Made by a program: the position numbers and the translations under genes. Under the pieces are notes generated by a model. The model made no database searches. It saw only the letters and a list, made by a program, of their open reading frames with translations, and had not been told where the DNA came from. From the NCBI GenBank assembly GCA_946540605.1, contig CAMNIU010000222.1:1-46701 (forward strand): 46,701 nt of DNA. The letters run 5' to 3'. Of the stretch, positions 1-46,701 are shown in pieces. Origin of the DNA: an uncultured Treponema sp. (lineage in GTDB: Bacteria; Spirochaetota; Spirochaetia; Treponematales; Treponemataceae). Numbering within the stretch: the stretch's first letter is position 1; each line of letters starts with the position of its first letter.

Positions 1-1
1 A

Positions 2-724
2 ATCTGCCGTCTCCGTGCCGCACAGGTTTGTACAGCAGTTGCTGAATATTTCCGCGACCAGGGAAAAGACGTTATGCTGATGATGGATTCAGTTACCCGT
101 TTTGCTCATGCCCAGCGAGAAATAGGACTTGCAAACGGTGAGCCTCCTGCACAGAAGGGCTACCCGCCAAGCGTATTTGATATGATTCCAAAGCTGCTGG
201 AACGTTCAGGTACAAATCAAAAAGGTTCAATTACTGCCTTCTATACAGTTCTTGTTGATGGAGATGATATGAATGAGCCTATTACAGATAAGGTTCGAGG
301 AACTCTGGACGGTCATATTGTTCTGAACCGTAAGTTAGCTCAGGCTTACCATTATCCGGCAATTGATATTTTGCAGTCTATTTCGCGTTTGTCAAAAAGA
401 GTGAGTGGAGCTCAGACTAGAAAGGCTGTTGGTAAACTACGCAGCTGGATGGCCTGCTATTCAGATAATGAAACAATGATTACTGCGGGAATCTATCAGA
501 AGGGTAATAATCCTGAAATTGATCAGGCAATTGACAAGCATATGGAAATAGAAGAATTCCTCAAACAGGAAGAATACGAGCCGTGTCCAATGAATGAAAC
601 TCTACAGAAACTGTCGGCTCTTACAGGAATTGAGATTCCGGAAACTGAATATGTAGAAGCACCAGCGTTAGATATTCCATACACTGCCCAAATTACAGAT
701 AGTATTAAGCAAACGGAAGCCTAG
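2..724 (+). CDS. fliI: Flagellar export ATPase FliI, C-terminal part (5' end outside window)
   Basis: This is the C-terminal half of the hexameric ATPase that powers the flagellar type III export apparatus at the cytoplasmic membrane. The frame is open from the window edge, and the first in-frame ATG (position 74) lies inside the protein. Family signatures are DVMLMMDSVTRFAHAQREIGL (Walker B region), GEPPAQKGYPPSVFDMIPKLLERSG, GSITAFYTVLVDGDDMNEPI and the DGHIVLNRKLA segment that separates F1-like flagellar ATPases from other RecA-fold ATPases. The tail is the helical region that contacts FliJ. fliJ follows 66 nt downstream, the usual fliI-fliJ order. The spacer between them holds a REP-like repeat. 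Identity is firm. Confidence 0.95.
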   Translation: MCRLRAAQVCTAVAEYFRDQGKDVMLMMDSVTRFAHAQREIGLANGEPPAQKGYPPSVFDMIPKLLERSGTNQKGSITAFYTVLVDGDDMNEPITDKVRGTLDGHIVLNRKLAQAYHYPAIDILQSISRLSKRVSGAQTRKAVGKLRSWMACYSDNETMITAGIYQKGNNPEIDQAIDKHMEIEEFLKQEEYEPCPMNETLQKLSALTGIEIPETEYVEAPALDIPYTAQITDSIKQTEA

Positions 725-790
725 CGTCATTTCGAGTGGCAGAGAAGTGATAAATGGCCTCGTCATTGCGAGCGCAGCGAAGCAATCCAT
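725..790. repeat. REP-like dispersed repeat, family A copy 1
   Basis: The fliI-fliJ spacer is made almost wholly of two repeat-like modules: GTCATTTCGAGTGGCAGAG, then one of the form CGTCATTGCGAGCG...GCAATCCAT. The second is of a type seen between genes in many unrelated bacteria. It ends directly on the ATG of fliJ, leaving no room for a Shine-Dalgarno. The same GCAATCCATATG junction occurs at 40178-40189, ahead of the HEAT-repeat gene. Confidence 0.6.
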
Positions 791-1216
791 ATGGCAAAGA
801 AATTTGTTTTTGAATTACAGAAAGTCCTCGAATACCGCAACTTCGAAAAAGAACAGGCCGAAGGTGAACTCGCCAAGGCTTTAGCCGTTGAAACCGAAAT
901 AAATGAAAATCTGAAAACAATAGCTCAGAACTATGCCGCAGTAAAAGCTCAGATGAAAGGTTCTAAGGATTTTCAAGATGTAATGGCACAAAGCCAGTAT
1001 AACAATCTGCTTGAATATCAGAAAGAAGAACTTTTAAAACAACTGACTCAGGCAAAAATAGTCTCAGAACAAAAACGCGAAGTCCTCCGCGAATGCATGA
1101 AAAAAACAACCGCTCTCGAAAAGTTAAAAGAAAAGCAGCTTGCCGATTGGAAGCAAGCTGCCGATTACGAGGAGGCTGAGCTCCTCGATGAAGTCAAAAA
1201 TAAGATGATTAAATAG
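791..1216 (+). CDS. fliJ: Flagellar export protein FliJ
   Basis: A 141-residue, highly charged, almost entirely coiled-coil protein with no signal peptide or membrane segment. This matches FliJ, the central stalk-like protein that fits into the FliI hexamer and links it to the export gate. The start FVFELQKVLEYRNFEKEQAEGEL is typical (F..L..vL.yR...E..a..eL). Its place directly after fliI supports the call. No Shine-Dalgarno is visible because a REP-like repeat abuts the ATG, so translation may depend on coupling to fliI or on unusual initiation. Sequence conservation in FliJ is low, so the call rests on length, helical pattern and position together. Confidence 0.88.
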   Translation: MAKKFVFELQKVLEYRNFEKEQAEGELAKALAVETEINENLKTIAQNYAAVKAQMKGSKDFQDVMAQSQYNNLLEYQKEELLKQLTQAKIVSEQKREVLRECMKKTTALEKLKEKQLADWKQAADYEEAELLDEVKNKMIK

Positions 1217-1240
1217 TTATAATCTTTATCCTGTTATAAA

Positions 1241-3433
1241 CTATTCTTCTTCAACAGAATGATTTTCTAAGACAACAGGTTTGATGAAAGATTCAAAATC
1301 TGACATATTTGTTGATGTAATTTTTCCTCTTTCCCATTTAGTATTTGATGCATTATAAATACTTGCATATTTATCGTATAGTAAATTAACAGCGTTTGTT
1401 CCTTTTGCTGTCAATTTGCCATTATTCAGATGTAATTCTTTCGTTACATAAATACTAACAGGTTGAATATTTAAAGAATTATTATCAACAAGAAAAAGAC
1501 CATCATTGATTGTAACGTTATAACCTTTTATACAAAATAAATAACCAGGATTCTCTATGTTTTTTATACTTACATTGACTTCAGTTTTACCATCAACTAA
1601 TAAATCAGTTACATTAAAAGCACCGATATTCAATTTTTCTGAAGTACTATTAGAAGAAGAAAGCTTTGTTATTTCTATATTGTATTTTCCTCCAGAAAGT
1701 TCAGTCACTGAGTCATCGTTATTTACCGCATAAATAATATAAGCTGCGTTATATACTGAAATGTTTGAGTTTGATATTTTTATTCCTTTACCACAATGCC
1801 TGATAACTGCGGTTGAAAAGTTGTCGCTTGATGCCAAATATGTATCTTCTCTTTCCAATCTAATATTACAGTTTTCAATTATGATAGAACCACCTTTATT
1901 GTGAGTATTTCCATTATCAATAATAGAATAAATGTCTTTTCCAATAATTGAAATATTTGAAAGCCTAAGATTATTTCCATTTAAATGAAAAATCGAACCA
2001 TTTTTTGCATGATAAATTTTACCCCCTTTAGTCTCGCTTTTATCTGTTATACATAAATCATATTGATGTTCATCATTAGCATAATTTTGCATATTAAAAG
2101 GTACGACATTTTCAAAGGTAAGAGTATGAGAATTCAAATTAAGTGTGTGGTTATATTCTCTCCATACAACTTGTTCTGTAAAAGCAATATCGTTTTCTAT
2201 AATACCTTCTTCAACATCCTTATAATCATAATCAAGAAAATATTTCAGATCTTGTTCATTTCTAATTCGATAAACAGAAATAGGTGTTGCTTTTATTATA
2301 TAAGGTTTACTTTCATTATTATAATAATCAATTGAATAAATCTTAAATTCATACTCCACATTATTCTGTAAGTTATTTATATAATTAATCGAAATGCCAG
2401 ATTCGCGTTCTTCAGATGTAACTGTAAACAATTTAGAGTTCAAATTATTCTGTGGATCAATATATTCAACACGAAATTGATATAAATCTTCCTCCTTTGG
2501 ATTATTCCAGGTTAAGCGTACAGTACGATGAGAAGCTTCTGCTGTAACATTTGTAACCGGTGATGGAGGAGTAGTATCATTTGTAATAACTTGAATAAAA
2601 ACTCCAGAACTTACATTTCCTGCAAAATCAATACAATATATATAAACATCATAATAATAATTATTTGTTAAGCCAGTAAGTGTATATTTCTGAGCTTTTA
2701 ATTCATCGTCTGACAGTTTTATTTCATTATATTCTGTACTGCTCTGTCTTTTATATTTAATTAAGATTTCATATAAATCTTCATCTTTCGGATTTGTCCA
2801 TGTGAAGGCCACAGATGAATCATGTTCCTCTTCTTTTGTAATATTGATTATGTTTCCAGGAGCTTTTGTATCGGGTAGTTTTTCAAAACTTCCCGATACA
2901 TTTACATCACTATTTGGCATTATAAAACTTCTGGTATTTCCCGAACCCTCTAAAGTTAAATTATTATTGAGTGAATCTAATACTGTAATTGTTTTTAATT
3001 CGTATTCTTCTGCAGGAGTTGCAGTAAGGATAATTTGTTCGCCTAAAGTTGACCAGCTTTTGCTTGATTTAATGGAACCATTTTCGATAGTACTATCAAT
3101 TGAAATTTTATAAGGGATTTTTGAAAATACTGCATGGATAACAACTGACTGATCTGTCATTGTAAATGACAGAGTGTTCTCTGTAGTTTCTGTTAAATGT
3201 AATAAATATCCAGGGGCAGTAATATTCACATAGGAAAATGTATAACCTTCATCAGGAAAAAATGAAAGTGTAACCATATCGCCTTTAGATGCTGAAGTTT
3301 TATCTGATGTTATTGAGCCGTTTATAATTTCACTGTCAATAGTAATTGAATAAGACTGTGGTACTTCTTTTTGACATCCGATAAACAATAAACAAATAAA
3401 AATGTAAATAAATGAATTAAACTTTTTTTTCAT
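1241..3433 (-). CDS. Multidomain surface lipoprotein (InlB-B-like repeats, FnIII domains, beta-helix-like C-terminus)
   Basis: A 730-residue predicted lipoprotein. A basic, hydrophobic signal ends in the lipobox LFIGC (Cys20). Residues ~30-105 and ~108-180 are two copies of a beta module (EIINGSITSDKTSASKGDMVTLSFFPDEGYTF and a similar second copy) like the divergent InlB B-repeat. Two fibronectin-III-like domains follow (~190-283 and ~290-385), each with the vafTWtnPkdeDLYe / vrLTWnnPkeeDLYq core. The remaining ~340 residues are rich in Asn, Ser and Ile with short strands (INDGLFLVDNNSL), suggesting a right-handed beta-helix. An adhesive or binding role at the cell surface is inferred; no catalytic motif is seen. 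It converges on fliJ with a 24-nt gap and no obvious terminator. The Shine-Dalgarno is weak. Confidence 0.75.
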   Translation of the reverse strand: MKKKFNSFIYIFICLLFIGCQKEVPQSYSITIDSEIINGSITSDKTSASKGDMVTLSFFPDEGYTFSYVNITAPGYLLHLTETTENTLSFTMTDQSVVIHAVFSKIPYKISIDSTIENGSIKSSKSWSTLGEQIILTATPAEEYELKTITVLDSLNNNLTLEGSGNTRSFIMPNSDVNVSGSFEKLPDTKAPGNIINITKEEEHDSSVAFTWTNPKDEDLYEILIKYKRQSSTEYNEIKLSDDELKAQKYTLTGLTNNYYYDVYIYCIDFAGNVSSGVFIQVITNDTTPPSPVTNVTAEASHRTVRLTWNNPKEEDLYQFRVEYIDPQNNLNSKLFTVTSEERESGISINYINNLQNNVEYEFKIYSIDYYNNESKPYIIKATPISVYRIRNEQDLKYFLDYDYKDVEEGIIENDIAFTEQVVWREYNHTLNLNSHTLTFENVVPFNMQNYANDEHQYDLCITDKSETKGGKIYHAKNGSIFHLNGNNLRLSNISIIGKDIYSIIDNGNTHNKGGSIIIENCNIRLEREDTYLASSDNFSTAVIRHCGKGIKISNSNISVYNAAYIIYAVNNDDSVTELSGGKYNIEITKLSSSNSTSEKLNIGAFNVTDLLVDGKTEVNVSIKNIENPGYLFCIKGYNVTINDGLFLVDNNSLNIQPVSIYVTKELHLNNGKLTAKGTNAVNLLYDKYASIYNASNTKWERGKITSTNMSDFESFIKPVVLENHSVEEE

Positions 3434-3476
3434 AATAATTTCTTTTTTTAATTATATTTATAATGATTTTTCTTAA

Positions 3477-3515
3477 ATTAGAGGACAATGATGTGTAACA
3501 TCATTGTCCTCTAAT
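3477..3515. other. Perfect 17-bp inverted repeat between the lipoprotein and kinase genes
   Basis: Arms 3477-3493 and 3499-3515 are exact reverse complements around a 5-nt loop (TGTAA). Each arm contains GAGGACAATGATG. It lies just 3' of the kinase gene on the minus strand and upstream of the lipoprotein start. It could end kinase transcription, but there is no T-tract on either side, so it may instead be an RNA-stabilising stem or a mobile palindrome. Confidence 0.65.
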
Positions 3516-3522
3516 GATGTGC

Positions 3523-5190
3523 TTAATACTTAAATGCACTTCCCCCAATAAATTCTCTTATAATCGAGCGTGGTGGTACTGCGCTTGGCGAGATTGTTGC
3601 AAAGTTCTCGAGGAACTGGAGAAGTCTTCTTGCCTCGGCATATTCCTTTTCCATTGGAGTTACCTGGCGCAACAGTGGTGCTGCGTAAACTCGAAGTACC
3701 GAAAGTTCATAATCCAATGCTGTATTCAAAACTGCATCTGCATTGTTCTGGAATGGGAAGATGTGAAGCTCTTCACCGCGGCGAACGCTTGGCCACATTT
3801 CAATTGTTCCTGCTGCAGGTTTTCCGCGGAAGTTGTTGTCGCGGACAATGCGGCGGATAAGTCGGTTATCGCTGGTAGAAATGCGGTTGTGGTCATCAAG
3901 GTTCAGCTGGGTGAGGGCAGAGAGGTAAATTTTAAACTTGAGCTCTGGAGCAACCTTTGGAGTAAGCTTGTCGTTCAAGCCGTGGATTCCTTCGAGAATG
4001 AGAATCTCATTTTCTGCAAGGCGTAATTTATTCTTCTCTTCAAAATATGAAGTTCCTGTGTGGAAGTCGTAGCTTGGAATAGTAACTTCTTTACCATTGA
4101 ACAAATCAACAAGCTGGTTGTTCAAAAGCTCAATGTTCAGAGCTTCGAGACATTCGTAATCTGGCTTTCCATCAGCATCCAGCGGCGTTTTGTCGTGGCC
4201 AACATAGTAGCAGTCCAAACTGATAACCTTTGGCTGGTAGCCCATAGCCTGAAGCTCGAGGGCCAGTTTTTTAGCCGAAGTAGTTTTTCCCGAAGAAGAA
4301 GGGCCTGCAATCAAAACTACGCGAACTGTTTTTTTATCTACAATCTGAGAAGCAATCTTTGAAATATTTTTCTGCTGGTAGATTTCTGTGATTTCGATAA
4401 AGTCGTTAATCTTTCGCTTTCCAATCAGTTCGTTCAAGGAAGCGGCAGAGGTTACGTTCATTCTCTTTCCCCATTCCTTGTACTTACTATAAATTTCGAA
4501 GAGTTTAGGCTGGTCAACAAATGGGGTAAGCTTGTCCGGATCAGAAGATTTAGGGAATCGGAGCAGGAAGCCGTCTCCATACTTCATAAGTTCAAAGGTC
4601 TTCAAAACTCCTGTAGAAAGAACGAGTGGCCCAAAGTATAAATCAGAAAAATCACCAATCGTATTAATCTTAATTGTTGGAGTACAGTTGTACTTAATCT
4701 GCTTGCGGGTTTCTACAAGGTTGAGTTTTTCAAAGAGTTCAGCAGCTTTTGCATAAGGAATTGTTTCTGTTGTGATAGGAATATCCTTTTCAACAAGAGA
4801 TTGCATTTCGGCAGTGAGCTGTTTGATTTCCTTGTCGGTAACTTTTTTTGCTCCTTCCAGAGTGTAGTAGTATCCGTAACCAAGGCTGTGGCCTACAAGA
4901 AGGCGGGCCTTTGGAAAAAGATTGTGAGCAGCTGCTGCAAGCATAAGGCAGAGTGAACGTCGGTAAACGGCAGCTCCATCCTTTGATTTTGCAATAACAG
5001 GTTCAAGTACCGCATCATAAGTAAGCGGCATATCCAGCGGACAGATTTCGTTGCTGATTCTTACTGCGTAAATTTCTCTATCTGGAATTCCAAAGTTTCC
5101 TGTAATTACAGAAACAGGTGTGCCGTATGGAACCAGTTTTTTAGTGATTTCTTTTTCGTCTTTTATAAATGTAATGCTGATGTCGTTCAT
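3523..5190 (-). CDS. TGS/ThrRS-like domain fused to uridine-kinase-type P-loop kinase
   Basis: A 555-residue cytoplasmic kinase. Residues ~1-65 form a TGS-like ubiquitin fold. Residues ~80-190 resemble the threonyl-tRNA synthetase second additional domain (VGHSLGYGYYYTLEG). The C-terminal half is a phosphoribulokinase/uridine kinase domain with Walker A GPSSSGKT (296-303), the substrate motif SLDCYYVGHDKTP, PSYDFHTG, and ILILEGIHGLN as Walker B. Proteins of this architecture occur across spirochaetes and Firmicutes and are annotated as nucleoside (uridine) kinases; substrate specificity is not determined by the sequence. GAGGT lies 7 nt upstream of the ATG, and a TATAAT-like box is near 5232-5237 on the minus strand. 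It is transcribed divergently from yebC. Confidence 0.88.
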   Translation of the reverse strand: MNDISITFIKDEKEITKKLVPYGTPVSVITGNFGIPDREIYAVRISNEICPLDMPLTYDAVLEPVIAKSKDGAAVYRRSLCLMLAAAAHNLFPKARLLVGHSLGYGYYYTLEGAKKVTDKEIKQLTAEMQSLVEKDIPITTETIPYAKAAELFEKLNLVETRKQIKYNCTPTIKINTIGDFSDLYFGPLVLSTGVLKTFELMKYGDGFLLRFPKSSDPDKLTPFVDQPKLFEIYSKYKEWGKRMNVTSAASLNELIGKRKINDFIEITEIYQQKNISKIASQIVDKKTVRVVLIAGPSSSGKTTSAKKLALELQAMGYQPKVISLDCYYVGHDKTPLDADGKPDYECLEALNIELLNNQLVDLFNGKEVTIPSYDFHTGTSYFEEKNKLRLAENEILILEGIHGLNDKLTPKVAPELKFKIYLSALTQLNLDDHNRISTSDNRLIRRIVRDNNFRGKPAAGTIEMWPSVRRGEELHIFPFQNNADAVLNTALDYELSVLRVYAAPLLRQVTPMEKEYAEARRLLQFLENFATISPSAVPPRSIIREFIGGSAFKY

Positions 5191-5339
5191 GATAGATACC
5201 TCGTTGTAGTAGATTTCTCTCTCTTTCTTCTATTATAAAGGGTATATTCTGATTTTGGAAGAAAATATTGAATAAAAATTTAATTTGTGATATTTTAAAT
5301 AGATAAAATTAGTATTCTATAATATACAAGGAGTTCCTA

Positions 5340-6083
5340 ATGTCAGGACATAGTAAATGGGCCACCATTAAACATGCAAAGGGTTTGGCCGATGCAAAGC
5401 GTGGTAAGATTTTTACCAAATTTATTAAGGAAATTTCTATTGCTGCACGTATGGGCGGTGGAGACCCTAACTCTAACCCTCGTCTTAGAACTGTAATTAT
5501 TAAGGCTCGTGCTGCTAACATGCCTAAAGATAACATCGAACGTGCTATCAAAAAGGGTACTGGTGAAGACGGCGGAGCAGCATACGAAGAGTATCTCTAC
5601 GAAGGTTATGCTCCTGGCGGAGTTGCTGTAATGGTTGAAGTTCTTTCTGATAACAAGAACCGTGCAGCTGCTGATGTTAAGAACATCTTTACAAAGAATG
5701 GTGGTAACCTTGGAACTTCTGGTTCTGTATCTCGTATGTTCCAGAGAAAGGGTACTATCGAACTTGATGCTGAAAAGGTAAACGAAGACGAAGTAATGGA
5801 AGTTGCTTTGGAAGCTGGTGCTGATGATATCGTAAACGAAGACGGTGTAATCACTGTAACTACAACTCCAGATGCATTTACTGCTGTTGCTGAAGCTCTT
5901 CAGGATAAGGGCTATGAAACACTTTCTGCTGATGTAGGAATGGTTCCAGATGCTTATACTCCGGTTGATAAGGATACTGCTGCTAAGGTTCAGCGTCTTA
6001 TTGACCGTCTTGAAGATAATGACGATGTTCAGAACGTATACCACACAGCTGAATATCCAGATGACTTTGAGCCAGAAGAGTAA
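5340..6083 (+). CDS. yebC: YebC/PmpR-TACO1 family protein
   Basis: A 247-residue protein starting MSGHSKWATIKHAKGLADAKRGKIFTKF, the invariant start of the YebC family. The family consists of DNA-binding regulators or, in recently studied members, translation factors acting on ribosomes stalled at proline-rich stretches. The central NRAAADVKNIFTKNGGNLGTSGSV motif is intact, and length matches the family (~240-250). AAGGAG (5328-5333) sits 6 nt before the ATG and a TATAAT at 5318-5323 could be the -10. YebC normally heads yebC-ruvC-ruvA-ruvB clusters; here it is followed by a strong terminator and then ruvC. Confidence 0.96.
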   Translation: MSGHSKWATIKHAKGLADAKRGKIFTKFIKEISIAARMGGGDPNSNPRLRTVIIKARAANMPKDNIERAIKKGTGEDGGAAYEEYLYEGYAPGGVAVMVEVLSDNKNRAAADVKNIFTKNGGNLGTSGSVSRMFQRKGTIELDAEKVNEDEVMEVALEAGADDIVNEDGVITVTTTPDAFTAVAEALQDKGYETLSADVGMVPDAYTPVDKDTAAKVQRLIDRLEDNDDVQNVYHTAEYPDDFEPEE

Positions 6084-6102
6084 TTAATCTTCTGTGATTG
6101 TG

Positions 6103-6135
6103 AAAATCCGTTCCGGTAAGGAGCGGATTTTTTTT
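6103..6135 (+). terminator. Intrinsic terminator of yebC
   Basis: AAAATCCG, then TTCC-GGTAA-GGAG, then CGGATTTT running into further T residues. This makes a 12-bp stem with a short loop and a run of eight or more T, a textbook Rho-independent terminator. It separates yebC from ruvC, so the two are probably not one transcript. Confidence 0.9.
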
Positions 6136-6141
6136 GAGTAA

Positions 6142-6224
6142 AATTCCTCACAGAGCTTTAGAGGTAACGGAGATTGATATTTTTATGATTGACTCTGTGA
6201 CCTCTGTGCTCTCTGTGAGAAATT
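6142..6224. repeat. ~80-bp nested palindromic repeat, family B copy 1
   Basis: The outer arm AATTCCTCACAGAG pairs with CTCTGTGAGAAATT at the other end. An inner arm like GAGGNCACAGAG pairs with CTCTGTGACCTC. The centre is AT-rich. Similar elements are at 18181-18262, 26984-27064 and 35664-35751. This copy ends 6 nt before the ATG proposed for ruvC. Confidence 0.85.
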
Positions 6225-6230
6225 CTTTTT

Positions 6231-6779
6231 ATGATAAACAACGACAAGTCTTTTAATTCCCTTCCGGGAAATGAACAGAATAAAAGTTCTCAAAAGGTTC
6301 GCCGGGTGATTCGTGTTCTTGGTATAGACCCGGGGCTTGCCAATACTGGCTTTGGTGTGGTGGATTTTTGTGATGGGCGATACCGCATGGTTAGTTATGG
6401 CTGCATTACAACTAAAGCTGACCAGCCTCACGGAGAACGGCTCCTGACTATTTACAGTCGTCTTTGTGCTGTGATTGATGAATTTCAGCCGGATGAGGCT
6501 GGAATGGAAACTCTTTATTTTGCACGTAACGTAACTTCTGCAATGGGAGTGGCAGAGGCTCGTGGGGTAGTTACACTTTGTCTTGCCCAGCACAATATTA
6601 AGCTTGGCGAATACCAGCCGAATCAAATAAAACAGGCAGTCACGGGGACTGCCTCTGCCGACAAGGAACTTGTTGAGCGTTATGTTAAAATACTGCTTGG
6701 TTTAAAAACTGAGCCTAAGCCCGACCATGCGGCCGATGCGCTGGCAGGTGCTATTACACACCTGCATTATTCAAGATAG
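6231..6779 (+). CDS. ruvC: Holliday junction resolvase RuvC
   Basis: The nuclease that resolves Holliday junctions with RuvAB during recombinational repair. Motifs are RVLGIDPGLANTGFGV (first catalytic Asp), EAGMETLYFARN (catalytic Glu) and KPDHAADALAGAITH (two further acidic residues), covering the RNase-H-fold active site. The 182-residue ORF has about 25 extra N-terminal residues. The ATG at 6231 has no Shine-Dalgarno and sits against repeat B. A GTG at 6306 (giving VIRVLGIDPG) has AAAGG 8 nt upstream and would give a more usual length, so the true start may be 6306. The cluster partners ruvA and ruvB are 3.4 and 7.9 kb downstream, split by opposite-strand inserts. Confidence 0.94.
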   Translation: MINNDKSFNSLPGNEQNKSSQKVRRVIRVLGIDPGLANTGFGVVDFCDGRYRMVSYGCITTKADQPHGERLLTIYSRLCAVIDEFQPDEAGMETLYFARNVTSAMGVAEARGVVTLCLAQHNIKLGEYQPNQIKQAVTGTASADKELVERYVKILLGLKTEPKPDHAADALAGAITHLHYSR

Positions 6780-6784
6780 TCGTG

Positions 6785-6811
6785 TCATTGTCGGGCTTGA
6801 CCCGACAATCT
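6785..6811. repeat. REP-like hairpin, family D copy 1
   Basis: ATTGTCGGG-CTTGA-CCCGACAAT palindrome in the 34-nt gap between the convergent ruvC and znuA-like genes. Related TGTCATTCCCG/CGGGAATCT and TGTCGGG elements are at 10114-10192 and 36192-36219. With no T-run it is not a standard terminator, but it may protect both 3' ends. Confidence 0.7.
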
Positions 6812-6813
6812 TA

Positions 6814-7881
6814 CTATTTCAAAGCCTCTGCGAGAACTACAAGATTTTCTTCCATAATTTTAAGATATGTAGTTCCGGCTTTTGCTTGTTTTAAGGTTGT
6901 AGACTGAATTGAGTCCAGTGTAAGAACTTTTGCATTCTTTTTCTGTGTGTTCTGTACGATGGTTCGTGCAATTTTTCCGTCTCCAGATTCAATTTTGAGT
7001 ATAGAGTTTAGACCAAGTTCATCCACTTTTTTTGCAAGGAAGATTACTGTTTCAAAGCTGGCTTCTGTTTCTGCTGAACAGCCTACGAAGGCCGCAAAGT
7101 AGTCGAGACCGTAGTCATCTACCAGGTAGCGGAATGGAAAGCGGTCGCCAAAGAGAATTGTCTTCTTGCTGCCAGCTTTTACAACTGCGGCATATTTTGC
7201 GTCGAGTGAGTCGAGGCAGGCTGTGTAAGAAGCGAGGTTTGCCTTGTAAGCTGTGGCGTTCGCAGAATCTTTTTCGCAGAGAGCATTAGCGATTTCTGCA
7301 CTTAAGATTTTTGCATTTCTGAGAGAAAGCCATACGTGCTCATCGTATTCAACTTCATCCTCGTCATCGTGATGGTGGTGATGATGATCTTCTGCTTCGT
7401 GGTCGTGATCATAATCTTCGTCTTCGTCATCATCGTGGTGGTCGCCATCGTGGTGATGTTCGTGCTCTTCTTCCTCTTCGGCCTGCATACCTTCTTTTAT
7501 TTCTTCGGCTTTTACTTTGTCGCCCAGAGTTTCCATGAGGTTGATAACCTTCATATTTTTGTTCTTTGCATTTTTAAGGGCATCTTTTACCCAGCCGTCA
7601 CTTTCTCCACCAACGTAGATAAAGATATCTGCTGTTGAGATTTTTGCGATATCCTGAATAGACGGCTGATAAGAGTGGAGGTCTACACCGTTTCCAAGAA
7701 GAAGGGTGAGTTCAACATTCTTTGCATTGTCACCAATGATTTCTCTTGCCCAGTCATACTCCGGGAAGATTGTGGTAACTACCTTGAGTTTGTTGTTCTT
7801 ATCTGTTTTTTTTGCTTTTGCGGCAAAAACGGATGTTGTGAGTGCAGAAAAAACTGCAAGTATTAAAAATATTTTTTTCAT
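6814..7881 (-). CDS. ZnuA/AdcA-like metal ABC transporter substrate-binding lipoprotein or periplasmic protein
   Basis: A cluster A-I (TroA/ZnuA) solute-binding protein that would capture Zn2+ (possibly Mn2+) for an ABC importer. Start chosen at 7881 because AAGGAG lies 7 nt upstream; an upstream TTG at 7902 lacks this. Signal peptide KKIFLILAVFSALTTSVFA. Expected ligands are His in GVDLHSYQPS, His in YDEHVWLSLRNA, and Glu in GCSAETEASF. The usual third His position reads FGDRFPFRYLVDDYGL, as in a known Zn-binding subgroup. A loop of about 50 residues before EHVW is very rich in His, Asp and Glu, typical of zinc-specific members. No permease or ATPase gene lies nearby. It is the last gene of a zur-led cluster on the minus strand. 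Confidence 0.9.
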   Translation of the reverse strand: MKKIFLILAVFSALTTSVFAAKAKKTDKNNKLKVVTTIFPEYDWAREIIGDNAKNVELTLLLGNGVDLHSYQPSIQDIAKISTADIFIYVGGESDGWVKDALKNAKNKNMKVINLMETLGDKVKAEEIKEGMQAEEEEEHEHHHDGDHHDDDEDEDYDHDHEAEDHHHHHHDDEDEVEYDEHVWLSLRNAKILSAEIANALCEKDSANATAYKANLASYTACLDSLDAKYAAVVKAGSKKTILFGDRFPFRYLVDDYGLDYFAAFVGCSAETEASFETVIFLAKKVDELGLNSILKIESGDGKIARTIVQNTQKKNAKVLTLDSIQSTTLKQAKAGTTYLKIMEENLVVLAEALK

Positions 7882-7917
7882 ATTAAAACTCCTTGTTTTC
7901 AATTGATTCGTTAGATA

Positions 7918-8013
7918 AAGCCAGGCGTTGCGGGGCGGCGCTTGAGCCCCGCAGAGGGGGTAGCGTAAGACCGCGAAGCGGGCTGGAGCGAGGGGGAGAC
8001 TTCCCCCCCTTTA
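7918..8013. repeat. GC-rich composite palindrome, family F copy 1
   Basis: A block of about 95 nt, much more GC-rich than its surroundings, lying between the CobW and ZnuA-like genes. It contains TGCGGGGC(7929-7936)/GCCCCGCA(7946-7953), CCGC-GAA-GCGG, and GGGGGAGACTTCCCCC. The core GGGGTAGC is shared with a similar block at 33350-33410. It lies inside the zinc operon and could uncouple expression of the last gene. Confidence 0.65.
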
Positions 8014-8024
8014 CTACCTAGAAC

Positions 8025-9179
8025 CTAAGCAATAGCCTTTTCATCAAGACAGCTCTTAAGAGCTGCCGTGATTGCTTCTTTATTATATCCCTTGCCAATA
8101 ATTACAAGCTGATTTAGCCGGTCGCCGAATTCCTCATCCCAGGCTTCTTTTAAGTCGGGATTGTATTCGAGGTATTCCTGCTTCTGTTTTTCTTCCAGAG
8201 CGTCTATCCAGTAGGCAACGGTCATCACCGAAGAATTGCGGCCGGCCTGCTCAAAAAGCTGCACGTTGGCATCTGCATCGGAAAACCAGATGTAGCCCTT
8301 TGCGCGGATAAGCTCCTTTGGATAATTGTTGTTTACAAAATTCATAAAGCGTTCGCGGTTGAAAGGTCTTTTTTCTTCAAACACAAAGCTTGAGATTCCG
8401 TATTCACCGGTACATCCCTCAGTTGCGCGGTTAGGCTCGTTCAAGCTGTTGATGGCTTTTTGAATTGCAGAAGATGAATCAATCTGTTCGTAGTTAAAAG
8501 GCTCTGTTGTGGTAATCTGATCGATGTCGATGTTTCCGTTTACACTGTGGAAGATTGGAGCACGAGGCTGGAAGTCGCGGATGATTGCTTCAACTTCTTT
8601 AAGCTGTTCTTCGTTCAAAAGGTCGCATTTATTGAGGACGATAAAATTGCAGAATTCAATCTGGTCTACAATGAGGGTAGAGATTTCTTCTGCGGTGAGA
8701 TTGTTTTCGTCGGTTGAATTTTTGTCAGCCTTCTGTTTGAGCTCGTCCAAGAACTCGCGGTAGATTCTGTCTGCATCAACTACAGTAACAACTGAAGTAA
8801 GATAAACGTTTGTGTCAGGATTATCTTCTTCGTAAGCGAGGAAGCTGGCAGATACAGCACCAGGATCAGAGATTCCTGAAGCTTCAACAAATACTACGTC
8901 AACTGTATCGAGGTTAGAGATTTTTTCAATCTGCTGAATAAACTCTTCACGCAGGGTACAGCAGATACAGCCGTTCTGAAGCTCGAACATAGGACATTCT
9001 GTTACATTTGAGCCATTTTTTTTAAGAATCTCAGCATCTACGTTAATGCTTCCCATATCATTTACAATTAAAGCAACGCGGCGTTTTTCCTGACGAAGCA
9101 GGTTATTGAGTAAAGTTGTTTTTCCTGATCCTAAGTAGCCTGTGATAAGGACTACGGGTTTTTTATTATTTTGTTTCAT
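8025..9179 (-). CDS. CobW/ZNG1-type GTP-dependent metallochaperone
   Basis: A 384-residue COG0523 G3E GTPase. It has Walker A GYLGSGKTTLLNNLL, a CxCC metal site in NGCICCTLREEF, EASGISDPG as switch II/Walker B region, and NKCDLLNEEQ for guanine recognition. The C-terminal CobW_C domain follows (FVFEEKRPFNRERFMNFVN). Members of this family hand zinc to client enzymes under zinc limitation or help load other metals. Position between a Zur-type repressor and a ZnuA-like protein makes zinc the likely metal (inference). AAGGA lies ~13 nt before the ATG. A C-family REP element lies between it and the upstream small membrane protein gene. Confidence 0.92.
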   Translation of the reverse strand: MKQNNKKPVVLITGYLGSGKTTLLNNLLRQEKRRVALIVNDMGSINVDAEILKKNGSNVTECPMFELQNGCICCTLREEFIQQIEKISNLDTVDVVFVEASGISDPGAVSASFLAYEEDNPDTNVYLTSVVTVVDADRIYREFLDELKQKADKNSTDENNLTAEEISTLIVDQIEFCNFIVLNKCDLLNEEQLKEVEAIIRDFQPRAPIFHSVNGNIDIDQITTTEPFNYEQIDSSSAIQKAINSLNEPNRATEGCTGEYGISSFVFEEKRPFNRERFMNFVNNNYPKELIRAKGYIWFSDADANVQLFEQAGRNSSVMTVAYWIDALEEKQKQEYLEYNPDLKEAWDEEFGDRLNQLVIIGKGYNKEAITAALKSCLDEKAIA

Positions 9180-9200
9180 GATTGTTTCTATTCCTTTTTT

Positions 9201-9259
9201 GTCATCCCGAACTTGTTTCGGGATCTTGTTACTGGATGCTGAAACAAGTTCAGCATGAC
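9201..9259. repeat. Two-hairpin REP-like element, family C copy 1
   Basis: TCCCGAACTTGTTTCGGGA, then TGCTGAAACAAGTTCAGCA, bracketed by GTCAT and ATGACA. The same two hairpins occur in inverted order at 28990-29051. It lies between the CobW gene and the small membrane protein gene. Confidence 0.75.
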
Positions 9260-9288
9260 AGCTTTATCGCAGCATGACGTAAGGAAAT

Positions 9289-9591
9289 TTAAATCACAAG
9301 TTTAATCTTCTGCTTTACGAGTGTTGCAGGAGCAAGGAGAAGGGCAGAAATAACGAAAAGATTTATATAGTTAAAAGCTGAAAACTCAACTGATATCAGC
9401 TGTATAGGGGCAGTCTGTTTATTGGTATTATGAATAATCTGAAGGACAAAACATATTGGACAGTTTTCTTCATGACAGTTTGTTTCGTGTCCTTTATGAT
9501 TTGCTTCAAACAGAATAGCGGCAAAAAGAGAAAGGAAAATAAGAATCGCTGTAAGACAAAGCTGGCGAGTACGTTTTGAATTATTCTTCAT
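9289..9591 (-). CDS. Small two-TM protein with His/Cys-rich CPxC loop, zur-linked
   Basis: About 100 residues. Start chosen at 9591: the ATG overlaps the last codons of the zur-like gene and is preceded by AGAGGACGAAG, whereas the longer frame runs from inside zur. The layout is a basic N-terminus, TM1 (LCLTAILIFLSLFAAILF), a loop HKGHETNCHEENCPICF with His and Cys residues suited to metal binding, and a second hydrophobic segment (YINLFVISALLLAPATLV). The CPIC loop is reminiscent of DUF2946-type small membrane proteins, but I cannot assign it with certainty. Overlap with zur implies translational coupling. A role in sensing or moving zinc is inference only. Confidence 0.7.
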   Translation of the reverse strand: MKNNSKRTRQLCLTAILIFLSLFAAILFEANHKGHETNCHEENCPICFVLQIIHNTNKQTAPIQLISVEFSAFNYINLFVISALLLAPATLVKQKIKLVI

Positions 9592-10021
9592 CTTCGTCCT
9601 CTTTTTCTTTCTTACAAAGACAGTCTGTGCATACACCATAAAAAACTGTACGCAGCGGATTAATCACAAAGCCGTGTTCTGCTTTAAGATGACCGCCAAG
9701 TTCTTCAAGTTCTTCGCATTCAAGATGAATAAGCCGGCCACAGAGTTCACATTTTAAATGGAAGTGCTGTTCGTTAGAATTGCAGTTTTCTCCAGCGTAT
9801 TCGAAACAGGCAGCTGAATGATCATCAATAAAATATTTCTGGATTTTGCCTTCTGCAACAAGTTTTTCAAGTTGACGGTAAATTGTTGCAATTCCAATGG
9901 AAATCTTTTTTTCTTCAAAATGAGTTCGTACATCTTCTGCTGTAAAATGTTTTCCCTGCATTTCTTTAAGATAAGAAAAAAGTAAATCCTGTTGTTTTGT
10001 TTTATAAGCTGCTTTCTGCAT
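9581..10021 (-). CDS. zur: Fur-family metalloregulator, probably Zur
   Basis: A 146-residue Fur-family repressor. The N-terminal winged helix includes HFTAEDVRTHFEEKKISIGIATIYRQLEKLVAEGKI, matching the Fur recognition helix. The dimerisation domain has HFHLKCELCGRLIHLECEEL (CxxC and His ligands) and GVCTDCLC (second CxxC), the structural zinc site. The tail is acidic. Neighbouring zinc genes point to Zur rather than Fur or PerR; this is inferred from context. Two 7-1-7 inverted repeats lie in its own promoter region, suggesting autoregulation of the whole cluster. The start (10021) has only a weak Shine-Dalgarno. Confidence 0.88.
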   Translation of the reverse strand: MQKAAYKTKQQDLLFSYLKEMQGKHFTAEDVRTHFEEKKISIGIATIYRQLEKLVAEGKIQKYFIDDHSAACFEYAGENCNSNEQHFHLKCELCGRLIHLECEELEELGGHLKAEHGFVINPLRTVFYGVCTDCLCKKEKEDEDEE

Positions 10022-10037
10022 TTTGAGTACGCTCTAA

Positions 10038-10056
10038 TTTGATAGTGATTCTCAAA
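10038..10056 (-). promoter_or_regulatory. Fur/Zur-type operator 1
   Basis: TTTGATAGTGATTCTCAAA, whose core TGATAGT-G-ATTCTCA is a 7-1-7 inverted repeat like the Fur-family consensus TGATAAT-n-ATTATCA. It begins 17 nt upstream of the zur start. Confidence 0.65.
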
Positions 10057-10089
10057 TTATACGAATTGCAAATAAAATGTCAATTAAAA

Positions 10090-10107
10090 TTGATAATTAT
10101 TCTCAAA
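10090..10107 (-). promoter_or_regulatory. Fur/Zur-type operator 2
   Basis: TTGATAATTATTCTCAAA, core TGATAAT-T-ATTCTCA (10091-10105), is the better of the two matches to the Fur-family box. It lies 51 bp from operator 1, so two dimers could bind on the zur promoter. Confidence 0.7.
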
Positions 10108-10113
10108 TTCCTT

Positions 10114-10192
10114 GTCATTCCCGTGCTAGACACGGGAATCTGTGCCCAACGGTGAGATATAGATTGTCGGGGCAAGCTCGACAATGACACTT
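10114..10192. repeat. REP-like elements, family D copy 2 (two hairpins)
   Basis: TCATTCCCGTGCTAGACACGGGAATC hairpin (arms ATTCCCGTG and CACGGGAAT), then, about 20 nt later, AGATTGTCGGGGCAAGCTCGACAATGAC as a second, less perfect hairpin. It lies between the zur promoter and the ruvA promoter and is related to 6785-6811. Confidence 0.7.
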
Positions 10193-10209
10193 TATCATAT
10201 TATCTAATC

Positions 10210-10238
10210 TTCACAAGGAGTTGCATATCTTCTATAAT
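10210..10238 (+). promoter_or_regulatory. Predicted leaderless sigma-70 promoter of ruvA
   Basis: TTCACA (10210-10215, 5/6 match to the -35 consensus), a 17-nt spacer, then perfect TATAAT (10233-10238). The ruvA ATG is only 6 nt after the -10, where transcription should start. The only AAGGAG (10215-10220) is inside the promoter and 24 nt from the ATG. Confidence 0.7.
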
Positions 10239-10244
10239 AATTCT

Positions 10245-10865
10245 ATGTTCAATTCACTCACAGGTATAATCACAGGAAAATTTCCAAAACAGGTTTTTAT
10301 AGATACAAACGGGGTAGAGTGGGACTTGTGTGTTCCAGACTCTAATCTTGATATGCTTCCACCGGTTGGAAGCGAAGCCCGCATTTTCACCTGGCTGCAG
10401 CATACAGATCAGCTTATGTCTCTTTATGGTTTTGCCAGTGCAGATGAGCGTTCTTTGTTTTTAGATTTGCTCAAGGTTGATGGAGTAGGGCCAAAGGGTG
10501 CCGTAAAAATTATGAGTTCAGTTTCTTCTGGCAGACTGATGGAAGTTTTGGAAAACGGCGACCTTGAAATGCTTGAAAAGATTCCGGGCGTAGGAAAGAA
10601 GACTGCCGGTAAGATGATTTTGACCTTGAAGGGAAAACTCAAGTTGAGTGAGAACTCAGGCTCTTCAGTCGTACGCGTAACCGCTGCCGGCCCATATCAG
10701 GATGTCGTTACCTCTCTTGCAAGCATGGGCTATGATAAAAAACTTGTCGAGCAGAAGGTTGCCCAACTTGCAGAAAGCCTAACTAACGATAGTTCGTTTA
10801 CCGGAAAGAGCCAGAAAGAGCGGGAAGATATTCTGTTCCGCCGCGCAATTGTTGAACTGGCTTAG
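10245..10865 (+). CDS. ruvA: Holliday junction branch-migration protein RuvA
   Basis: The DNA-binding component of RuvAB; a tetramer grips the Holliday junction and loads the RuvB motor. MFNSLTGIITGKFPKQVFIDTNGVEW matches the usual RuvA N-terminal OB fold. The two helix-hairpin-helix motifs are LLKVDGVGPKGAVKIMSS and LEKIPGVGKKTAGKMILTLKGKL. The C-terminal domain III (YQDVVTSLASMGYDKKLVEQKV) binds RuvB. The start at 10245 is chosen because homologues begin here and a consensus promoter ends just before it; a TTG at 10221 would add 8 residues. It is isolated between opposite-strand genes. The stop is 18 nt from that of the convergent lipoprotein gene. Confidence 0.95.
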   Translation: MFNSLTGIITGKFPKQVFIDTNGVEWDLCVPDSNLDMLPPVGSEARIFTWLQHTDQLMSLYGFASADERSLFLDLLKVDGVGPKGAVKIMSSVSSGRLMEVLENGDLEMLEKIPGVGKKTAGKMILTLKGKLKLSENSGSSVVRVTAAGPYQDVVTSLASMGYDKKLVEQKVAQLAESLTNDSSFTGKSQKEREDILFRRAIVELA

Positions 10866-10883
10866 GCGGAACTTTACTTTGCT

Positions 10884-13800
10884 TTAGAAGCCCTGCATTG
10901 TGTAGACATTAGACATTGCAGTTTTTCCGTCTGCAAAATGAACTACGGCTACATAGTAAACTAAACCTTTTTCGTGAGAATTGTACATATCATCGGCAGC
11001 AACTGAAGAATCAAAGGTTCCAAACTTATCATAAGTAATATCATTACCATTTCTATCTGGTAAATACATGTGACTCTTTATCAGTTTTCCACGACGCTCC
11101 CATTCATCTGCATCGTCTCCCAAATCTCGTTCGGATGCAATTACATTTACCAAATAAGCTTTATTAGAACGTGGAGTAGCAGTGTCTGCAAAGAAAGTGC
11201 GTTTAATATCATTCAGATAGTCTTTATCAAAAGTCGTTTCATTTACACTACTGTCATTTGAGGTTGTTGGAATAAAATAATAAATGGTATTAGAGACTGT
11301 TTCTTCTGTACACAAATCGTATTCAGTTTCACCTTCTACATAATTAGATATATTATTTGTATAAAGATATTTCTGGTCATTCTCATAAGGATGGGTGCTG
11401 TCAAATTCACTATATGGACGGCCATACTTTCTGTTAACACCTCTTCCTTTTGATTCGCTATACGGATTTTCATTAAAGCCTTGCATTGTGATTCTGTAGA
11501 AACAATTTCCGCGTAACTCTTTTGGGGCAATAGGTATAACTGTTGCATGTTCTGGATCTGTATCCCAATCAATCATTATGAAATCTCCTGGTTTTGCATT
11601 TGAATTATCATTTTGAAGTACAGTTTTCCCGTTTTCTATTGTTTTTTCACAATTTTGCAGTTGATTTAAATAACCATAATAACCATCGATAGTCCATACA
11701 GTTGCTTTTTTTGAGTCTTCATGCCAGCAATCTTGAATATAAATCATATTTCTGTAAAAATTTTCATCGCTTTCAATAGGAAGTGTTGAAATAAGCATAT
11801 TTTTCTTAGGGTCATATTTTACAGAAAGCTTATTCTTGAAAGTACCAATATCTGCCTTTCCAAGTGTGATATATGCATAATTTCCGTATGTGTCTGTGAC
11901 TTTTGCAAAGAACATATATTTTCCATCCGGAAGTCCATAGACTGGTATTGCTGCATCAATACCGTAGGCTGCTCCATTATAATAATAGGTTGTTGATTTG
12001 TATGTAGCAATACCACCTGGAAGAGCTTCAATTTCTGCCGGTTCCATAATAGAAAGGTTATCACCCCAAGATTCCTGATATGGAGCATAGTAATAATTAT
12101 AATATTCTGAAAGATGGCCTTCATCTTCACGCACAATATTATCAAATTGATAATAACGTCCATCATAGGAAAGTCTGGAATCATGCTGTGAAACATTATT
12201 TGTTATAAAAGGAGGAATATTGTCATCCTTTTCGGAAAAGAAGATTGGTTGTACTTCAGATTCGACAGTTTTTGTATCACTAACTGCAAGAAGCTTTATT
12301 TTGGCAGAGACATCAGGATAGCCATATTTTTCTTTACATACTTTTACGGCTTCAAAGTAGGTATTATCGCCATTGTCACAGTTATATCCCCATTCATCTA
12401 CCCAAGATGTTTTATCCCAATCCGGTTTGTTCCAGTCGTTTTCAAATGGCGCTCGTAATGGATTTGTCACTGTAAAGGTAAAAGTATTTGCTGTTTCAGA
12501 TTTGTAATAAATCCAGTTTTGTCCATTATCTGTACTGTAACAAGGAACGTATTTTACATTTTCATCGAAATTTAAAATATTTACAGTTACATCAAAAAGT
12601 CCTGTATTAACACCAGCAGATTCTTTATCGAATGTAAATTCAGGTGCTTCTAAGCTGACGCTGCCAGATAGACTTGTGTTAACAATTACCTTATAAAGAG
12701 GCCCAAAGGTTTCTCCAACCCATTGTCCGTTTAACATAGAATCGGTTTTGTATTCTACCTGCACATAAACAACATATTTTGAATCTGGTTCAAGGTTGTT
12801 GATAATGTGTAAGTCTGAAATATCGCTCCAGTGGTCTTCTTCCAATGGAACTGCTGTATTTCTATGCAATTTTGTATTTTTTTCTGAATCAGAATTGTCT
12901 CCATTGTTTAATTTGCCATAAAAAATACGATATATTGGTTTTACCTTTCTATCTGGAAGATTTACAATTTTTGTATAATCAGATTTTGTCATATCTTCAA
13001 AAAAGAGTTCTACTTTTCTCTTTTCAGAATTATTGTCATCATAAGATACGATATAATTATGGAAATCAATTTTTTTAGGATAGAGAATTGTTATGTAATT
13101 ATCATTACCTACACCATCTATAATTTTAGCTTGCATAATGATATTACAATTTTGATTTTTTATGTCGTTTGCAAAATTATGAAAGTCTTCTGGTAAAGGA
13201 CACCAATACGAATTATTATCATAAGCTGCCCATTCATAAGGATTGATCAGTTCAGCAGGCGTTGGAGTAAGGTGGTTAATATCTAGCCCCCAGAAAACAT
13301 AATACTTGTAGTCTGTTGAATCATCATAATAGTTTTCACCAGTAAGTTTTGAATTGTAGTAAGAGTCTTTAGGAAGAAAACTGAAGCTCACATCATTAAG
13401 TCTATCTTCGATATCTCTGGCTGTAGGATATTCATATTCTCCATCGTTATAATGTGGGTCAAGCCATCCCTCTCTTAAGCCCGTTTCAATTTGTTCTTTT
13501 GTGGCGTTTTCAGATATATCAATTCTATATAATGGAGATGATAAGCCAAATCTTGTATTTGATCTGTATGCAAAAATAGTGTCGCGAACAACATTATAAG
13601 TCTTGACCTCATTGCTTTCTTTATTGTAAGAATCCTGTAATGTCACTTTTATTTCATAAAGGCCATCAGAATATTTTTCATCGGAAAGATCGATTGTGTA
13701 TTTTCCTGTATAATTGTCATCATTTTCATTCTTTTCTAAATTAACATAAATTTCTTCTTCATCAGCTGGAACTTCTTCTCCCATTGAATCGTAAAGCTGG

Positions 13801-14549
13801 TGATATTTTATATGACCGCGGATCCTTCCTTTGTCGTTATCTCTTCCTTCAATATAAATATCAAATTTTGTATTTATGTGATTCACGCTAAGAATTTCTT
13901 TTTCTGCTTCAATCTGTTCTGTTGTTGCATCAGTTTCTGGAAGAATTACAGGAAGACAACCTTCTTTGAGAATGCGAGGTGCTTCACTTGCATTTCGAGA
14001 AATATAGCTTGATGGAACTTTAGCGGCGATTTCAATAAATTCAGGAGCTTTGTTATCAATTTGTTTGTTTATTCTATATTTATGATTTATAGAAGAAGTT
14101 ATTGGAAGACCATCAGGAGTGGTGCAGGCTCTTGAAAGCTTTACGAAAATGTCCATAGTTTCCTTTTTGTCTAAATCTATTAGATGGCGTTCATTTGCAG
14201 CAATTTTTACTTCTTTATTGTCGTTATACCATTCCGGTTCTAAGAAGTATTCTTTAAGATCAGTTTCCTGTGAATCTTCAATTTTGAAATTATCATTAAA
14301 AGTAGAAGGATTCATAGATTTCGTAAATGAAATTATAATGGCTCTGTTTTTGGGAAGCCCGCCATCCTGAAAGACTGGCTCTACAGTCGCCACCGGGCAT
14401 TCATTATTTGCAATATAGATTGCTTTATCGATTGCTTCTTTTACGTCACCGCCATCAAGAAAATTTTCGCAGCTAAAAAAAAGGGTGGTGCAAACTAGAA
14501 TAAAAATTGGATAAAAGATTTTGGGATTAAAAAAACGATTATAATTCAT
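10884..14549 (-). CDS. Very large lipoprotein with N-terminal Ig-like (Big_5/SbsA-type) domain
   Basis: About 1,221 residues. Start at 14549 because GGAG lies 8 nt upstream; an ATG 12 nt earlier overlaps that site. A hydrophobic signal ends in LFFSC (Cys27). The N-terminal ~150 residues (NECPVATVEPVFQ..PKNRAIIISFTKSMNPSTF) are like bacterial Ig-like Big_5 domains. The rest is a chain of beta-rich segments with many Tyr, Asp and Asn, including a YDDNNSEKRKVELFFED strand pair, and shows no enzymatic motif I recognise. Proteins opening with CENFLDGGD-like sequences recall large paralogous treponemal lipoproteins (recollection, not a search). A surface or periplasmic structural role is inferred. 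It lies between ruvA and ruvB on the opposite strand. Confidence 0.75.
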   Translation of the reverse strand: MNYNRFFNPKIFYPIFILVCTTLFFSCENFLDGGDVKEAIDKAIYIANNECPVATVEPVFQDGGLPKNRAIIISFTKSMNPSTFNDNFKIEDSQETDLKEYFLEPEWYNDNKEVKIAANERHLIDLDKKETMDIFVKLSRACTTPDGLPITSSINHKYRINKQIDNKAPEFIEIAAKVPSSYISRNASEAPRILKEGCLPVILPETDATTEQIEAEKEILSVNHINTKFDIYIEGRDNDKGRIRGHIKYHQLYDSMGEEVPADEEEIYVNLEKNENDDNYTGKYTIDLSDEKYSDGLYEIKVTLQDSYNKESNEVKTYNVVRDTIFAYRSNTRFGLSSPLYRIDISENATKEQIETGLREGWLDPHYNDGEYEYPTARDIEDRLNDVSFSFLPKDSYYNSKLTGENYYDDSTDYKYYVFWGLDINHLTPTPAELINPYEWAAYDNNSYWCPLPEDFHNFANDIKNQNCNIIMQAKIIDGVGNDNYITILYPKKIDFHNYIVSYDDNNSEKRKVELFFEDMTKSDYTKIVNLPDRKVKPIYRIFYGKLNNGDNSDSEKNTKLHRNTAVPLEEDHWSDISDLHIINNLEPDSKYVVYVQVEYKTDSMLNGQWVGETFGPLYKVIVNTSLSGSVSLEAPEFTFDKESAGVNTGLFDVTVNILNFDENVKYVPCYSTDNGQNWIYYKSETANTFTFTVTNPLRAPFENDWNKPDWDKTSWVDEWGYNCDNGDNTYFEAVKVCKEKYGYPDVSAKIKLLAVSDTKTVESEVQPIFFSEKDDNIPPFITNNVSQHDSRLSYDGRYYQFDNIVREDEGHLSEYYNYYYAPYQESWGDNLSIMEPAEIEALPGGIATYKSTTYYYNGAAYGIDAAIPVYGLPDGKYMFFAKVTDTYGNYAYITLGKADIGTFKNKLSVKYDPKKNMLISTLPIESDENFYRNMIYIQDCWHEDSKKATVWTIDGYYGYLNQLQNCEKTIENGKTVLQNDNSNAKPGDFIMIDWDTDPEHATVIPIAPKELRGNCFYRITMQGFNENPYSESKGRGVNRKYGRPYSEFDSTHPYENDQKYLYTNNISNYVEGETEYDLCTEETVSNTIYYFIPTTSNDSSVNETTFDKDYLNDIKRTFFADTATPRSNKAYLVNVIASERDLGDDADEWERRGKLIKSHMYLPDRNGNDITYDKFGTFDSSVAADDMYNSHEKGLVYYVAVVHFADGKTAMSNVYTMQGF

Positions 14550-14633
14550 AACACACTCCATTGTTCCATTATGGAAGAGAAAAAATCAGCCGTCAAGAAA
14601 AATATGTCATTGTAGAAATTATACTGATTTATG

Positions 14634-14642
14634 TGTTATAAT
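14634..14642 (+). promoter_or_regulatory. Extended -10 promoter of ruvB (leaderless)
   Basis: TGTTATAAT: an extended -10 (TGn) joined to perfect TATAAT (14637-14642). No good -35 is at the right distance, as is usual for extended -10 promoters. The second in-frame ATG of ruvB (14650) is 7 nt downstream; the first (14641) overlaps the -10 itself. Confidence 0.6.
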
Positions 14643-14649
14643 GAATTTT

Positions 14650-15708
14650 ATGAAGGAAGAAGATTTTTCTGCTGATTTTTCGGCTATTGTGCGTGCAGAT
14701 TTAAAGAACAGCTATGATGAACAGGATAATAAACTGCGTCCGACCATGCTCAAGGATTTTCTTGGGCAGGAAAGCGTAAAGAAAAATCTTTCAACTTTTA
14801 TTGAAGCGGCAAAATTGCGTGAAGAACCGCTCGACCACCTTCTGCTTATAGGCCCACCGGGACTTGGAAAAACTACTCTTGCACAGATTACAGCCCATGA
14901 GCTGGGAGTTGATTTTAAGGTGACTTCGGCACCCGCTCTGGACAAGCCAAAAGACCTTGCCGGCATCTTAAGTACAATTACTCCGCGAACAGTTTTCTTT
15001 ATTGATGAGATTCACCGCTTAAAGCCAGCCATTGAAGAAATGCTCTATATTGCAATGGAAGATTTTGAATTGGACTGGATTATTGGTCAGGGGGCTGCGG
15101 CTCGTACTGTCCGCATTCCGATTCCGCCCTTTACTCTGGTTGGTGCTACAACTAAGGCGGGCAGTGTAAGTTCACCTTTGCGAAGCCGCTTTGGTTTTAT
15201 TCCTCGTTTTGAATTTTATACTCAAAAAGAACTTTCTTCTATTATAAAACGTTCTGCTAACATTCTGGAAATTGGAATTGATGAAGATGCGGCTATGCTC
15301 CTGGCTCAGTGTTGCCGCGGAACTCCTCGTGTTGCAAACCGTGTACTGCGCCGCATGCGTGACTTCGCTCAGGTAGCAGGAAGCCGTAATATAACCGTAG
15401 AAATTGTAGACGAAGGATTACGCCGCCTTGAAATTGACGAAATTGGCCTTGAAAAATACGACCGCGAGATTCTTCGGTCCATTATAGAAAACTTTGGGGG
15501 CGGCCCGGTTGGTGCTGAGACTCTGGCGATTTCTATCGGCGAAAGCATGGATACTCTGGAAGATTATTATGAGCCGTATCTTATTCAGTGTGGACTTTTG
15601 CAGAGAACTCCGCGCGGTCGAATGGTGACCGAAAAGGCTTATAGTCACCTCGGCTTAACACACGCCGCCGACTCAAAAGACGGCGGCGTTCAGGGAACTC
15701 TTTTTTAA
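14650..15708 (+). CDS. ruvB: Holliday junction ATP-dependent DNA helicase RuvB
   Basis: The AAA+ motor that drives branch migration with RuvA. It has DFLGQESVKKNLSTFI, Walker A LLIGPPGLGKTTLA, Walker B TVFFIDEIHRL, sensor I GATTKAGSVSSPLRSRFG with the arginine-finger region, then the RuvB lid and winged-helix C-terminus (RTPRGRMVTEKAYSHLG). About 352 residues, normal for the family. An ATG at 14641 adds three residues but lies within the TATAAT box, so 14650 is preferred if the transcript is leaderless. Its stop codon directly abuts the stop of the convergent GH5 gene, with no intervening bases and no terminator. Confidence 0.96.
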   Translation: MKEEDFSADFSAIVRADLKNSYDEQDNKLRPTMLKDFLGQESVKKNLSTFIEAAKLREEPLDHLLLIGPPGLGKTTLAQITAHELGVDFKVTSAPALDKPKDLAGILSTITPRTVFFIDEIHRLKPAIEEMLYIAMEDFELDWIIGQGAAARTVRIPIPPFTLVGATTKAGSVSSPLRSRFGFIPRFEFYTQKELSSIIKRSANILEIGIDEDAAMLLAQCCRGTPRVANRVLRRMRDFAQVAGSRNITVEIVDEGLRRLEIDEIGLEKYDREILRSIIENFGGGPVGAETLAISIGESMDTLEDYYEPYLIQCGLLQRTPRGRMVTEKAYSHLGLTHAADSKDGGVQGTLF

Positions 15709-16989
15709 TTATTTATCAAAATCTGCATACTTTTTAGGGAAGGCTGCATATTCGCCTATTATGATAGGGGCATTATATTCTTTTGCTTTTTCTGATAAAA
15801 ATGCCATATCATCTTTAATGATTCTTCCATGAACTGTTTCATTCCAGATTGCAGTCATTTTTGTCCAGGTTGCATCTGACCAGGTAAAGCCTTGAGGATT
15901 GTAATTATGTACCTCTATAATCAGATGATTTTCTGTGCTGTCTTCTGGAAGGGCAAAATTAGAAAATGAATTAGAACTACCTTCTCCGGCATAAGTCATA
16001 ACTATAAGATTTCTTGTTGAATTATTTCCGCCGGTTGCTCTAACAGAATCTACAAAAAGCTGATTCCATTTATTTATGTATACATTTGCTTTCTTTGCTA
16101 CATCCAGGCTTGGACTCCATGTTGCTTTTTCATCTAATACTTCATTCATACTTTCAAAAATCAGACGTTCATCATAATCCTTAAAAGTTTCTGCTAACTG
16201 AGTCCATATGTTTTGAAAGCGATCTTTGTACTGTTCCCAGCTTGAATCGCAGGCTTTTATCCAGCCAGAAGCTCCACCATCATGATGAATATTTATGATA
16301 CAGTACATGTCGTTTTCAATAACATAATCAAGGCATTCTTTTACGCGTGAAAGCCATACTGGATCAATATTGCCTTCATCATCAATATGTTCGCCCCAGG
16401 TTACCGGCATGCGGACTGCATCAAAACCAAGACTTTTTACAAGAGCAATTATTTCATTACTTGTTTTTGGCTGGCCCCAACCGGTTTCCCAGGTTATAAT
16501 TCCATCGTTCCATCTGACCATCCAGCCTTTCTCATCTTCTTTTGAACTAGCCCAGTTGTCATACCATTTATTATGAGTCTTATCCCAAAGAGCCTGATAT
16601 GAGGTTGAGTCCAAAGTATTTCCAAGATTCCAGCCGGTCTTCATATTTTTTACAGCTGTCTGGGCAGATTCTTCTTTATAGCCTTTTTCAGCTTTATGAT
16701 ATTGTGCTCGGCCTTCATAGCTTTTCATAATTCCATCAATTACTTCCTGATGGGCAGAAAGATTTTTTCTGATAACTATATCAGAACAGTCCCACCAGAA
16801 GCCTGTGAGATTATCATCTGCGGAAAAACAGTTGTTGATACATTCTGCATATTTTGCGACCTCTTTGTAGTTGTATTCATTGTTTGTTGCATCTGTATTA
16901 GATTTGCAAGAATTACATAAAAGGATAAATGGTGTGATTAAGCCTGTAATTATAAGACATACTTTTGATATAAATATATTTTTTTTCAT
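15709..16989 (-). CDS. GH5-family endoglucanase-like lipoprotein, apparently circularly permuted
   Basis: A 426-residue secreted glycosidase. Signal peptide 1-25 with a lipoprotein-like CNSC (Cys28). GH5 landmarks: MKTGWNLGNTLD (116-127, normal domain start), DAVRMPVTW (190-198), INIHHDGG (232-239), acid/base Glu283 in SMNEV, EVHNYNP (359-365) and nucleophile Glu413 in IIIGEYAAF. In ordinary GH5 enzymes 50-60 residues follow the nucleophile, including the eighth strand with a conserved Trp; here only 13 do. The missing piece appears instead at residues 40-93, just after the signal: YKEVAKYAEC, LTGFWWDC, then IRKNLSAHQEVIDGIMKSYEG. Specificity (cellulose, xyloglucan or mixed-linkage glucan) cannot be read. 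The promoter is a perfect consensus and leaderless. Confidence 0.88.
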   Translation of the reverse strand: MKKNIFISKVCLIITGLITPFILLCNSCKSNTDATNNEYNYKEVAKYAECINNCFSADDNLTGFWWDCSDIVIRKNLSAHQEVIDGIMKSYEGRAQYHKAEKGYKEESAQTAVKNMKTGWNLGNTLDSTSYQALWDKTHNKWYDNWASSKEDEKGWMVRWNDGIITWETGWGQPKTSNEIIALVKSLGFDAVRMPVTWGEHIDDEGNIDPVWLSRVKECLDYVIENDMYCIINIHHDGGASGWIKACDSSWEQYKDRFQNIWTQLAETFKDYDERLIFESMNEVLDEKATWSPSLDVAKKANVYINKWNQLFVDSVRATGGNNSTRNLIVMTYAGEGSSNSFSNFALPEDSTENHLIIEVHNYNPQGFTWSDATWTKMTAIWNETVHGRIIKDDMAFLSEKAKEYNAPIIIGEYAAFPKKYADFDK

Positions 16990-16995
16990 AAGTTA

Positions 16996-17024
16996 ATTAT
17001 AGGTTTGGAAAACTTGGTTGTCAA
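16996..17024 (-). promoter_or_regulatory. Perfect-consensus, leaderless sigma-70 promoter of the GH5 gene
   Basis: On the minus strand: TTGACA (17024-17019), a 17-nt spacer, TATAAT (17001-16996), then 6 nt, then the ATG of the GH5 gene at 16989. Both hexamers match consensus exactly. No Shine-Dalgarno is present in the 6 nt left. Confidence 0.85.
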
Positions 17025-17070
17025 ACGAAGTTTGAAAAATAAGAGAAAGCCCGTAGGTCACAAGCTCTAT

Positions 17071-17099
17071 TTCCCATTAATTTGTTTTTGTGATATTAT
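17071..17099 (+). promoter_or_regulatory. Predicted leaderless promoter of queA
   Basis: TTCCCA (17071-17076, 4/6), a 17-nt spacer ending in TGA, then TATTAT (17094-17099), giving an extended -10 TGATATTAT. The queA ATG is 6 nt downstream and no Shine-Dalgarno precedes it. Confidence 0.6.
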
Positions 17100-17105
17100 A
17101 GCCGC

Positions 17106-18179
17106 ATGTTAACTTCTGATTTTAATTTTGAGCTGCCCGAAGATTTGATTGCGCAGCATCCAAGTGGAGTGCGCGGACAGGATAAACTCATGCTTTTGAA
17201 CAGGGCAACCGGACAAGTGGAACATCACATGATGGATGACCTCCCGGATTTGATTGAGCCCGGAACTCTTATGATTTTTAATAACAGCCGTGTTCGTCGC
17301 GCTCGTGTTTACGGAATCAAAGAGACTACGGGCCGCGAAACAGAATTCATGTTTCTTAATACAATCGATAAAGAATGCTGCATTTGGAATACCATGGTAA
17401 AATCTGCAAAAAAACAGAAGCCTGGAATGCATTACAAATTTCCAGATGGAACTGTTGCTGAAATTATTGAACACGAAGGAAATGCTGGAACAGAATTTCG
17501 TGCTCTAAAATTTGATTTTGCAATTGATGAAGACTGGTTTGAGCGTAACGGCCACATTCCTCTTCCTCCATATATCAAGCGTGGGGACACGGAAGAAGAT
17601 TCAGAACGTTATCAGAATGTTTATGCCACTAACACTGGTTCTGCAGCCTGTCCTACAGCGGGGCTTCATTTTACAGAAGATATGCTTGCACGTCTTGATG
17701 CAAAGGAAATTGAACGCCGCTTTGTAACTCTGCATGTAGGACTGGGAACCTTCCTTCCGGTTCGTGAAGATAATATTGAAAATCATAAAATGCACGAAGA
17801 ATGGTATACAGTTCCAAAGGAAACTGCTGATGCCATTAACAAGGCTAAAGCTGAAGGCAGACCTATTCTTGCTGTTGGAACTACAAGTGTAAGAACTCTT
17901 GAAAGTGTGGCTCAGAAAATTGAAATGGAAGGCGGGGTAGTCGGGGCTAACAATGAATGGGTGCGTGCCGGCACAAGTTCTACGAGCATCTTTATGTATC
18001 CGGGCTTTAAGTTTAAGGTTGTAGACAAAATGTTTACAAACTTCCATACTCCGGAAAGCACATTAATTATGCTGGTTTCAGCCTTTGCCGGCCGCGAACA
18101 CATACTGAACGCCTACAAAACTGCCGTGGAAAATAGATATCGTTTCTTCTCCTATGGAGATTGTATGTTCATAAGATAA
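17106..18179 (+). CDS. queA: S-adenosylmethionine:tRNA ribosyltransferase-isomerase QueA
   Basis: The enzyme transfers the ribosyl group of SAM to 7-aminomethyl-7-deazaguanine in tRNA, forming epoxyqueuosine. The 357 residues carry the family hallmarks: ELPEDLIAQHPSGVRGQDKLMLL, LIEPGTLMIFNNSRVRRAR, GHIPLPPYIKRGDTEEDSERYQNVYA, GSAACPTAGLHFTEDML, VTLHVGLGTFLPVR and FTNFHTPESTLIMLVSAFAG. The partner tgt, which inserts the queuine precursor, is in this window at 39006. The gene is the last member of the interrupted yebC-ruv-queA set. Confidence 0.97.
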   Translation: MLTSDFNFELPEDLIAQHPSGVRGQDKLMLLNRATGQVEHHMMDDLPDLIEPGTLMIFNNSRVRRARVYGIKETTGRETEFMFLNTIDKECCIWNTMVKSAKKQKPGMHYKFPDGTVAEIIEHEGNAGTEFRALKFDFAIDEDWFERNGHIPLPPYIKRGDTEEDSERYQNVYATNTGSAACPTAGLHFTEDMLARLDAKEIERRFVTLHVGLGTFLPVREDNIENHKMHEEWYTVPKETADAINKAKAEGRPILAVGTTSVRTLESVAQKIEMEGGVVGANNEWVRAGTSSTSIFMYPGFKFKVVDKMFTNFHTPESTLIMLVSAFAGREHILNAYKTAVENRYRFFSYGDCMFIR

Positions 18180-18180
18180 A

Positions 18181-18262
18181 AAATTCCTCACAGAGTTAAG
18201 GAGTGCACGGAGGAAAATGAAAAAATATAAACTCTGTGTCCTCTTAAACTCTGTGAGAAATT
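18181..18262. repeat. ~80-bp nested palindromic repeat, family B copy 2
   Basis: AAATTCCTCACAGAG at the left and CTCTGTGAGAAATTT at the right, with an inner CTCTGTGTCCTCTTAAA arm. It fills the 87-nt gap between convergent queA and the FAD-subunit gene, and may form the 3' end of both transcripts. Confidence 0.85.
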
Positions 18263-18266
18263 TATT

Positions 18267-19064
18267 CTATGTTAATTGTTCAAAACTATAGCGCGCTAAA
18301 TTAAAAAACTGCTGACGCATTACGTCAGTAATCATCTGGTCGGTAGCGGCCTTCTGGAATTGTTCAGCTACTGCTTCTTCAAGTTGAGAAATGTCTTTCT
18401 GTGAAAGTGGCAGGCGACGACCGCTCATAAAATTTTCAAACTCCTTGCTATGGAATGTAAATGGACCTGCAAAAGCCAGGTGCACATTAAGCAGGGAGTT
18501 TTTTTCTGTATCAGCTAAAAATGCAAACGAAGCTGACTGCTGGGTAATAGTGTGTTCCGGACCAACACGGCGGAAAATAGAAAGCTCTGCATCTACAAGC
18601 GGAATTCGGATATTTGATAGAATAAAACCTTCCGGCACAACCTTAAAGTTTCTGATGTTTTCTGTATGAGTTTCTGTCTGATTTTTGAATTCGAGTTTTG
18701 CATCTAGTGCCATAAGAGGGGCAAACAGAGTAAGCTTATGATTTTCGGAACAGATGTTTCCACCGATTGTAGCTGTGTTTCGGATTATGGGATTTGCAAT
18801 ACAGTTTAAGGCTTCGTATAAAATTGGCGGCAAGTGGGTCTGTCCTATAGCTAAGAGTTCTGCAAGTGTAGTTCCAGGGCCTACATCAATATAACGCTCG
18901 TGACGCGAAATGTGAGAAAGATCTTTTATTCCATGCGTTGAAATAAATTTATCGGGCAGTGTTTCAATTCTTGTACAGCCACCTACAACCTTTGTTCCCG
19001 GATTATTACTCAGGATTTTTATGAGTTCTGCTGCATTTTTTGCATAAAGTATTGTCTTTCCCAT
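18267..19064 (-). CDS. FAD-binding subunit of a molybdenum-hydroxylase-like complex
   Basis: A 265-residue CoxM/XdhB-type flavoprotein subunit. The FAD sites are visible: KVVGGCTRIE (for the usual aGGT motif) and NTATIGGNICSENHKLTLFAPLMALDAKLEF. The CO_deh_flav_C-like tail is present (FMSGRRLPLSQKDISQLEEAVAEQF). It would take electrons from the iron-sulfur subunit and pass them to NAD+ or another acceptor. It is the last gene of a five-gene minus-strand run, 26 nt after the 2Fe-2S gene, with AAGGAAG ahead of its ATG. The subunit looks more canonical than its partners. Confidence 0.85.
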   Translation of the reverse strand: MGKTILYAKNAAELIKILSNNPGTKVVGGCTRIETLPDKFISTHGIKDLSHISRHERYIDVGPGTTLAELLAIGQTHLPPILYEALNCIANPIIRNTATIGGNICSENHKLTLFAPLMALDAKLEFKNQTETHTENIRNFKVVPEGFILSNIRIPLVDAELSIFRRVGPEHTITQQSASFAFLADTEKNSLLNVHLAFAGPFTFHSKEFENFMSGRRLPLSQKDISQLEEAVAEQFQKAATDQMITDVMRQQFFNLARYSFEQLT

Positions 19065-19090
19065 TCTACTTCCTTATTAATGAATCCTTA

Positions 19091-19567
19091 TCAGCTTCGT
19101 TTTAATCTTTTATTTGACACCTGAATTGCATAGATGATTCCATTTACAAGAGTTTCTAAATCCGTACAGCAAGGGGCAAGGGCTTTCAGATTATCTGCAA
19201 TTTCTTGACGGGTAGGTATTTTGGGTATTTTTAAGATCTGATAAGCAGAAAAAACTTTTCCTGCTGTACAGTAACCGCAAAGTTTTATTCCAGCTTTCTG
19301 AAAGCCTGCCATTATATTTGAATACTCTTCTGTTTTTGTAAAATAATCTAAGGTAACGATGTCACAGTTTCGGACAATTCCTGCCGGTATTTTACAAGAT
19401 GCAACCGGTTTGTCATCAAGCAAAATTGTACAGGTTCCACAAAAGCCACTGCTGCAGCCACTTTTTACCGAAGGACAGCCGTTTTTGTGTAACACCTTCA
19501 TAAGTGATTCATCTGCATGAGCGTCAAGAATTGTTTTTGTTCCGTTCAGGGTTACTGGTATTTTCAT
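19091..19567 (-). CDS. 2Fe-2S subunit of the molybdenum-hydroxylase-like complex, altered distal cluster motif
   Basis: 158 residues with two predicted [2Fe-2S] domains. The plant-ferredoxin-like cluster is intact: Cys38, Cys43, Cys46 and Cys58 (GCSSGFCGTC...SC). The distal cluster has Cys97 and Cys100 (CGYC), but the normal C-x-C of the NLCRCTGY motif reads APCCTDL (Cys133-Cys134): the first ligand position is Pro and the Cys is shifted by one. The start overlaps the stop of the large-subunit gene by 4 nt, with GGAG upstream. Electron transfer between the molybdenum site and FAD is the expected role. Confidence 0.85.
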   Translation of the reverse strand: MKIPVTLNGTKTILDAHADESLMKVLHKNGCPSVKSGCSSGFCGTCTILLDDKPVASCKIPAGIVRNCDIVTLDYFTKTEEYSNIMAGFQKAGIKLCGYCTAGKVFSAYQILKIPKIPTRQEIADNLKALAPCCTDLETLVNGIIYAIQVSNKRLKRS

Positions 19568-21798
19568 TCTTCCGCTCCTTTGCTTTCAGATTTTTTAGTT
19601 TCATTCTTTTCTTTTGTACGGTCTCGAATCAGCTGGAAGAGCAGATCTTCTGTACAAGGAAGTTCTGTAAGCTGAGTTGTAAGTGCAAGAGAAAGTGCCG
19701 AAGAAAAGGCTGCCGGGAGCGAATTATGAATGAGTCCTCCAACCTGACCAGAGCGGTTACTTGATTGAATAAAACTGATGTTGATTGCATCGCAAGGAAC
19801 TGTCTTTCCTTTTACAAGCATATTAAGTTCCTGCTGAATTTCCAGTTTAAGAGTACGGCGTGCTGCAGCTTCATCAAAAAGTTCTCCACAATCCATAGTA
19901 ACCCAGATTCCTTTGATTTTCTCGCTGTAGGTATAAGTGTCGAGTTCCACCTCAACTACAGTTGTTATAAAAGAGGTTGTAAAGAAGGGAGTTCCGCTGA
20001 AACTGTCTTTATCCCATTTGTTGCGTGGAGAAAGCTGACCACCGCGTTTTGCAGTAATTGGAAGCGGCTGATGGAAGCGTTTTTTCTGAATATCTGTACA
20101 GCATTTTTTTACAAGCTCGTTCATAATACTGATGGAGCTGTAAGAATCTTCCGGACGTTCTGGAATCTGATCATATGGAAAATCAGAATTAATCTGAATA
20201 TTTTGTTTTGGAATTTGAAGAATTTCAGCAGCAGAGCTTTTCCAGATGTCCTGAATTACTTCAGAAGGTTTTATTGTGTGAATTATAAGTTTTTCATCGG
20301 CGTTTAGAGTTACTTCCACTTTTGTGTCATTTGTAAAACTTGTTTGTCCGTAATAGCCAGAAGGAATGTATGCAGTTGCAACTCCAATTCCTCGTAATGG
20401 AAGAGCAAAGAAAGGTTTACTGTCTTTTTCTGCACGGTCAATTGCTTCCATATGGAATGAGGCATATTTTCTGTTGAAATCACTTTCCTTAAGGGCCTTT
20501 TGAATAACCGATTCAACATCACCTGTTGGAATAGTAAACGGAAAGTCTTTTGATTCCGGTGATTTATGAGCATTTAGAAGGCGAAGTTCATCCGGGAAAA
20601 TTTTTGACTGATTACTGATTTTCTGGATTTCGTTTTCAATTGCAAAAAAGGCTTGTGATTCAATTATCTGCATGGAAATTGATGTAGGCGGATTTTTGGA
20701 AGTATGTGCTTTTGCAGAGATGTAAAGATTTTCTGGTTTATAATAGCTTGCTGATGCAATTGCAATTCGGTCTGTTATTTCCTGAGCAAAAGGATTCGAG
20801 CTTCCAATATCAATATCAATAATGATTTTTAAGGCTTTTAAGCGGCCGTCTTTGTTTAAGGCTGTTCGGTAAGTTATTTCTGTGAGAACACCAGGAACCA
20901 TATAGTTTTCCTGTTCAAACTGAGAAAGCACAAGACGAACCGGTTTTTTAGTTAGCCATGAAGCAGCAGCAATTTGAACTGCAAGTTGAGTCGTTCTTAC
21001 CAGCCCGGAAGGATAGATTCCTGCAGATTTTGTTTTATGAATATAAACCTGCTCTTCTTTAATATCCAGAACCTGAGCTACAGATTTTTGGGTAAAAGAA
21101 GTCCAGCGGGTTGGAGCATATACATGAATTTTATCGCCTTCTGTATAAGCAAAAGCTCCTTCTGTTTCCTGCCATTTTGGTGTAAGTAGTTTTTCTTTCC
21201 AGATATCTGTTGATGTAAAATCAGCATTATCAAAAAGTTTTGTATCTGCCTGAGCAAGAGATAAAGTTTTATAAAGTCCGTATTTTACTTCGCGGGTTGC
21301 AACAACAACATTTGGATTTTCTTCAACATGAGATTTATCGATTACAGTATCGAGAGATGGCATTTCATTAATCTGTTCAAGAAACTCTTTAAAATTTGCG
21401 GTTTCTTCCTGCTGATTAATTACATTGTTGAGAGCCGATTCAAGGTTTTCTACATCAAATGTAACGTTAGCAGTGTCTAACAGTTTGTAAACTTTTTCTT
21501 CGTCCGGGCCAAAAAGAATTCCAAGTGGTTCCCCGCTGTAAGATACATTTCCATATCCAAAGATTTTTGTGACTGTCTTGTTTGCAGAAATTGATTTTGC
21601 TCCAGGAAGGTCTTTTGAACTGAGCATAAAATAACCTTCCGGCAAATCAGGAACAGTTACGCTTTTTACTTTTCCGGCTGGGGCAGGGCTTCGTATGAGT
21701 GCTGCGTAAAGACAGCCTTCTTTTTCTGCATCGCTATAAAATCCGGATGCTTCGAGGGAGCGGAAATTTGCTTTTGAAGAATTTTTCTTTGCAGCCAT
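19564..21798 (-). CDS. Divergent molybdopterin-binding subunit of xanthine-dehydrogenase family
   Basis: A 744-residue homologue of the large (XdhA/CoxL) subunit. The N-terminal a/b hammerhead is recognisable (EGCLYAALIRSPAPAGKVKSV, NVSYSGEPLGILFG). Further homologous stretches are KKPVRLVLSQFEQE, FFAIENEI and the PAAFSSAL helix. The three loops that normally hold or serve the molybdenum cofactor are not conserved: the GGGFGGK position reads SAGIYPSGL (258-266), the RGFG position reads SISMQIIE (373-380), and the GVGE catalytic-Glu motif reads SGQVGGLI (683-690). The tail is Lys/Glu-rich. Substrate and even activity are uncertain. It overlaps both neighbours (TAATG upstream, 4 nt downstream), so translation is probably coupled. 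Confidence 0.8.
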   Translation of the reverse strand: MAAKKNSSKANFRSLEASGFYSDAEKEGCLYAALIRSPAPAGKVKSVTVPDLPEGYFMLSSKDLPGAKSISANKTVTKIFGYGNVSYSGEPLGILFGPDEEKVYKLLDTANVTFDVENLESALNNVINQQEETANFKEFLEQINEMPSLDTVIDKSHVEENPNVVVATREVKYGLYKTLSLAQADTKLFDNADFTSTDIWKEKLLTPKWQETEGAFAYTEGDKIHVYAPTRWTSFTQKSVAQVLDIKEEQVYIHKTKSAGIYPSGLVRTTQLAVQIAAASWLTKKPVRLVLSQFEQENYMVPGVLTEITYRTALNKDGRLKALKIIIDIDIGSSNPFAQEITDRIAIASASYYKPENLYISAKAHTSKNPPTSISMQIIESQAFFAIENEIQKISNQSKIFPDELRLLNAHKSPESKDFPFTIPTGDVESVIQKALKESDFNRKYASFHMEAIDRAEKDSKPFFALPLRGIGVATAYIPSGYYGQTSFTNDTKVEVTLNADEKLIIHTIKPSEVIQDIWKSSAAEILQIPKQNIQINSDFPYDQIPERPEDSYSSISIMNELVKKCCTDIQKKRFHQPLPITAKRGGQLSPRNKWDKDSFSGTPFFTTSFITTVVEVELDTYTYSEKIKGIWVTMDCGELFDEAAARRTLKLEIQQELNMLVKGKTVPCDAINISFIQSSNRSGQVGGLIHNSLPAAFSSALSLALTTQLTELPCTEDLLFQLIRDRTKEKNETKKSESKGAEE

Positions 21799-23009
21799 TA
21801 TCTTCTATAAGTTTCTCCTATGTTTGTAACTGTGTCAATTACAAGTTGAGCCTGTTCATCTGTCATATCAGGATAGAGCGGAATTGAAATTGTAGTATTA
21901 TACTGATGCTCTGCATTCGGAAAGTTTTCTGCAGTAAAATCAGGGTAAAGTTCACGCCAGTAAGTAAAATGAAAAATCGGAATAAAATGGACTGAAATGC
22001 CTAGTCCTGCTTCCTGCATTTTTTTAGCAAATTCATCGCGTGTAATTTTCAGATTTTCCGGAATTATGCGCATCAGGTATAAATGCCAGCTGTTTCCTTC
22101 ACCATCTGGGGGAAGTTTTATAAAATCTAATTTAGAAAAAGCTTCATTGTATTTTTCTACAATTCGTTTTCTCTGTTCATAAAATAATTCTGCACGATCT
22201 ACCTGACAGCAGCCAAGTGCTGCAAGAACATCTGGAAGATTGAATTTATAACCAGGGGCTATAATGTCATATTCCCAGCTTGCGCGCGGGCTGGTGTAGC
22301 GGTCCCAGGTTGTACGGTCCATTCCATGCATACGCATAACAGTCATGCGGCGTGCAAGATCTTTATCGCGGGTACAAACCATTCCACCTTCTGCTGTTGT
22401 AATTGTCTTTGTTACATAAAAAGAGAAAACCCCTGCGTCTCCGATTGTTCCTGCATAACCAAGTTTTGTTGGAGAAGGGAAGGAGTGTGCAGCATCTTCT
22501 ATTACATAGATTTTGTGTTCCGGAGTAGAATACTTTTTTGCCAGCTCCATAATACGTTCCATATTACAGATGTTTCCTGCAATATGAACCGGCACAATTG
22601 CCTGTATGATATCTGCGTGTTTTTTTAAGATTTCTTCTATTTTATCTGGATCAATACTATAGTTGTCTTTTTCTACATCAGCAAAAAAAACATCTGCATT
22701 TAAGTGGCGGGCACAGGCTGCGGTTGAAACAAAAGTGTAGGGGGTTGTAATAACAGCTTTTCCCTGGCGAACTCCGCAGGCTTCCATCGCAAGAATCATT
22801 CCGCTGGTATTTGAATTAACTGCAAGACTAATTACCGGCTCGCGTTCAGCTGCTTCGTCGCCTTTGCTTACTGCTGCACTGAATTTTTTTTCAAACTCGA
22901 GTGCGTATTTTCCGGTGGTAAGCCAGCCGCTTCTAAGTACATCTAAAACTGCATCTTCTTCGGCTTTTGTTATTGCGGCTCTATGAAATGGAACTTTTAT
23001 TTCTGCCAT
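21798..23009 (-). CDS. DegT/DnrJ/EryC1/StrS PLP-dependent sugar aminotransferase
   Basis: A 403-residue fold-type I aminotransferase of the sensory-transduction/sugar class. Evidence includes the N-terminal VPFHRAAITKAEEDAVLDVLRSGWLTTG, VPVHIAGNICNME, IYVIEDAAHSFPS, the PLP-Lys motif SFYVTKTITTAEGGMV and LGISVHFIPIFHFTYW near the C-terminus. These enzymes aminate 4-keto (or 3-keto) nucleotide sugars. The dehydratase 31 nt upstream would supply such a 4-keto-6-deoxy sugar, so the pair probably makes an amino-dideoxy sugar for a glycan or flagellin (inference). The stop overlaps the next ATG by one base. Confidence 0.92.
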   Translation of the reverse strand: MAEIKVPFHRAAITKAEEDAVLDVLRSGWLTTGKYALEFEKKFSAAVSKGDEAAEREPVISLAVNSNTSGMILAMEACGVRQGKAVITTPYTFVSTAACARHLNADVFFADVEKDNYSIDPDKIEEILKKHADIIQAIVPVHIAGNICNMERIMELAKKYSTPEHKIYVIEDAAHSFPSPTKLGYAGTIGDAGVFSFYVTKTITTAEGGMVCTRDKDLARRMTVMRMHGMDRTTWDRYTSPRASWEYDIIAPGYKFNLPDVLAALGCCQVDRAELFYEQRKRIVEKYNEAFSKLDFIKLPPDGEGNSWHLYLMRIIPENLKITRDEFAKKMQEAGLGISVHFIPIFHFTYWRELYPDFTAENFPNAEHQYNTTISIPLYPDMTDEQAQLVIDTVTNIGETYRR

Positions 23010-23040
23010 AGTTTTATTCCTCGTGTGTTCTCAAATTCTT

Positions 23041-24543
23041 CTATAATAAATCAGTGCGGAGCTGACCGTCATTTTTTATTTCTTCATAAAAATCGCGAAG
23101 GCTCTTGCAGTCATCGCAAAGAAGCTTTACAAGAAGTGTCTTGTTCCGGAATTCTGCTTCGTGCCCGGGGGTATAAAAACAAATCGGGTGCAGGGCTTTT
23201 AGTAAAACTTCCAAACGTTCGTTAGTATATTCCTTGTTATCCAGCTGTAAGAGTTTTTTGTATTTGGTTGGAGTAGGATTTTCTTCCTTGAGCCATAATG
23301 GTTCAATAAGACGTTCTCCTTTTCGGGAACCAACAATTTTAATGTCGATATCTTTATAAGGTTCAAGTCCACTGAACTTAATTATCTGTTTTGCAAGATC
23401 TATGATTTTTACAGGCTCTCCCATATCCAAAAGATAAGATTTTCCATTTTCACCGACACCACCAGTTTGTAAAACAAGAGAACACGCTTCCGGAATTGTC
23501 ATAAAAAAGCGTTCCATCTTTTCATCTGTTACAGTAATCGGACCGCCGGTTTTTATCTGATCCTGGAATAGGGGGAGAATTGAACCCCGGCTTCCTAGTA
23601 CGTTTCCAAAACGGACAAACATAAATGACTGATTTGTATCAGCACGTTTAGCGGCATCAAGTACAAGCTTTTCGCAAAGCATTTTTGAAACGCCATAAAC
23701 GCTTACCGGAGCAACTGCCTTATCTGTAGAAATCAGAACAAAACGATCTACTTTATGAGTAAGGGCTGCATCCAGAAGATTTTTGGTTCCAAAAACATTA
23801 TTTTCAACAGCTGCTACCTGATTTTCTTCCATCATTGGAACGTGTTTGTAAGCTGCACAATGGAAAATTACATTACATTTTGTCTGGCGGATAATATAAT
23901 CAACATATTCACGGTCGCGCATGTCCCCAATAATAGGAACAATAGTTGCTTTTTCACCAACACCTTCTGCCTGTAAGAGCCGAAGTTCGCGGTAAATACT
24001 GCAGATTGAATTTTCGCCGTGTCCAAAAAGATAAAGACGTTCAGCACCACCACTTAAAAGCTGTCTTGCAAGTTCTGAACCAATTGAACCACCAGCACCG
24101 GTAATAAAAACACGTTTACCACGAAGATATCCAAGGCTTTCTTTTAATGAAATTGTTACGGGAGTTCTGCCAAGAATATCAAGAGGATCAATTTCACGGG
24201 TTTGAACAAGATGAGCAGTTCCTTCTATTACCTGACTTATTCCAGGCAATATCTTAATATGATTAAATCCGTTTTCTGTAAGGGTTTCATAAATCTCGCG
24301 AATGCGTTCAGTTGGGGCAGAAGGAATTGCAATGATTGCTTCGTCTAAATCTGAATTAGAAAGAATGGAAGTAACACCGCTAATAGGACCAAGAACCGGA
24401 ATACCGTCTATTGAAGTTCCAATTAAATCTTTATTATCATCTATAAAGGCGTTTACTTTTCCAAATATTTTTTTTCGTTTAATGTCATCGGCAATGGTTT
24501 GCCCTGCAAAGCCTGCGCCAATTATGTAGATTCTTTTTTCCAT
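23041..24543 (-). CDS. NDP-sugar dehydratase/epimerase (CapD/FlaA1/PglF family, soluble form)
   Basis: A 500-residue protein with two Rossmann domains. Residues 1-~130 hold IYIIGAGFAGQTIADDI and a CoA-binding-like domain, the cytoplasmic half of the CapD family. The SDR domain begins at GKRVFITGAGGSIGSELARQLL, has the modified TD/AYK sites (FHCAAYKHVPMME, VSVYGVSKMLCEKL) and FVRFGNVLGSRGSILPLF. The usual four N-terminal membrane segments are absent, so it is a soluble short version. UDP-GlcNAc 4,6-dehydratase activity is most likely. It heads the operon that continues into the aminotransferase and the hydroxylase-like subunits. Upstream, 145 nt separate it from a divergent gene, with no strong promoter recognised. 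Confidence 0.9.
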   Translation of the reverse strand: MEKRIYIIGAGFAGQTIADDIKRKKIFGKVNAFIDDNKDLIGTSIDGIPVLGPISGVTSILSNSDLDEAIIAIPSAPTERIREIYETLTENGFNHIKILPGISQVIEGTAHLVQTREIDPLDILGRTPVTISLKESLGYLRGKRVFITGAGGSIGSELARQLLSGGAERLYLFGHGENSICSIYRELRLLQAEGVGEKATIVPIIGDMRDREYVDYIIRQTKCNVIFHCAAYKHVPMMEENQVAAVENNVFGTKNLLDAALTHKVDRFVLISTDKAVAPVSVYGVSKMLCEKLVLDAAKRADTNQSFMFVRFGNVLGSRGSILPLFQDQIKTGGPITVTDEKMERFFMTIPEACSLVLQTGGVGENGKSYLLDMGEPVKIIDLAKQIIKFSGLEPYKDIDIKIVGSRKGERLIEPLWLKEENPTPTKYKKLLQLDNKEYTNERLEVLLKALHPICFYTPGHEAEFRNKTLLVKLLCDDCKSLRDFYEEIKNDGQLRTDLL

Positions 24544-24688
24544 TTTCCCAACCCTTAGTGTTATTTTATCACATTAGGAAGAAATTGTCATAAAAATCTC
24601 TAAACCCGCATTTATTTTTCACCGATTAAAATAATAAGAGTCGGAGTATTGTGTCCGCTCTGCGCATTTTGCGTAATGGGGTGTTCCA

Positions 24689-25195
24689 ATGGGGAAGCTT
24701 AAAAGAATTGTAATTTTTTCCGCATTTCTTTTTAGTGCAGCTTTATGCTTTGCAAATCAGATTTCATTTCAGATTGTACAGCATGATGATTCTGCAGACA
24801 ATGTTACGGAAGATTCAATGATTATAGAAGATTCTGTACTCAATACTTTTTTTGAGTACGGCTACATTGTAACAAATTCTGATGCGGCTATATCAGATTC
24901 AGAAAATCAGGATGAACATCTGTATAAAATTGGAAGTGGTGAAGCTTTTAATGGTTTTTCTGATTATTTTATACAGATTAAATTATATTACGAACGTACG
25001 GATAATACTTTATCTGCAAGTTCAGATTTATATAAAATTAATTTTACGATTGCTTCTGCAAAAAGCGGCGTAAAAATTGCAGAAAAAACTTTGGAAAATC
25101 TTAAAGTAGATCGTACAAAGAAAAATAATCTGGCAAAGATTTCTACAGATCTTGTAAGTCAGATAAATAAAGCATTAAAAGCAAATAAAGCCTAA
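24689..25195 (+). CDS. Secreted or periplasmic protein of unknown function
   Basis: 168 residues with a clear signal peptide (KRIVIFSAFLFSAALCFA, cleavage near ANQ). The mature part is acidic and predicted alpha/beta (IQIKLYYER, YKINFTIASAKSGVKIAEKTL). I do not recognise a family. It ends 13 nt before the SPOR-protein gene, so the two are probably cotranscribed and may act together in the envelope. No clear Shine-Dalgarno is seen, only GGGG 8 nt before the ATG. Confidence 0.7.
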   Translation: MGKLKRIVIFSAFLFSAALCFANQISFQIVQHDDSADNVTEDSMIIEDSVLNTFFEYGYIVTNSDAAISDSENQDEHLYKIGSGEAFNGFSDYFIQIKLYYERTDNTLSASSDLYKINFTIASAKSGVKIAEKTLENLKVDRTKKNNLAKISTDLVSQINKALKANKA

Positions 25196-25208
25196 GGATG
25201 GGTAGGGT

Positions 25209-26954
25209 ATGAAAAATAAAATCAAAAACTTATTTAAGATTCTGGTTGTAACTGCAGGATGTCTCATGTTTGCATCATTCAGTCCTTCTCTCGATGGAAG
25301 GGCCGTTGTTGTTGATGACGGAGTTTTTCCTCAGGGACTTTTTGCTAAAACAGTAGGCTATTTGCCGGGTGACATCATAAGTGTTACAAATATTGCTGGA
25401 GATGCAACTGTAGATATTCTTGTGATTGGTGCACTAGACCCTTCCGAAGGTGTTGCAATTATGCTTTCTCCAGAAGCTGCACAGGCAATGGGAATTGAAA
25501 AAGGTTCAAATAATATTGTCAAAATTACAAAGCGTTCCGGTCAGGAAGAACGAGTTTATGGCAATGCTGTAATTTCAAAGTCTGCATCAGATTTTGAAGA
25601 TAATGATGATGGAAGTTTTGAGACCATCGGAGCTGAAGAAAACTCTGAAGCTTTTGAAGAACCTGAAGCAGAAGAAAATATGGCTTCTGAAGAGTTTACA
25701 GAAGAAGAAACTCCAACCCCAGAAGAAACTGCTGAACCAGAAACAGAAGCTGAAGAAACAGAAGAAACTTTTGAAGAGGCAGAGTCAGAAGAAAACGAAG
25801 CCCCTGAAGAAACTGAAACTCCAGAAGAGACTGCAGAAACAGAAGAAGAGGCTCCTGTTGAAGAAGCAATAGAATCTGAAGAAATTGCTGAAGAACCTTT
25901 GGAGGAAGAACCTCTTGAAGAAGAAAACTTCGAAGAAGAGTCGGCAGTTGAAGAGGAAACTCCTGCAGAAGAAGCTCCGGAAGAAGAAGAGATTGCAGAA
26001 GAGGCAATTCCGGAAGAACCTGCAGAAGAAGAAACTTTGGAAGAAGAGGCTTTTGAAGAGGAAACTCTTGAAGAAGAACCTGAGGAAGAACAGCCTCAGC
26101 CGGAAGAAAAAGAATATGAAGCTGTAGATGAAGAAGAACTTCCAGAACATGAAGATGCTCCGGAAGAAGAAGAGTTTGTAGAAGATGAACTTGAAGAGAC
26201 TCCTGAAACAGAAGAAGAAGCTGTAGCTCCTGAAGAAGAGGAAGAAACAGAATACGCTCCTGCAGAAGAAGCCTTTGCTGCAGATGAACTAGATGAACTT
26301 CCTGAAGAGGAAACTCCAGCAGAAGAAACCCCAGTTGAAGAAGAGTTTACTGAAGAAGAACCAGTTGCAGAGGAAACTCCTGTTGAAGAAGAAGCTCCAG
26401 TAGAGGAAGAAGCTTTGGAAGAAGAATACGAAGCAATCGTTCTTGTTCCTGCTGATTCAAATCCTCCTGAAGCAGAAGAGCCGGAAGAAGATGCTGTTGA
26501 AGATGTAGTTTCAGAAGATGAACTTGAAGCTCTTGAAGAAGAGAATGTATATAATCTCATTCCTCTTGAAAGTGGAAGTTCTTCTGGTTCTGAAGCAGGA
26601 GCACCAGGTGCACCAGTAGAAAGTGTTGCTGAGTCAGTTGCTGTAGAACCAGAAGAAGAAATAGCTCCTGTTGTTGAAACATCAACATCTTATGATAAAT
26701 ACATTGTGCCAAGCCTTAAGGATTTGGAGTCTGGTAAGTACTACATTCAGATTGCAGTTTATGCTTCTGATGAAAATATTCTTGAAGTTATTAATAAGTA
26801 TGGAACTAATTATCCTATTACTATCGTACCAATGGCAGGTGGTAATAGAAAGCAGATTCTCGTCGGACCTGTTACAATGGATGAATATAAGGTTGTACTT
26901 GAAAGATTTAAGTCTTATGGATTTAAGGACGCGTTCTTGAGAAAAGTACGATAA
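25209..26954 (+). CDS. SPOR-domain envelope protein with ~310-residue Glu-rich spacer
   Basis: 581 residues. The N-terminal signal or anchor is FKILVVTAGCLMFASFSPSL. Residues ~30-125 form a beta-rich domain (AVVVDDGVFPQGLFAKTVGYLPGDIISVTN) of unrecognised family. Residues ~135-450 are an extremely acidic, repetitive spacer built of EE, PEE, AEE and TPEE units. The C-terminal 75 residues are a SPOR domain (YYIQIAVYASDENILEVINKY...QILVGPVTMDEYKVVLERFKSYGFKDAF) that would bind glycan strands stripped of stem peptides. A peptidoglycan-linked role at division or remodelling sites is likely. The GAA/GAG-rich repeats open long artificial frames on both strands. Shine-Dalgarno GGTAGGGT precedes the ATG. 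Confidence 0.85.
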   Translation: MKNKIKNLFKILVVTAGCLMFASFSPSLDGRAVVVDDGVFPQGLFAKTVGYLPGDIISVTNIAGDATVDILVIGALDPSEGVAIMLSPEAAQAMGIEKGSNNIVKITKRSGQEERVYGNAVISKSASDFEDNDDGSFETIGAEENSEAFEEPEAEENMASEEFTEEETPTPEETAEPETEAEETEETFEEAESEENEAPEETETPEETAETEEEAPVEEAIESEEIAEEPLEEEPLEEENFEEESAVEEETPAEEAPEEEEIAEEAIPEEPAEEETLEEEAFEEETLEEEPEEEQPQPEEKEYEAVDEEELPEHEDAPEEEEFVEDELEETPETEEEAVAPEEEEETEYAPAEEAFAADELDELPEEETPAEETPVEEEFTEEEPVAEETPVEEEAPVEEEALEEEYEAIVLVPADSNPPEAEEPEEDAVEDVVSEDELEALEEENVYNLIPLESGSSSGSEAGAPGAPVESVAESVAVEPEEEIAPVVETSTSYDKYIVPSLKDLESGKYYIQIAVYASDENILEVINKYGTNYPITIVPMAGGNRKQILVGPVTMDEYKVVLERFKSYGFKDAFLRKVR

Positions 26955-26961
26955 ATAATAT

Positions 26962-26985
26962 GACTAGCTCCCGTCGGAACTAGTC
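26962..26985. other. Hairpin after the SPOR-protein gene
   Basis: GACTAG-C-TCC-CGTC-GGA-A-CTAGTC forms a 9-bp stem broken by one mismatch, directly followed by repeat B3. It has no T-run. Confidence 0.5.
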
Positions 26986-27064
26986 CCTCACAGAGCAGAA
27001 GAGGCCACAGAGCAGGTGATTTATAATTTCCTCTCTGTGGCCTCTGTGTTCTCTGTGAGAAATT
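26984..27064. repeat. ~80-bp nested palindromic repeat, family B copy 3
   Basis: CCTCACAGAG and GAGGCCACAGAG on the left; CTCTGTGGCCTCTGTG and CTCTGTGAGAAATTT on the right. It lies between the convergent SPOR and ilvE genes. This copy has the best-preserved inner arms of the four. Confidence 0.88.
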
Positions 27065-27073
27065 TATTTTCTG

Positions 27074-28096
27074 TTAATTGATAGTATATACCCAACCCTC
27101 TGGTGCTGGAAGTCTACCCATCTGAATTCCTGTCAAAGTATCGTAGATTTCTTTCAATTTAGGACCCATTTCCTGTTTTCCTTCATTGTAGATAATCTGC
27201 TTTCCGTGGTCATCAATTTCGCCTACTGGAGAAATAACGGCTGCAGTACCACAAAGTCCACATTCTACAAAATCGCCAAGTTCAGATTTGTTAATCTTTC
27301 TCTCTTCAACTTCCATGTGGAGATATTCTTTTGCAACAATTACAAGTGAGCGGCGTGTAATTGAAGGCAAGATAGAGTCAGATTTTGGAGTTACAAGCTT
27401 TCCATCTTTAGAGATGAAGATGATGTTTGCTCCACCTGTTTCTTCAAGATATGTATGAGTTGCTGGATCAAGATACATATTTTCTGCATAACCACAGTTA
27501 TGAGCGTCTACAATGTTGTGGAGTGACATAGCATAGTTCAAACCAGCTTTGATATCACCTGTTCCATGAGGAGCAGCGCGGTCGAGGTCTGAAAGGCGTA
27601 CTTTAATAGGTTTTACACCACCTTTGAAATATGGTCCAACAGGAGTTACGAGAATACGGAACTGATATTCTTCAGCTGGTTTTACACCAATAACTGCGCT
27701 TGAACCGAACATATATGGACGGATGTAAAGAGTAGCACCGCTTCCGTAAGGTGGAACCCATTCTTTGTTTGCTTCGATAGTCTGAAGAACTGCTTCAATA
27801 AAGCGCTCTTTTGGGAAAACTGGCATTTCAAGACGTTTGCAGGAATTTTCCATACGCTCAGCGTTTAAATCCGGACGGAATGTAACGATGTCGCCATGCT
27901 CAGTTGTATAAGCCTTAAGACCTTCAAAACAAGTCTGTGCATACTGCAATACACCTGCACATTCGCTGATTTTTACAGTATGGTCAGAAGTAAGTTTTCC
28001 TTCATCCCATTCGCCGTTTTTCCAGTTTGCTACATAACTTTTTGATGTTTCCATGTAACCGAAAGGCAAGTTGCCCCAGTCTAAGTTTTTTGCCAT
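27074..28096 (-). CDS. ilvE: Branched-chain amino acid aminotransferase
   Basis: A 340-residue class IV PLP enzyme that interconverts Leu, Ile and Val with their 2-oxo acids. Motifs: LQYAQTCFEGLKAY, FRPDLNAERMENSCKRLEMP, YIRPYMFGS, the PLP Lys in HGTGDIKAGLNYAMS, and EETGGANIIFI with LPSITRRS for phosphate binding. This is the longer (BCAT type II) form. GAGG precedes the ATG by about 8 nt. A palindrome at 28111-28127 in its leader may be an operator. It stands alone, divergent from ribF. Confidence 0.95.
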   Translation of the reverse strand: MAKNLDWGNLPFGYMETSKSYVANWKNGEWDEGKLTSDHTVKISECAGVLQYAQTCFEGLKAYTTEHGDIVTFRPDLNAERMENSCKRLEMPVFPKERFIEAVLQTIEANKEWVPPYGSGATLYIRPYMFGSSAVIGVKPAEEYQFRILVTPVGPYFKGGVKPIKVRLSDLDRAAPHGTGDIKAGLNYAMSLHNIVDAHNCGYAENMYLDPATHTYLEETGGANIIFISKDGKLVTPKSDSILPSITRRSLVIVAKEYLHMEVEERKINKSELGDFVECGLCGTAAVISPVGEIDDHGKQIIYNEGKQEMGPKLKEIYDTLTGIQMGRLPAPEGWVYTIN

Positions 28097-28110
28097 ATTT
28101 ATACCTCACT

Positions 28111-28127
28111 CTTTAGTATTACTAAAG
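28111..28127. promoter_or_regulatory. Palindrome in the ilvE leader
   Basis: CTTTAGTATTACTAAAG is a 7-3-7 inverted repeat, 14 nt upstream of the ilvE ATG. Its core TTAGTATTACTAA differs by one base from TTAGTTTTACTAA (33424-33436) upstream of pnp. A regulator site is possible; so is a simple RNA hairpin. Confidence 0.45.
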
Positions 28128-28177
28128 TTCTTTATTTACACTAAATAATTATATAACTATTTTTTTTATTAGTAAAG

Positions 28178-28186
28178 TGATATAAT
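28178..28186 (+). promoter_or_regulatory. Extended -10 promoter of ribF (leaderless)
   Basis: TGATATAAT, with perfect TATAAT at 28181-28186 and an extended TGn. No good -35 is seen. The ribF ATG follows after 7 nt (ACAAAAT), with no Shine-Dalgarno. Confidence 0.65.
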
Positions 28187-28193
28187 ACAAAAT

Positions 28194-28985
28194 ATGAAAC
28201 TTTTTACTTGGAATGATATTCTTTCTATATTAAATGGTGATTCTGATAAAGATTTTCTCAATGGAGCAAAGACCGGGATTTCGGTTGGAAGCTTTGACGG
28301 ACTTCATAAAGGCCACAGAAAGCTTCTTGGAGAACTTATGTCTGCAGGGCGTGAAAAATCACTAAATTGTGGTGTTGTTTCTTTTGCAAGACCTCTTCCA
28401 GGTATTAAACATAGCGGCGACTATATGGGTGATTTAACGACCCTGAATCAGAGAATCAACCTGTTTGAAGAATTTGGATTGGATTTTGCGATTATAGTTG
28501 ATTTTGATGATTCTTTTGCAAGCATGATGGGAGCTGATTTTTTGAATATTCTTCTGAATGTTTGCAATATGGAGCTGCTTGCTGAAGGTATTGATTTTAG
28601 ATGTGGATTTAAAGGTGCAACCGATGCTCAGGCCATCAGATATTGGGCAAATAAAAATGGAATAGAAACAATTTTTGTGGATCCTGTGTATTTTAGAGAA
28701 GGAACTGATGATGAAGAAAGAATCAGTTCTTCTTATATACGAAGTATGGTTCAAAAAGGCTTTTTTACAACTGCAAATGAGCTTTTGGAACGTCCTTACG
28801 AATTAGACATCGCCGCCATTCGCCGCGCCACAACCGAAAATTCAGCGGCTGCAAAACCCTTGCAGCTTCTTCCGCCAGACGGCCTTTACCGTACACAGAA
28901 TGAAAAAGGGGAGCTGGTGCGTTTAGAAATTAAAGATGGAAGGATTGTAGAGTTGCCGGAATGTAATATTGTGAGATTTGAGTAA
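28194..28985 (+). CDS. ribF: FAD synthetase (RibF N-terminal domain) with shrunken riboflavin-kinase region
   Basis: 263 residues. The FMN adenylyltransferase domain is clear: GISVGSFDGLHKGHRKLL (HxGH nucleotidyltransferase motif), GIDFRCGFKGATD, and ISSSYIRSMVQKG (ISSTxxR motif). In bifunctional RibF a riboflavin kinase domain of ~125 residues follows. Here only about 60 are left after RPYELD (LLPPDGLYRTQNEKGELVRL...), and the kinase signature GRTIGFPTAN is absent. It probably makes FAD from FMN only, so riboflavin kinase must be elsewhere, or FMN is acquired. It lies 5' of rpsO as in common ribF-rpsO-pnp clusters, but separated by an opposite-strand gene. Confidence 0.88.
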   Translation: MKLFTWNDILSILNGDSDKDFLNGAKTGISVGSFDGLHKGHRKLLGELMSAGREKSLNCGVVSFARPLPGIKHSGDYMGDLTTLNQRINLFEEFGLDFAIIVDFDDSFASMMGADFLNILLNVCNMELLAEGIDFRCGFKGATDAQAIRYWANKNGIETIFVDPVYFREGTDDEERISSSYIRSMVQKGFFTTANELLERPYELDIAAIRRATTENSAAAKPLQLLPPDGLYRTQNEKGELVRLEIKDGRIVELPECNIVRFE

Positions 28986-28989
28986 AATA

Positions 28990-29051
28990 GCTCCCGAAAC
29001 AAGTTCGGGATGACGATATAATAGGTGTCATACTGAACTTGTTTCAGCAAT
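28990..29051. repeat. Two-hairpin REP-like element, family C copy 2
   Basis: TCCCGAAACAAGTTCGGGATGAC, then GTGTCATACTGAACTTGTTTCAGCA: the same two hairpins as at 9201-9259 in inverted layout. It fills the gap between the convergent ribF and GGDEF/EAL genes, ending at the latter's stop codon. Confidence 0.75.
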
Positions 29052-30728
29052 CTACATTCCAAACTCTTCCTGGCCGCACATATTTTTTGCTTCTTCAAAA
29101 TCAACAGGCTTGCCCCAAACAAAGCCCTGTATAAAGTCGCATTTGTGTTCACGAAGTATGTCAATCTGGACTTCTTTTTCTACACCCTCAGAAATAACTT
29201 CGCAATTCATAATGTGTCCCATATAAATAACAGAATCTACAACATCGCGAATATTCTGGTTAGTTTCAATATCATCAATAAGGCTCTTATCAACTTTTAG
29301 AATATTAATAGGAAGCATCATCAGCTGCTTAATGGAAGTGTATCCGGTTCCAAAATCATCAAGGGCAATTTGAATTCCCATTTCGCGAAGCTGCTTTATG
29401 TTGGAAATTGTAGTTTCCATAGATTCTGCAAAAGAATATTCTGTAATTTCTAATTCCAGACATTCTGTAGGGAATCTTGTTTCGTTAATGATATCAGTAA
29501 TTCTGCTTATAAAATCTTTGCTTCCCATTGTTTTTGCAGAAATATTTATTGAAATTAAAAAATCATCTTCTATGTTATCAACAATAGGTTTAAATTCTTT
29601 CATTGCAGTCGAAAGTACAAAATCATCAATCTTCATAATAAGATTTGATTTTTCTGCGGCCGGAATAAAATCTAATGGACTAACAATAGAATAGTCCGGT
29701 TTACGACATCTGATTAAAGTTTCAAATCCGCGAAGTTTTTTTTCAGCAGTAGTAAATTGAGGCTGATATACAAGGTAAAAATAATTGTTCTTTAGAGCTT
29801 CTTTTACAAGGAATTCCGCTTCTCTTTGTTTTAGGTCATAATTCTGCATTTTTTCATTAAAGATACAGATTTTGTTTTCAGACATATTACGGGTTCTGGC
29901 AAGAGCTGTTTCTGCATCTCTTAGTACAGAAGAAGCTGTTTTTGTAAAGTTATATGGAGGATGTGAATAAACAATACCGGCTCCAAGGGATAATGTGCAG
30001 GTTGTTTCAGTTTGCTCTCCATTTTCAGATTCAATATGAATTGTAATTGTTTCTGAATTTATAACACTCTTAAGTCTTTCTTCTGGTGATTCACCAGGTT
30101 CAAAAAGAATTGCGAGTGTTGACCCTGTAATTCTGAACATCTTGTCATTTTTGTTCAGAATTGTTTTTAATTTTTCAGAAGTTTTTTTAATCAGGGCATC
30201 ACCAACTTGAATACCATAAATATCTGTTATGTGCTTAAAATCTTCCAGTTCAACACAGGCTAGGGTAAAGGATTTTCGTCCTTCAATATGTTCGGTTACT
30301 TCTTTTACATAATTGCGGCGGTTTCCTTGTCCGCTGATATAATCTGTAAGGTTACTTATAGAAAGCTTTTTGTAAAAACCGTAAATAGTTACAAGCGTAA
30401 TAAGAGAAACAGTGTGTGTGACCATTCCCGGCATAGAAACAATGGAATGGGTTTTTATCATGCCAAAAAGAAGATTTGAAACAGACAGAATGTTAATTGA
30501 AAGCGCAATTTTGAAGCCGATTTTATAATCAGTAAAAACCAGTAATATACATATTAGAGAGAGTGTGCCGGAAAGAACTCCACTTTTTGTAGAAGAAGGA
30601 ATTCTCAAATTACCAAGCTGGTAAAAAGGCTGATGCTCTTTGCCGGAATAACTTAATAACATAAAACAGGCGATGCCTAAAAGTGTAAGTATAATCAATC
30701 GTATGTTCTTGCGTGTTAAATGCCTCAT
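29052..30728 (-). CDS. Membrane GGDEF-EAL protein, likely c-di-GMP phosphodiesterase
   Basis: About 558 residues; start at 30728 (ATG with AGAGG 5 nt upstream; a TTG precedes it). The N-terminus has about four to five membrane segments (IRLIILTLLGIACFMLLSY; LSGTLSLICILLVF; THTVSLITLVTIYGFY). The GGDEF domain keeps the fold (LACVELEDFKHITDIYGIQVGDALI), but the GG(D/E)EF loop reads RITGSTLAILF, so cyclase activity is unlikely. The EAL domain looks complete: FETLIR (EAL position), INISA, LELEITE, LDDFGTGYTS, LKVDKSLID, SEGVEKE and FIQGF. It would hydrolyse c-di-GMP in response to a membrane signal, perhaps affecting motility (inference). Confidence 0.9.
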   Translation of the reverse strand: MRHLTRKNIRLIILTLLGIACFMLLSYSGKEHQPFYQLGNLRIPSSTKSGVLSGTLSLICILLVFTDYKIGFKIALSINILSVSNLLFGMIKTHSIVSMPGMVTHTVSLITLVTIYGFYKKLSISNLTDYISGQGNRRNYVKEVTEHIEGRKSFTLACVELEDFKHITDIYGIQVGDALIKKTSEKLKTILNKNDKMFRITGSTLAILFEPGESPEERLKSVINSETITIHIESENGEQTETTCTLSLGAGIVYSHPPYNFTKTASSVLRDAETALARTRNMSENKICIFNEKMQNYDLKQREAEFLVKEALKNNYFYLVYQPQFTTAEKKLRGFETLIRCRKPDYSIVSPLDFIPAAEKSNLIMKIDDFVLSTAMKEFKPIVDNIEDDFLISINISAKTMGSKDFISRITDIINETRFPTECLELEITEYSFAESMETTISNIKQLREMGIQIALDDFGTGYTSIKQLMMLPINILKVDKSLIDDIETNQNIRDVVDSVIYMGHIMNCEVISEGVEKEVQIDILREHKCDFIQGFVWGKPVDFEEAKNMCGQEEFGM

Positions 30729-31042
30729 CAATGCCTCTGGATGTAGAAAAACTTTCTATAAGTATAAGGCATTAAAATGTGCTTGTAAATGAAAAAAAAG
30801 AAACCAAAAATGATGTTTTGATATATAAAAATGTGGCGAGGCAAAAAAAGTTTATGTTTCAGATTTGATTTCAAGTTTATATGCATATTGAATAAAAAGC
30901 ATTTATTATATAAAATAAATAATCTGTTTTACGGACTTTCTGTGATTACATCCTAGAAACCCAGGATTTGACCTGCAGACTTTCCGCTCATACAGAGTTT
31001 TCGGCCTGGCCGGAAATCAAATATTTTTTAAGGGGTTCCATA
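30729..31042 (+). promoter_or_regulatory. Intergenic region with candidate structured rpsO leader
   Basis: This 314-nt space has no credible gene. The left part is AT-rich. The right part holds hairpins TCCT-AGAAACCC-AGGA (30951-30966) and a stem around TTTTCGG-CCTGG-CCGGAAA (~30998-31016). The second is followed by an ATTTTTT stretch and then AAGGGG, the rpsO Shine-Dalgarno. This layout fits an attenuator or an S15-binding autoregulatory leader, as rpsO has in other bacteria, but pairing is only read by eye. The open frame that extends rpsO upstream to 30968 is considered fortuitous. Confidence 0.4.
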
Positions 31043-31312
31043 ATGGCACTTTCAAAAGAAACAACAGCCGCAACAGTAAAGAAGTACGGCGCAAAAGAAA
31101 CTGATACAGGTAATGTAAAGGTTCAGATCGCTCTCATGACACAGCGTGTTCAGCAGCTCACAGAGCACAACAAGCAGTTCCCAAAGGACGCTAACGCTAA
31201 ACGTGCACTTCTTAAAGTTGTAGGTCAGCGCCGCAAGATGCTCCGCTACTATGAACGCACAGACCTCAATGGTTACCGCGCATTCATCAAAGAGCTCGGA
31301 CTTCGTAAGTAG
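31043..31312 (+). CDS. rpsO: 30S ribosomal protein S15
   Basis: An 89-residue S15, which binds 16S rRNA helices 20-22 early in 30S assembly. MALSKETTAATVKKYGAKETDTGNVKVQIALMTQRVQQLTEH and the C-terminal LLKVVGQRRKMLRYYERTDLNGYRAFIKELGLRK match the family closely. Start set at 31043 by AAGGGG 9 nt upstream. A 63-bp structured element shared with pnp follows three bases after the stop, then a terminator. In most bacteria pnp follows directly; here it is 2.2 kb away. Confidence 0.97.
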   Translation: MALSKETTAATVKKYGAKETDTGNVKVQIALMTQRVQQLTEHNKQFPKDANAKRALLKVVGQRRKMLRYYERTDLNGYRAFIKELGLRK

Positions 31313-31314
31313 AC

Positions 31315-31377
31315 TAAAATCGAAAATCCGTTAAAAAACGGGCTGCGACAGCGGGCTGCTTTAGGATTATCGAAAAA
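31315..31377 (+). repeat. 63-bp element E, copy 1 (after rpsO)
   Basis: Left arm 31315-31338 and right arm 31360-31377 are identical to those of copy 2 (35585-35647). The 21-nt core (31339-31359) is unrelated and is a direct repeat CGGGCTGC-GACAG-CGGGCTGC. The arms contain TCGAAAATCC and GGATTATCGA, which can pair as a 10-bp stem with one A-A mismatch. Confidence 0.85.
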
Positions 31378-31387
31378 ATGTCTCAGA

Positions 31388-31404
31388 GGCAAGCTGTGCT
31401 TGCC
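31388..31404 (+). other. Short hairpin GGCAAGC-TGT-GCTTGCC
   Basis: A perfect 7-bp stem with a 3-nt loop, between element E1 and the terminator, in the rpsO 3' region. Confidence 0.5.
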
Positions 31405-31412
31405 GACTTTTC

Positions 31413-31450
31413 AAACCCGCCCGGTATTACACTGAGCGGGATTTTTTATT
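31413..31450 (+). terminator. Intrinsic terminator downstream of rpsO
   Basis: CCCGC (31416-31420) and GCGGG (31436-31440) form the stem, followed by ATTTTTTATT. It ends rpsO transcription before the small lipoprotein gene. Confidence 0.75.
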
Positions 31451-31465
31451 TTATGGAGAAATAGT

Positions 31466-31914
31466 ATGAAGAGAAAAGTTAGTGCATTTACATTTGTTTT
31501 GGTTTTCACAATGTTTATATTTACCGCGTGTGCAAGTTCGTCAGCATTGGAAAAAATGATAGTTATGTGGATTTTTCTATGGAAGACGATTTATCCTGGT
31601 TGCAGGGGAAGTGGAAGCTTACAAAATGGGAAACTGATAACCATGGTGTAAAAGAGGATAATACTAAAATATATAAATATCAGTTTCTTATAATTAATGG
31701 AAAGCAAAAAACAGATAAACTCTTTGAAGAGTCCGCGTCAGCAGATGGAAAGCTGACATCTAATATTTATTCTGTTGAAGAATATTTTATGTTGAACAGT
31801 TTTGAAAGTGGGCATTCAAACAAAGTTAATAAGTCAAAAAATAAACTTTTATTAACTCGAGAGTTTGCATTAGACCCAGAAGTAATTTTTTCTTATACAT
31901 TTACAAAGCAGTAA
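31466..31914 (+). pseudogene. Small lipoprotein gene interrupted by a -1 frame break at an A6 tract
   Basis: The first frame begins at 31466 with a good Shine-Dalgarno (ATGGAGAAATAGT) and encodes a lipoprotein signal (MKRKVSAFTFVLVFTMFIFTAC). It then leaves any sensible sequence after SSALEK. The mature domain continues in the -1 frame from about 31552 to 31914 (NDSYVDFSMEDDLSWLQGKWKLTKWETDN...FSYTFTKQ), which resembles small lipocalin-like lipoproteins (GkWkL). The switch coincides with GGAAAAAATG; one extra A would restore a single ORF of about 149 residues. It could be a real mutation, a phase-variable tract, ribosomal frameshifting or a sequencing error. Confidence 0.7.
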
Positions 31915-31938
31915 AACGAATATTTGTCTGGTAATAAG

Positions 31939-32871
31939 TTACAGTAAGAATTCTTCGATAAGTTTTTCAAGCGTTCGGATGGAAGGCGGATCAGTCTGTG
32001 TTTCCATCGTGATTATGAGATTGCGGCCGGGGAGAATTCCGTTTTCAGTATAGAGACGGAGTTTTCTGGCCGCTTTTTTCGAGTAGTCTGGATCGTGCAT
32101 AAGACCAAAGTGCTCCCAGTAGAACTCCTGACGGGTGCGCGTGTTGAGACAGAGGAAGTCGGGGTGAAGGGTGACGGCAGTGTGGGTATTGGATGTGTTG
32201 ATGCTGCCGGTGGGTGTTGTGTGTGTGCCGGAGCTAGAGGTGCGGTGATTGAGCTTGTCGAAATCATCATGGGTACTTGTGGTGCCGTTGCGCCGGAGTA
32301 TGAGCGGGAACTCGTAGCGGTAGGGAATTTTGTGACGATATAGCGTGTCGGCGATTATAACTTCGGACTTTGAGCGCACCCGCTCGTCTCGTGCTGTGTA
32401 GAGAAGCGGGGCATCTTGCGAGAATGGCCGGCCCTTCCATGAGACTTCCTGCCAGAGGACCGCATATTGCTCGTCTGTAAGAGTTACTGGAGTAATTAGT
32501 TCCCGGCGTGGTGTGCAGAGGTTGTCATAGAATTCGGATATACTGTTTCCATTTCCAGTCTGCGAAAGATACATTTCCAGTGATTTAATTTCTTTTTGTA
32601 TTATATTGATGATTTTTTCATCATAGTCATTTTGTGCAAGCGACCTTGCAAAGTCTATTTGATTTTTACGTATATATTTTCCTGTAAAATCATCTGGGGT
32701 TGTGTAATGGTAGTATTGCGGGCGATGTGTGCCTTTTTGTGCTACGCGCAAATGTCCTTCTGGTGGATTTTTTGTGCGCTTTAATAAAAGTGACAGCGCA
32801 TGTTTTAAGTGTTTTAGTTTTTCTCGCAATTGAGAGTTCAATGTGTCTGGTGGAATTAGTTCAATACTCAT
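31939..32871 (-). CDS. PD-(D/E)XK-like putative nuclease of unknown role
   Basis: About 310 residues; start at 32871 chosen for GGAAGG upstream, not the longer frame from 32922, which begins inside a palindrome. The N-terminal part is basic and helical. The C-terminal half has RSKSEVIIADTLYRHKIPYRYEFPLIL, then HPDFLCLNTRTRQEFYWEHFG, then AARKLRLYTENGILPGRNLIITMET. This order (conserved Glu, PDF, E-x-H, core helix) fits a PD-(D/E)XK-type endonuclease fold, although the last Lys is His. A Ser/Thr/His-rich insert of ~40 residues separates LIL and HPDF and includes a REP-like palindrome. No methyltransferase or partner is nearby. Function not assigned. Confidence 0.65.
   Translation of the reverse strand: MSIELIPPDTLNSQLREKLKHLKHALSLLLKRTKNPPEGHLRVAQKGTHRPQYYHYTTPDDFTGKYIRKNQIDFARSLAQNDYDEKIINIIQKEIKSLEMYLSQTGNGNSISEFYDNLCTPRRELITPVTLTDEQYAVLWQEVSWKGRPFSQDAPLLYTARDERVRSKSEVIIADTLYRHKIPYRYEFPLILRRNGTTSTHDDFDKLNHRTSSSGTHTTPTGSINTSNTHTAVTLHPDFLCLNTRTRQEFYWEHFGLMHDPDYSKKAARKLRLYTENGILPGRNLIITMETQTDPPSIRTLEKLIEEFLL
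32244..32268. repeat. REP-like palindrome inside the nuclease-like gene
   Basis: GGTGATT (32244-32250) and AATCATC (32262-32268) flank GAGCTTGTCGA. Read on the minus strand it encodes DDFDKLNHR. GAGCTTGTCGA palindromes are common extragenic repeats in many bacteria, but here one lies inside a reading frame, within a low-complexity insert. Confidence 0.5.
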
Positions 32872-32917
32872 CTTTTGCCTTCCTTTCTGATTGTATGATA
32901 TGTTTTTATGTGTTTTT

Positions 32918-33121
32918 CCCATAGAAAAGTAATTTATGTAATTTCTATGGGTATTATGAAATGACTTTTTGTATTAAGTGGTGGATTTGTATAAATAATT
33001 TCATATAGAAATTGATATTTATGTATCTCTATGTGATTTTAATCTTTATTTTTAATTTTGAAGGCTGTGTTTTTAAGTTGATGTTTCCCATAGAACTTAT
33101 GCTATTGTCTTTTCTATGGGA
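32918..33121. promoter_or_regulatory. Array of three palindromes spaced 84-85 bp
   Basis: P1: CCCATAGAAA (32918-32927) with TTTCTATGGG (32942-32951). P2: CATATAGA (33002-33009) with TCTATGTG (33028-33035), one mismatch. P3: TCCCATAGAA (33086-33095) with TTCTATGGGA (33112-33121). Centres are at 32934.5, 33018.5 and 33103.5. The arms share ATAGA but the 14-18-nt loops are unrelated. P1 is 47 nt upstream of the nuclease-like start. A multi-operator control region is the simplest reading. Confidence 0.6.
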
Positions 33122-33349
33122 GAATTGGAGTTTTACAGAAGTTTTCTATATATAATATAGACTTAAAATGTGTTTTTTTAGACCACTTTCAGCAATTTTT
33201 TTTATTTATTTTCTTCATTGATTAATCTTTCGTTATGGATTAAAATTAAGTATTGTATTTTTTATTTCTGGCCACGGGGAATTGGGGCGTTGTGGGGTGT
33301 TTGTTCTGCGACTTTCGCGATATCTGTGTTTTTATGGCTGGCTGATGAT

Positions 33350-33410
33350 TACCCCGCTGGGTGGGGTAGCCCGCAACGAAGTGCGGGCGTAGGGCGGGGC
33401 TCCGCCCTCC
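33350..33410. repeat. GC-rich composite palindrome, family F copy 2
   Basis: GGGGTAGC, then GCCCGCA-ACGAAG-TGCGGGC (33369-33388), then GGGCGG-GGCT-CCGCCC (33392-33407). It has the same modular plan as 7918-8013. It is strongly GC-rich within an AT-rich space. Confidence 0.65.
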
Positions 33411-33422
33411 TTGATAATGCAT

Positions 33423-33437
33423 ATTAGTTTTACTAAT
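33423..33437. promoter_or_regulatory. Palindrome upstream of pnp
   Basis: ATTAGTTTTACTAAT, a 6-3-6 inverted repeat. Its core differs by one base from the ilvE-leader palindrome at 28113-28125. Confidence 0.4.
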
Positions 33438-33449
33438 AAATAGAAAAAA

Positions 33450-33476
33450 ACACGCGTCGGATGTAGTGACGTGTGT
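33450..33476 (+). promoter_or_regulatory. Leader hairpin just upstream of the pnp ribosome site
   Basis: ACACGCGTC (33450-33458) pairs with GACGTGTGT (33468-33476) over a 9-nt loop, with one G-U pair. AGGAG follows at once. In E. coli a pnp leader stem is cleaved by RNase III and PNPase for autoregulation; a similar role here is an inference from position. Confidence 0.5.
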
Positions 33477-33487
33477 AGGAGAAAATT

Positions 33488-35587
33488 ATGTCTGTAGAAA
33501 GAGTAACCTACAAACTTGGAGATGCCGATCTCATCCTGGAAACTGGAAAAATCGGTAAACAGGCTAATGGATGTGTTTACGCTCAGTGGGGCGGAGCCGC
33601 TATTATTGCAACTATTTGTGCTTCGTCTGCTGTTACAGAAGGTCAGGACTTTGTTCCTGTAACTGTTGAGTACAACGAAAAATTCTATGCTGCCGGAAAG
33701 ATCCCTGGCGGTTTTGTAAAGCGAGAGGGTAGACCAAAGGACAAGGAGATTCTCGTATCTCGTCTTATCGACCGCCCAATGCGTCCGCTTTTTGAGCCAT
33801 CTTTTGGTCACGAACTTCAGATTGTTCCAACTTGTGTTTCTTGCGATGGCGTTCATACTCAGGATATTCTTGCCGTAATCGCAGCTTCTGCTGCAACTTG
33901 TATTTCTGATATTCCATTCCACGGTCCGGTTGCTGCCTGCCGCGTTGGATATTTGAACGGTGAATACATTATCAACCCTACATTCGAACAGATTGAAAAG
34001 GGCGACCTTGAAATTGTTGTTGCCGGAACTAAAGACGGCTTTACTATGGTAGAAGGTGGTGCTAACGAAGTTTCAGAGGAATTGATGCTCGGAGCTTTGG
34101 AACGCGCTCAGAAGTTCATTACTGATATGTGTCTCTTGCAGGAAGAACTTGTTAAGAAGGCTGGTAAGGAAAAGCTTCCTTTGAATCCTCTTGATGTAAC
34201 TTTGGACAACGCAGAAGCAATCGAAGCCGAAGCAACTCCACTTCTTAAAGAAGCATGCTTCAAGGGCAGCAAGATTGAACGCGGTAAGGCAATTGCTCAG
34301 GTTCAGAGAGACCTCGCTGCAAAATATGCTGAACAGCTTTCTGACCCGATCCAGGCAAAGCTTTTCTGTACTTTGATGGACGACATTCAGTACAAGCTCC
34401 TCCGCAAGTCTATTCTTGATGAAGGCGTTCGCGTTGATGGCCGTAAGGTTGACGAAATCCGCCCAATCACCTGTGAAATAAACGTATTGCCAACTCCTCA
34501 TGGATCCGCACTTTTCACTCGTGGTGAAACTCAGTCTCTTGCTGTATGTACTCTTGGTACTGCAATGGATGAACAGACTTATGATGATATCGATGGAGAC
34601 AGAAGCGAGCACTTCATCCTCCACTATAACTTCCCACCATACTCAGTTGGTGAAACTGGTAAGCTTACAACAGGCCGCCGTGAAATTGGTCACGGAAACC
34701 TGGCTCGCCGCTCACTTGCTGCTATGGTTCCAAGCCGCGAAGAGTTCCCATACACAATCCGCGTAGTTTCTGAAATCATGGAATCTAACGGTTCTTCATC
34801 TCAGGCTTCTACTTGTGGTGGTACACTTTGTATGCTGGCTGCCGGCGTTCCAATGAAGAAGATGGTAGCAGGTATTGCTATGGGTCTTATCACAGAACCA
34901 GAGGGAGACAATCCTTATGGCCGCTATAAGATTTTGAGCGATATTCTTGGTGAAGAAGACCACCTTGGTGATATGGACTTTAAGGTAGCCGGAACTAAAG
35001 ACGGTATTACCGGTTTCCAGATGGATATTAAGATTGCCGGTGTAACAACTGAAATCATGAAGAAGGCTATGGAACAGGCTCGCCAGGGTCGTCTCCATAT
35101 CCTTTCTATTATGGAAAAATGCATCGATAAGCCGGCTCCACTTGCAAAGAACGCTCCACAGATTCTTACAATGAAGATTCCTGTAGACAAGATTGGCGCT
35201 CTCATTGGACCAGGCGGAAAGAATGTTAAGGCTCTCTGCTCTCAGTATGATGTAACAATCAACACTGATGATGACGGAACTGTAACAATCTACTCTAAGA
35301 ACGGCTTGAATGCTGAGGCTGCTAAAAAGGCTGTTAAGGGCATTACAGAAGATCCTGAGGTTGGAACAATCTATCAGGGAACTGTAAAGCGCATTATGGA
35401 CTTTGGTGCCTTTGTAGAAATCCTTCCTGGAAAAGAAGGTCTCTGCCACATTTCAAAGCTTTCAAAGCAGCGCGTAAACAAGGTAACTGATGTTCTTACA
35501 GAAGGTCAGGTAATTCCTGTTAAGCTTCTCGAAGTAGACAAGCAGGGAAGATTGAACCTTTCTTATATTGATGCTCTGGATGCCTAA
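33488..35587 (+). CDS. pnp: Polyribonucleotide nucleotidyltransferase (PNPase)
   Basis: A 699-residue phosphorolytic 3'-5' exoribonuclease of the RNA degradosome. The first RNase PH core (residues 1-~230), the helical domain, the second core (DGRKVDEIRPITCEINVLPTPHGSALFTRGETQ, FPPYSVGETG, RREIGHGNLA, LGEEDHLGDMDFKVAGTKDGITGFQMDIK), the KH domain (VDKIGALIGPGGKNVKAL) and the S1 domain (VGTIYQGTVKRIMDFGAFVEILPGKEGLCHISKL) are all complete. AGGAG precedes the ATG and a hairpin precedes that. Its stop codon TAA is the first three bases of element E copy 2, an element also found after rpsO. Confidence 0.98.
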   Translation: MSVERVTYKLGDADLILETGKIGKQANGCVYAQWGGAAIIATICASSAVTEGQDFVPVTVEYNEKFYAAGKIPGGFVKREGRPKDKEILVSRLIDRPMRPLFEPSFGHELQIVPTCVSCDGVHTQDILAVIAASAATCISDIPFHGPVAACRVGYLNGEYIINPTFEQIEKGDLEIVVAGTKDGFTMVEGGANEVSEELMLGALERAQKFITDMCLLQEELVKKAGKEKLPLNPLDVTLDNAEAIEAEATPLLKEACFKGSKIERGKAIAQVQRDLAAKYAEQLSDPIQAKLFCTLMDDIQYKLLRKSILDEGVRVDGRKVDEIRPITCEINVLPTPHGSALFTRGETQSLAVCTLGTAMDEQTYDDIDGDRSEHFILHYNFPPYSVGETGKLTTGRREIGHGNLARRSLAAMVPSREEFPYTIRVVSEIMESNGSSSQASTCGGTLCMLAAGVPMKKMVAGIAMGLITEPEGDNPYGRYKILSDILGEEDHLGDMDFKVAGTKDGITGFQMDIKIAGVTTEIMKKAMEQARQGRLHILSIMEKCIDKPAPLAKNAPQILTMKIPVDKIGALIGPGGKNVKALCSQYDVTINTDDDGTVTIYSKNGLNAEAAKKAVKGITEDPEVGTIYQGTVKRIMDFGAFVEILPGKEGLCHISKLSKQRVNKVTDVLTEGQVIPVKLLEVDKQGRLNLSYIDALDA

Positions 35588-35647
35588 AATCGAAAATCCG
35601 TTAAAAAAAGTTGTACAACAGTGCAACTTTTTAGGATTATCGAAAAA
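35585..35647 (+). repeat. 63-bp element E, copy 2 (after pnp)
   Basis: The arms are identical to copy 1. The 21-nt core (35609-35629) together with the arm ends forms a 12-bp hairpin AAAAAGTTGTAC-AACA-GTGCAACTTTTT. The element begins with the pnp stop codon. The core hairpin with its U-run could act as a terminator. Confidence 0.85.
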
Positions 35648-35663
35648 GGGGGAGAAATAATTA

Positions 35664-35751
35664 AAATTCCTCACAGAGCATAAGAGGACACAGAGGGGAA
35701 AATTGAAATTAATTTCTCTCTGTGTCCTCTGTGCTCTTTATGAGGAATTTT
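35664..35751. repeat. ~85-bp nested palindromic repeat, family B copy 4
   Basis: AAAATTCCTCACAGAGCATAAGAGG at the left; CTCTGTGTCCTCTGTG and CTCTTTATGAGGAATTTT at the right. It lies between pnp and the small membrane protein gene, ending about 6 nt before that gene's AGGAGG ribosome site. Confidence 0.85.
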
Positions 35752-35768
35752 TTATATAGGAGGAATTT

Positions 35769-36188
35769 ATGGCAAAAACAACTAATCGTGGGCTCGGTGC
35801 TCTTTTCATTAGAATCGCACTCGCAGCTTATTTCATCATCACCGGACTCTGTATGCTCGGAGTAGGTGGTTCTGTAAAAGCAAGTCAGGCAGGGGCAGCA
35901 ATTTATGAAATTTTCAGCGGCGATCTTGCAAAAATCGTGGCAATTGCTGTTGCAGTTCTTTTGCTAATTGGCGGTGTTTGCATTGCAATCACAATTTTCC
36001 GAGATCTCGGAAACTGGGATAATACAGTAATGATTATCCTAACCGTAATCTGGGTAATAATTGCCGTAGTTGCCGATGTTTTCAGTCGTTCATTTGGCGT
36101 AAACAAACTTGATGGAAGTGCTATGTTCTGGATTTTGAATGTGGCTAAAGATTTGCTTATTATTGGTGGACTTCTTTCAATAAGATAA
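35769..36188 (+). CDS. Small four-TM membrane protein of unknown function
   Basis: 139 residues with four hydrophobic segments: ALFIRIALAAYFIITGLCML, IVAIAVAVLLLIGGVCIAITIF, VMIILTVIWVIIAVVADVF and WILNVAKDLLIIGGLLSI. The N-terminal MAKTTNRGLG is basic, so it probably starts in the cytoplasm. There are no catalytic or transport motifs that I recognise; the layout is loosely like DoxX-type proteins. It has a strong AGGAGG Shine-Dalgarno. dut begins 34 nt after its stop, so cotranscription is likely. Confidence 0.75.
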   Translation: MAKTTNRGLGALFIRIALAAYFIITGLCMLGVGGSVKASQAGAAIYEIFSGDLAKIVAIAVAVLLLIGGVCIAITIFRDLGNWDNTVMIILTVIWVIIAVVADVFSRSFGVNKLDGSAMFWILNVAKDLLIIGGLLSIR

Positions 36189-36194
36189 GGATAG

Positions 36195-36214
36195 ATTCCC
36201 GCCTGCGCGGGAAT
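36195..36214 (+). repeat. REP-like hairpin before dut, family D copy 3
   Basis: ATTCCCGC-CTGC-GCGGGAAT, an 8-bp perfect stem. AAGGA (36187-36191) lies just 5' and the dut ATG 8 nt 3'. If folded, it would bring the ribosome site to about 11 nt from the ATG. Confidence 0.7.
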
Positions 36215-36222
36215 GACATGTT

Positions 36223-36663
36223 ATGGTAAATATTAAATGTGTGGCCTCGAAAGGGGCCGTAATTCCTGAATACAAAACAAGCGGTGCTGCTGGTGCAGAT
36301 CTTTGTGCACTTTTAGATGCACCGCTTACAATTCCTGCCGGTCGTTCTGCAATGGTTCCAACCGGGCTTTTTTTTGAAATTCCCGAAGGATATGAGGTAC
36401 AGGTTCGTCCGCGCTCCGGGCTTGCCGCTAAAAATGGTGTAACTGTTCTTAATACACCTGGTACTATAGACAGCGACTATCGTGGAGAAATAAAAGTTAT
36501 TCTCATTAATCTTGGAACTTCAGATTTTACAATCAACAGTGGTGACCGAATTGCTCAAATGGTAATTGCTCCTGTTATACAGGCAGCCTTTACTATTACA
36601 GACAGTCTCAGTGAAACAGAACGTGGAGCTGGCGGATTTGGTTCAACTGGTGTTTCAAAATAA
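36223..36663 (+). CDS. dut: Deoxyuridine 5'-triphosphate nucleotidohydrolase
   Basis: A 146-residue trimeric dUTPase that hydrolyses dUTP to dUMP, keeping uracil out of DNA. All five motifs are visible: [12 protein letters not shown] (1), [13 protein letters not shown] (2), [23 protein letters not shown] (3), [11 protein letters not shown] (4) and [10 protein letters not shown] (5). Length is normal. The start lacks a Shine-Dalgarno at normal distance; see the hairpin at 36195-36214. It lies in the rpsO-pnp-dut-LptF/G-tgt group. Confidence 0.97.
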
Positions 36664-36688
36664 CTAACGGTAGTTTGTTTCTTTCATT

Positions 36689-37909
36689 ATGACGTTCAAA
36701 GAAATCTTAAAAAAAATAAAACGTAACCGCACAATCAGGCTTCTTCATCTTTATAACGAGAAGTTTCAGATACGTGTACTCAAAAGAGGAACTCTTAGAA
36801 ATCATATTCTTGTAAAATATCTTTTTAAGGATTTGTTCCTTTACTTTTTAGTTTCGTTTTTTTTCTTTTTTATGATTTTCTTTGTAAATCAGATTTTGCT
36901 TACTGTAGAAGATCTGCTTGCTAAATCCGCTCCATTTTCGGACGTAATGCGCATTATGGTTTACAGTCTGCCGTTTATTATTGCTCAGTCTGCGCCTTTT
37001 GCAACTCTCGTAGGTTTTTTAATGAGTCTCGGCGGTATGATGAGCAGTAATGAAATCTTGATTTTCCGTGCTGCCGGTTTTTCTTTTTTAAGAATTCTTG
37101 CTCCGGTTGCAGCACTGGGACTTTTTATTTCAATTGGTTCGTTTTTTGTAAACGACTATCTTCTTCCGCTTGGAACTATCAAATACAATAAGCTGATGCG
37201 CGAGATTATGAATTCTACGCCTTCAATCGAACTCGAATCTAACAGCGTTAAGAGGCTTGATACTTCAAGTATTGTAATTGGCGAAGTAAGTGGAAACAGT
37301 GTTTCAGACGTAGTAATATTCGATTCAAAAGATGATAAAGACCGTCTGATTATTGCTGGAAACTCAGTTCTTGTTGGCGCTAAGGAAGAAGGCGTTCTTA
37401 TGCAGTTTGACATGAATGATGCTTCTTTACTTTCTATTGATACAAACAATAGAAATAATTATGACGTATTGAGTTCCGGTCGTACGGTAATGAATGTTTT
37501 TGATTCAGCTTTTCTGGGAAATTATTCGCGTTCTGCACGAGAAATGACAACCTATGATCTTACCCGAACAATTCAGGGAATGAAGGCTGAAAAATCAGAT
37601 AATCCAAGTACAATAAGAAAAATAAATCTCTGGGTAATGGAATGGCATAAGAAATTTGCAATTCCTTTTGGTTCCATCTTTTTTGCATTTCTTGCGTTCT
37701 CACTGGCATTTTTGTTTGGAAAGCACAATGGCCAGATGATAGGACTTTTTCTTGGTATTGTAATCTGTGTACTTTACTGGGCGGTTCAGATTATCGGGCA
37801 GCTTATGGTTACTAAAGTAGGCTTGAATGCATTCTGGTGTATATGGACACCAAACATTGTAATTGGTGCAGTAGGCTTTATTTTTATGCTGGTACTTTTG
37901 AGAAAATAG
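36689..37909 (+). CDS. LptF/LptG (YjgP/YjgQ) family permease 1
   Basis: 406 residues. The hydrophilic N-terminus of ~45 residues is longer than usual, then the family pattern follows: LVKYLFKDLFLYFLVSFFFFFMIFFVNQIL (TM1), LPFIIAQSAPFATLVGFLMSLGGMMSSNEILIFRAAGFSFLRIL (TM2-3), a periplasmic beta-jellyroll (~150-290), and WVMEWHKKFAIPFGSIFFAFLAFSLAFLFG with further TM segments at the end. In LPS-bearing bacteria LptFG extract LPS from the inner membrane. Which envelope glycolipid is moved here is not known. No LptB, LptC or LptA is visible. The ribosome site is unclear. The next permease starts 9 nt after its stop. Confidence 0.87.
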   Translation: MTFKEILKKIKRNRTIRLLHLYNEKFQIRVLKRGTLRNHILVKYLFKDLFLYFLVSFFFFFMIFFVNQILLTVEDLLAKSAPFSDVMRIMVYSLPFIIAQSAPFATLVGFLMSLGGMMSSNEILIFRAAGFSFLRILAPVAALGLFISIGSFFVNDYLLPLGTIKYNKLMREIMNSTPSIELESNSVKRLDTSSIVIGEVSGNSVSDVVIFDSKDDKDRLIIAGNSVLVGAKEEGVLMQFDMNDASLLSIDTNNRNNYDVLSSGRTVMNVFDSAFLGNYSRSAREMTTYDLTRTIQGMKAEKSDNPSTIRKINLWVMEWHKKFAIPFGSIFFAFLAFSLAFLFGKHNGQMIGLFLGIVICVLYWAVQIIGQLMVTKVGLNAFWCIWTPNIVIGAVGFIFMLVLLRK

Positions 37910-37918
37910 GGGCGGGAT

Positions 37919-38995
37919 ATGAAGCTTATTATTTATCTGTTCAAAAAAATCATTCCTCTGTTTTTTGGTGCAATGTTTTTCTTTGCACTTGTACTGAATC
38001 TTGTAGATCTTTTTATGAATATTGCCACATATCTTCAGAATAACTGTTCGCTGAAGGATATGCTTATGGTAATGGCTTACTATGTGCCAAAGACAATCTG
38101 GTATGCGGTTCCCGTTGCAATTCTTTTTTCTTCATCCTATGTACTCAGTGAAATGTATGCCGCAAATGAGATTCAGGCACTTTTAGCTTCTGGTGTTTCA
38201 CTTTTCCGTTTTACAGTTCCGCTTCTGGTTGTGAGTTTTCTTATGGCATTTGGACTTTTTGCCTTTGAAAATAAATTTGTTGTTCAAACTTATGATAAAA
38301 AAGTTGCATTGCAGGATACTCTGCTTCAAAAACAAAAAAATGAAAATAATTCTAATGTAATTGTACTTTCAGATAATGGACGTATTATTTATAAGGCTTC
38401 AAGATATATCGAAAGTCAGAAAAGACTTCGCGGCTGTTATTTTGTTTTTAGAGACGAAAATCGTGCACTGGAGGCAGTCGTTTATAGTTCTCAGGCACAA
38501 TGGAATTCTGAAAAAGCAATATGGGAACTTGAAAAGCCCGTGCAGTATCAGATGGTTGATGATACCTTAAAAATTACACCGGTTTCTCAGGACCTTATAT
38601 CGCAGCTTACGGAATCTTACGAAATCTTCCGTAAAACAAATGTGGATGTTCAGTCTGTTACTGCTGCTGAGGCAAAAGTTTATGTGGAGCATTTAAAAAA
38701 AGCAGGGCTTCCGTATAATGAGGAACTTTCGGAATATTATAAAAAATATGCGTTTCCTTTTATCGTTTTCATTGTTGTATTTTTGTCGATTGGTTTAACA
38801 GGTAAAACCCGTAAAAATGTTTTACTTATAAGTCTTGCATCGTGCATTTCTGCTTCGGTACTTTTTTATGTTACAATGATGGTAACAATGGTACTTGCAA
38901 AGCATGGTTATATTTCTGCATTTTCCGGTGCCTGGTCGCCGGTTATATTCTTTACTATAATTAGTATTGTATTACTGCGGTTTGCCCGCACTTAA
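37919..38995 (+). CDS. LptF/LptG (YjgP/YjgQ) family permease 2
   Basis: 358 residues with the same six-TM plus jellyroll layout: LIIYLFKKIIPLFFGAMFFFALVLNLVDLF, PKTIWYAVPVAILFSSSYVLSEMYAANEIQALLASGVSLFRF, soluble part ~120-265, then YKKYAFPFIVFIVVFLSIGLTGKTRKNVLLISLASCISASVLFYVTMM. It is probably the heterodimer partner of the upstream protein. GGGGCGGG lies just before the ATG. The tgt ATG is 10 nt after its stop, so lpt-like genes and tgt form one transcript. Confidence 0.87.
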   Translation: MKLIIYLFKKIIPLFFGAMFFFALVLNLVDLFMNIATYLQNNCSLKDMLMVMAYYVPKTIWYAVPVAILFSSSYVLSEMYAANEIQALLASGVSLFRFTVPLLVVSFLMAFGLFAFENKFVVQTYDKKVALQDTLLQKQKNENNSNVIVLSDNGRIIYKASRYIESQKRLRGCYFVFRDENRALEAVVYSSQAQWNSEKAIWELEKPVQYQMVDDTLKITPVSQDLISQLTESYEIFRKTNVDVQSVTAAEAKVYVEHLKKAGLPYNEELSEYYKKYAFPFIVFIVVFLSIGLTGKTRKNVLLISLASCISASVLFYVTMMVTMVLAKHGYISAFSGAWSPVIFFTIISIVLLRFART

Positions 38996-39005
38996 TGAGG
39001 TTTTT

Positions 39006-40145
39006 ATGAGTGAAGTTTTGAAGATTTTTGATATAAAGCATAAATCAGCTGATGGAAAGGCTCGTACAGGAACTATACACCTTCCACATGGTGATGTTCG
39101 TACTCCGGTTTTTATGCCGGTTGGTACAAATGCCACAGTTAAGGCTATGCCAAAAGATTTTTTGGAAGAAATCGATTTTGATATTATTCTTGCGAATACA
39201 TATCATCTGTTTTTGCGTCCGGGACCAGATTTAATTAAAGAAGCTGGTGGACTTCATGGCTTTTCTCAGTGGAAGAAAAACTTTTTGACAGACTCTGGTG
39301 GATTCCAAGTTTTCTCGCTTTCTAAACTTCGTAAAATTACAGATGAAGGAGTTCGTTTTCAGAGTCATATTGATGGAAGTTATCACATGTTTACTCCTGA
39401 AAATGTAGTTCAGACTCAAACAAAGTTTAATTCTGATATTCAGATGCAGCTTGATGTTTGTTCCGGCTGGGGTGTTGAACGTAAAGAAGCTGAACGCGCC
39501 TTGAAAATTACAAGCGACTGGCTTCTTCGTGCAAAAGGCGAGTGGGAAAAACAGCGTGAGGCTGGATATAAGGGAATGCTATTCCCTATTGTACAGGGAA
39601 ACTTTTTCGAAGATCTGCGTACAAAAAGTGCGGAGTTTGTTTCTTCACTTGATATGCCTGGAATTGCCATCGGCGGTTTAAGTGTAGGGGAGCCTCCTGC
39701 AGAGTTTACAAAGTTCTTGAACTATACAGTGCAGTTCCTGCCGGAAGACAAGCCGAAATATGTTATGGGAATTGGAACTCCGGAATATATTCTTGATGCA
39801 GTTCAGGCTGGAATTGATATGTTTGACTGTGTTCTTCCAACCCGTAATGCGCGCAATGGTTCATACTTTACACGCCGCGGAATGTTGAGTATTAAGCAGG
39901 AACGCTGGATTCATGATTTTGGTCCTATAGATCCTGACTGTAACTGTAAAGTTTGCCGCACTTATTCCCGAAGTTATTTAAGGCACTTGTTTAAGGAACA
40001 GGAGATTTTGAGTTCAATTCTTGCCAGCTATCATAATCTTTATTTCCTGAACGAGATGCTTAAGGAAATCCGCGTGGCTATTGATGAAGACAGATTTGAA
40101 CAGTACCGCAAGGAGTTCTTAGACAAGTTCCATCAGGGAGTATGA
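39006..40145 (+). CDS. tgt: Queuine tRNA-ribosyltransferase (tRNA-guanine transglycosylase)
   Basis: The enzyme exchanges guanine-34 of tRNA Asp/Asn/His/Tyr for preQ1. Start set at 39006 (GAGG, 5 nt, ATG); a longer frame overlaps the upstream gene. It has 379 residues with FMPVGTNATVKAMPKDF, the catalytic Asp region FLTDSGGFQVFSLSKL, IAIGGLSVGEP, the second Asp in GIDMFDCVLPTRNARNG and the zinc site CNCKVCRTYSRSYLRHL. It works before QueA (17106), so both late queuosine steps are in this window but not linked. Confidence 0.97.
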   Translation: MSEVLKIFDIKHKSADGKARTGTIHLPHGDVRTPVFMPVGTNATVKAMPKDFLEEIDFDIILANTYHLFLRPGPDLIKEAGGLHGFSQWKKNFLTDSGGFQVFSLSKLRKITDEGVRFQSHIDGSYHMFTPENVVQTQTKFNSDIQMQLDVCSGWGVERKEAERALKITSDWLLRAKGEWEKQREAGYKGMLFPIVQGNFFEDLRTKSAEFVSSLDMPGIAIGGLSVGEPPAEFTKFLNYTVQFLPEDKPKYVMGIGTPEYILDAVQAGIDMFDCVLPTRNARNGSYFTRRGMLSIKQERWIHDFGPIDPDCNCKVCRTYSRSYLRHLFKEQEILSSILASYHNLYFLNEMLKEIRVAIDEDRFEQYRKEFLDKFHQGV

Positions 40146-40153
40146 ATATTATA

Positions 40154-40186
40154 ATGGATTGCTTCGCATTGCGTGCTCGCAATCCA
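40154..40186. repeat. REP-like palindrome, family A copy 2
   Basis: ATGGATTGC (40154-40162) and GCAATCCAT (40178-40186) as 9-bp arms. The loop includes TTCGCATTGCG. The right arm is the same as the right end of the 725-790 repeat. AAGGAG for the next gene follows directly. Confidence 0.7.
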
Positions 40187-40200
40187 TATGAAGGAGTATT

Positions 40201-41670
40201 ATGAAAAGGTTTTTACTTTTATTATGTTTGATTTTCTCTTTCTCATTATACGCTCAGAGTGCCGATGAAGAGGTCACCGCTTCAAAAGGCGGCATCTCAG
40301 AAATTCCTGCAGCAAAACGACCTAAGCCAATAGATAAAGAAAAAGCTGAAAAGGCTGCCGAAAAAGATGAATCAGAAAAAGATTACGAAAATAAATCAAA
40401 TACAATTAAGTATGGTGTTCCTTCAGAAATCTCGACCCTTATAGATGAACTTATTAAAAATGATGATCCTCGTTTTACAGAAGAAATTTATGATGTTTTT
40501 CAGGTTTCAAAAAATACTGTAATTAAACAGAAAGCCCTCACTTATTTTAAACAGCGGGAAGATCCTTGTCTTGAAGATTATGCTGTAGAAGTTTTAAATG
40601 ATCCTTATGAAGAAAAGGGCGACCTTGTAAAAGCCTGCTTTCAGTATATTTCTGCAGTAAAAACAAAAGAAGCAATTCCTGCTGTACTTGCACTTATTGA
40701 ATCTGAAAATGAAAATTATTTTAATGATGCAATTGCTGCAATCGGCGAAATTGGCGGACCTTCGGAAGCAATGTTCCTGGTAGAGTATCTTGAACGCGAC
40801 GATCTTAGTGATGCACAACGTCAGACTCTTATGCGTACCTGTGGAAAAATGCACGCAGTTCAAACCTGGGATAAAATGGTAGAGATTGCTGAAGACGAAG
40901 ATGAAAATCTTTATGTGCGAATGTATGCAGCTGAAGCTCTTGGACTTATGGAAAAGAAAGAGTCTATTCCGGTTCTTACAAGTCTTTTTTCAGAAAATGA
41001 TCCGAACCTTCGTCAGTATGTTATAAAAGGACTTTCTCATTTTCCGGATGTAGTAGAAGCAAAGGAAACTATTATTCAGGGAATTCGTGATGAACACTGG
41101 AGAGTTCGGCAGGAAGCAATAAAAACTGCTCGCGAAAATAAAATGGATGATGCTGTTCCGTTCCTGATTTACCGTGCAAAAAACGACAGTGAAAAAGTAA
41201 TCAAAGAAGAAGCTTATACTTCACTTGCTGTAATCAACACTGATGATGGAAATAACTTTATGATTGAGCAGCTTGCAGATAAAAAACTTGGTGATGCAAC
41301 TAAAAAGAAGATTATTGAAGTTCTGCTTAAAGAAGGTCATGCCGGTGAAAAAGAGATTCTGGCACTTGCAGAAGAATGTCTTAAGGATGATAAACGAAAA
41401 GACCTTCGTTATGCCATAGGAAAAGAACTTGCAAAGTACGAAAACGAGTCTTATAATGATATATGTCTTAAATATCTGGAATCCAAAGATTCAACCACAC
41501 AAAGTCTTGGACTTGATATGTATAAGACAAATAAATTTGCTTCTGCCGTTCCTGTAATGAGAGGCATTTATTCAGATAAAAAAGCGAATTCAGGTGTAAA
41601 AAACCGGATTAAAAAAATGCTTTCCATAGAGGATGATGACGAAAAAACAGCAGCAGCAGATGCAAAATAA
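40201..41670 (+). CDS. Secreted HEAT-repeat protein
   Basis: 489 residues with a signal peptide (KRFLLLLCLIFSFSLYAQ) and a charged linker (~25-60, KPIDKEKAEKAAEKDE). About ten to twelve HEAT/PBS-lyase-like helical repeats follow, for example NLYVRMYAAEALGLMEKKESIPVLTSLFSEND, NLRQYVIKGLSHFPD, HWRVRQEAIKTARENKMDDAVPFL and KVIKEEAYTSLAVINTDDG. Such arrays serve as protein-binding scaffolds; here a periplasmic one. Partner unknown. AAGGAG lies 4 nt before the ATG. The next gene begins within its last codons, so the products may be functionally linked. Confidence 0.85.
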   Translation: MKRFLLLLCLIFSFSLYAQSADEEVTASKGGISEIPAAKRPKPIDKEKAEKAAEKDESEKDYENKSNTIKYGVPSEISTLIDELIKNDDPRFTEEIYDVFQVSKNTVIKQKALTYFKQREDPCLEDYAVEVLNDPYEEKGDLVKACFQYISAVKTKEAIPAVLALIESENENYFNDAIAAIGEIGGPSEAMFLVEYLERDDLSDAQRQTLMRTCGKMHAVQTWDKMVEIAEDEDENLYVRMYAAEALGLMEKKESIPVLTSLFSENDPNLRQYVIKGLSHFPDVVEAKETIIQGIRDEHWRVRQEAIKTARENKMDDAVPFLIYRAKNDSEKVIKEEAYTSLAVINTDDGNNFMIEQLADKKLGDATKKKIIEVLLKEGHAGEKEILALAEECLKDDKRKDLRYAIGKELAKYENESYNDICLKYLESKDSTTQSLGLDMYKTNKFASAVPVMRGIYSDKKANSGVKNRIKKMLSIEDDDEKTAAADAK

Positions 41671-43021
41671 AGATCTTCCCGAATATATACAGAAAAAAAA
41701 CTATCAGATGACCTGCTTTATTTGCGCAGCCATCATAATAGAAGGTTTGGTTCTGTCCGCAGTTTCGCTGATAGATTCAAATCTTAAAGTTGTAATAGCT
41801 ACATTAACTTACACTTTATTGATGCTTGCAACTTTGATTTATACCCGTATAACAAAAAAACTCAACTTTTTTTATGTATCGGCTTCGTTAATGGCTATTT
41901 GCCTTACGATGTGGTTTTTATATTCAGGAGGAACCGAAGGTTTTGGTTTAATCTGGATTGCTGTTATTCCCCTTTTTACACTTTATCTGATTCCATTTAA
42001 GGGATTCGTTTTTCTTAATGCAGCAGTACAAGTTTTATTAATGATTGGCTTATGGACTCCGCTTCATAAAACAGCTCTTGTTTATGATTTTTCAGAAGTA
42101 TTTAAAACTCGTTTTCCTCTGCTTTATCTTTTTCAATTTGCGTTTTCTGTTTTCTTAAAACGACGCATTCATATGACAGAAAGTGAGCTTGTAGAGCAGA
42201 AAAATATTCTTGCAACTGAAATAAAACAGGCGGCTTTGATTCAAAAGACTTTTTTTCAACAGGAGTCGGGCATTTATCAAGGCTGGGAACTTGCATATTC
42301 CTGCATTCCGATGGCGGGTATTTCAGGTGACCTTTATGATTTATATCCTGAAAAACAGGAAGATTTGAATTCAAATACAACGCCCGCTGAAAAGAAATCA
42401 GGCAGAATTAAAATAAAAGGTCTTGGACTTTTTGATACTTCGGGACACGGAATTTCAACAGGTCTTATAACTCTTCTTGCTAAAAATATTATTCGTCAGG
42501 AATTCTATGAGTATATGAATAAGGATATCATAGAACTGATGAATCAGATAAACGTTCGGTTCAATGTAGAAAAAGGCGAACTTGAAAACTATATGACAGG
42601 TATCCTTTTGCGTATCGGCGAAAAAGAGGAAAACGGGCATACAAATATAGAATTTGTAAACGCAGGTCATCAGGCCCCTGTTCTTTATAAAAAAAGCAAA
42701 GGTTCTTTTGAACTTTTGAATAATTCTACACTTTCAGTTGGTGCAATCGGCTTGAGTTCAATTGAACCATATTATGATACAATCAACATTTCAATGAGTC
42801 CCGGCGATGAACTGATTTTTTATACAGATGGTGTAATTAATTGTTGTGCACCAGGCGGAAGACGACTTGGACAGCAGGGGTTTATTGATATCCTCGCAGA
42901 AAATATGGAAAAAGATTTGGATGTTCAACTCAGCGATATTATTTCTGACATAGCAAGTTTTAAAGATATTGAACCTTCAAAAGATGACATGACAATTATC
43001 CTTCTTAGATATAAAGGTTAA
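41660..43021 (+). CDS. Membrane-bound SpoIIE/PP2C-type serine phosphatase
   Basis: About 453 residues. The N-terminus has five to six membrane segments (FICAAIIIEGLVLSAVSL, VIATLTYTLLMLATLIY, IAVIPLFTLYLIPFKGFVFLNAAVQVLLMIGLW, LLYLFQFAFSVFL), then a short coiled linker (ESELVEQKNILATEIKQAALIQKTFF). The phosphatase domain has CIPMAGISGDLYDLY (metal Asp), LGLFDTSGHGISTGLITLL, NAGHQAPVLY, DELIFYTDGVINC and PSKDDMTIILL. These residues suggest an active Mn/Mg phosphatase, usually acting on an anti-sigma-factor antagonist. An earlier ATG at 41633 would add nine Gln/Lys-rich residues; 41660 overlaps the preceding stop. Neither has a clear ribosome site. Confidence 0.88.
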   Translation: MQNKDLPEYIQKKNYQMTCFICAAIIIEGLVLSAVSLIDSNLKVVIATLTYTLLMLATLIYTRITKKLNFFYVSASLMAICLTMWFLYSGGTEGFGLIWIAVIPLFTLYLIPFKGFVFLNAAVQVLLMIGLWTPLHKTALVYDFSEVFKTRFPLLYLFQFAFSVFLKRRIHMTESELVEQKNILATEIKQAALIQKTFFQQESGIYQGWELAYSCIPMAGISGDLYDLYPEKQEDLNSNTTPAEKKSGRIKIKGLGLFDTSGHGISTGLITLLAKNIIRQEFYEYMNKDIIELMNQINVRFNVEKGELENYMTGILLRIGEKEENGHTNIEFVNAGHQAPVLYKKSKGSFELLNNSTLSVGAIGLSSIEPYYDTINISMSPGDELIFYTDGVINCCAPGGRRLGQQGFIDILAENMEKDLDVQLSDIISDIASFKDIEPSKDDMTIILLRYKG

Positions 43022-43042
43022 TTGTCAGTCCTTATCCGGCAT

Positions 43043-45661
43043 TTATTGATACAATTTATTTACGAGTGCCAGAGCCTTATTGATGGCTGATTCTTCTTCC
43101 TTACTCCATTCAACATTTTCTTCGATAAGAGTTTCAAGACTTGAATGGCTTTCTACAAGTGCCGTTGAAAATCCCCGCGAAACCTTGAACCAGTAACTTC
43201 CGTTCCCATTATTGTAAAGTGTAATAAAACCGTATTCGCGGCCTTTCTGTTTTGCAATTGCTGTACGCAGAATAAAGGCGAGAGAATCTACAAGCTGTTC
43301 TTTTTGAAGGGGATCATTTACATCAACATTCATATGGCGGTTCCATTTCTTTTCTGGAAGAGGCCGCAGGTCTATGGATTTTGCAATATCAAAAATCAGA
43401 GAAAGTTTTTCGCCGTTGAGTAATGAGCCATTGTCACTTGTGATTACGGAACCTTTCATCTGGCCTGCATTATTCAGCTTGTTTTTGTTTTTCTCATTTT
43501 CGAGAGCCTGCAAAAGCTGCTCAAGAGGAAGCAAAGCTGTTTTTTTACCCTTGATTTTCTTTGTCGTAAATAAAAATCCGCCGAGTGAAAGTGCATCGTC
43601 TGCAGAAGGTGCATCTTGTTCTGCTGCTGCAATTTTTGATTTTTTGCCATTCTTTTTCTGCTGTTCCGCTTCCTGACGGCGAAGAGCTTTTGCCGTGCGA
43701 TTTTTTTCCTGTTCGAGCATGCGGGCTTCTCGTGAACTTTCACGTTCTTTTTTACAGGCCATAAGGCGTTCAAAAAGTTCCGGATTAATTGTATCTAACA
43801 TAGGGCGGGTGAGTGGAGAAACACTCGAGGCATAAATGCGGCTTGTACGGATAATTTCACCAGCTACAATAAATACCGGATCCTTCTTGAACATAACGCT
43901 TCCCGGGTGAATGCAGATGTGGTCTGCGGTAAGGCTGCGGTAGCTTTCACGGCCTGTGCGAATACATACAAACTGAATCATTCCGGCTGCGATACAGCAT
44001 AGATAATCCTGCATGTTGCCTTTACCTTCTACTACAGGAATGCCCATTTTTTCGCTGACAATTTCTATAAGCTGTTCATTTATGTTTTCGATTTCTGACA
44101 TTACGCGTTCATCAAGATAATTTTTCTTGCAGAACTTTTCGCGGTTATCGGTATCTTTGAAGGCTTTAAGAATATTAAGATAGGTACAGAAGTCACCCTG
44201 GATATCCTGGAAACGGTGATGAGCCTTGCGGGCTTCCATTTCTTCGTTCGGTGGAAGCACAAAAGGTGAGTTCGCAGACAAGAAGGATGCTGCAATTAAA
44301 GCCTTGTCCAAAACATCAGGGAATCTCATAATCGCTTCTACAATAATACGGCTGATTCGAGGTTCAAGCGGGAACTTTACCATCATCTGGCCGATTGGAG
44401 ACAGTGTGTTATCTTCTTCAAGTGCATTTAGAATATGCAGCGTATCTACCGCACCAATAATTCCTTCACGTCCCGGGTTCGCAATAAAATCAAAGTCATA
44501 AAAATCTGTAATGCCAAGCTCGCTCATGCGCAGTACTACTTCACTGAGGTCTGTGCGGTAAATCTCTTCTGTTGTATATTCAGGGCGTGTCTCAAAGTCC
44601 TTGCGGGAGTAAAGACGGTAGCAGGTTCCCGGCTGGGTGCGGCCTGCACGTCCTTTACGCTGGTTACAGGAAGCTTTTGAAACAGGAGATTCAATAAGGC
44701 TTGAAGTATAGTTCTTTGGATTATAAAAATTCAGCTTACAAAGGCCGCTGTCAATTACTGTTGTAACGTCACTGATTGTAACTGAGGTCTCAGCAATGTT
44801 AGTTGAAATAACTACCTTTCGTTTGCCTGCCGGTGCGGTTTCAAAAACCCGTTCCTGTTCTTCTTTTGGAAGACGTCCATACAAGGGCAGTATATGAAGA
44901 CGGCGGCCAATAGGAGAGTAGTAGAGCTTATCCATACAGTCCTTGATGATTTTTTCACCCGGAAGGAAAATCAGAATTGCTCCGTCTTCTTCGTTGTCGA
45001 GTACACGGTCTACGGTGTTATAGATTTTTGTGAGAATCTGGTCGCAGCCACTGTCGGTGATTGTTGTACTTCCTCCCGGAACCGGGTCGTAAACAAGAGC
45101 TACAGGGTAAGTTACAGTGTCGATTGAAACTATAGGTGCGTTATCAAAATATTCGCTGAAAACCTGCGTGTTCATTGTAGCTGAACTTACGATTACGCGG
45201 AAGTCGCTGCGCTCTTTAAGTACTCGTTTTACAAGCCCGAGTACAAAGTCAATATTGAGGCTGCGTTCATGCGCTTCATCAATCATTAAAACGCTGTACT
45301 TGCTGAGCCACGGGTCAAGCTTCATTTCCTGAAGTAAGATTCCGTCTGTCATAATTTTTATGCGGGTGTCTTGATTTGTGTAATCTTCAAAACGCATTTT
45401 GTAGCCGACAAGTCCCGGGTAAGTTGTGCCTAACTGCTTTGAAATAAATTCACTTACGCTGAGGGCTGCAATGCGGCGTGGTTGAGTAACGCCAATCATT
45501 CCGTTTGTGGCATAACCTGCTTCGTATAAAATTACGGGAATCTGTGTTGTTTTTCCTGAGCCGGTAGGGCTTTCAACAATTACTACCTGATTATTTTCGA
45601 GGCAGTCTAAAATCTTTTGTTTTTGTTCGTAAACTGGAAGTGACTTATAATCTATTGCCAT
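43043..45661 (-). CDS. DEAH-box ATP-dependent RNA helicase (HrpA/HrpB-like)
   Basis: An 872-residue DExH helicase. Motif I ESPTGSGKTTQIP, Ia TQPRRIAA, II MIDEAHERSLN (DEAH), III SSATMN, IV region GAILIFLPGEKII, V STNIAETSVTI, VI QRKGRAGRTQPGTCYRLYS. The winged-helix/ratchet (HA2) domain follows (NALEEDNTLSPIGQMMVKFPLEPRISRII) with an OB-like C-terminus. A Lys/Arg/Glu-rich stretch at ~640-690 is an unusual insert. HrpA has a role in rescuing stalled ribosomes in E. coli; the role here is not known. The start overlaps the stop of the CapA-like gene by 10 nt, so translation is coupled. It converges on the phosphatase gene with a 21-nt gap. Confidence 0.92.
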   Translation of the reverse strand: MAIDYKSLPVYEQKQKILDCLENNQVVIVESPTGSGKTTQIPVILYEAGYATNGMIGVTQPRRIAALSVSEFISKQLGTTYPGLVGYKMRFEDYTNQDTRIKIMTDGILLQEMKLDPWLSKYSVLMIDEAHERSLNIDFVLGLVKRVLKERSDFRVIVSSATMNTQVFSEYFDNAPIVSIDTVTYPVALVYDPVPGGSTTITDSGCDQILTKIYNTVDRVLDNEEDGAILIFLPGEKIIKDCMDKLYYSPIGRRLHILPLYGRLPKEEQERVFETAPAGKRKVVISTNIAETSVTISDVTTVIDSGLCKLNFYNPKNYTSSLIESPVSKASCNQRKGRAGRTQPGTCYRLYSRKDFETRPEYTTEEIYRTDLSEVVLRMSELGITDFYDFDFIANPGREGIIGAVDTLHILNALEEDNTLSPIGQMMVKFPLEPRISRIIVEAIMRFPDVLDKALIAASFLSANSPFVLPPNEEMEARKAHHRFQDIQGDFCTYLNILKAFKDTDNREKFCKKNYLDERVMSEIENINEQLIEIVSEKMGIPVVEGKGNMQDYLCCIAAGMIQFVCIRTGRESYRSLTADHICIHPGSVMFKKDPVFIVAGEIIRTSRIYASSVSPLTRPMLDTINPELFERLMACKKERESSREARMLEQEKNRTAKALRRQEAEQQKKNGKKSKIAAAEQDAPSADDALSLGGFLFTTKKIKGKKTALLPLEQLLQALENEKNKNKLNNAGQMKGSVITSDNGSLLNGEKLSLIFDIAKSIDLRPLPEKKWNRHMNVDVNDPLQKEQLVDSLAFILRTAIAKQKGREYGFITLYNNGNGSYWFKVSRGFSTALVESHSSLETLIEENVEWSKEEESAINKALALVNKLYQ

Positions 45662-46701
45662 TCTATCAAATCCTTTGTTGTTTCCTTATTAATTTTAATG
45701 CGACGTTCAATATATTTTGCCCAGTTGGTACGTGGAACGTCGTAAAGATAATCTACAAAATCCTGATTGAGGGGTTTAATTACAAACTCATTTGCAGTAT
45801 TTATGTAGGTTGTTATAAAAATCGGCTCACACTTTTTGATTTTTATTGAGCCGTCCTTTTCTTTATGAAGAGTGACTTTGTATAAAAGTCCATCGCCTGT
45901 GTTATCTCGTTCTCCTGTTGGATTTTTGGAAGTAAGCTCAGGCTTTGTTCGTTGTCCGGAAATTGTGTTTCCGTTCGCATACATAATTATTTTATCTCGT
46001 TTTGATTTTGTGTCTATTACTATTTTTCGGTCTTTGATTATGTGTGCGTGGTTAGCCCAGATTACATCTGCACCGGCTTCAAGTAAATCCATGTAAAATT
46101 GATTCTGTTTTTCTGTGATTACGCGGGTGTATTCCGGTTCACTTGTGTGAATTGAAATTATGAAAAGGTCGCAGGGGTGTGCGTTACGAAAATCTTTTAC
46201 ATATTTAATGAAGGCTTTGCGGGATTCTTCATCGGGCTTTATGAAGTTGATGTAGTCTGATGCATCGGGACGATTCAAAAGTTCAGTTATCGGCAAAAAA
46301 AGAATTTTCCAGCCAGAAGCATCAAAATAGTTGTAGGTGAGGGCAGAAAGTTTTGAATCTGCAACCTGCTTTGTGCCGGAAAAATATATGTCGTTTCCGA
46401 AAGTTTCTTTTGTGTATTCGGTAATTGCCTGTGTGGTTTTTATTGTTTCAAGAATACCTGATTTATACTGGTCATTCGTGTGATTGTTGCAGAGTGAAAA
46501 AACATCAAAGCCTGCATCAACTGCAGCCTGAACATATTTTTGTGTCATGTTAAAATTTGGATATGATGAAGCAGAACGTGTTGTATCAACTGGAGCTTCG
46601 ATGTTAGCGAAGGCTAAGTCTGGCTCTGAGATTATGTCGTGCACGTCGCGCCAGATTTTGTCGTATGTTGTAATGTAATAATTTACCGAATGCGCCATTA
46701 T
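45652..46701 (-). CDS. CapA/PgsA-family protein, N-terminus outside window
   Basis: The frame is open to the window edge: the Met at 46698 is preceded by an Ile codon, and IMAH matches the internal GDIMAH-like motif of the family, so the true start lies further right. Homologous features are DLAFANIEAPVD, FDVFSLCNNHTNDQYKSGI, LFIISIHTSEPEY, LLEAGADVIWANHAHIIKDRKI and MYANGNTISGQ, the calcineurin-like metallophosphatase fold of CapA (poly-gamma-glutamate capsule) proteins. Whether it acts on poly-Glu or another envelope polymer cannot be told. It overlaps the downstream helicase gene by 10 nt. Confidence 0.88.
   Translation of the reverse strand: MMAHSVNYYITTYDKIWRDVHDIISEPDLAFANIEAPVDTTRSASSYPNFNMTQKYVQAAVDAGFDVFSLCNNHTNDQYKSGILETIKTTQAITEYTKETFGNDIYFSGTKQVADSKLSALTYNYFDASGWKILFLPITELLNRPDASDYINFIKPDEESRKAFIKYVKDFRNAHPCDLFIISIHTSEPEYTRVITEKQNQFYMDLLEAGADVIWANHAHIIKDRKIVIDTKSKRDKIIMYANGNTISGQRTKPELTSKNPTGERDNTGDGLLYKVTLHKEKDGSIKIKKCEPIFITTYINTANEFVIKPLNQDFVDYLYDVPRTNWAKYIERRIKINKETTKDLIEWQ

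Follow-up and report, generated by a model that had tools for sequence, protein, structure and literature searches.

A very probable natural circular permutant of a GH5 endo-beta-glucanase in Treponema

Few cellulase families have been studied as much as GH5. Natural permutation within a (beta/alpha)8 barrel is known from the GH70 glucansucrases, whose order relative to GH13 was explained by permutation per duplication (PMC4919382), and MalS (GH13_19) is a further naturally circularly permuted glycoside hydrolase (PMC10223318). Both belong to a clan unrelated to GH5, and the GH70 barrel begins at alpha3, whereas the permuted GH5 barrel described here begins at alpha7. TpMglB-2 of T. pallidum is a permuted, tethered lipoprotein, for which tethering was proposed as a possible reason for the topology (PMC4990184). 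It shares with the permuted GH5 protein a permuted order, a tether that in the latter is probable, and the genus name, but is a sugar-binding protein, and neither an enzyme nor a TIM barrel. The paper on GH5 subfamilies makes no mention of permutation (PMC3526467), and a search of the open-access literature found no permuted GH5. Natural permutation within the GH5 barrel thus provisionally appears to be unreported, in agreement with an initial reading of the DNA without database searches (the sequence-only reading), which knew of no described case.

Gene locus and GH5 domain

The minus-strand ORF at 15709-16989(-) of the window (the whole 46,701-nucleotide stretch analysed, from an uncultured gut Treponema sp.) encodes a GH5 enzyme of 426 amino acids (Table 1). 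It lies between ruvB, which is convergent and has an abutting stop codon, and queA. Elsewhere in the window, 10884-14561(-) holds a lipoprotein-like ORF of 1225 amino acids with no Pfam match at 1e-5, and at 18267-21798(-) three neighbouring genes encode the FAD, 2Fe-2S and molybdopterin subunits of a split molybdenum hydroxylase.

Pfam PF00150 matched residues 166-416 (E 6e-49, 167 bits; cut-off 23.5 bits), covering profile positions 12-238 of 272. The early end of the frame, 13 residues past Glu413, had been seen from the sequence and was confirmed. The seven other GH5 matches in the same genome extend to profile positions 268-272, and canonical paralogues in the window genome and 11 related genomes mostly reach 267-271; for the permuted homologues in related genomes, the match ends at 238-247. 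In L070, about 30 extra residues split the GH5 domain between profile positions 176 and 180. R193, H235/H236, N282-E283, H361, Y363 and E413 are present, invariant in all 14 permuted proteins, and shared with canonical sequences.

Sequence and structure comparison of the GH5 body with the PDB gave best matches that include many entries titled GH5-4. The best was PbGH5A from Prevotella bryantii (PDB 3vdh/5d9n; E 1.3e-67, Z 28.9), whose conserved GH5 active-site residues are kept here. PbGH5A has alpha7-beta8-alpha8 at its C-terminus, whereas the window protein has these elements at its N-terminus, so that the usual strand order beta1 to beta8 is broken, with beta8 ahead of beta1. To our knowledge, strand order along the chain is no part of the CAZy family definition, and the permuted protein is therefore a variant of GH5 rather than a non-member.

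Table 1. Features of the permuted GH5 gene and its product, in window coordinates
Feature	Residues	Position	Strand	Basis or remark
Whole ORF	1-426	15709..16989	(-)	Lipoprotein-type leader, alpha7-beta8-alpha8, linker, alpha0-beta1 to beta7
Signal peptide and probable lipidated Cys28 (LCNSC)	1-28	16906..16989	(-)	Sequence reading
Moved segment alpha7-beta8-alpha8	38-93	16711..16878	(-)	Homology to C-terminus of ordinary GH5 domains
Helix alpha7 (predicted)	41-56	16822..16869	(-)	AlphaFold
Predicted strand beta8 (61-65), with conserved Trp66	61-66	16792..16809	(-)	AlphaFold; Trp66 invariant in 14/14
Helix alpha8 (predicted)	81-89	16723..16749	(-)	AlphaFold
Linker from old C-terminus to old N-terminus	94-105	16675..16710	(-)	Alignment of 10-14 permuted proteins
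GH5 body, alpha0 and beta1 to beta7	106-421	15727..16674	(-)	Pfam, PDB matches
Putative acid/base Glu283 on beta4 (NE motif)	283	16141..16143	(-)	Invariant
Putative nucleophile Glu413 on beta7	413	15751..15753	(-)	Invariant; motif IIIGEYAAF
C-terminal tail in old beta7-alpha7 loop	415-426	15712..15747	(-)	Common end point

Homology of the moved segment

The profile of the permuted N-terminal segments was aligned by hhalign to the whole canonical domain, and fell on columns 296-362 of 363 with a score of 60.7 and a probability of 96.6%; the best of 100 column shuffles scored 20.3. An HMM of canonical C-segments, built from the portions following the nucleophile motif, matched 9 of 12 permuted proteins at their N-termini with 20-28 bits, compared with 9.5 for the best of 12000 shuffled proteins. 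In the reverse search with an HMM of the permuted segment, the top four hits were the last ~50 residues of the canonical Treponema proteins L021-L024, at 22-30 bits (best 29.8; best of 5000 shuffled proteins, 9.9 bits). Rotation in silico of L011, L013 and L019 raised the canonical-GH5 score of each above all 500 of its shuffled controls.

Signals from single sequences were smaller. The rotated window protein scored 326.7 bits, equal to the best of 500 shuffles (326.6), and rotated L010 scored 324.8 bits, just under its null maximum of 325.1. The pairwise score of the window N-segment was attained by 8 of 300 shuffles, and a phmmer search of the PDB with the N-terminal 70 residues alone returned nothing meaningful (best E 0.35), since this query is too short and divergent. 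Because the signal from the window protein alone is weak to marginal, the permutation claim rests on the 14-member family. Judged by its sequence, the window protein clearly belongs to this family, with ~45-55% identity to most members and ~71-75% to L039, in segment and body alike.

At the residue level, DEDVAKYATYFHKLCRKYNYTGFWWDCNDLVDR of L013 pairs without gaps with the C-terminal DEEGAKFTSFFIKESRARGFTSFYWDTQEVVDR of L021. The cleanest case is L085, the ORF of which starts with MIKYNDEEIAKYAK at alpha7 and ends with GEYAAWPKKID right past beta7. The C-terminal end point lies within a few residues of the same place in all 14 homologues, and in the canonical L021-L024 the beta7-alpha7 loop, the site of the termini in the permutant, is longer. 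The sequence-only reading had placed the missing C-terminus at residues 40-93, and the new termini between beta7 and beta8. The motifs that it cited are present, the homology holds at family level, with residues 38-93 aligning to GH5 C-termini and the canonical sister clade ranking first, and the order is permuted; its boundaries needed correction. The piece spans residues 38-93 and also includes alpha7, so the break falls more exactly between beta7 and alpha7. The new termini are thus in the loop joining these two elements, next to Glu413, the nucleophile.

Distribution, selection and predicted structure

The permuted order, with the full N-segment and junction, was found in 14 copies on separate contigs in 12 of 200 genomes of the genus Treponema. 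A phylum-wide sample of 393 genomes gave the window genome as its sole full-length match, the other carriers lying outside that sample. Patterns taken from the window protein were also scanned against 84,980 species genomes, the sole basis for the distribution beyond Spirochaetota; this yielded one further permuted record, L039, the remaining matches being non-permuted. L039 belongs to a Treponema MAG from the rumen of water buffalo; as its protein equals L010 in the portions compared, the two are probably not independent genes. A search of viral contigs found nothing.

In a tree of the GH5 bodies, all permuted proteins form one clade (support 0.967), whose sister is formed by the canonical Treponema proteins L021-L024 (support 0.82). 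The latter are the nearest relatives of both body and moved segment, and their bodies are ~41% identical to the permuted proteins. At least one genome (G170) contains, alongside its permuted copy, a canonical relative of the sister type. In related Treponema genomes, tandem GH5 genes and one frame of 1112 amino acids with two GH5 matches were observed (L028, L030, L035; G125:C9:14813-17218).

The moved segment is under purifying selection, with dN/dS of 0.05-0.13 where estimable, similar to the body. Phe64, Trp66, Asp67 and Arg74 are invariant in the permuted family, Trp66 corresponding to the conserved beta8 Trp of GH5. Two AlphaFold runs with different alignments agreed on a helix at 41-56, a strand at 61-65 and a helix at 81-89, followed by beta1 to beta7, so that all eight barrel strands were predicted, with beta8 preceding beta1-beta7 (pTM 0.72 and 0.79, from models resting on 6-7 sequences, two of which span the moved segment). 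The N-terminal segment thus yielded beta8 and two flanking helices, as anticipated from the sequence; pLDDT was <50 at residues 67-78 and about 90-101. In a MAFFT alignment to which C-terminal fragments had been added as rows, these ended up scattered along the protein, and the alignment was excluded from folding. DSSP calls a strand only where a sheet partner exists, and it assigned strand 61-65 in the models. The model matched PbGH5A over 273 residues (Z 28.9, rmsd 2.7), with PbGH5A residues 6-296 of 348 corresponding to model residues 71-395 and the C-terminal part of PbGH5A left over, as permutation predicts. Together, the purifying selection, invariant residues, predicted strands and PbGH5A match suggest that the protein likely has a closed barrel and is active as a GH5_4-like beta-glucanase.

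Origin, alternatives and lipid anchoring

We consider it very probable that a GH5 (GH5_4-like) endo-beta-glucanase has here undergone natural circular permutation, which put beta8 ahead of beta1. After the lipoprotein-type leader, the chain would run through alpha7-beta8-alpha8, a short linker replacing the old termini, alpha0, and beta1 to beta7, and would finish in the beta7-alpha7 loop immediately past the nucleophile. With the eighth strand and the conserved Trp supplied by the N-terminal segment, an ordinary eight-stranded barrel and a complete GH5 active site should form. We infer that the barrel closes and that the enzyme would use the usual retaining mechanism to cleave beta-1,4- or mixed-linkage glucans. 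A single origin inside Treponema by permutation by duplication is most likely: a paralogue, whose canonical sister clade persists, would have undergone tandem duplication and fusion, followed by loss of both ends. The tandem and double GH5 genes of relatives indicate that the raw material for this route is present, and are possibly the kind of intermediate involved.

Decay of a truncated GH5 gene that carries an unrelated N-terminal extension could account for a frame that stops early beside ruvB, and for an N-segment that by itself is only weakly similar to GH5 C-termini. We regard decay as very improbable, given that 14 of 14 homologues share the end point and carry the segment, that the catalytic residues and Trp66 are invariant with low dN/dS, and that at family level the segment shares homology with GH5 C-termini. 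A pseudogene was accordingly rejected on the shared ends, invariant residues and low dN/dS, and an unrelated N-terminal domain on the family-level homology. An assembly error or a collapsed tandem repeat might be suspected in a fragmented assembly of 256 contigs from a genome whose relatives have tandem GH5 genes. The chance of this is vanishingly small: the same order and identical junctions occur in 14 divergent copies on independent contigs from 12 genomes, which excludes an assembly chimera, and the flanks of 13 permuted loci held neither a second GH5 copy nor a remnant. The relatives sought by the sequence-only reading thus also settle its concern about mis-assembly.

The source of alpha7-beta8-alpha8 might have been another GH5 gene, by recombination, and not a duplicate of the gene itself, in which case the order would still be permuted. 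The signal covers a short stretch of about 55 residues, and the same possibility was raised for the Treponema lipoprotein TpMglB-2 (PMC4990184); we nevertheless find it rather unlikely, as the best matches of the segment are the C-termini of L021-L024, the sister clade in the body tree itself. A domain-swapped dimer, with each N-terminal segment completing the barrel of its neighbour, is compatible with a monomer prediction. It has a slight probability, because the linker is merely ~12 residues long and the monomer models assign beta8, which DSSP does only given a sheet partner.

Most permuted homologues have a hydrophobic leader followed by a Cys at the same position, and in the window protein alpha7 follows the probable lipidated Cys28 after a gap of about 12 residues. 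As a possible result of the permutation, the lipid anchor would sit beside the catalytic face of the barrel. A subclade consisting of L019, L020 and L085 lacks a signal peptide, its proteins beginning almost at alpha7 itself; this suggests a cytoplasmic form and means that anchoring cannot be essential in every member. The permutation may have been adaptive, an N-terminus moved from its normal position and anchored at the catalytic face altering how the cleft is presented to membrane or substrate relative to ordinary lipoprotein GH5 enzymes, in parallel to TpMglB-2, with the leaderless subclade later becoming cytoplasmic again; we put this forward tentatively and with considerable doubt.

This family offers a clean natural experiment on the origin of a permutation, as its canonical sisters share the genus with it, and even the genome. 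Profile-based annotation would label such permuted enzymes as truncated. The system can be used to probe the tolerance of termini beside an active site, and whether anchoring drives permutation.

Follow-up and report, generated by a model that had tools for sequence, protein, structure and literature searches.

The window analyzed here, a stretch of 46,701 nucleotides from an uncultured Treponema sp., carries five genes arranged head to tail on its minus strand. The first encodes a nucleotide-sugar 4,6-dehydratase of 500 residues (23041-24543; PF02719), assigned by Pfam, NCBIfam and alignment, which keeps the TGAGGSIG, TDK and YxxxK motifs. A promoter scan placed a promoter-like site, scoring 10/12 with a TG before the -10, just 5' of this gene on the same strand (24563-24591). 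The dehydratase gene is followed by that of a DegT/DnrJ/EryC1 sugar aminotransferase of 403 residues (21798-23009), PseC-like but below the PseC cut-off and with the catalytic Lys kept, again from Pfam, NCBIfam and alignment. This gene shares one base with that of the large subunit (19564-21798, 744 residues; ORF list, Pfam, alignment and structure), a protein of xanthine-dehydrogenase fold whose cofactor loops are lost. The large-subunit gene in turn overlaps by 4 bases the gene of a [2Fe-2S] subunit of 158 residues (19091-19567; ORF list, Pfam and cysteine count), and a FAD subunit of 265 residues (18267-19064; ORF list, Pfam and motif count) completes the series. The reading frame at 19564-21798 had been taken as real in an earlier note that gave neither strand nor operon, and it is; the plus strand has 23 stops across the same interval. 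Promoter-like and terminator sites in the region were no commoner than in shuffled sequence, and an Rfam search of positions 14000-29000 returned no match. Only one copy of the large-subunit family was found in the window's own genome. On the plus strand, a neighboring gene (25209-26954) encodes a 581-residue protein whose middle is a long low-complexity stretch rich in Glu.

Against Pfam, the large subunit matched MoCoBD_1 (2.9e-28) and MoCoBD_2 (8.7e-11), while a match to the hammerhead domain did not reach its cut-off. With NCBIfam, the three subunits and both sugar genes gave only matches below the curated cut-offs, some of them far below, and therefore none of the five can be named as a known enzyme. 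AlphaFold2, run with 48 sequences (2 of the 49 chosen rows, one with an untranslatable run and one with a stop, were left out), gave a model of the large subunit with a pLDDT of 84.2 and a pTM of 0.84. Foldseek matched this fold over residues 18-739, and the best 50 matches listed were all molybdenum hydroxylases (TMq 0.67-0.74, 14-17% identity). VIA-align gave a Z score of 37.6 against the Desulfovibrio desulfuricans aldehyde oxidoreductase over 636 residues; among the 50 rows listed, Z was 31.4-37.6, including 31-37 for xanthine oxidoreductases and their relatives. A profile of 18 homologues retrieved 42 PDB sequences, all of molybdenum-hydroxylase type, with E values down to 3.1e-57. The XdhA/CoxL-family fold suspected in the earlier note was thus borne out by Pfam, AlphaFold2, Foldseek and VIA-align, and in its predicted fold the large subunit is a member of the molybdenum hydroxylase (xanthine oxidase) family.

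The loops that contact the molybdenum cofactor are established from xanthine oxidoreductase structures. Three of them had been read in the earlier note as SAGIYPSGL, SISMQIIE and SGQVGGLI; they read exactly so, and in canonical copies the aligned positions are GGGFGG, RGFG and KG.GE. The former GGGFGG loop (residues 258-266, 21001-21027) keeps one of six diagnostic residues and the former RGFG loop (residues 373-380, 20659-20682) none of four, while in the former KG.GE loop (residues 683-690, 19729-19752) Gly688 stands in place of the catalytic Glu. Three more loops are lost beyond these, namely GQG (residues 510-514, 20257-20271; 0/3 kept), T.AS (residues 546-553, 20140-20163; 0/3) and GQ..GG..QG.G (residues 648-659, 19822-19857; 1/7). 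All six lie on the minus strand and were placed by alignment, all except KG.GE also by column scan. Scored over the six loops, the window protein retains 3 of 26 diagnostic residues; six canonical paralogues from the same taxa retain 26 (L066), 24 (L191), 22 (L174, L177 and L179) or 20 (L189). The scoring covered 155 distinct rows of at least 550 residues, shorter and identical rows having been dropped (L175-L190 are largely second pieces of genes in L162-L173). We also looked for canonical loops elsewhere in the large subunit, a possibility raised in the earlier note; none was found in the alignments or the profile comparison, and such a placement was rejected.

The loss extends across the genus. 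Of the 114 distinct sequences from the genus, 111 have none of the four RGFG residues and none has more than 2/6 of GGGFGG; the catalytic-Glu column holds G (37), E (37), D (10), K (8), N (6), A, H and S (4 each), Q (1) and a gap (3). The catalytic-Glu position is free to vary, without constraint, in the genus, and the replacement loops are poorly conserved. Because the same loops are lost in orthologues, neither faulty sequencing nor misalignment accounts for the loss. In other families of the order, the copies have a first loop like HLDGKLWYPSL and partly keep GFG, TLSR and KGIGE; as parts of three loops are retained there, the loss is graded or stepwise. When 20 canonical and 46 divergent rows were compared column by column, with no motif named beforehand, 19 columns proved fixed in the canonical set and lost in the divergent one; every one of the 16 past residue 200 belongs to one of the six loops or lies no more than about 8 residues away. 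Other residues characterize the divergent rows: Trp232 (21103-21105, minus strand; column scan), present in 45/46 and absent from the residues listed for the 20 canonical rows, Pro580 (43/46), and a Trp at 267 (37/46; Val in the window protein). The most divergent large subunits, L202, L203 and L204 (family f3, genus g9), have no GGGFGG or RGFG residues; sugar genes are absent from their setting, and their three genomes have MoaC and, in two cases (G066, G072), MoeA.

The residues of the partner subunits are largely kept. Of 66 rows of the [2Fe-2S] subunit, 64-66 have the cysteines of the plant-type cluster and all 66 have three cysteines of the second cluster; the fourth, scored in 65 rows, occurs as CxC in 21 and CCC in 5 and has moved by one residue to xCC in 39. 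The window's own subunit is among these 39, and with its fourth ligand shifted by one residue its second cluster is likely rather than certain. Two further subunits, L036 and L050, have lost 3/4 plant-type cluster cysteines and kept those of the second cluster. The FAD subunit matches PF00941 (7.8e-25) and keeps the TIGGN flavin motif. As predicted from domains, cysteines and motif, the two partners are a [2Fe-2S] subunit with two clusters and a FAD subunit of the family.

The window protein was matched in 96 of 97 relatives, in 59/59 genomes of the genus, and in 280/291 genomes of the order (175/177 of good quality), some of the matches outside the genus being to canonical copies. A contig scan yielded 79 loci, in Treponema or uncultured Spirochaetaceae, Spirochaetia or Spirochaetales, including T. 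socranskii and three strains of T. bryantii that reach 81-84% identity in their best segment; the window thus derives from a rumen treponeme resembling T. bryantii. Divergent copies were also present in class-level families (L207, L208, L211, L216-L218, L221, L226); the examined copies from outside the class, plus two inside it (L209, L210), were canonical, and no match to the window protein was obtained in sixteen genomes of 0.9-1.8 Mb, all small and all from a single family of the class. A tree built from 32 divergent and 14 canonical rows has a single branch between the two sets (100/100); it omits L226, and the long branches of L218 and L221 come together in it. This phylogeny, which the earlier note had proposed as a check, and the loop loss common to the members support its suggestion of a new subfamily.

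Selection was assessed from pairwise substitution rates. The dN/dS of the large subunit was 0.041 against the nearest relative (dS 0.57), 0.073-0.115 against six other close relatives (dS about 1) and 0.18-0.27 in more distant pairs, the highest of the five genes, although, except for L083, every pair has a dS close to 1 or higher, which makes those ratios rough. In the more distant pairs, its dN reached 0.30-0.36 versus 0.11-0.15 for the dehydratase and aminotransferase. All three subunit genes are under strong purifying selection, and the low dN/dS, together with the cysteines kept in the partner subunit, argues that the loop loss is not decay.

The two upstream genes look active, judged by the residues they keep: the aminotransferase has its catalytic Lys in 74/75 rows (one gap), and the dehydratase its TDK and YxxxK motifs in 36/36. 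They matched NCBIfam PseC (1.2e-96, 324 bits against a cut-off of 423.5) and PseB (1.2e-50, 172.3 bits against 407.75), respectively; as both are below the equivalog cut-offs, the sugar made is not fixed. We presume a likeness to dehydratase/aminotransferase pairs of the PglF/PglE type. The aminotransferase was also considered as a PMP/[2Fe-2S] 3-dehydrase, in which Lys is replaced by His, and this was ruled out by the retained Lys; had it held, such an identity would have explained a flavin/iron-sulfur partner.

The usual gene order (dehydratase, aminotransferase, large subunit, [2Fe-2S], FAD) was complete at 136 of 183 divergent loci, counting a locus as complete when a dehydratase lay within 3.5 kb and the aminotransferase, [2Fe-2S] and FAD genes were in place. 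Another 27 loci were without the dehydratase only (in 9 of these, 4.4 kb or more of upstream sequence was available), 11 were without the aminotransferase (in 7, 4 kb or more) and 9 were cut by a contig end. The link to the dehydratase and aminotransferase genes extends over several families of the class. A dehydratase or aminotransferase was found upstream at 0/14 canonical loci, some of which are short. These are counts of loci, not genomes, drawn from two overlapping collections, with L192-L204 appearing again as L162-L173. Five loci were scanned for the gene 5' of the dehydratase: three have a NusG-like gene directly 5' (L061:1202-1744, L207:1420-1986, L208:8757-9287), L211 has a weak GNVR match below its cut-off, and L192 has an ABC permease. 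Special NusG paralogues are known at the head of polysaccharide operons, and a NusG-like gene at the locus therefore fits a glycan role.

We then considered the genes for making the cofactor. The earlier note had suggested a check for moa, moe and mog genes; it was run for MoaA, MoaC and MoeA, and the MoaC, MoeA_N and MoaA C-domain profiles had no match in the window's own genome, an 84.8%-complete draft. As a control, the MoaA, MoaC and MoeA profiles each matched in 11/14 named genomes. In the genus, MoaC was found in 7/59 genomes and MoeA in 6/59, and among genomes with a divergent copy outside the genus, 27/38 have Moco genes (MoaC). In good-quality genomes of the order, MoaC matched in 54/177 and MoeA in 43/177, which, set against the 175 with a homologue, leaves at least 121 genomes with a homologue and without MoaC. 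Among 26 chosen genomes, 23 were without MoaC and 24 without MoeA; complete genomes with the five genes among those without a match are G099, G068, G090, G439, G499, G327 and G368, and in G099 neither MoaC nor MoeA matched. G097, G191 and G516 also have neither match, and G164 has none to MoaC, yet these four have canonical molybdenum-hydroxylase genes (L227 in G097, L228 in G164, L229 and L230 in G191, L210 and L231 in G516), which raises the question of their cofactor source. Gene absence alone consequently proves little, and since it is a poor proxy, the main argument for a cofactor-free protein comes from the loops and the free Glu column, with the missing genes in second place.

G099 is complete on a single contig of 1,139,633 bp, with the five genes in order (locus L192) and a single gene homologous to the large subunit. 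We take this genome to be T. pallidum and, also by gene position, L192 to be its TPASS_0079/TPASS_0081 locus; the syphilis organism apparently also keeps the three-protein complex with its molybdenum site erased. In print, TPASS_0079 is annotated as 'Xanthine dehydrogenase(Molibdoprotein binding)' and TPASS_0081 as '(Molibdoprotein binding, FAD binding)' (PMC4403809; correction PMC5951579), entries that themselves make no mention of loop loss, sugar genes or a wider family. For TPASS_0079, the loops argue otherwise, and automatic annotation as xanthine dehydrogenase or molybdoprotein, including these printed entries, is probably wrong. PMC2688493, where it takes up T. pallidum and molybdopterin, does not concern the large-subunit gene. 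In the open-licence literature we found no account of loop or cofactor loss in spirochaetes or of the sugar link, and nothing on TP0080 or TP0077-81.

Altogether, we favor a reading in which the large subunit is one of three in a xanthine-dehydrogenase-like complex that has lost molybdopterin binding and that acts as a sugar-linked flavin/iron-sulfur oxidoreductase. With six of six loops gone and an unconstrained Glu column, the sequence strongly suggests that the molybdenum cofactor has been lost, and the large subunit very probably carries none. That the complex is functional appears, from the selection and the residues kept, a highly secure prediction. With the molybdenum pocket erased and the iron-sulfur and flavin parts kept, usually beside sugar genes, a different redox job is probable; a role in the sugar pathway is slightly favored, and redox chemistry directly on the sugar seems rather unlikely. 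The dehydratase and aminotransferase would make a sugar of the UDP-4-amino-4,6-dideoxy-HexNAc type, and the FAD and iron-sulfur subunits, held together by the large subunit, would still move electrons. The old cofactor and substrate cleft, relined for example with the invariant Trp232, may now be open to a different partner or substrate, perhaps even the nucleotide sugar, and the outcome would be a cell-surface or flagellar glycan. It is tempting to speculate, if only tentatively, that spirochaetes turned an ancestral molybdenum hydroxylase into a molybdenum-free flavin/iron-sulfur oxidoreductase whose emptied cleft serves nucleotide-sugar chemistry, a change ancient in the class and kept even in the reduced syphilis genome. 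If true, it would mean that a molybdenum hydroxylase, in a widely conserved form, lost its metal cofactor yet kept its electron-transfer partners and remains under selection. It also indicates a redox step linked to sugars, so far unstudied, that a strongly reduced pathogen genome has retained.

Among other readings, a redox-dead complex that serves as a structural or regulatory scaffold, its large subunit and partners stabilizing or sensing, for example as an FeS redox sensor that acts on the sugar enzymes, is a minor but real contender. The large subunit evolves fastest of the five genes, plant-type cluster cysteines are lost in 2/66 rows and the fourth Cys of the second cluster is shifted in 39/65, all of which would suit a scaffold; against this, three second-cluster ligands are invariant in 66/66 rows, the flavin motif is kept and all three genes are under strong purifying selection. 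The inactive scaffold that the earlier note had offered beside a new subfamily is for the same reasons not supported for the whole complex; the new subfamily is the suggestion that is supported. We regard as improbable a changed cofactor, in which the pocket binds another pterin, a nucleotide or a metal for a hydroxylase-like reaction: the newly conserved Trp232, Trp at 267 and Pro580 and the GFG and KGIGE kept in order-level copies speak for it, but the poor conservation of the replacement loops and the free Glu column in the genus are unlike a cofactor site. It is more improbable still that this is an ordinary Moco enzyme with divergent loops, supplied through unrecognized genes or uptake. 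Canonical copies in genomes without MoaC or MoeA imply that a supply route or a loss of function must exist there, and the T. pallidum copies are annotated as molybdoproteins in print (PMC4403809, PMC5951579), but six of six binding loops with 23 of their 26 residues have gone, and the catalytic Glu has given way to Gly in the window and varies freely across the genus. A pseudogene or sequence artefact, for which the loss of otherwise invariant residues might be cited, is practically discounted by a frame intact in most relatives, a confident fold and dN/dS of 0.04-0.12, ratios that are rough but on which a pseudogene is rejected.

In its fold and in its three-subunit layout with [2Fe-2S] and FAD partners, the complex resembles the xanthine oxidase family (xanthine dehydrogenase, aldehyde oxidoreductase, CO dehydrogenase and glyceraldehyde oxidoreductase). 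In contrast to these enzymes, the window protein is without all six cofactor loops and the catalytic Glu, its best NCBIfam matches are far below every curated cut-off, and its gene adjoins nucleotide-sugar genes. The canonical paralogues (L066, L174, L177, L179, L189, L191 and others) have the same domains and in some cases share a genome with a divergent copy, as do L066 and the divergent L054 in G012, whereas they keep 20-26 of the 26 loop residues, lie on a separate branch and are beside sugar genes in 0/14 cases. The two upstream genes match both families of the PseB/PseC 4,6-dehydratase and aminotransferase pair, but unlike that pair they score below the equivalog cut-offs.
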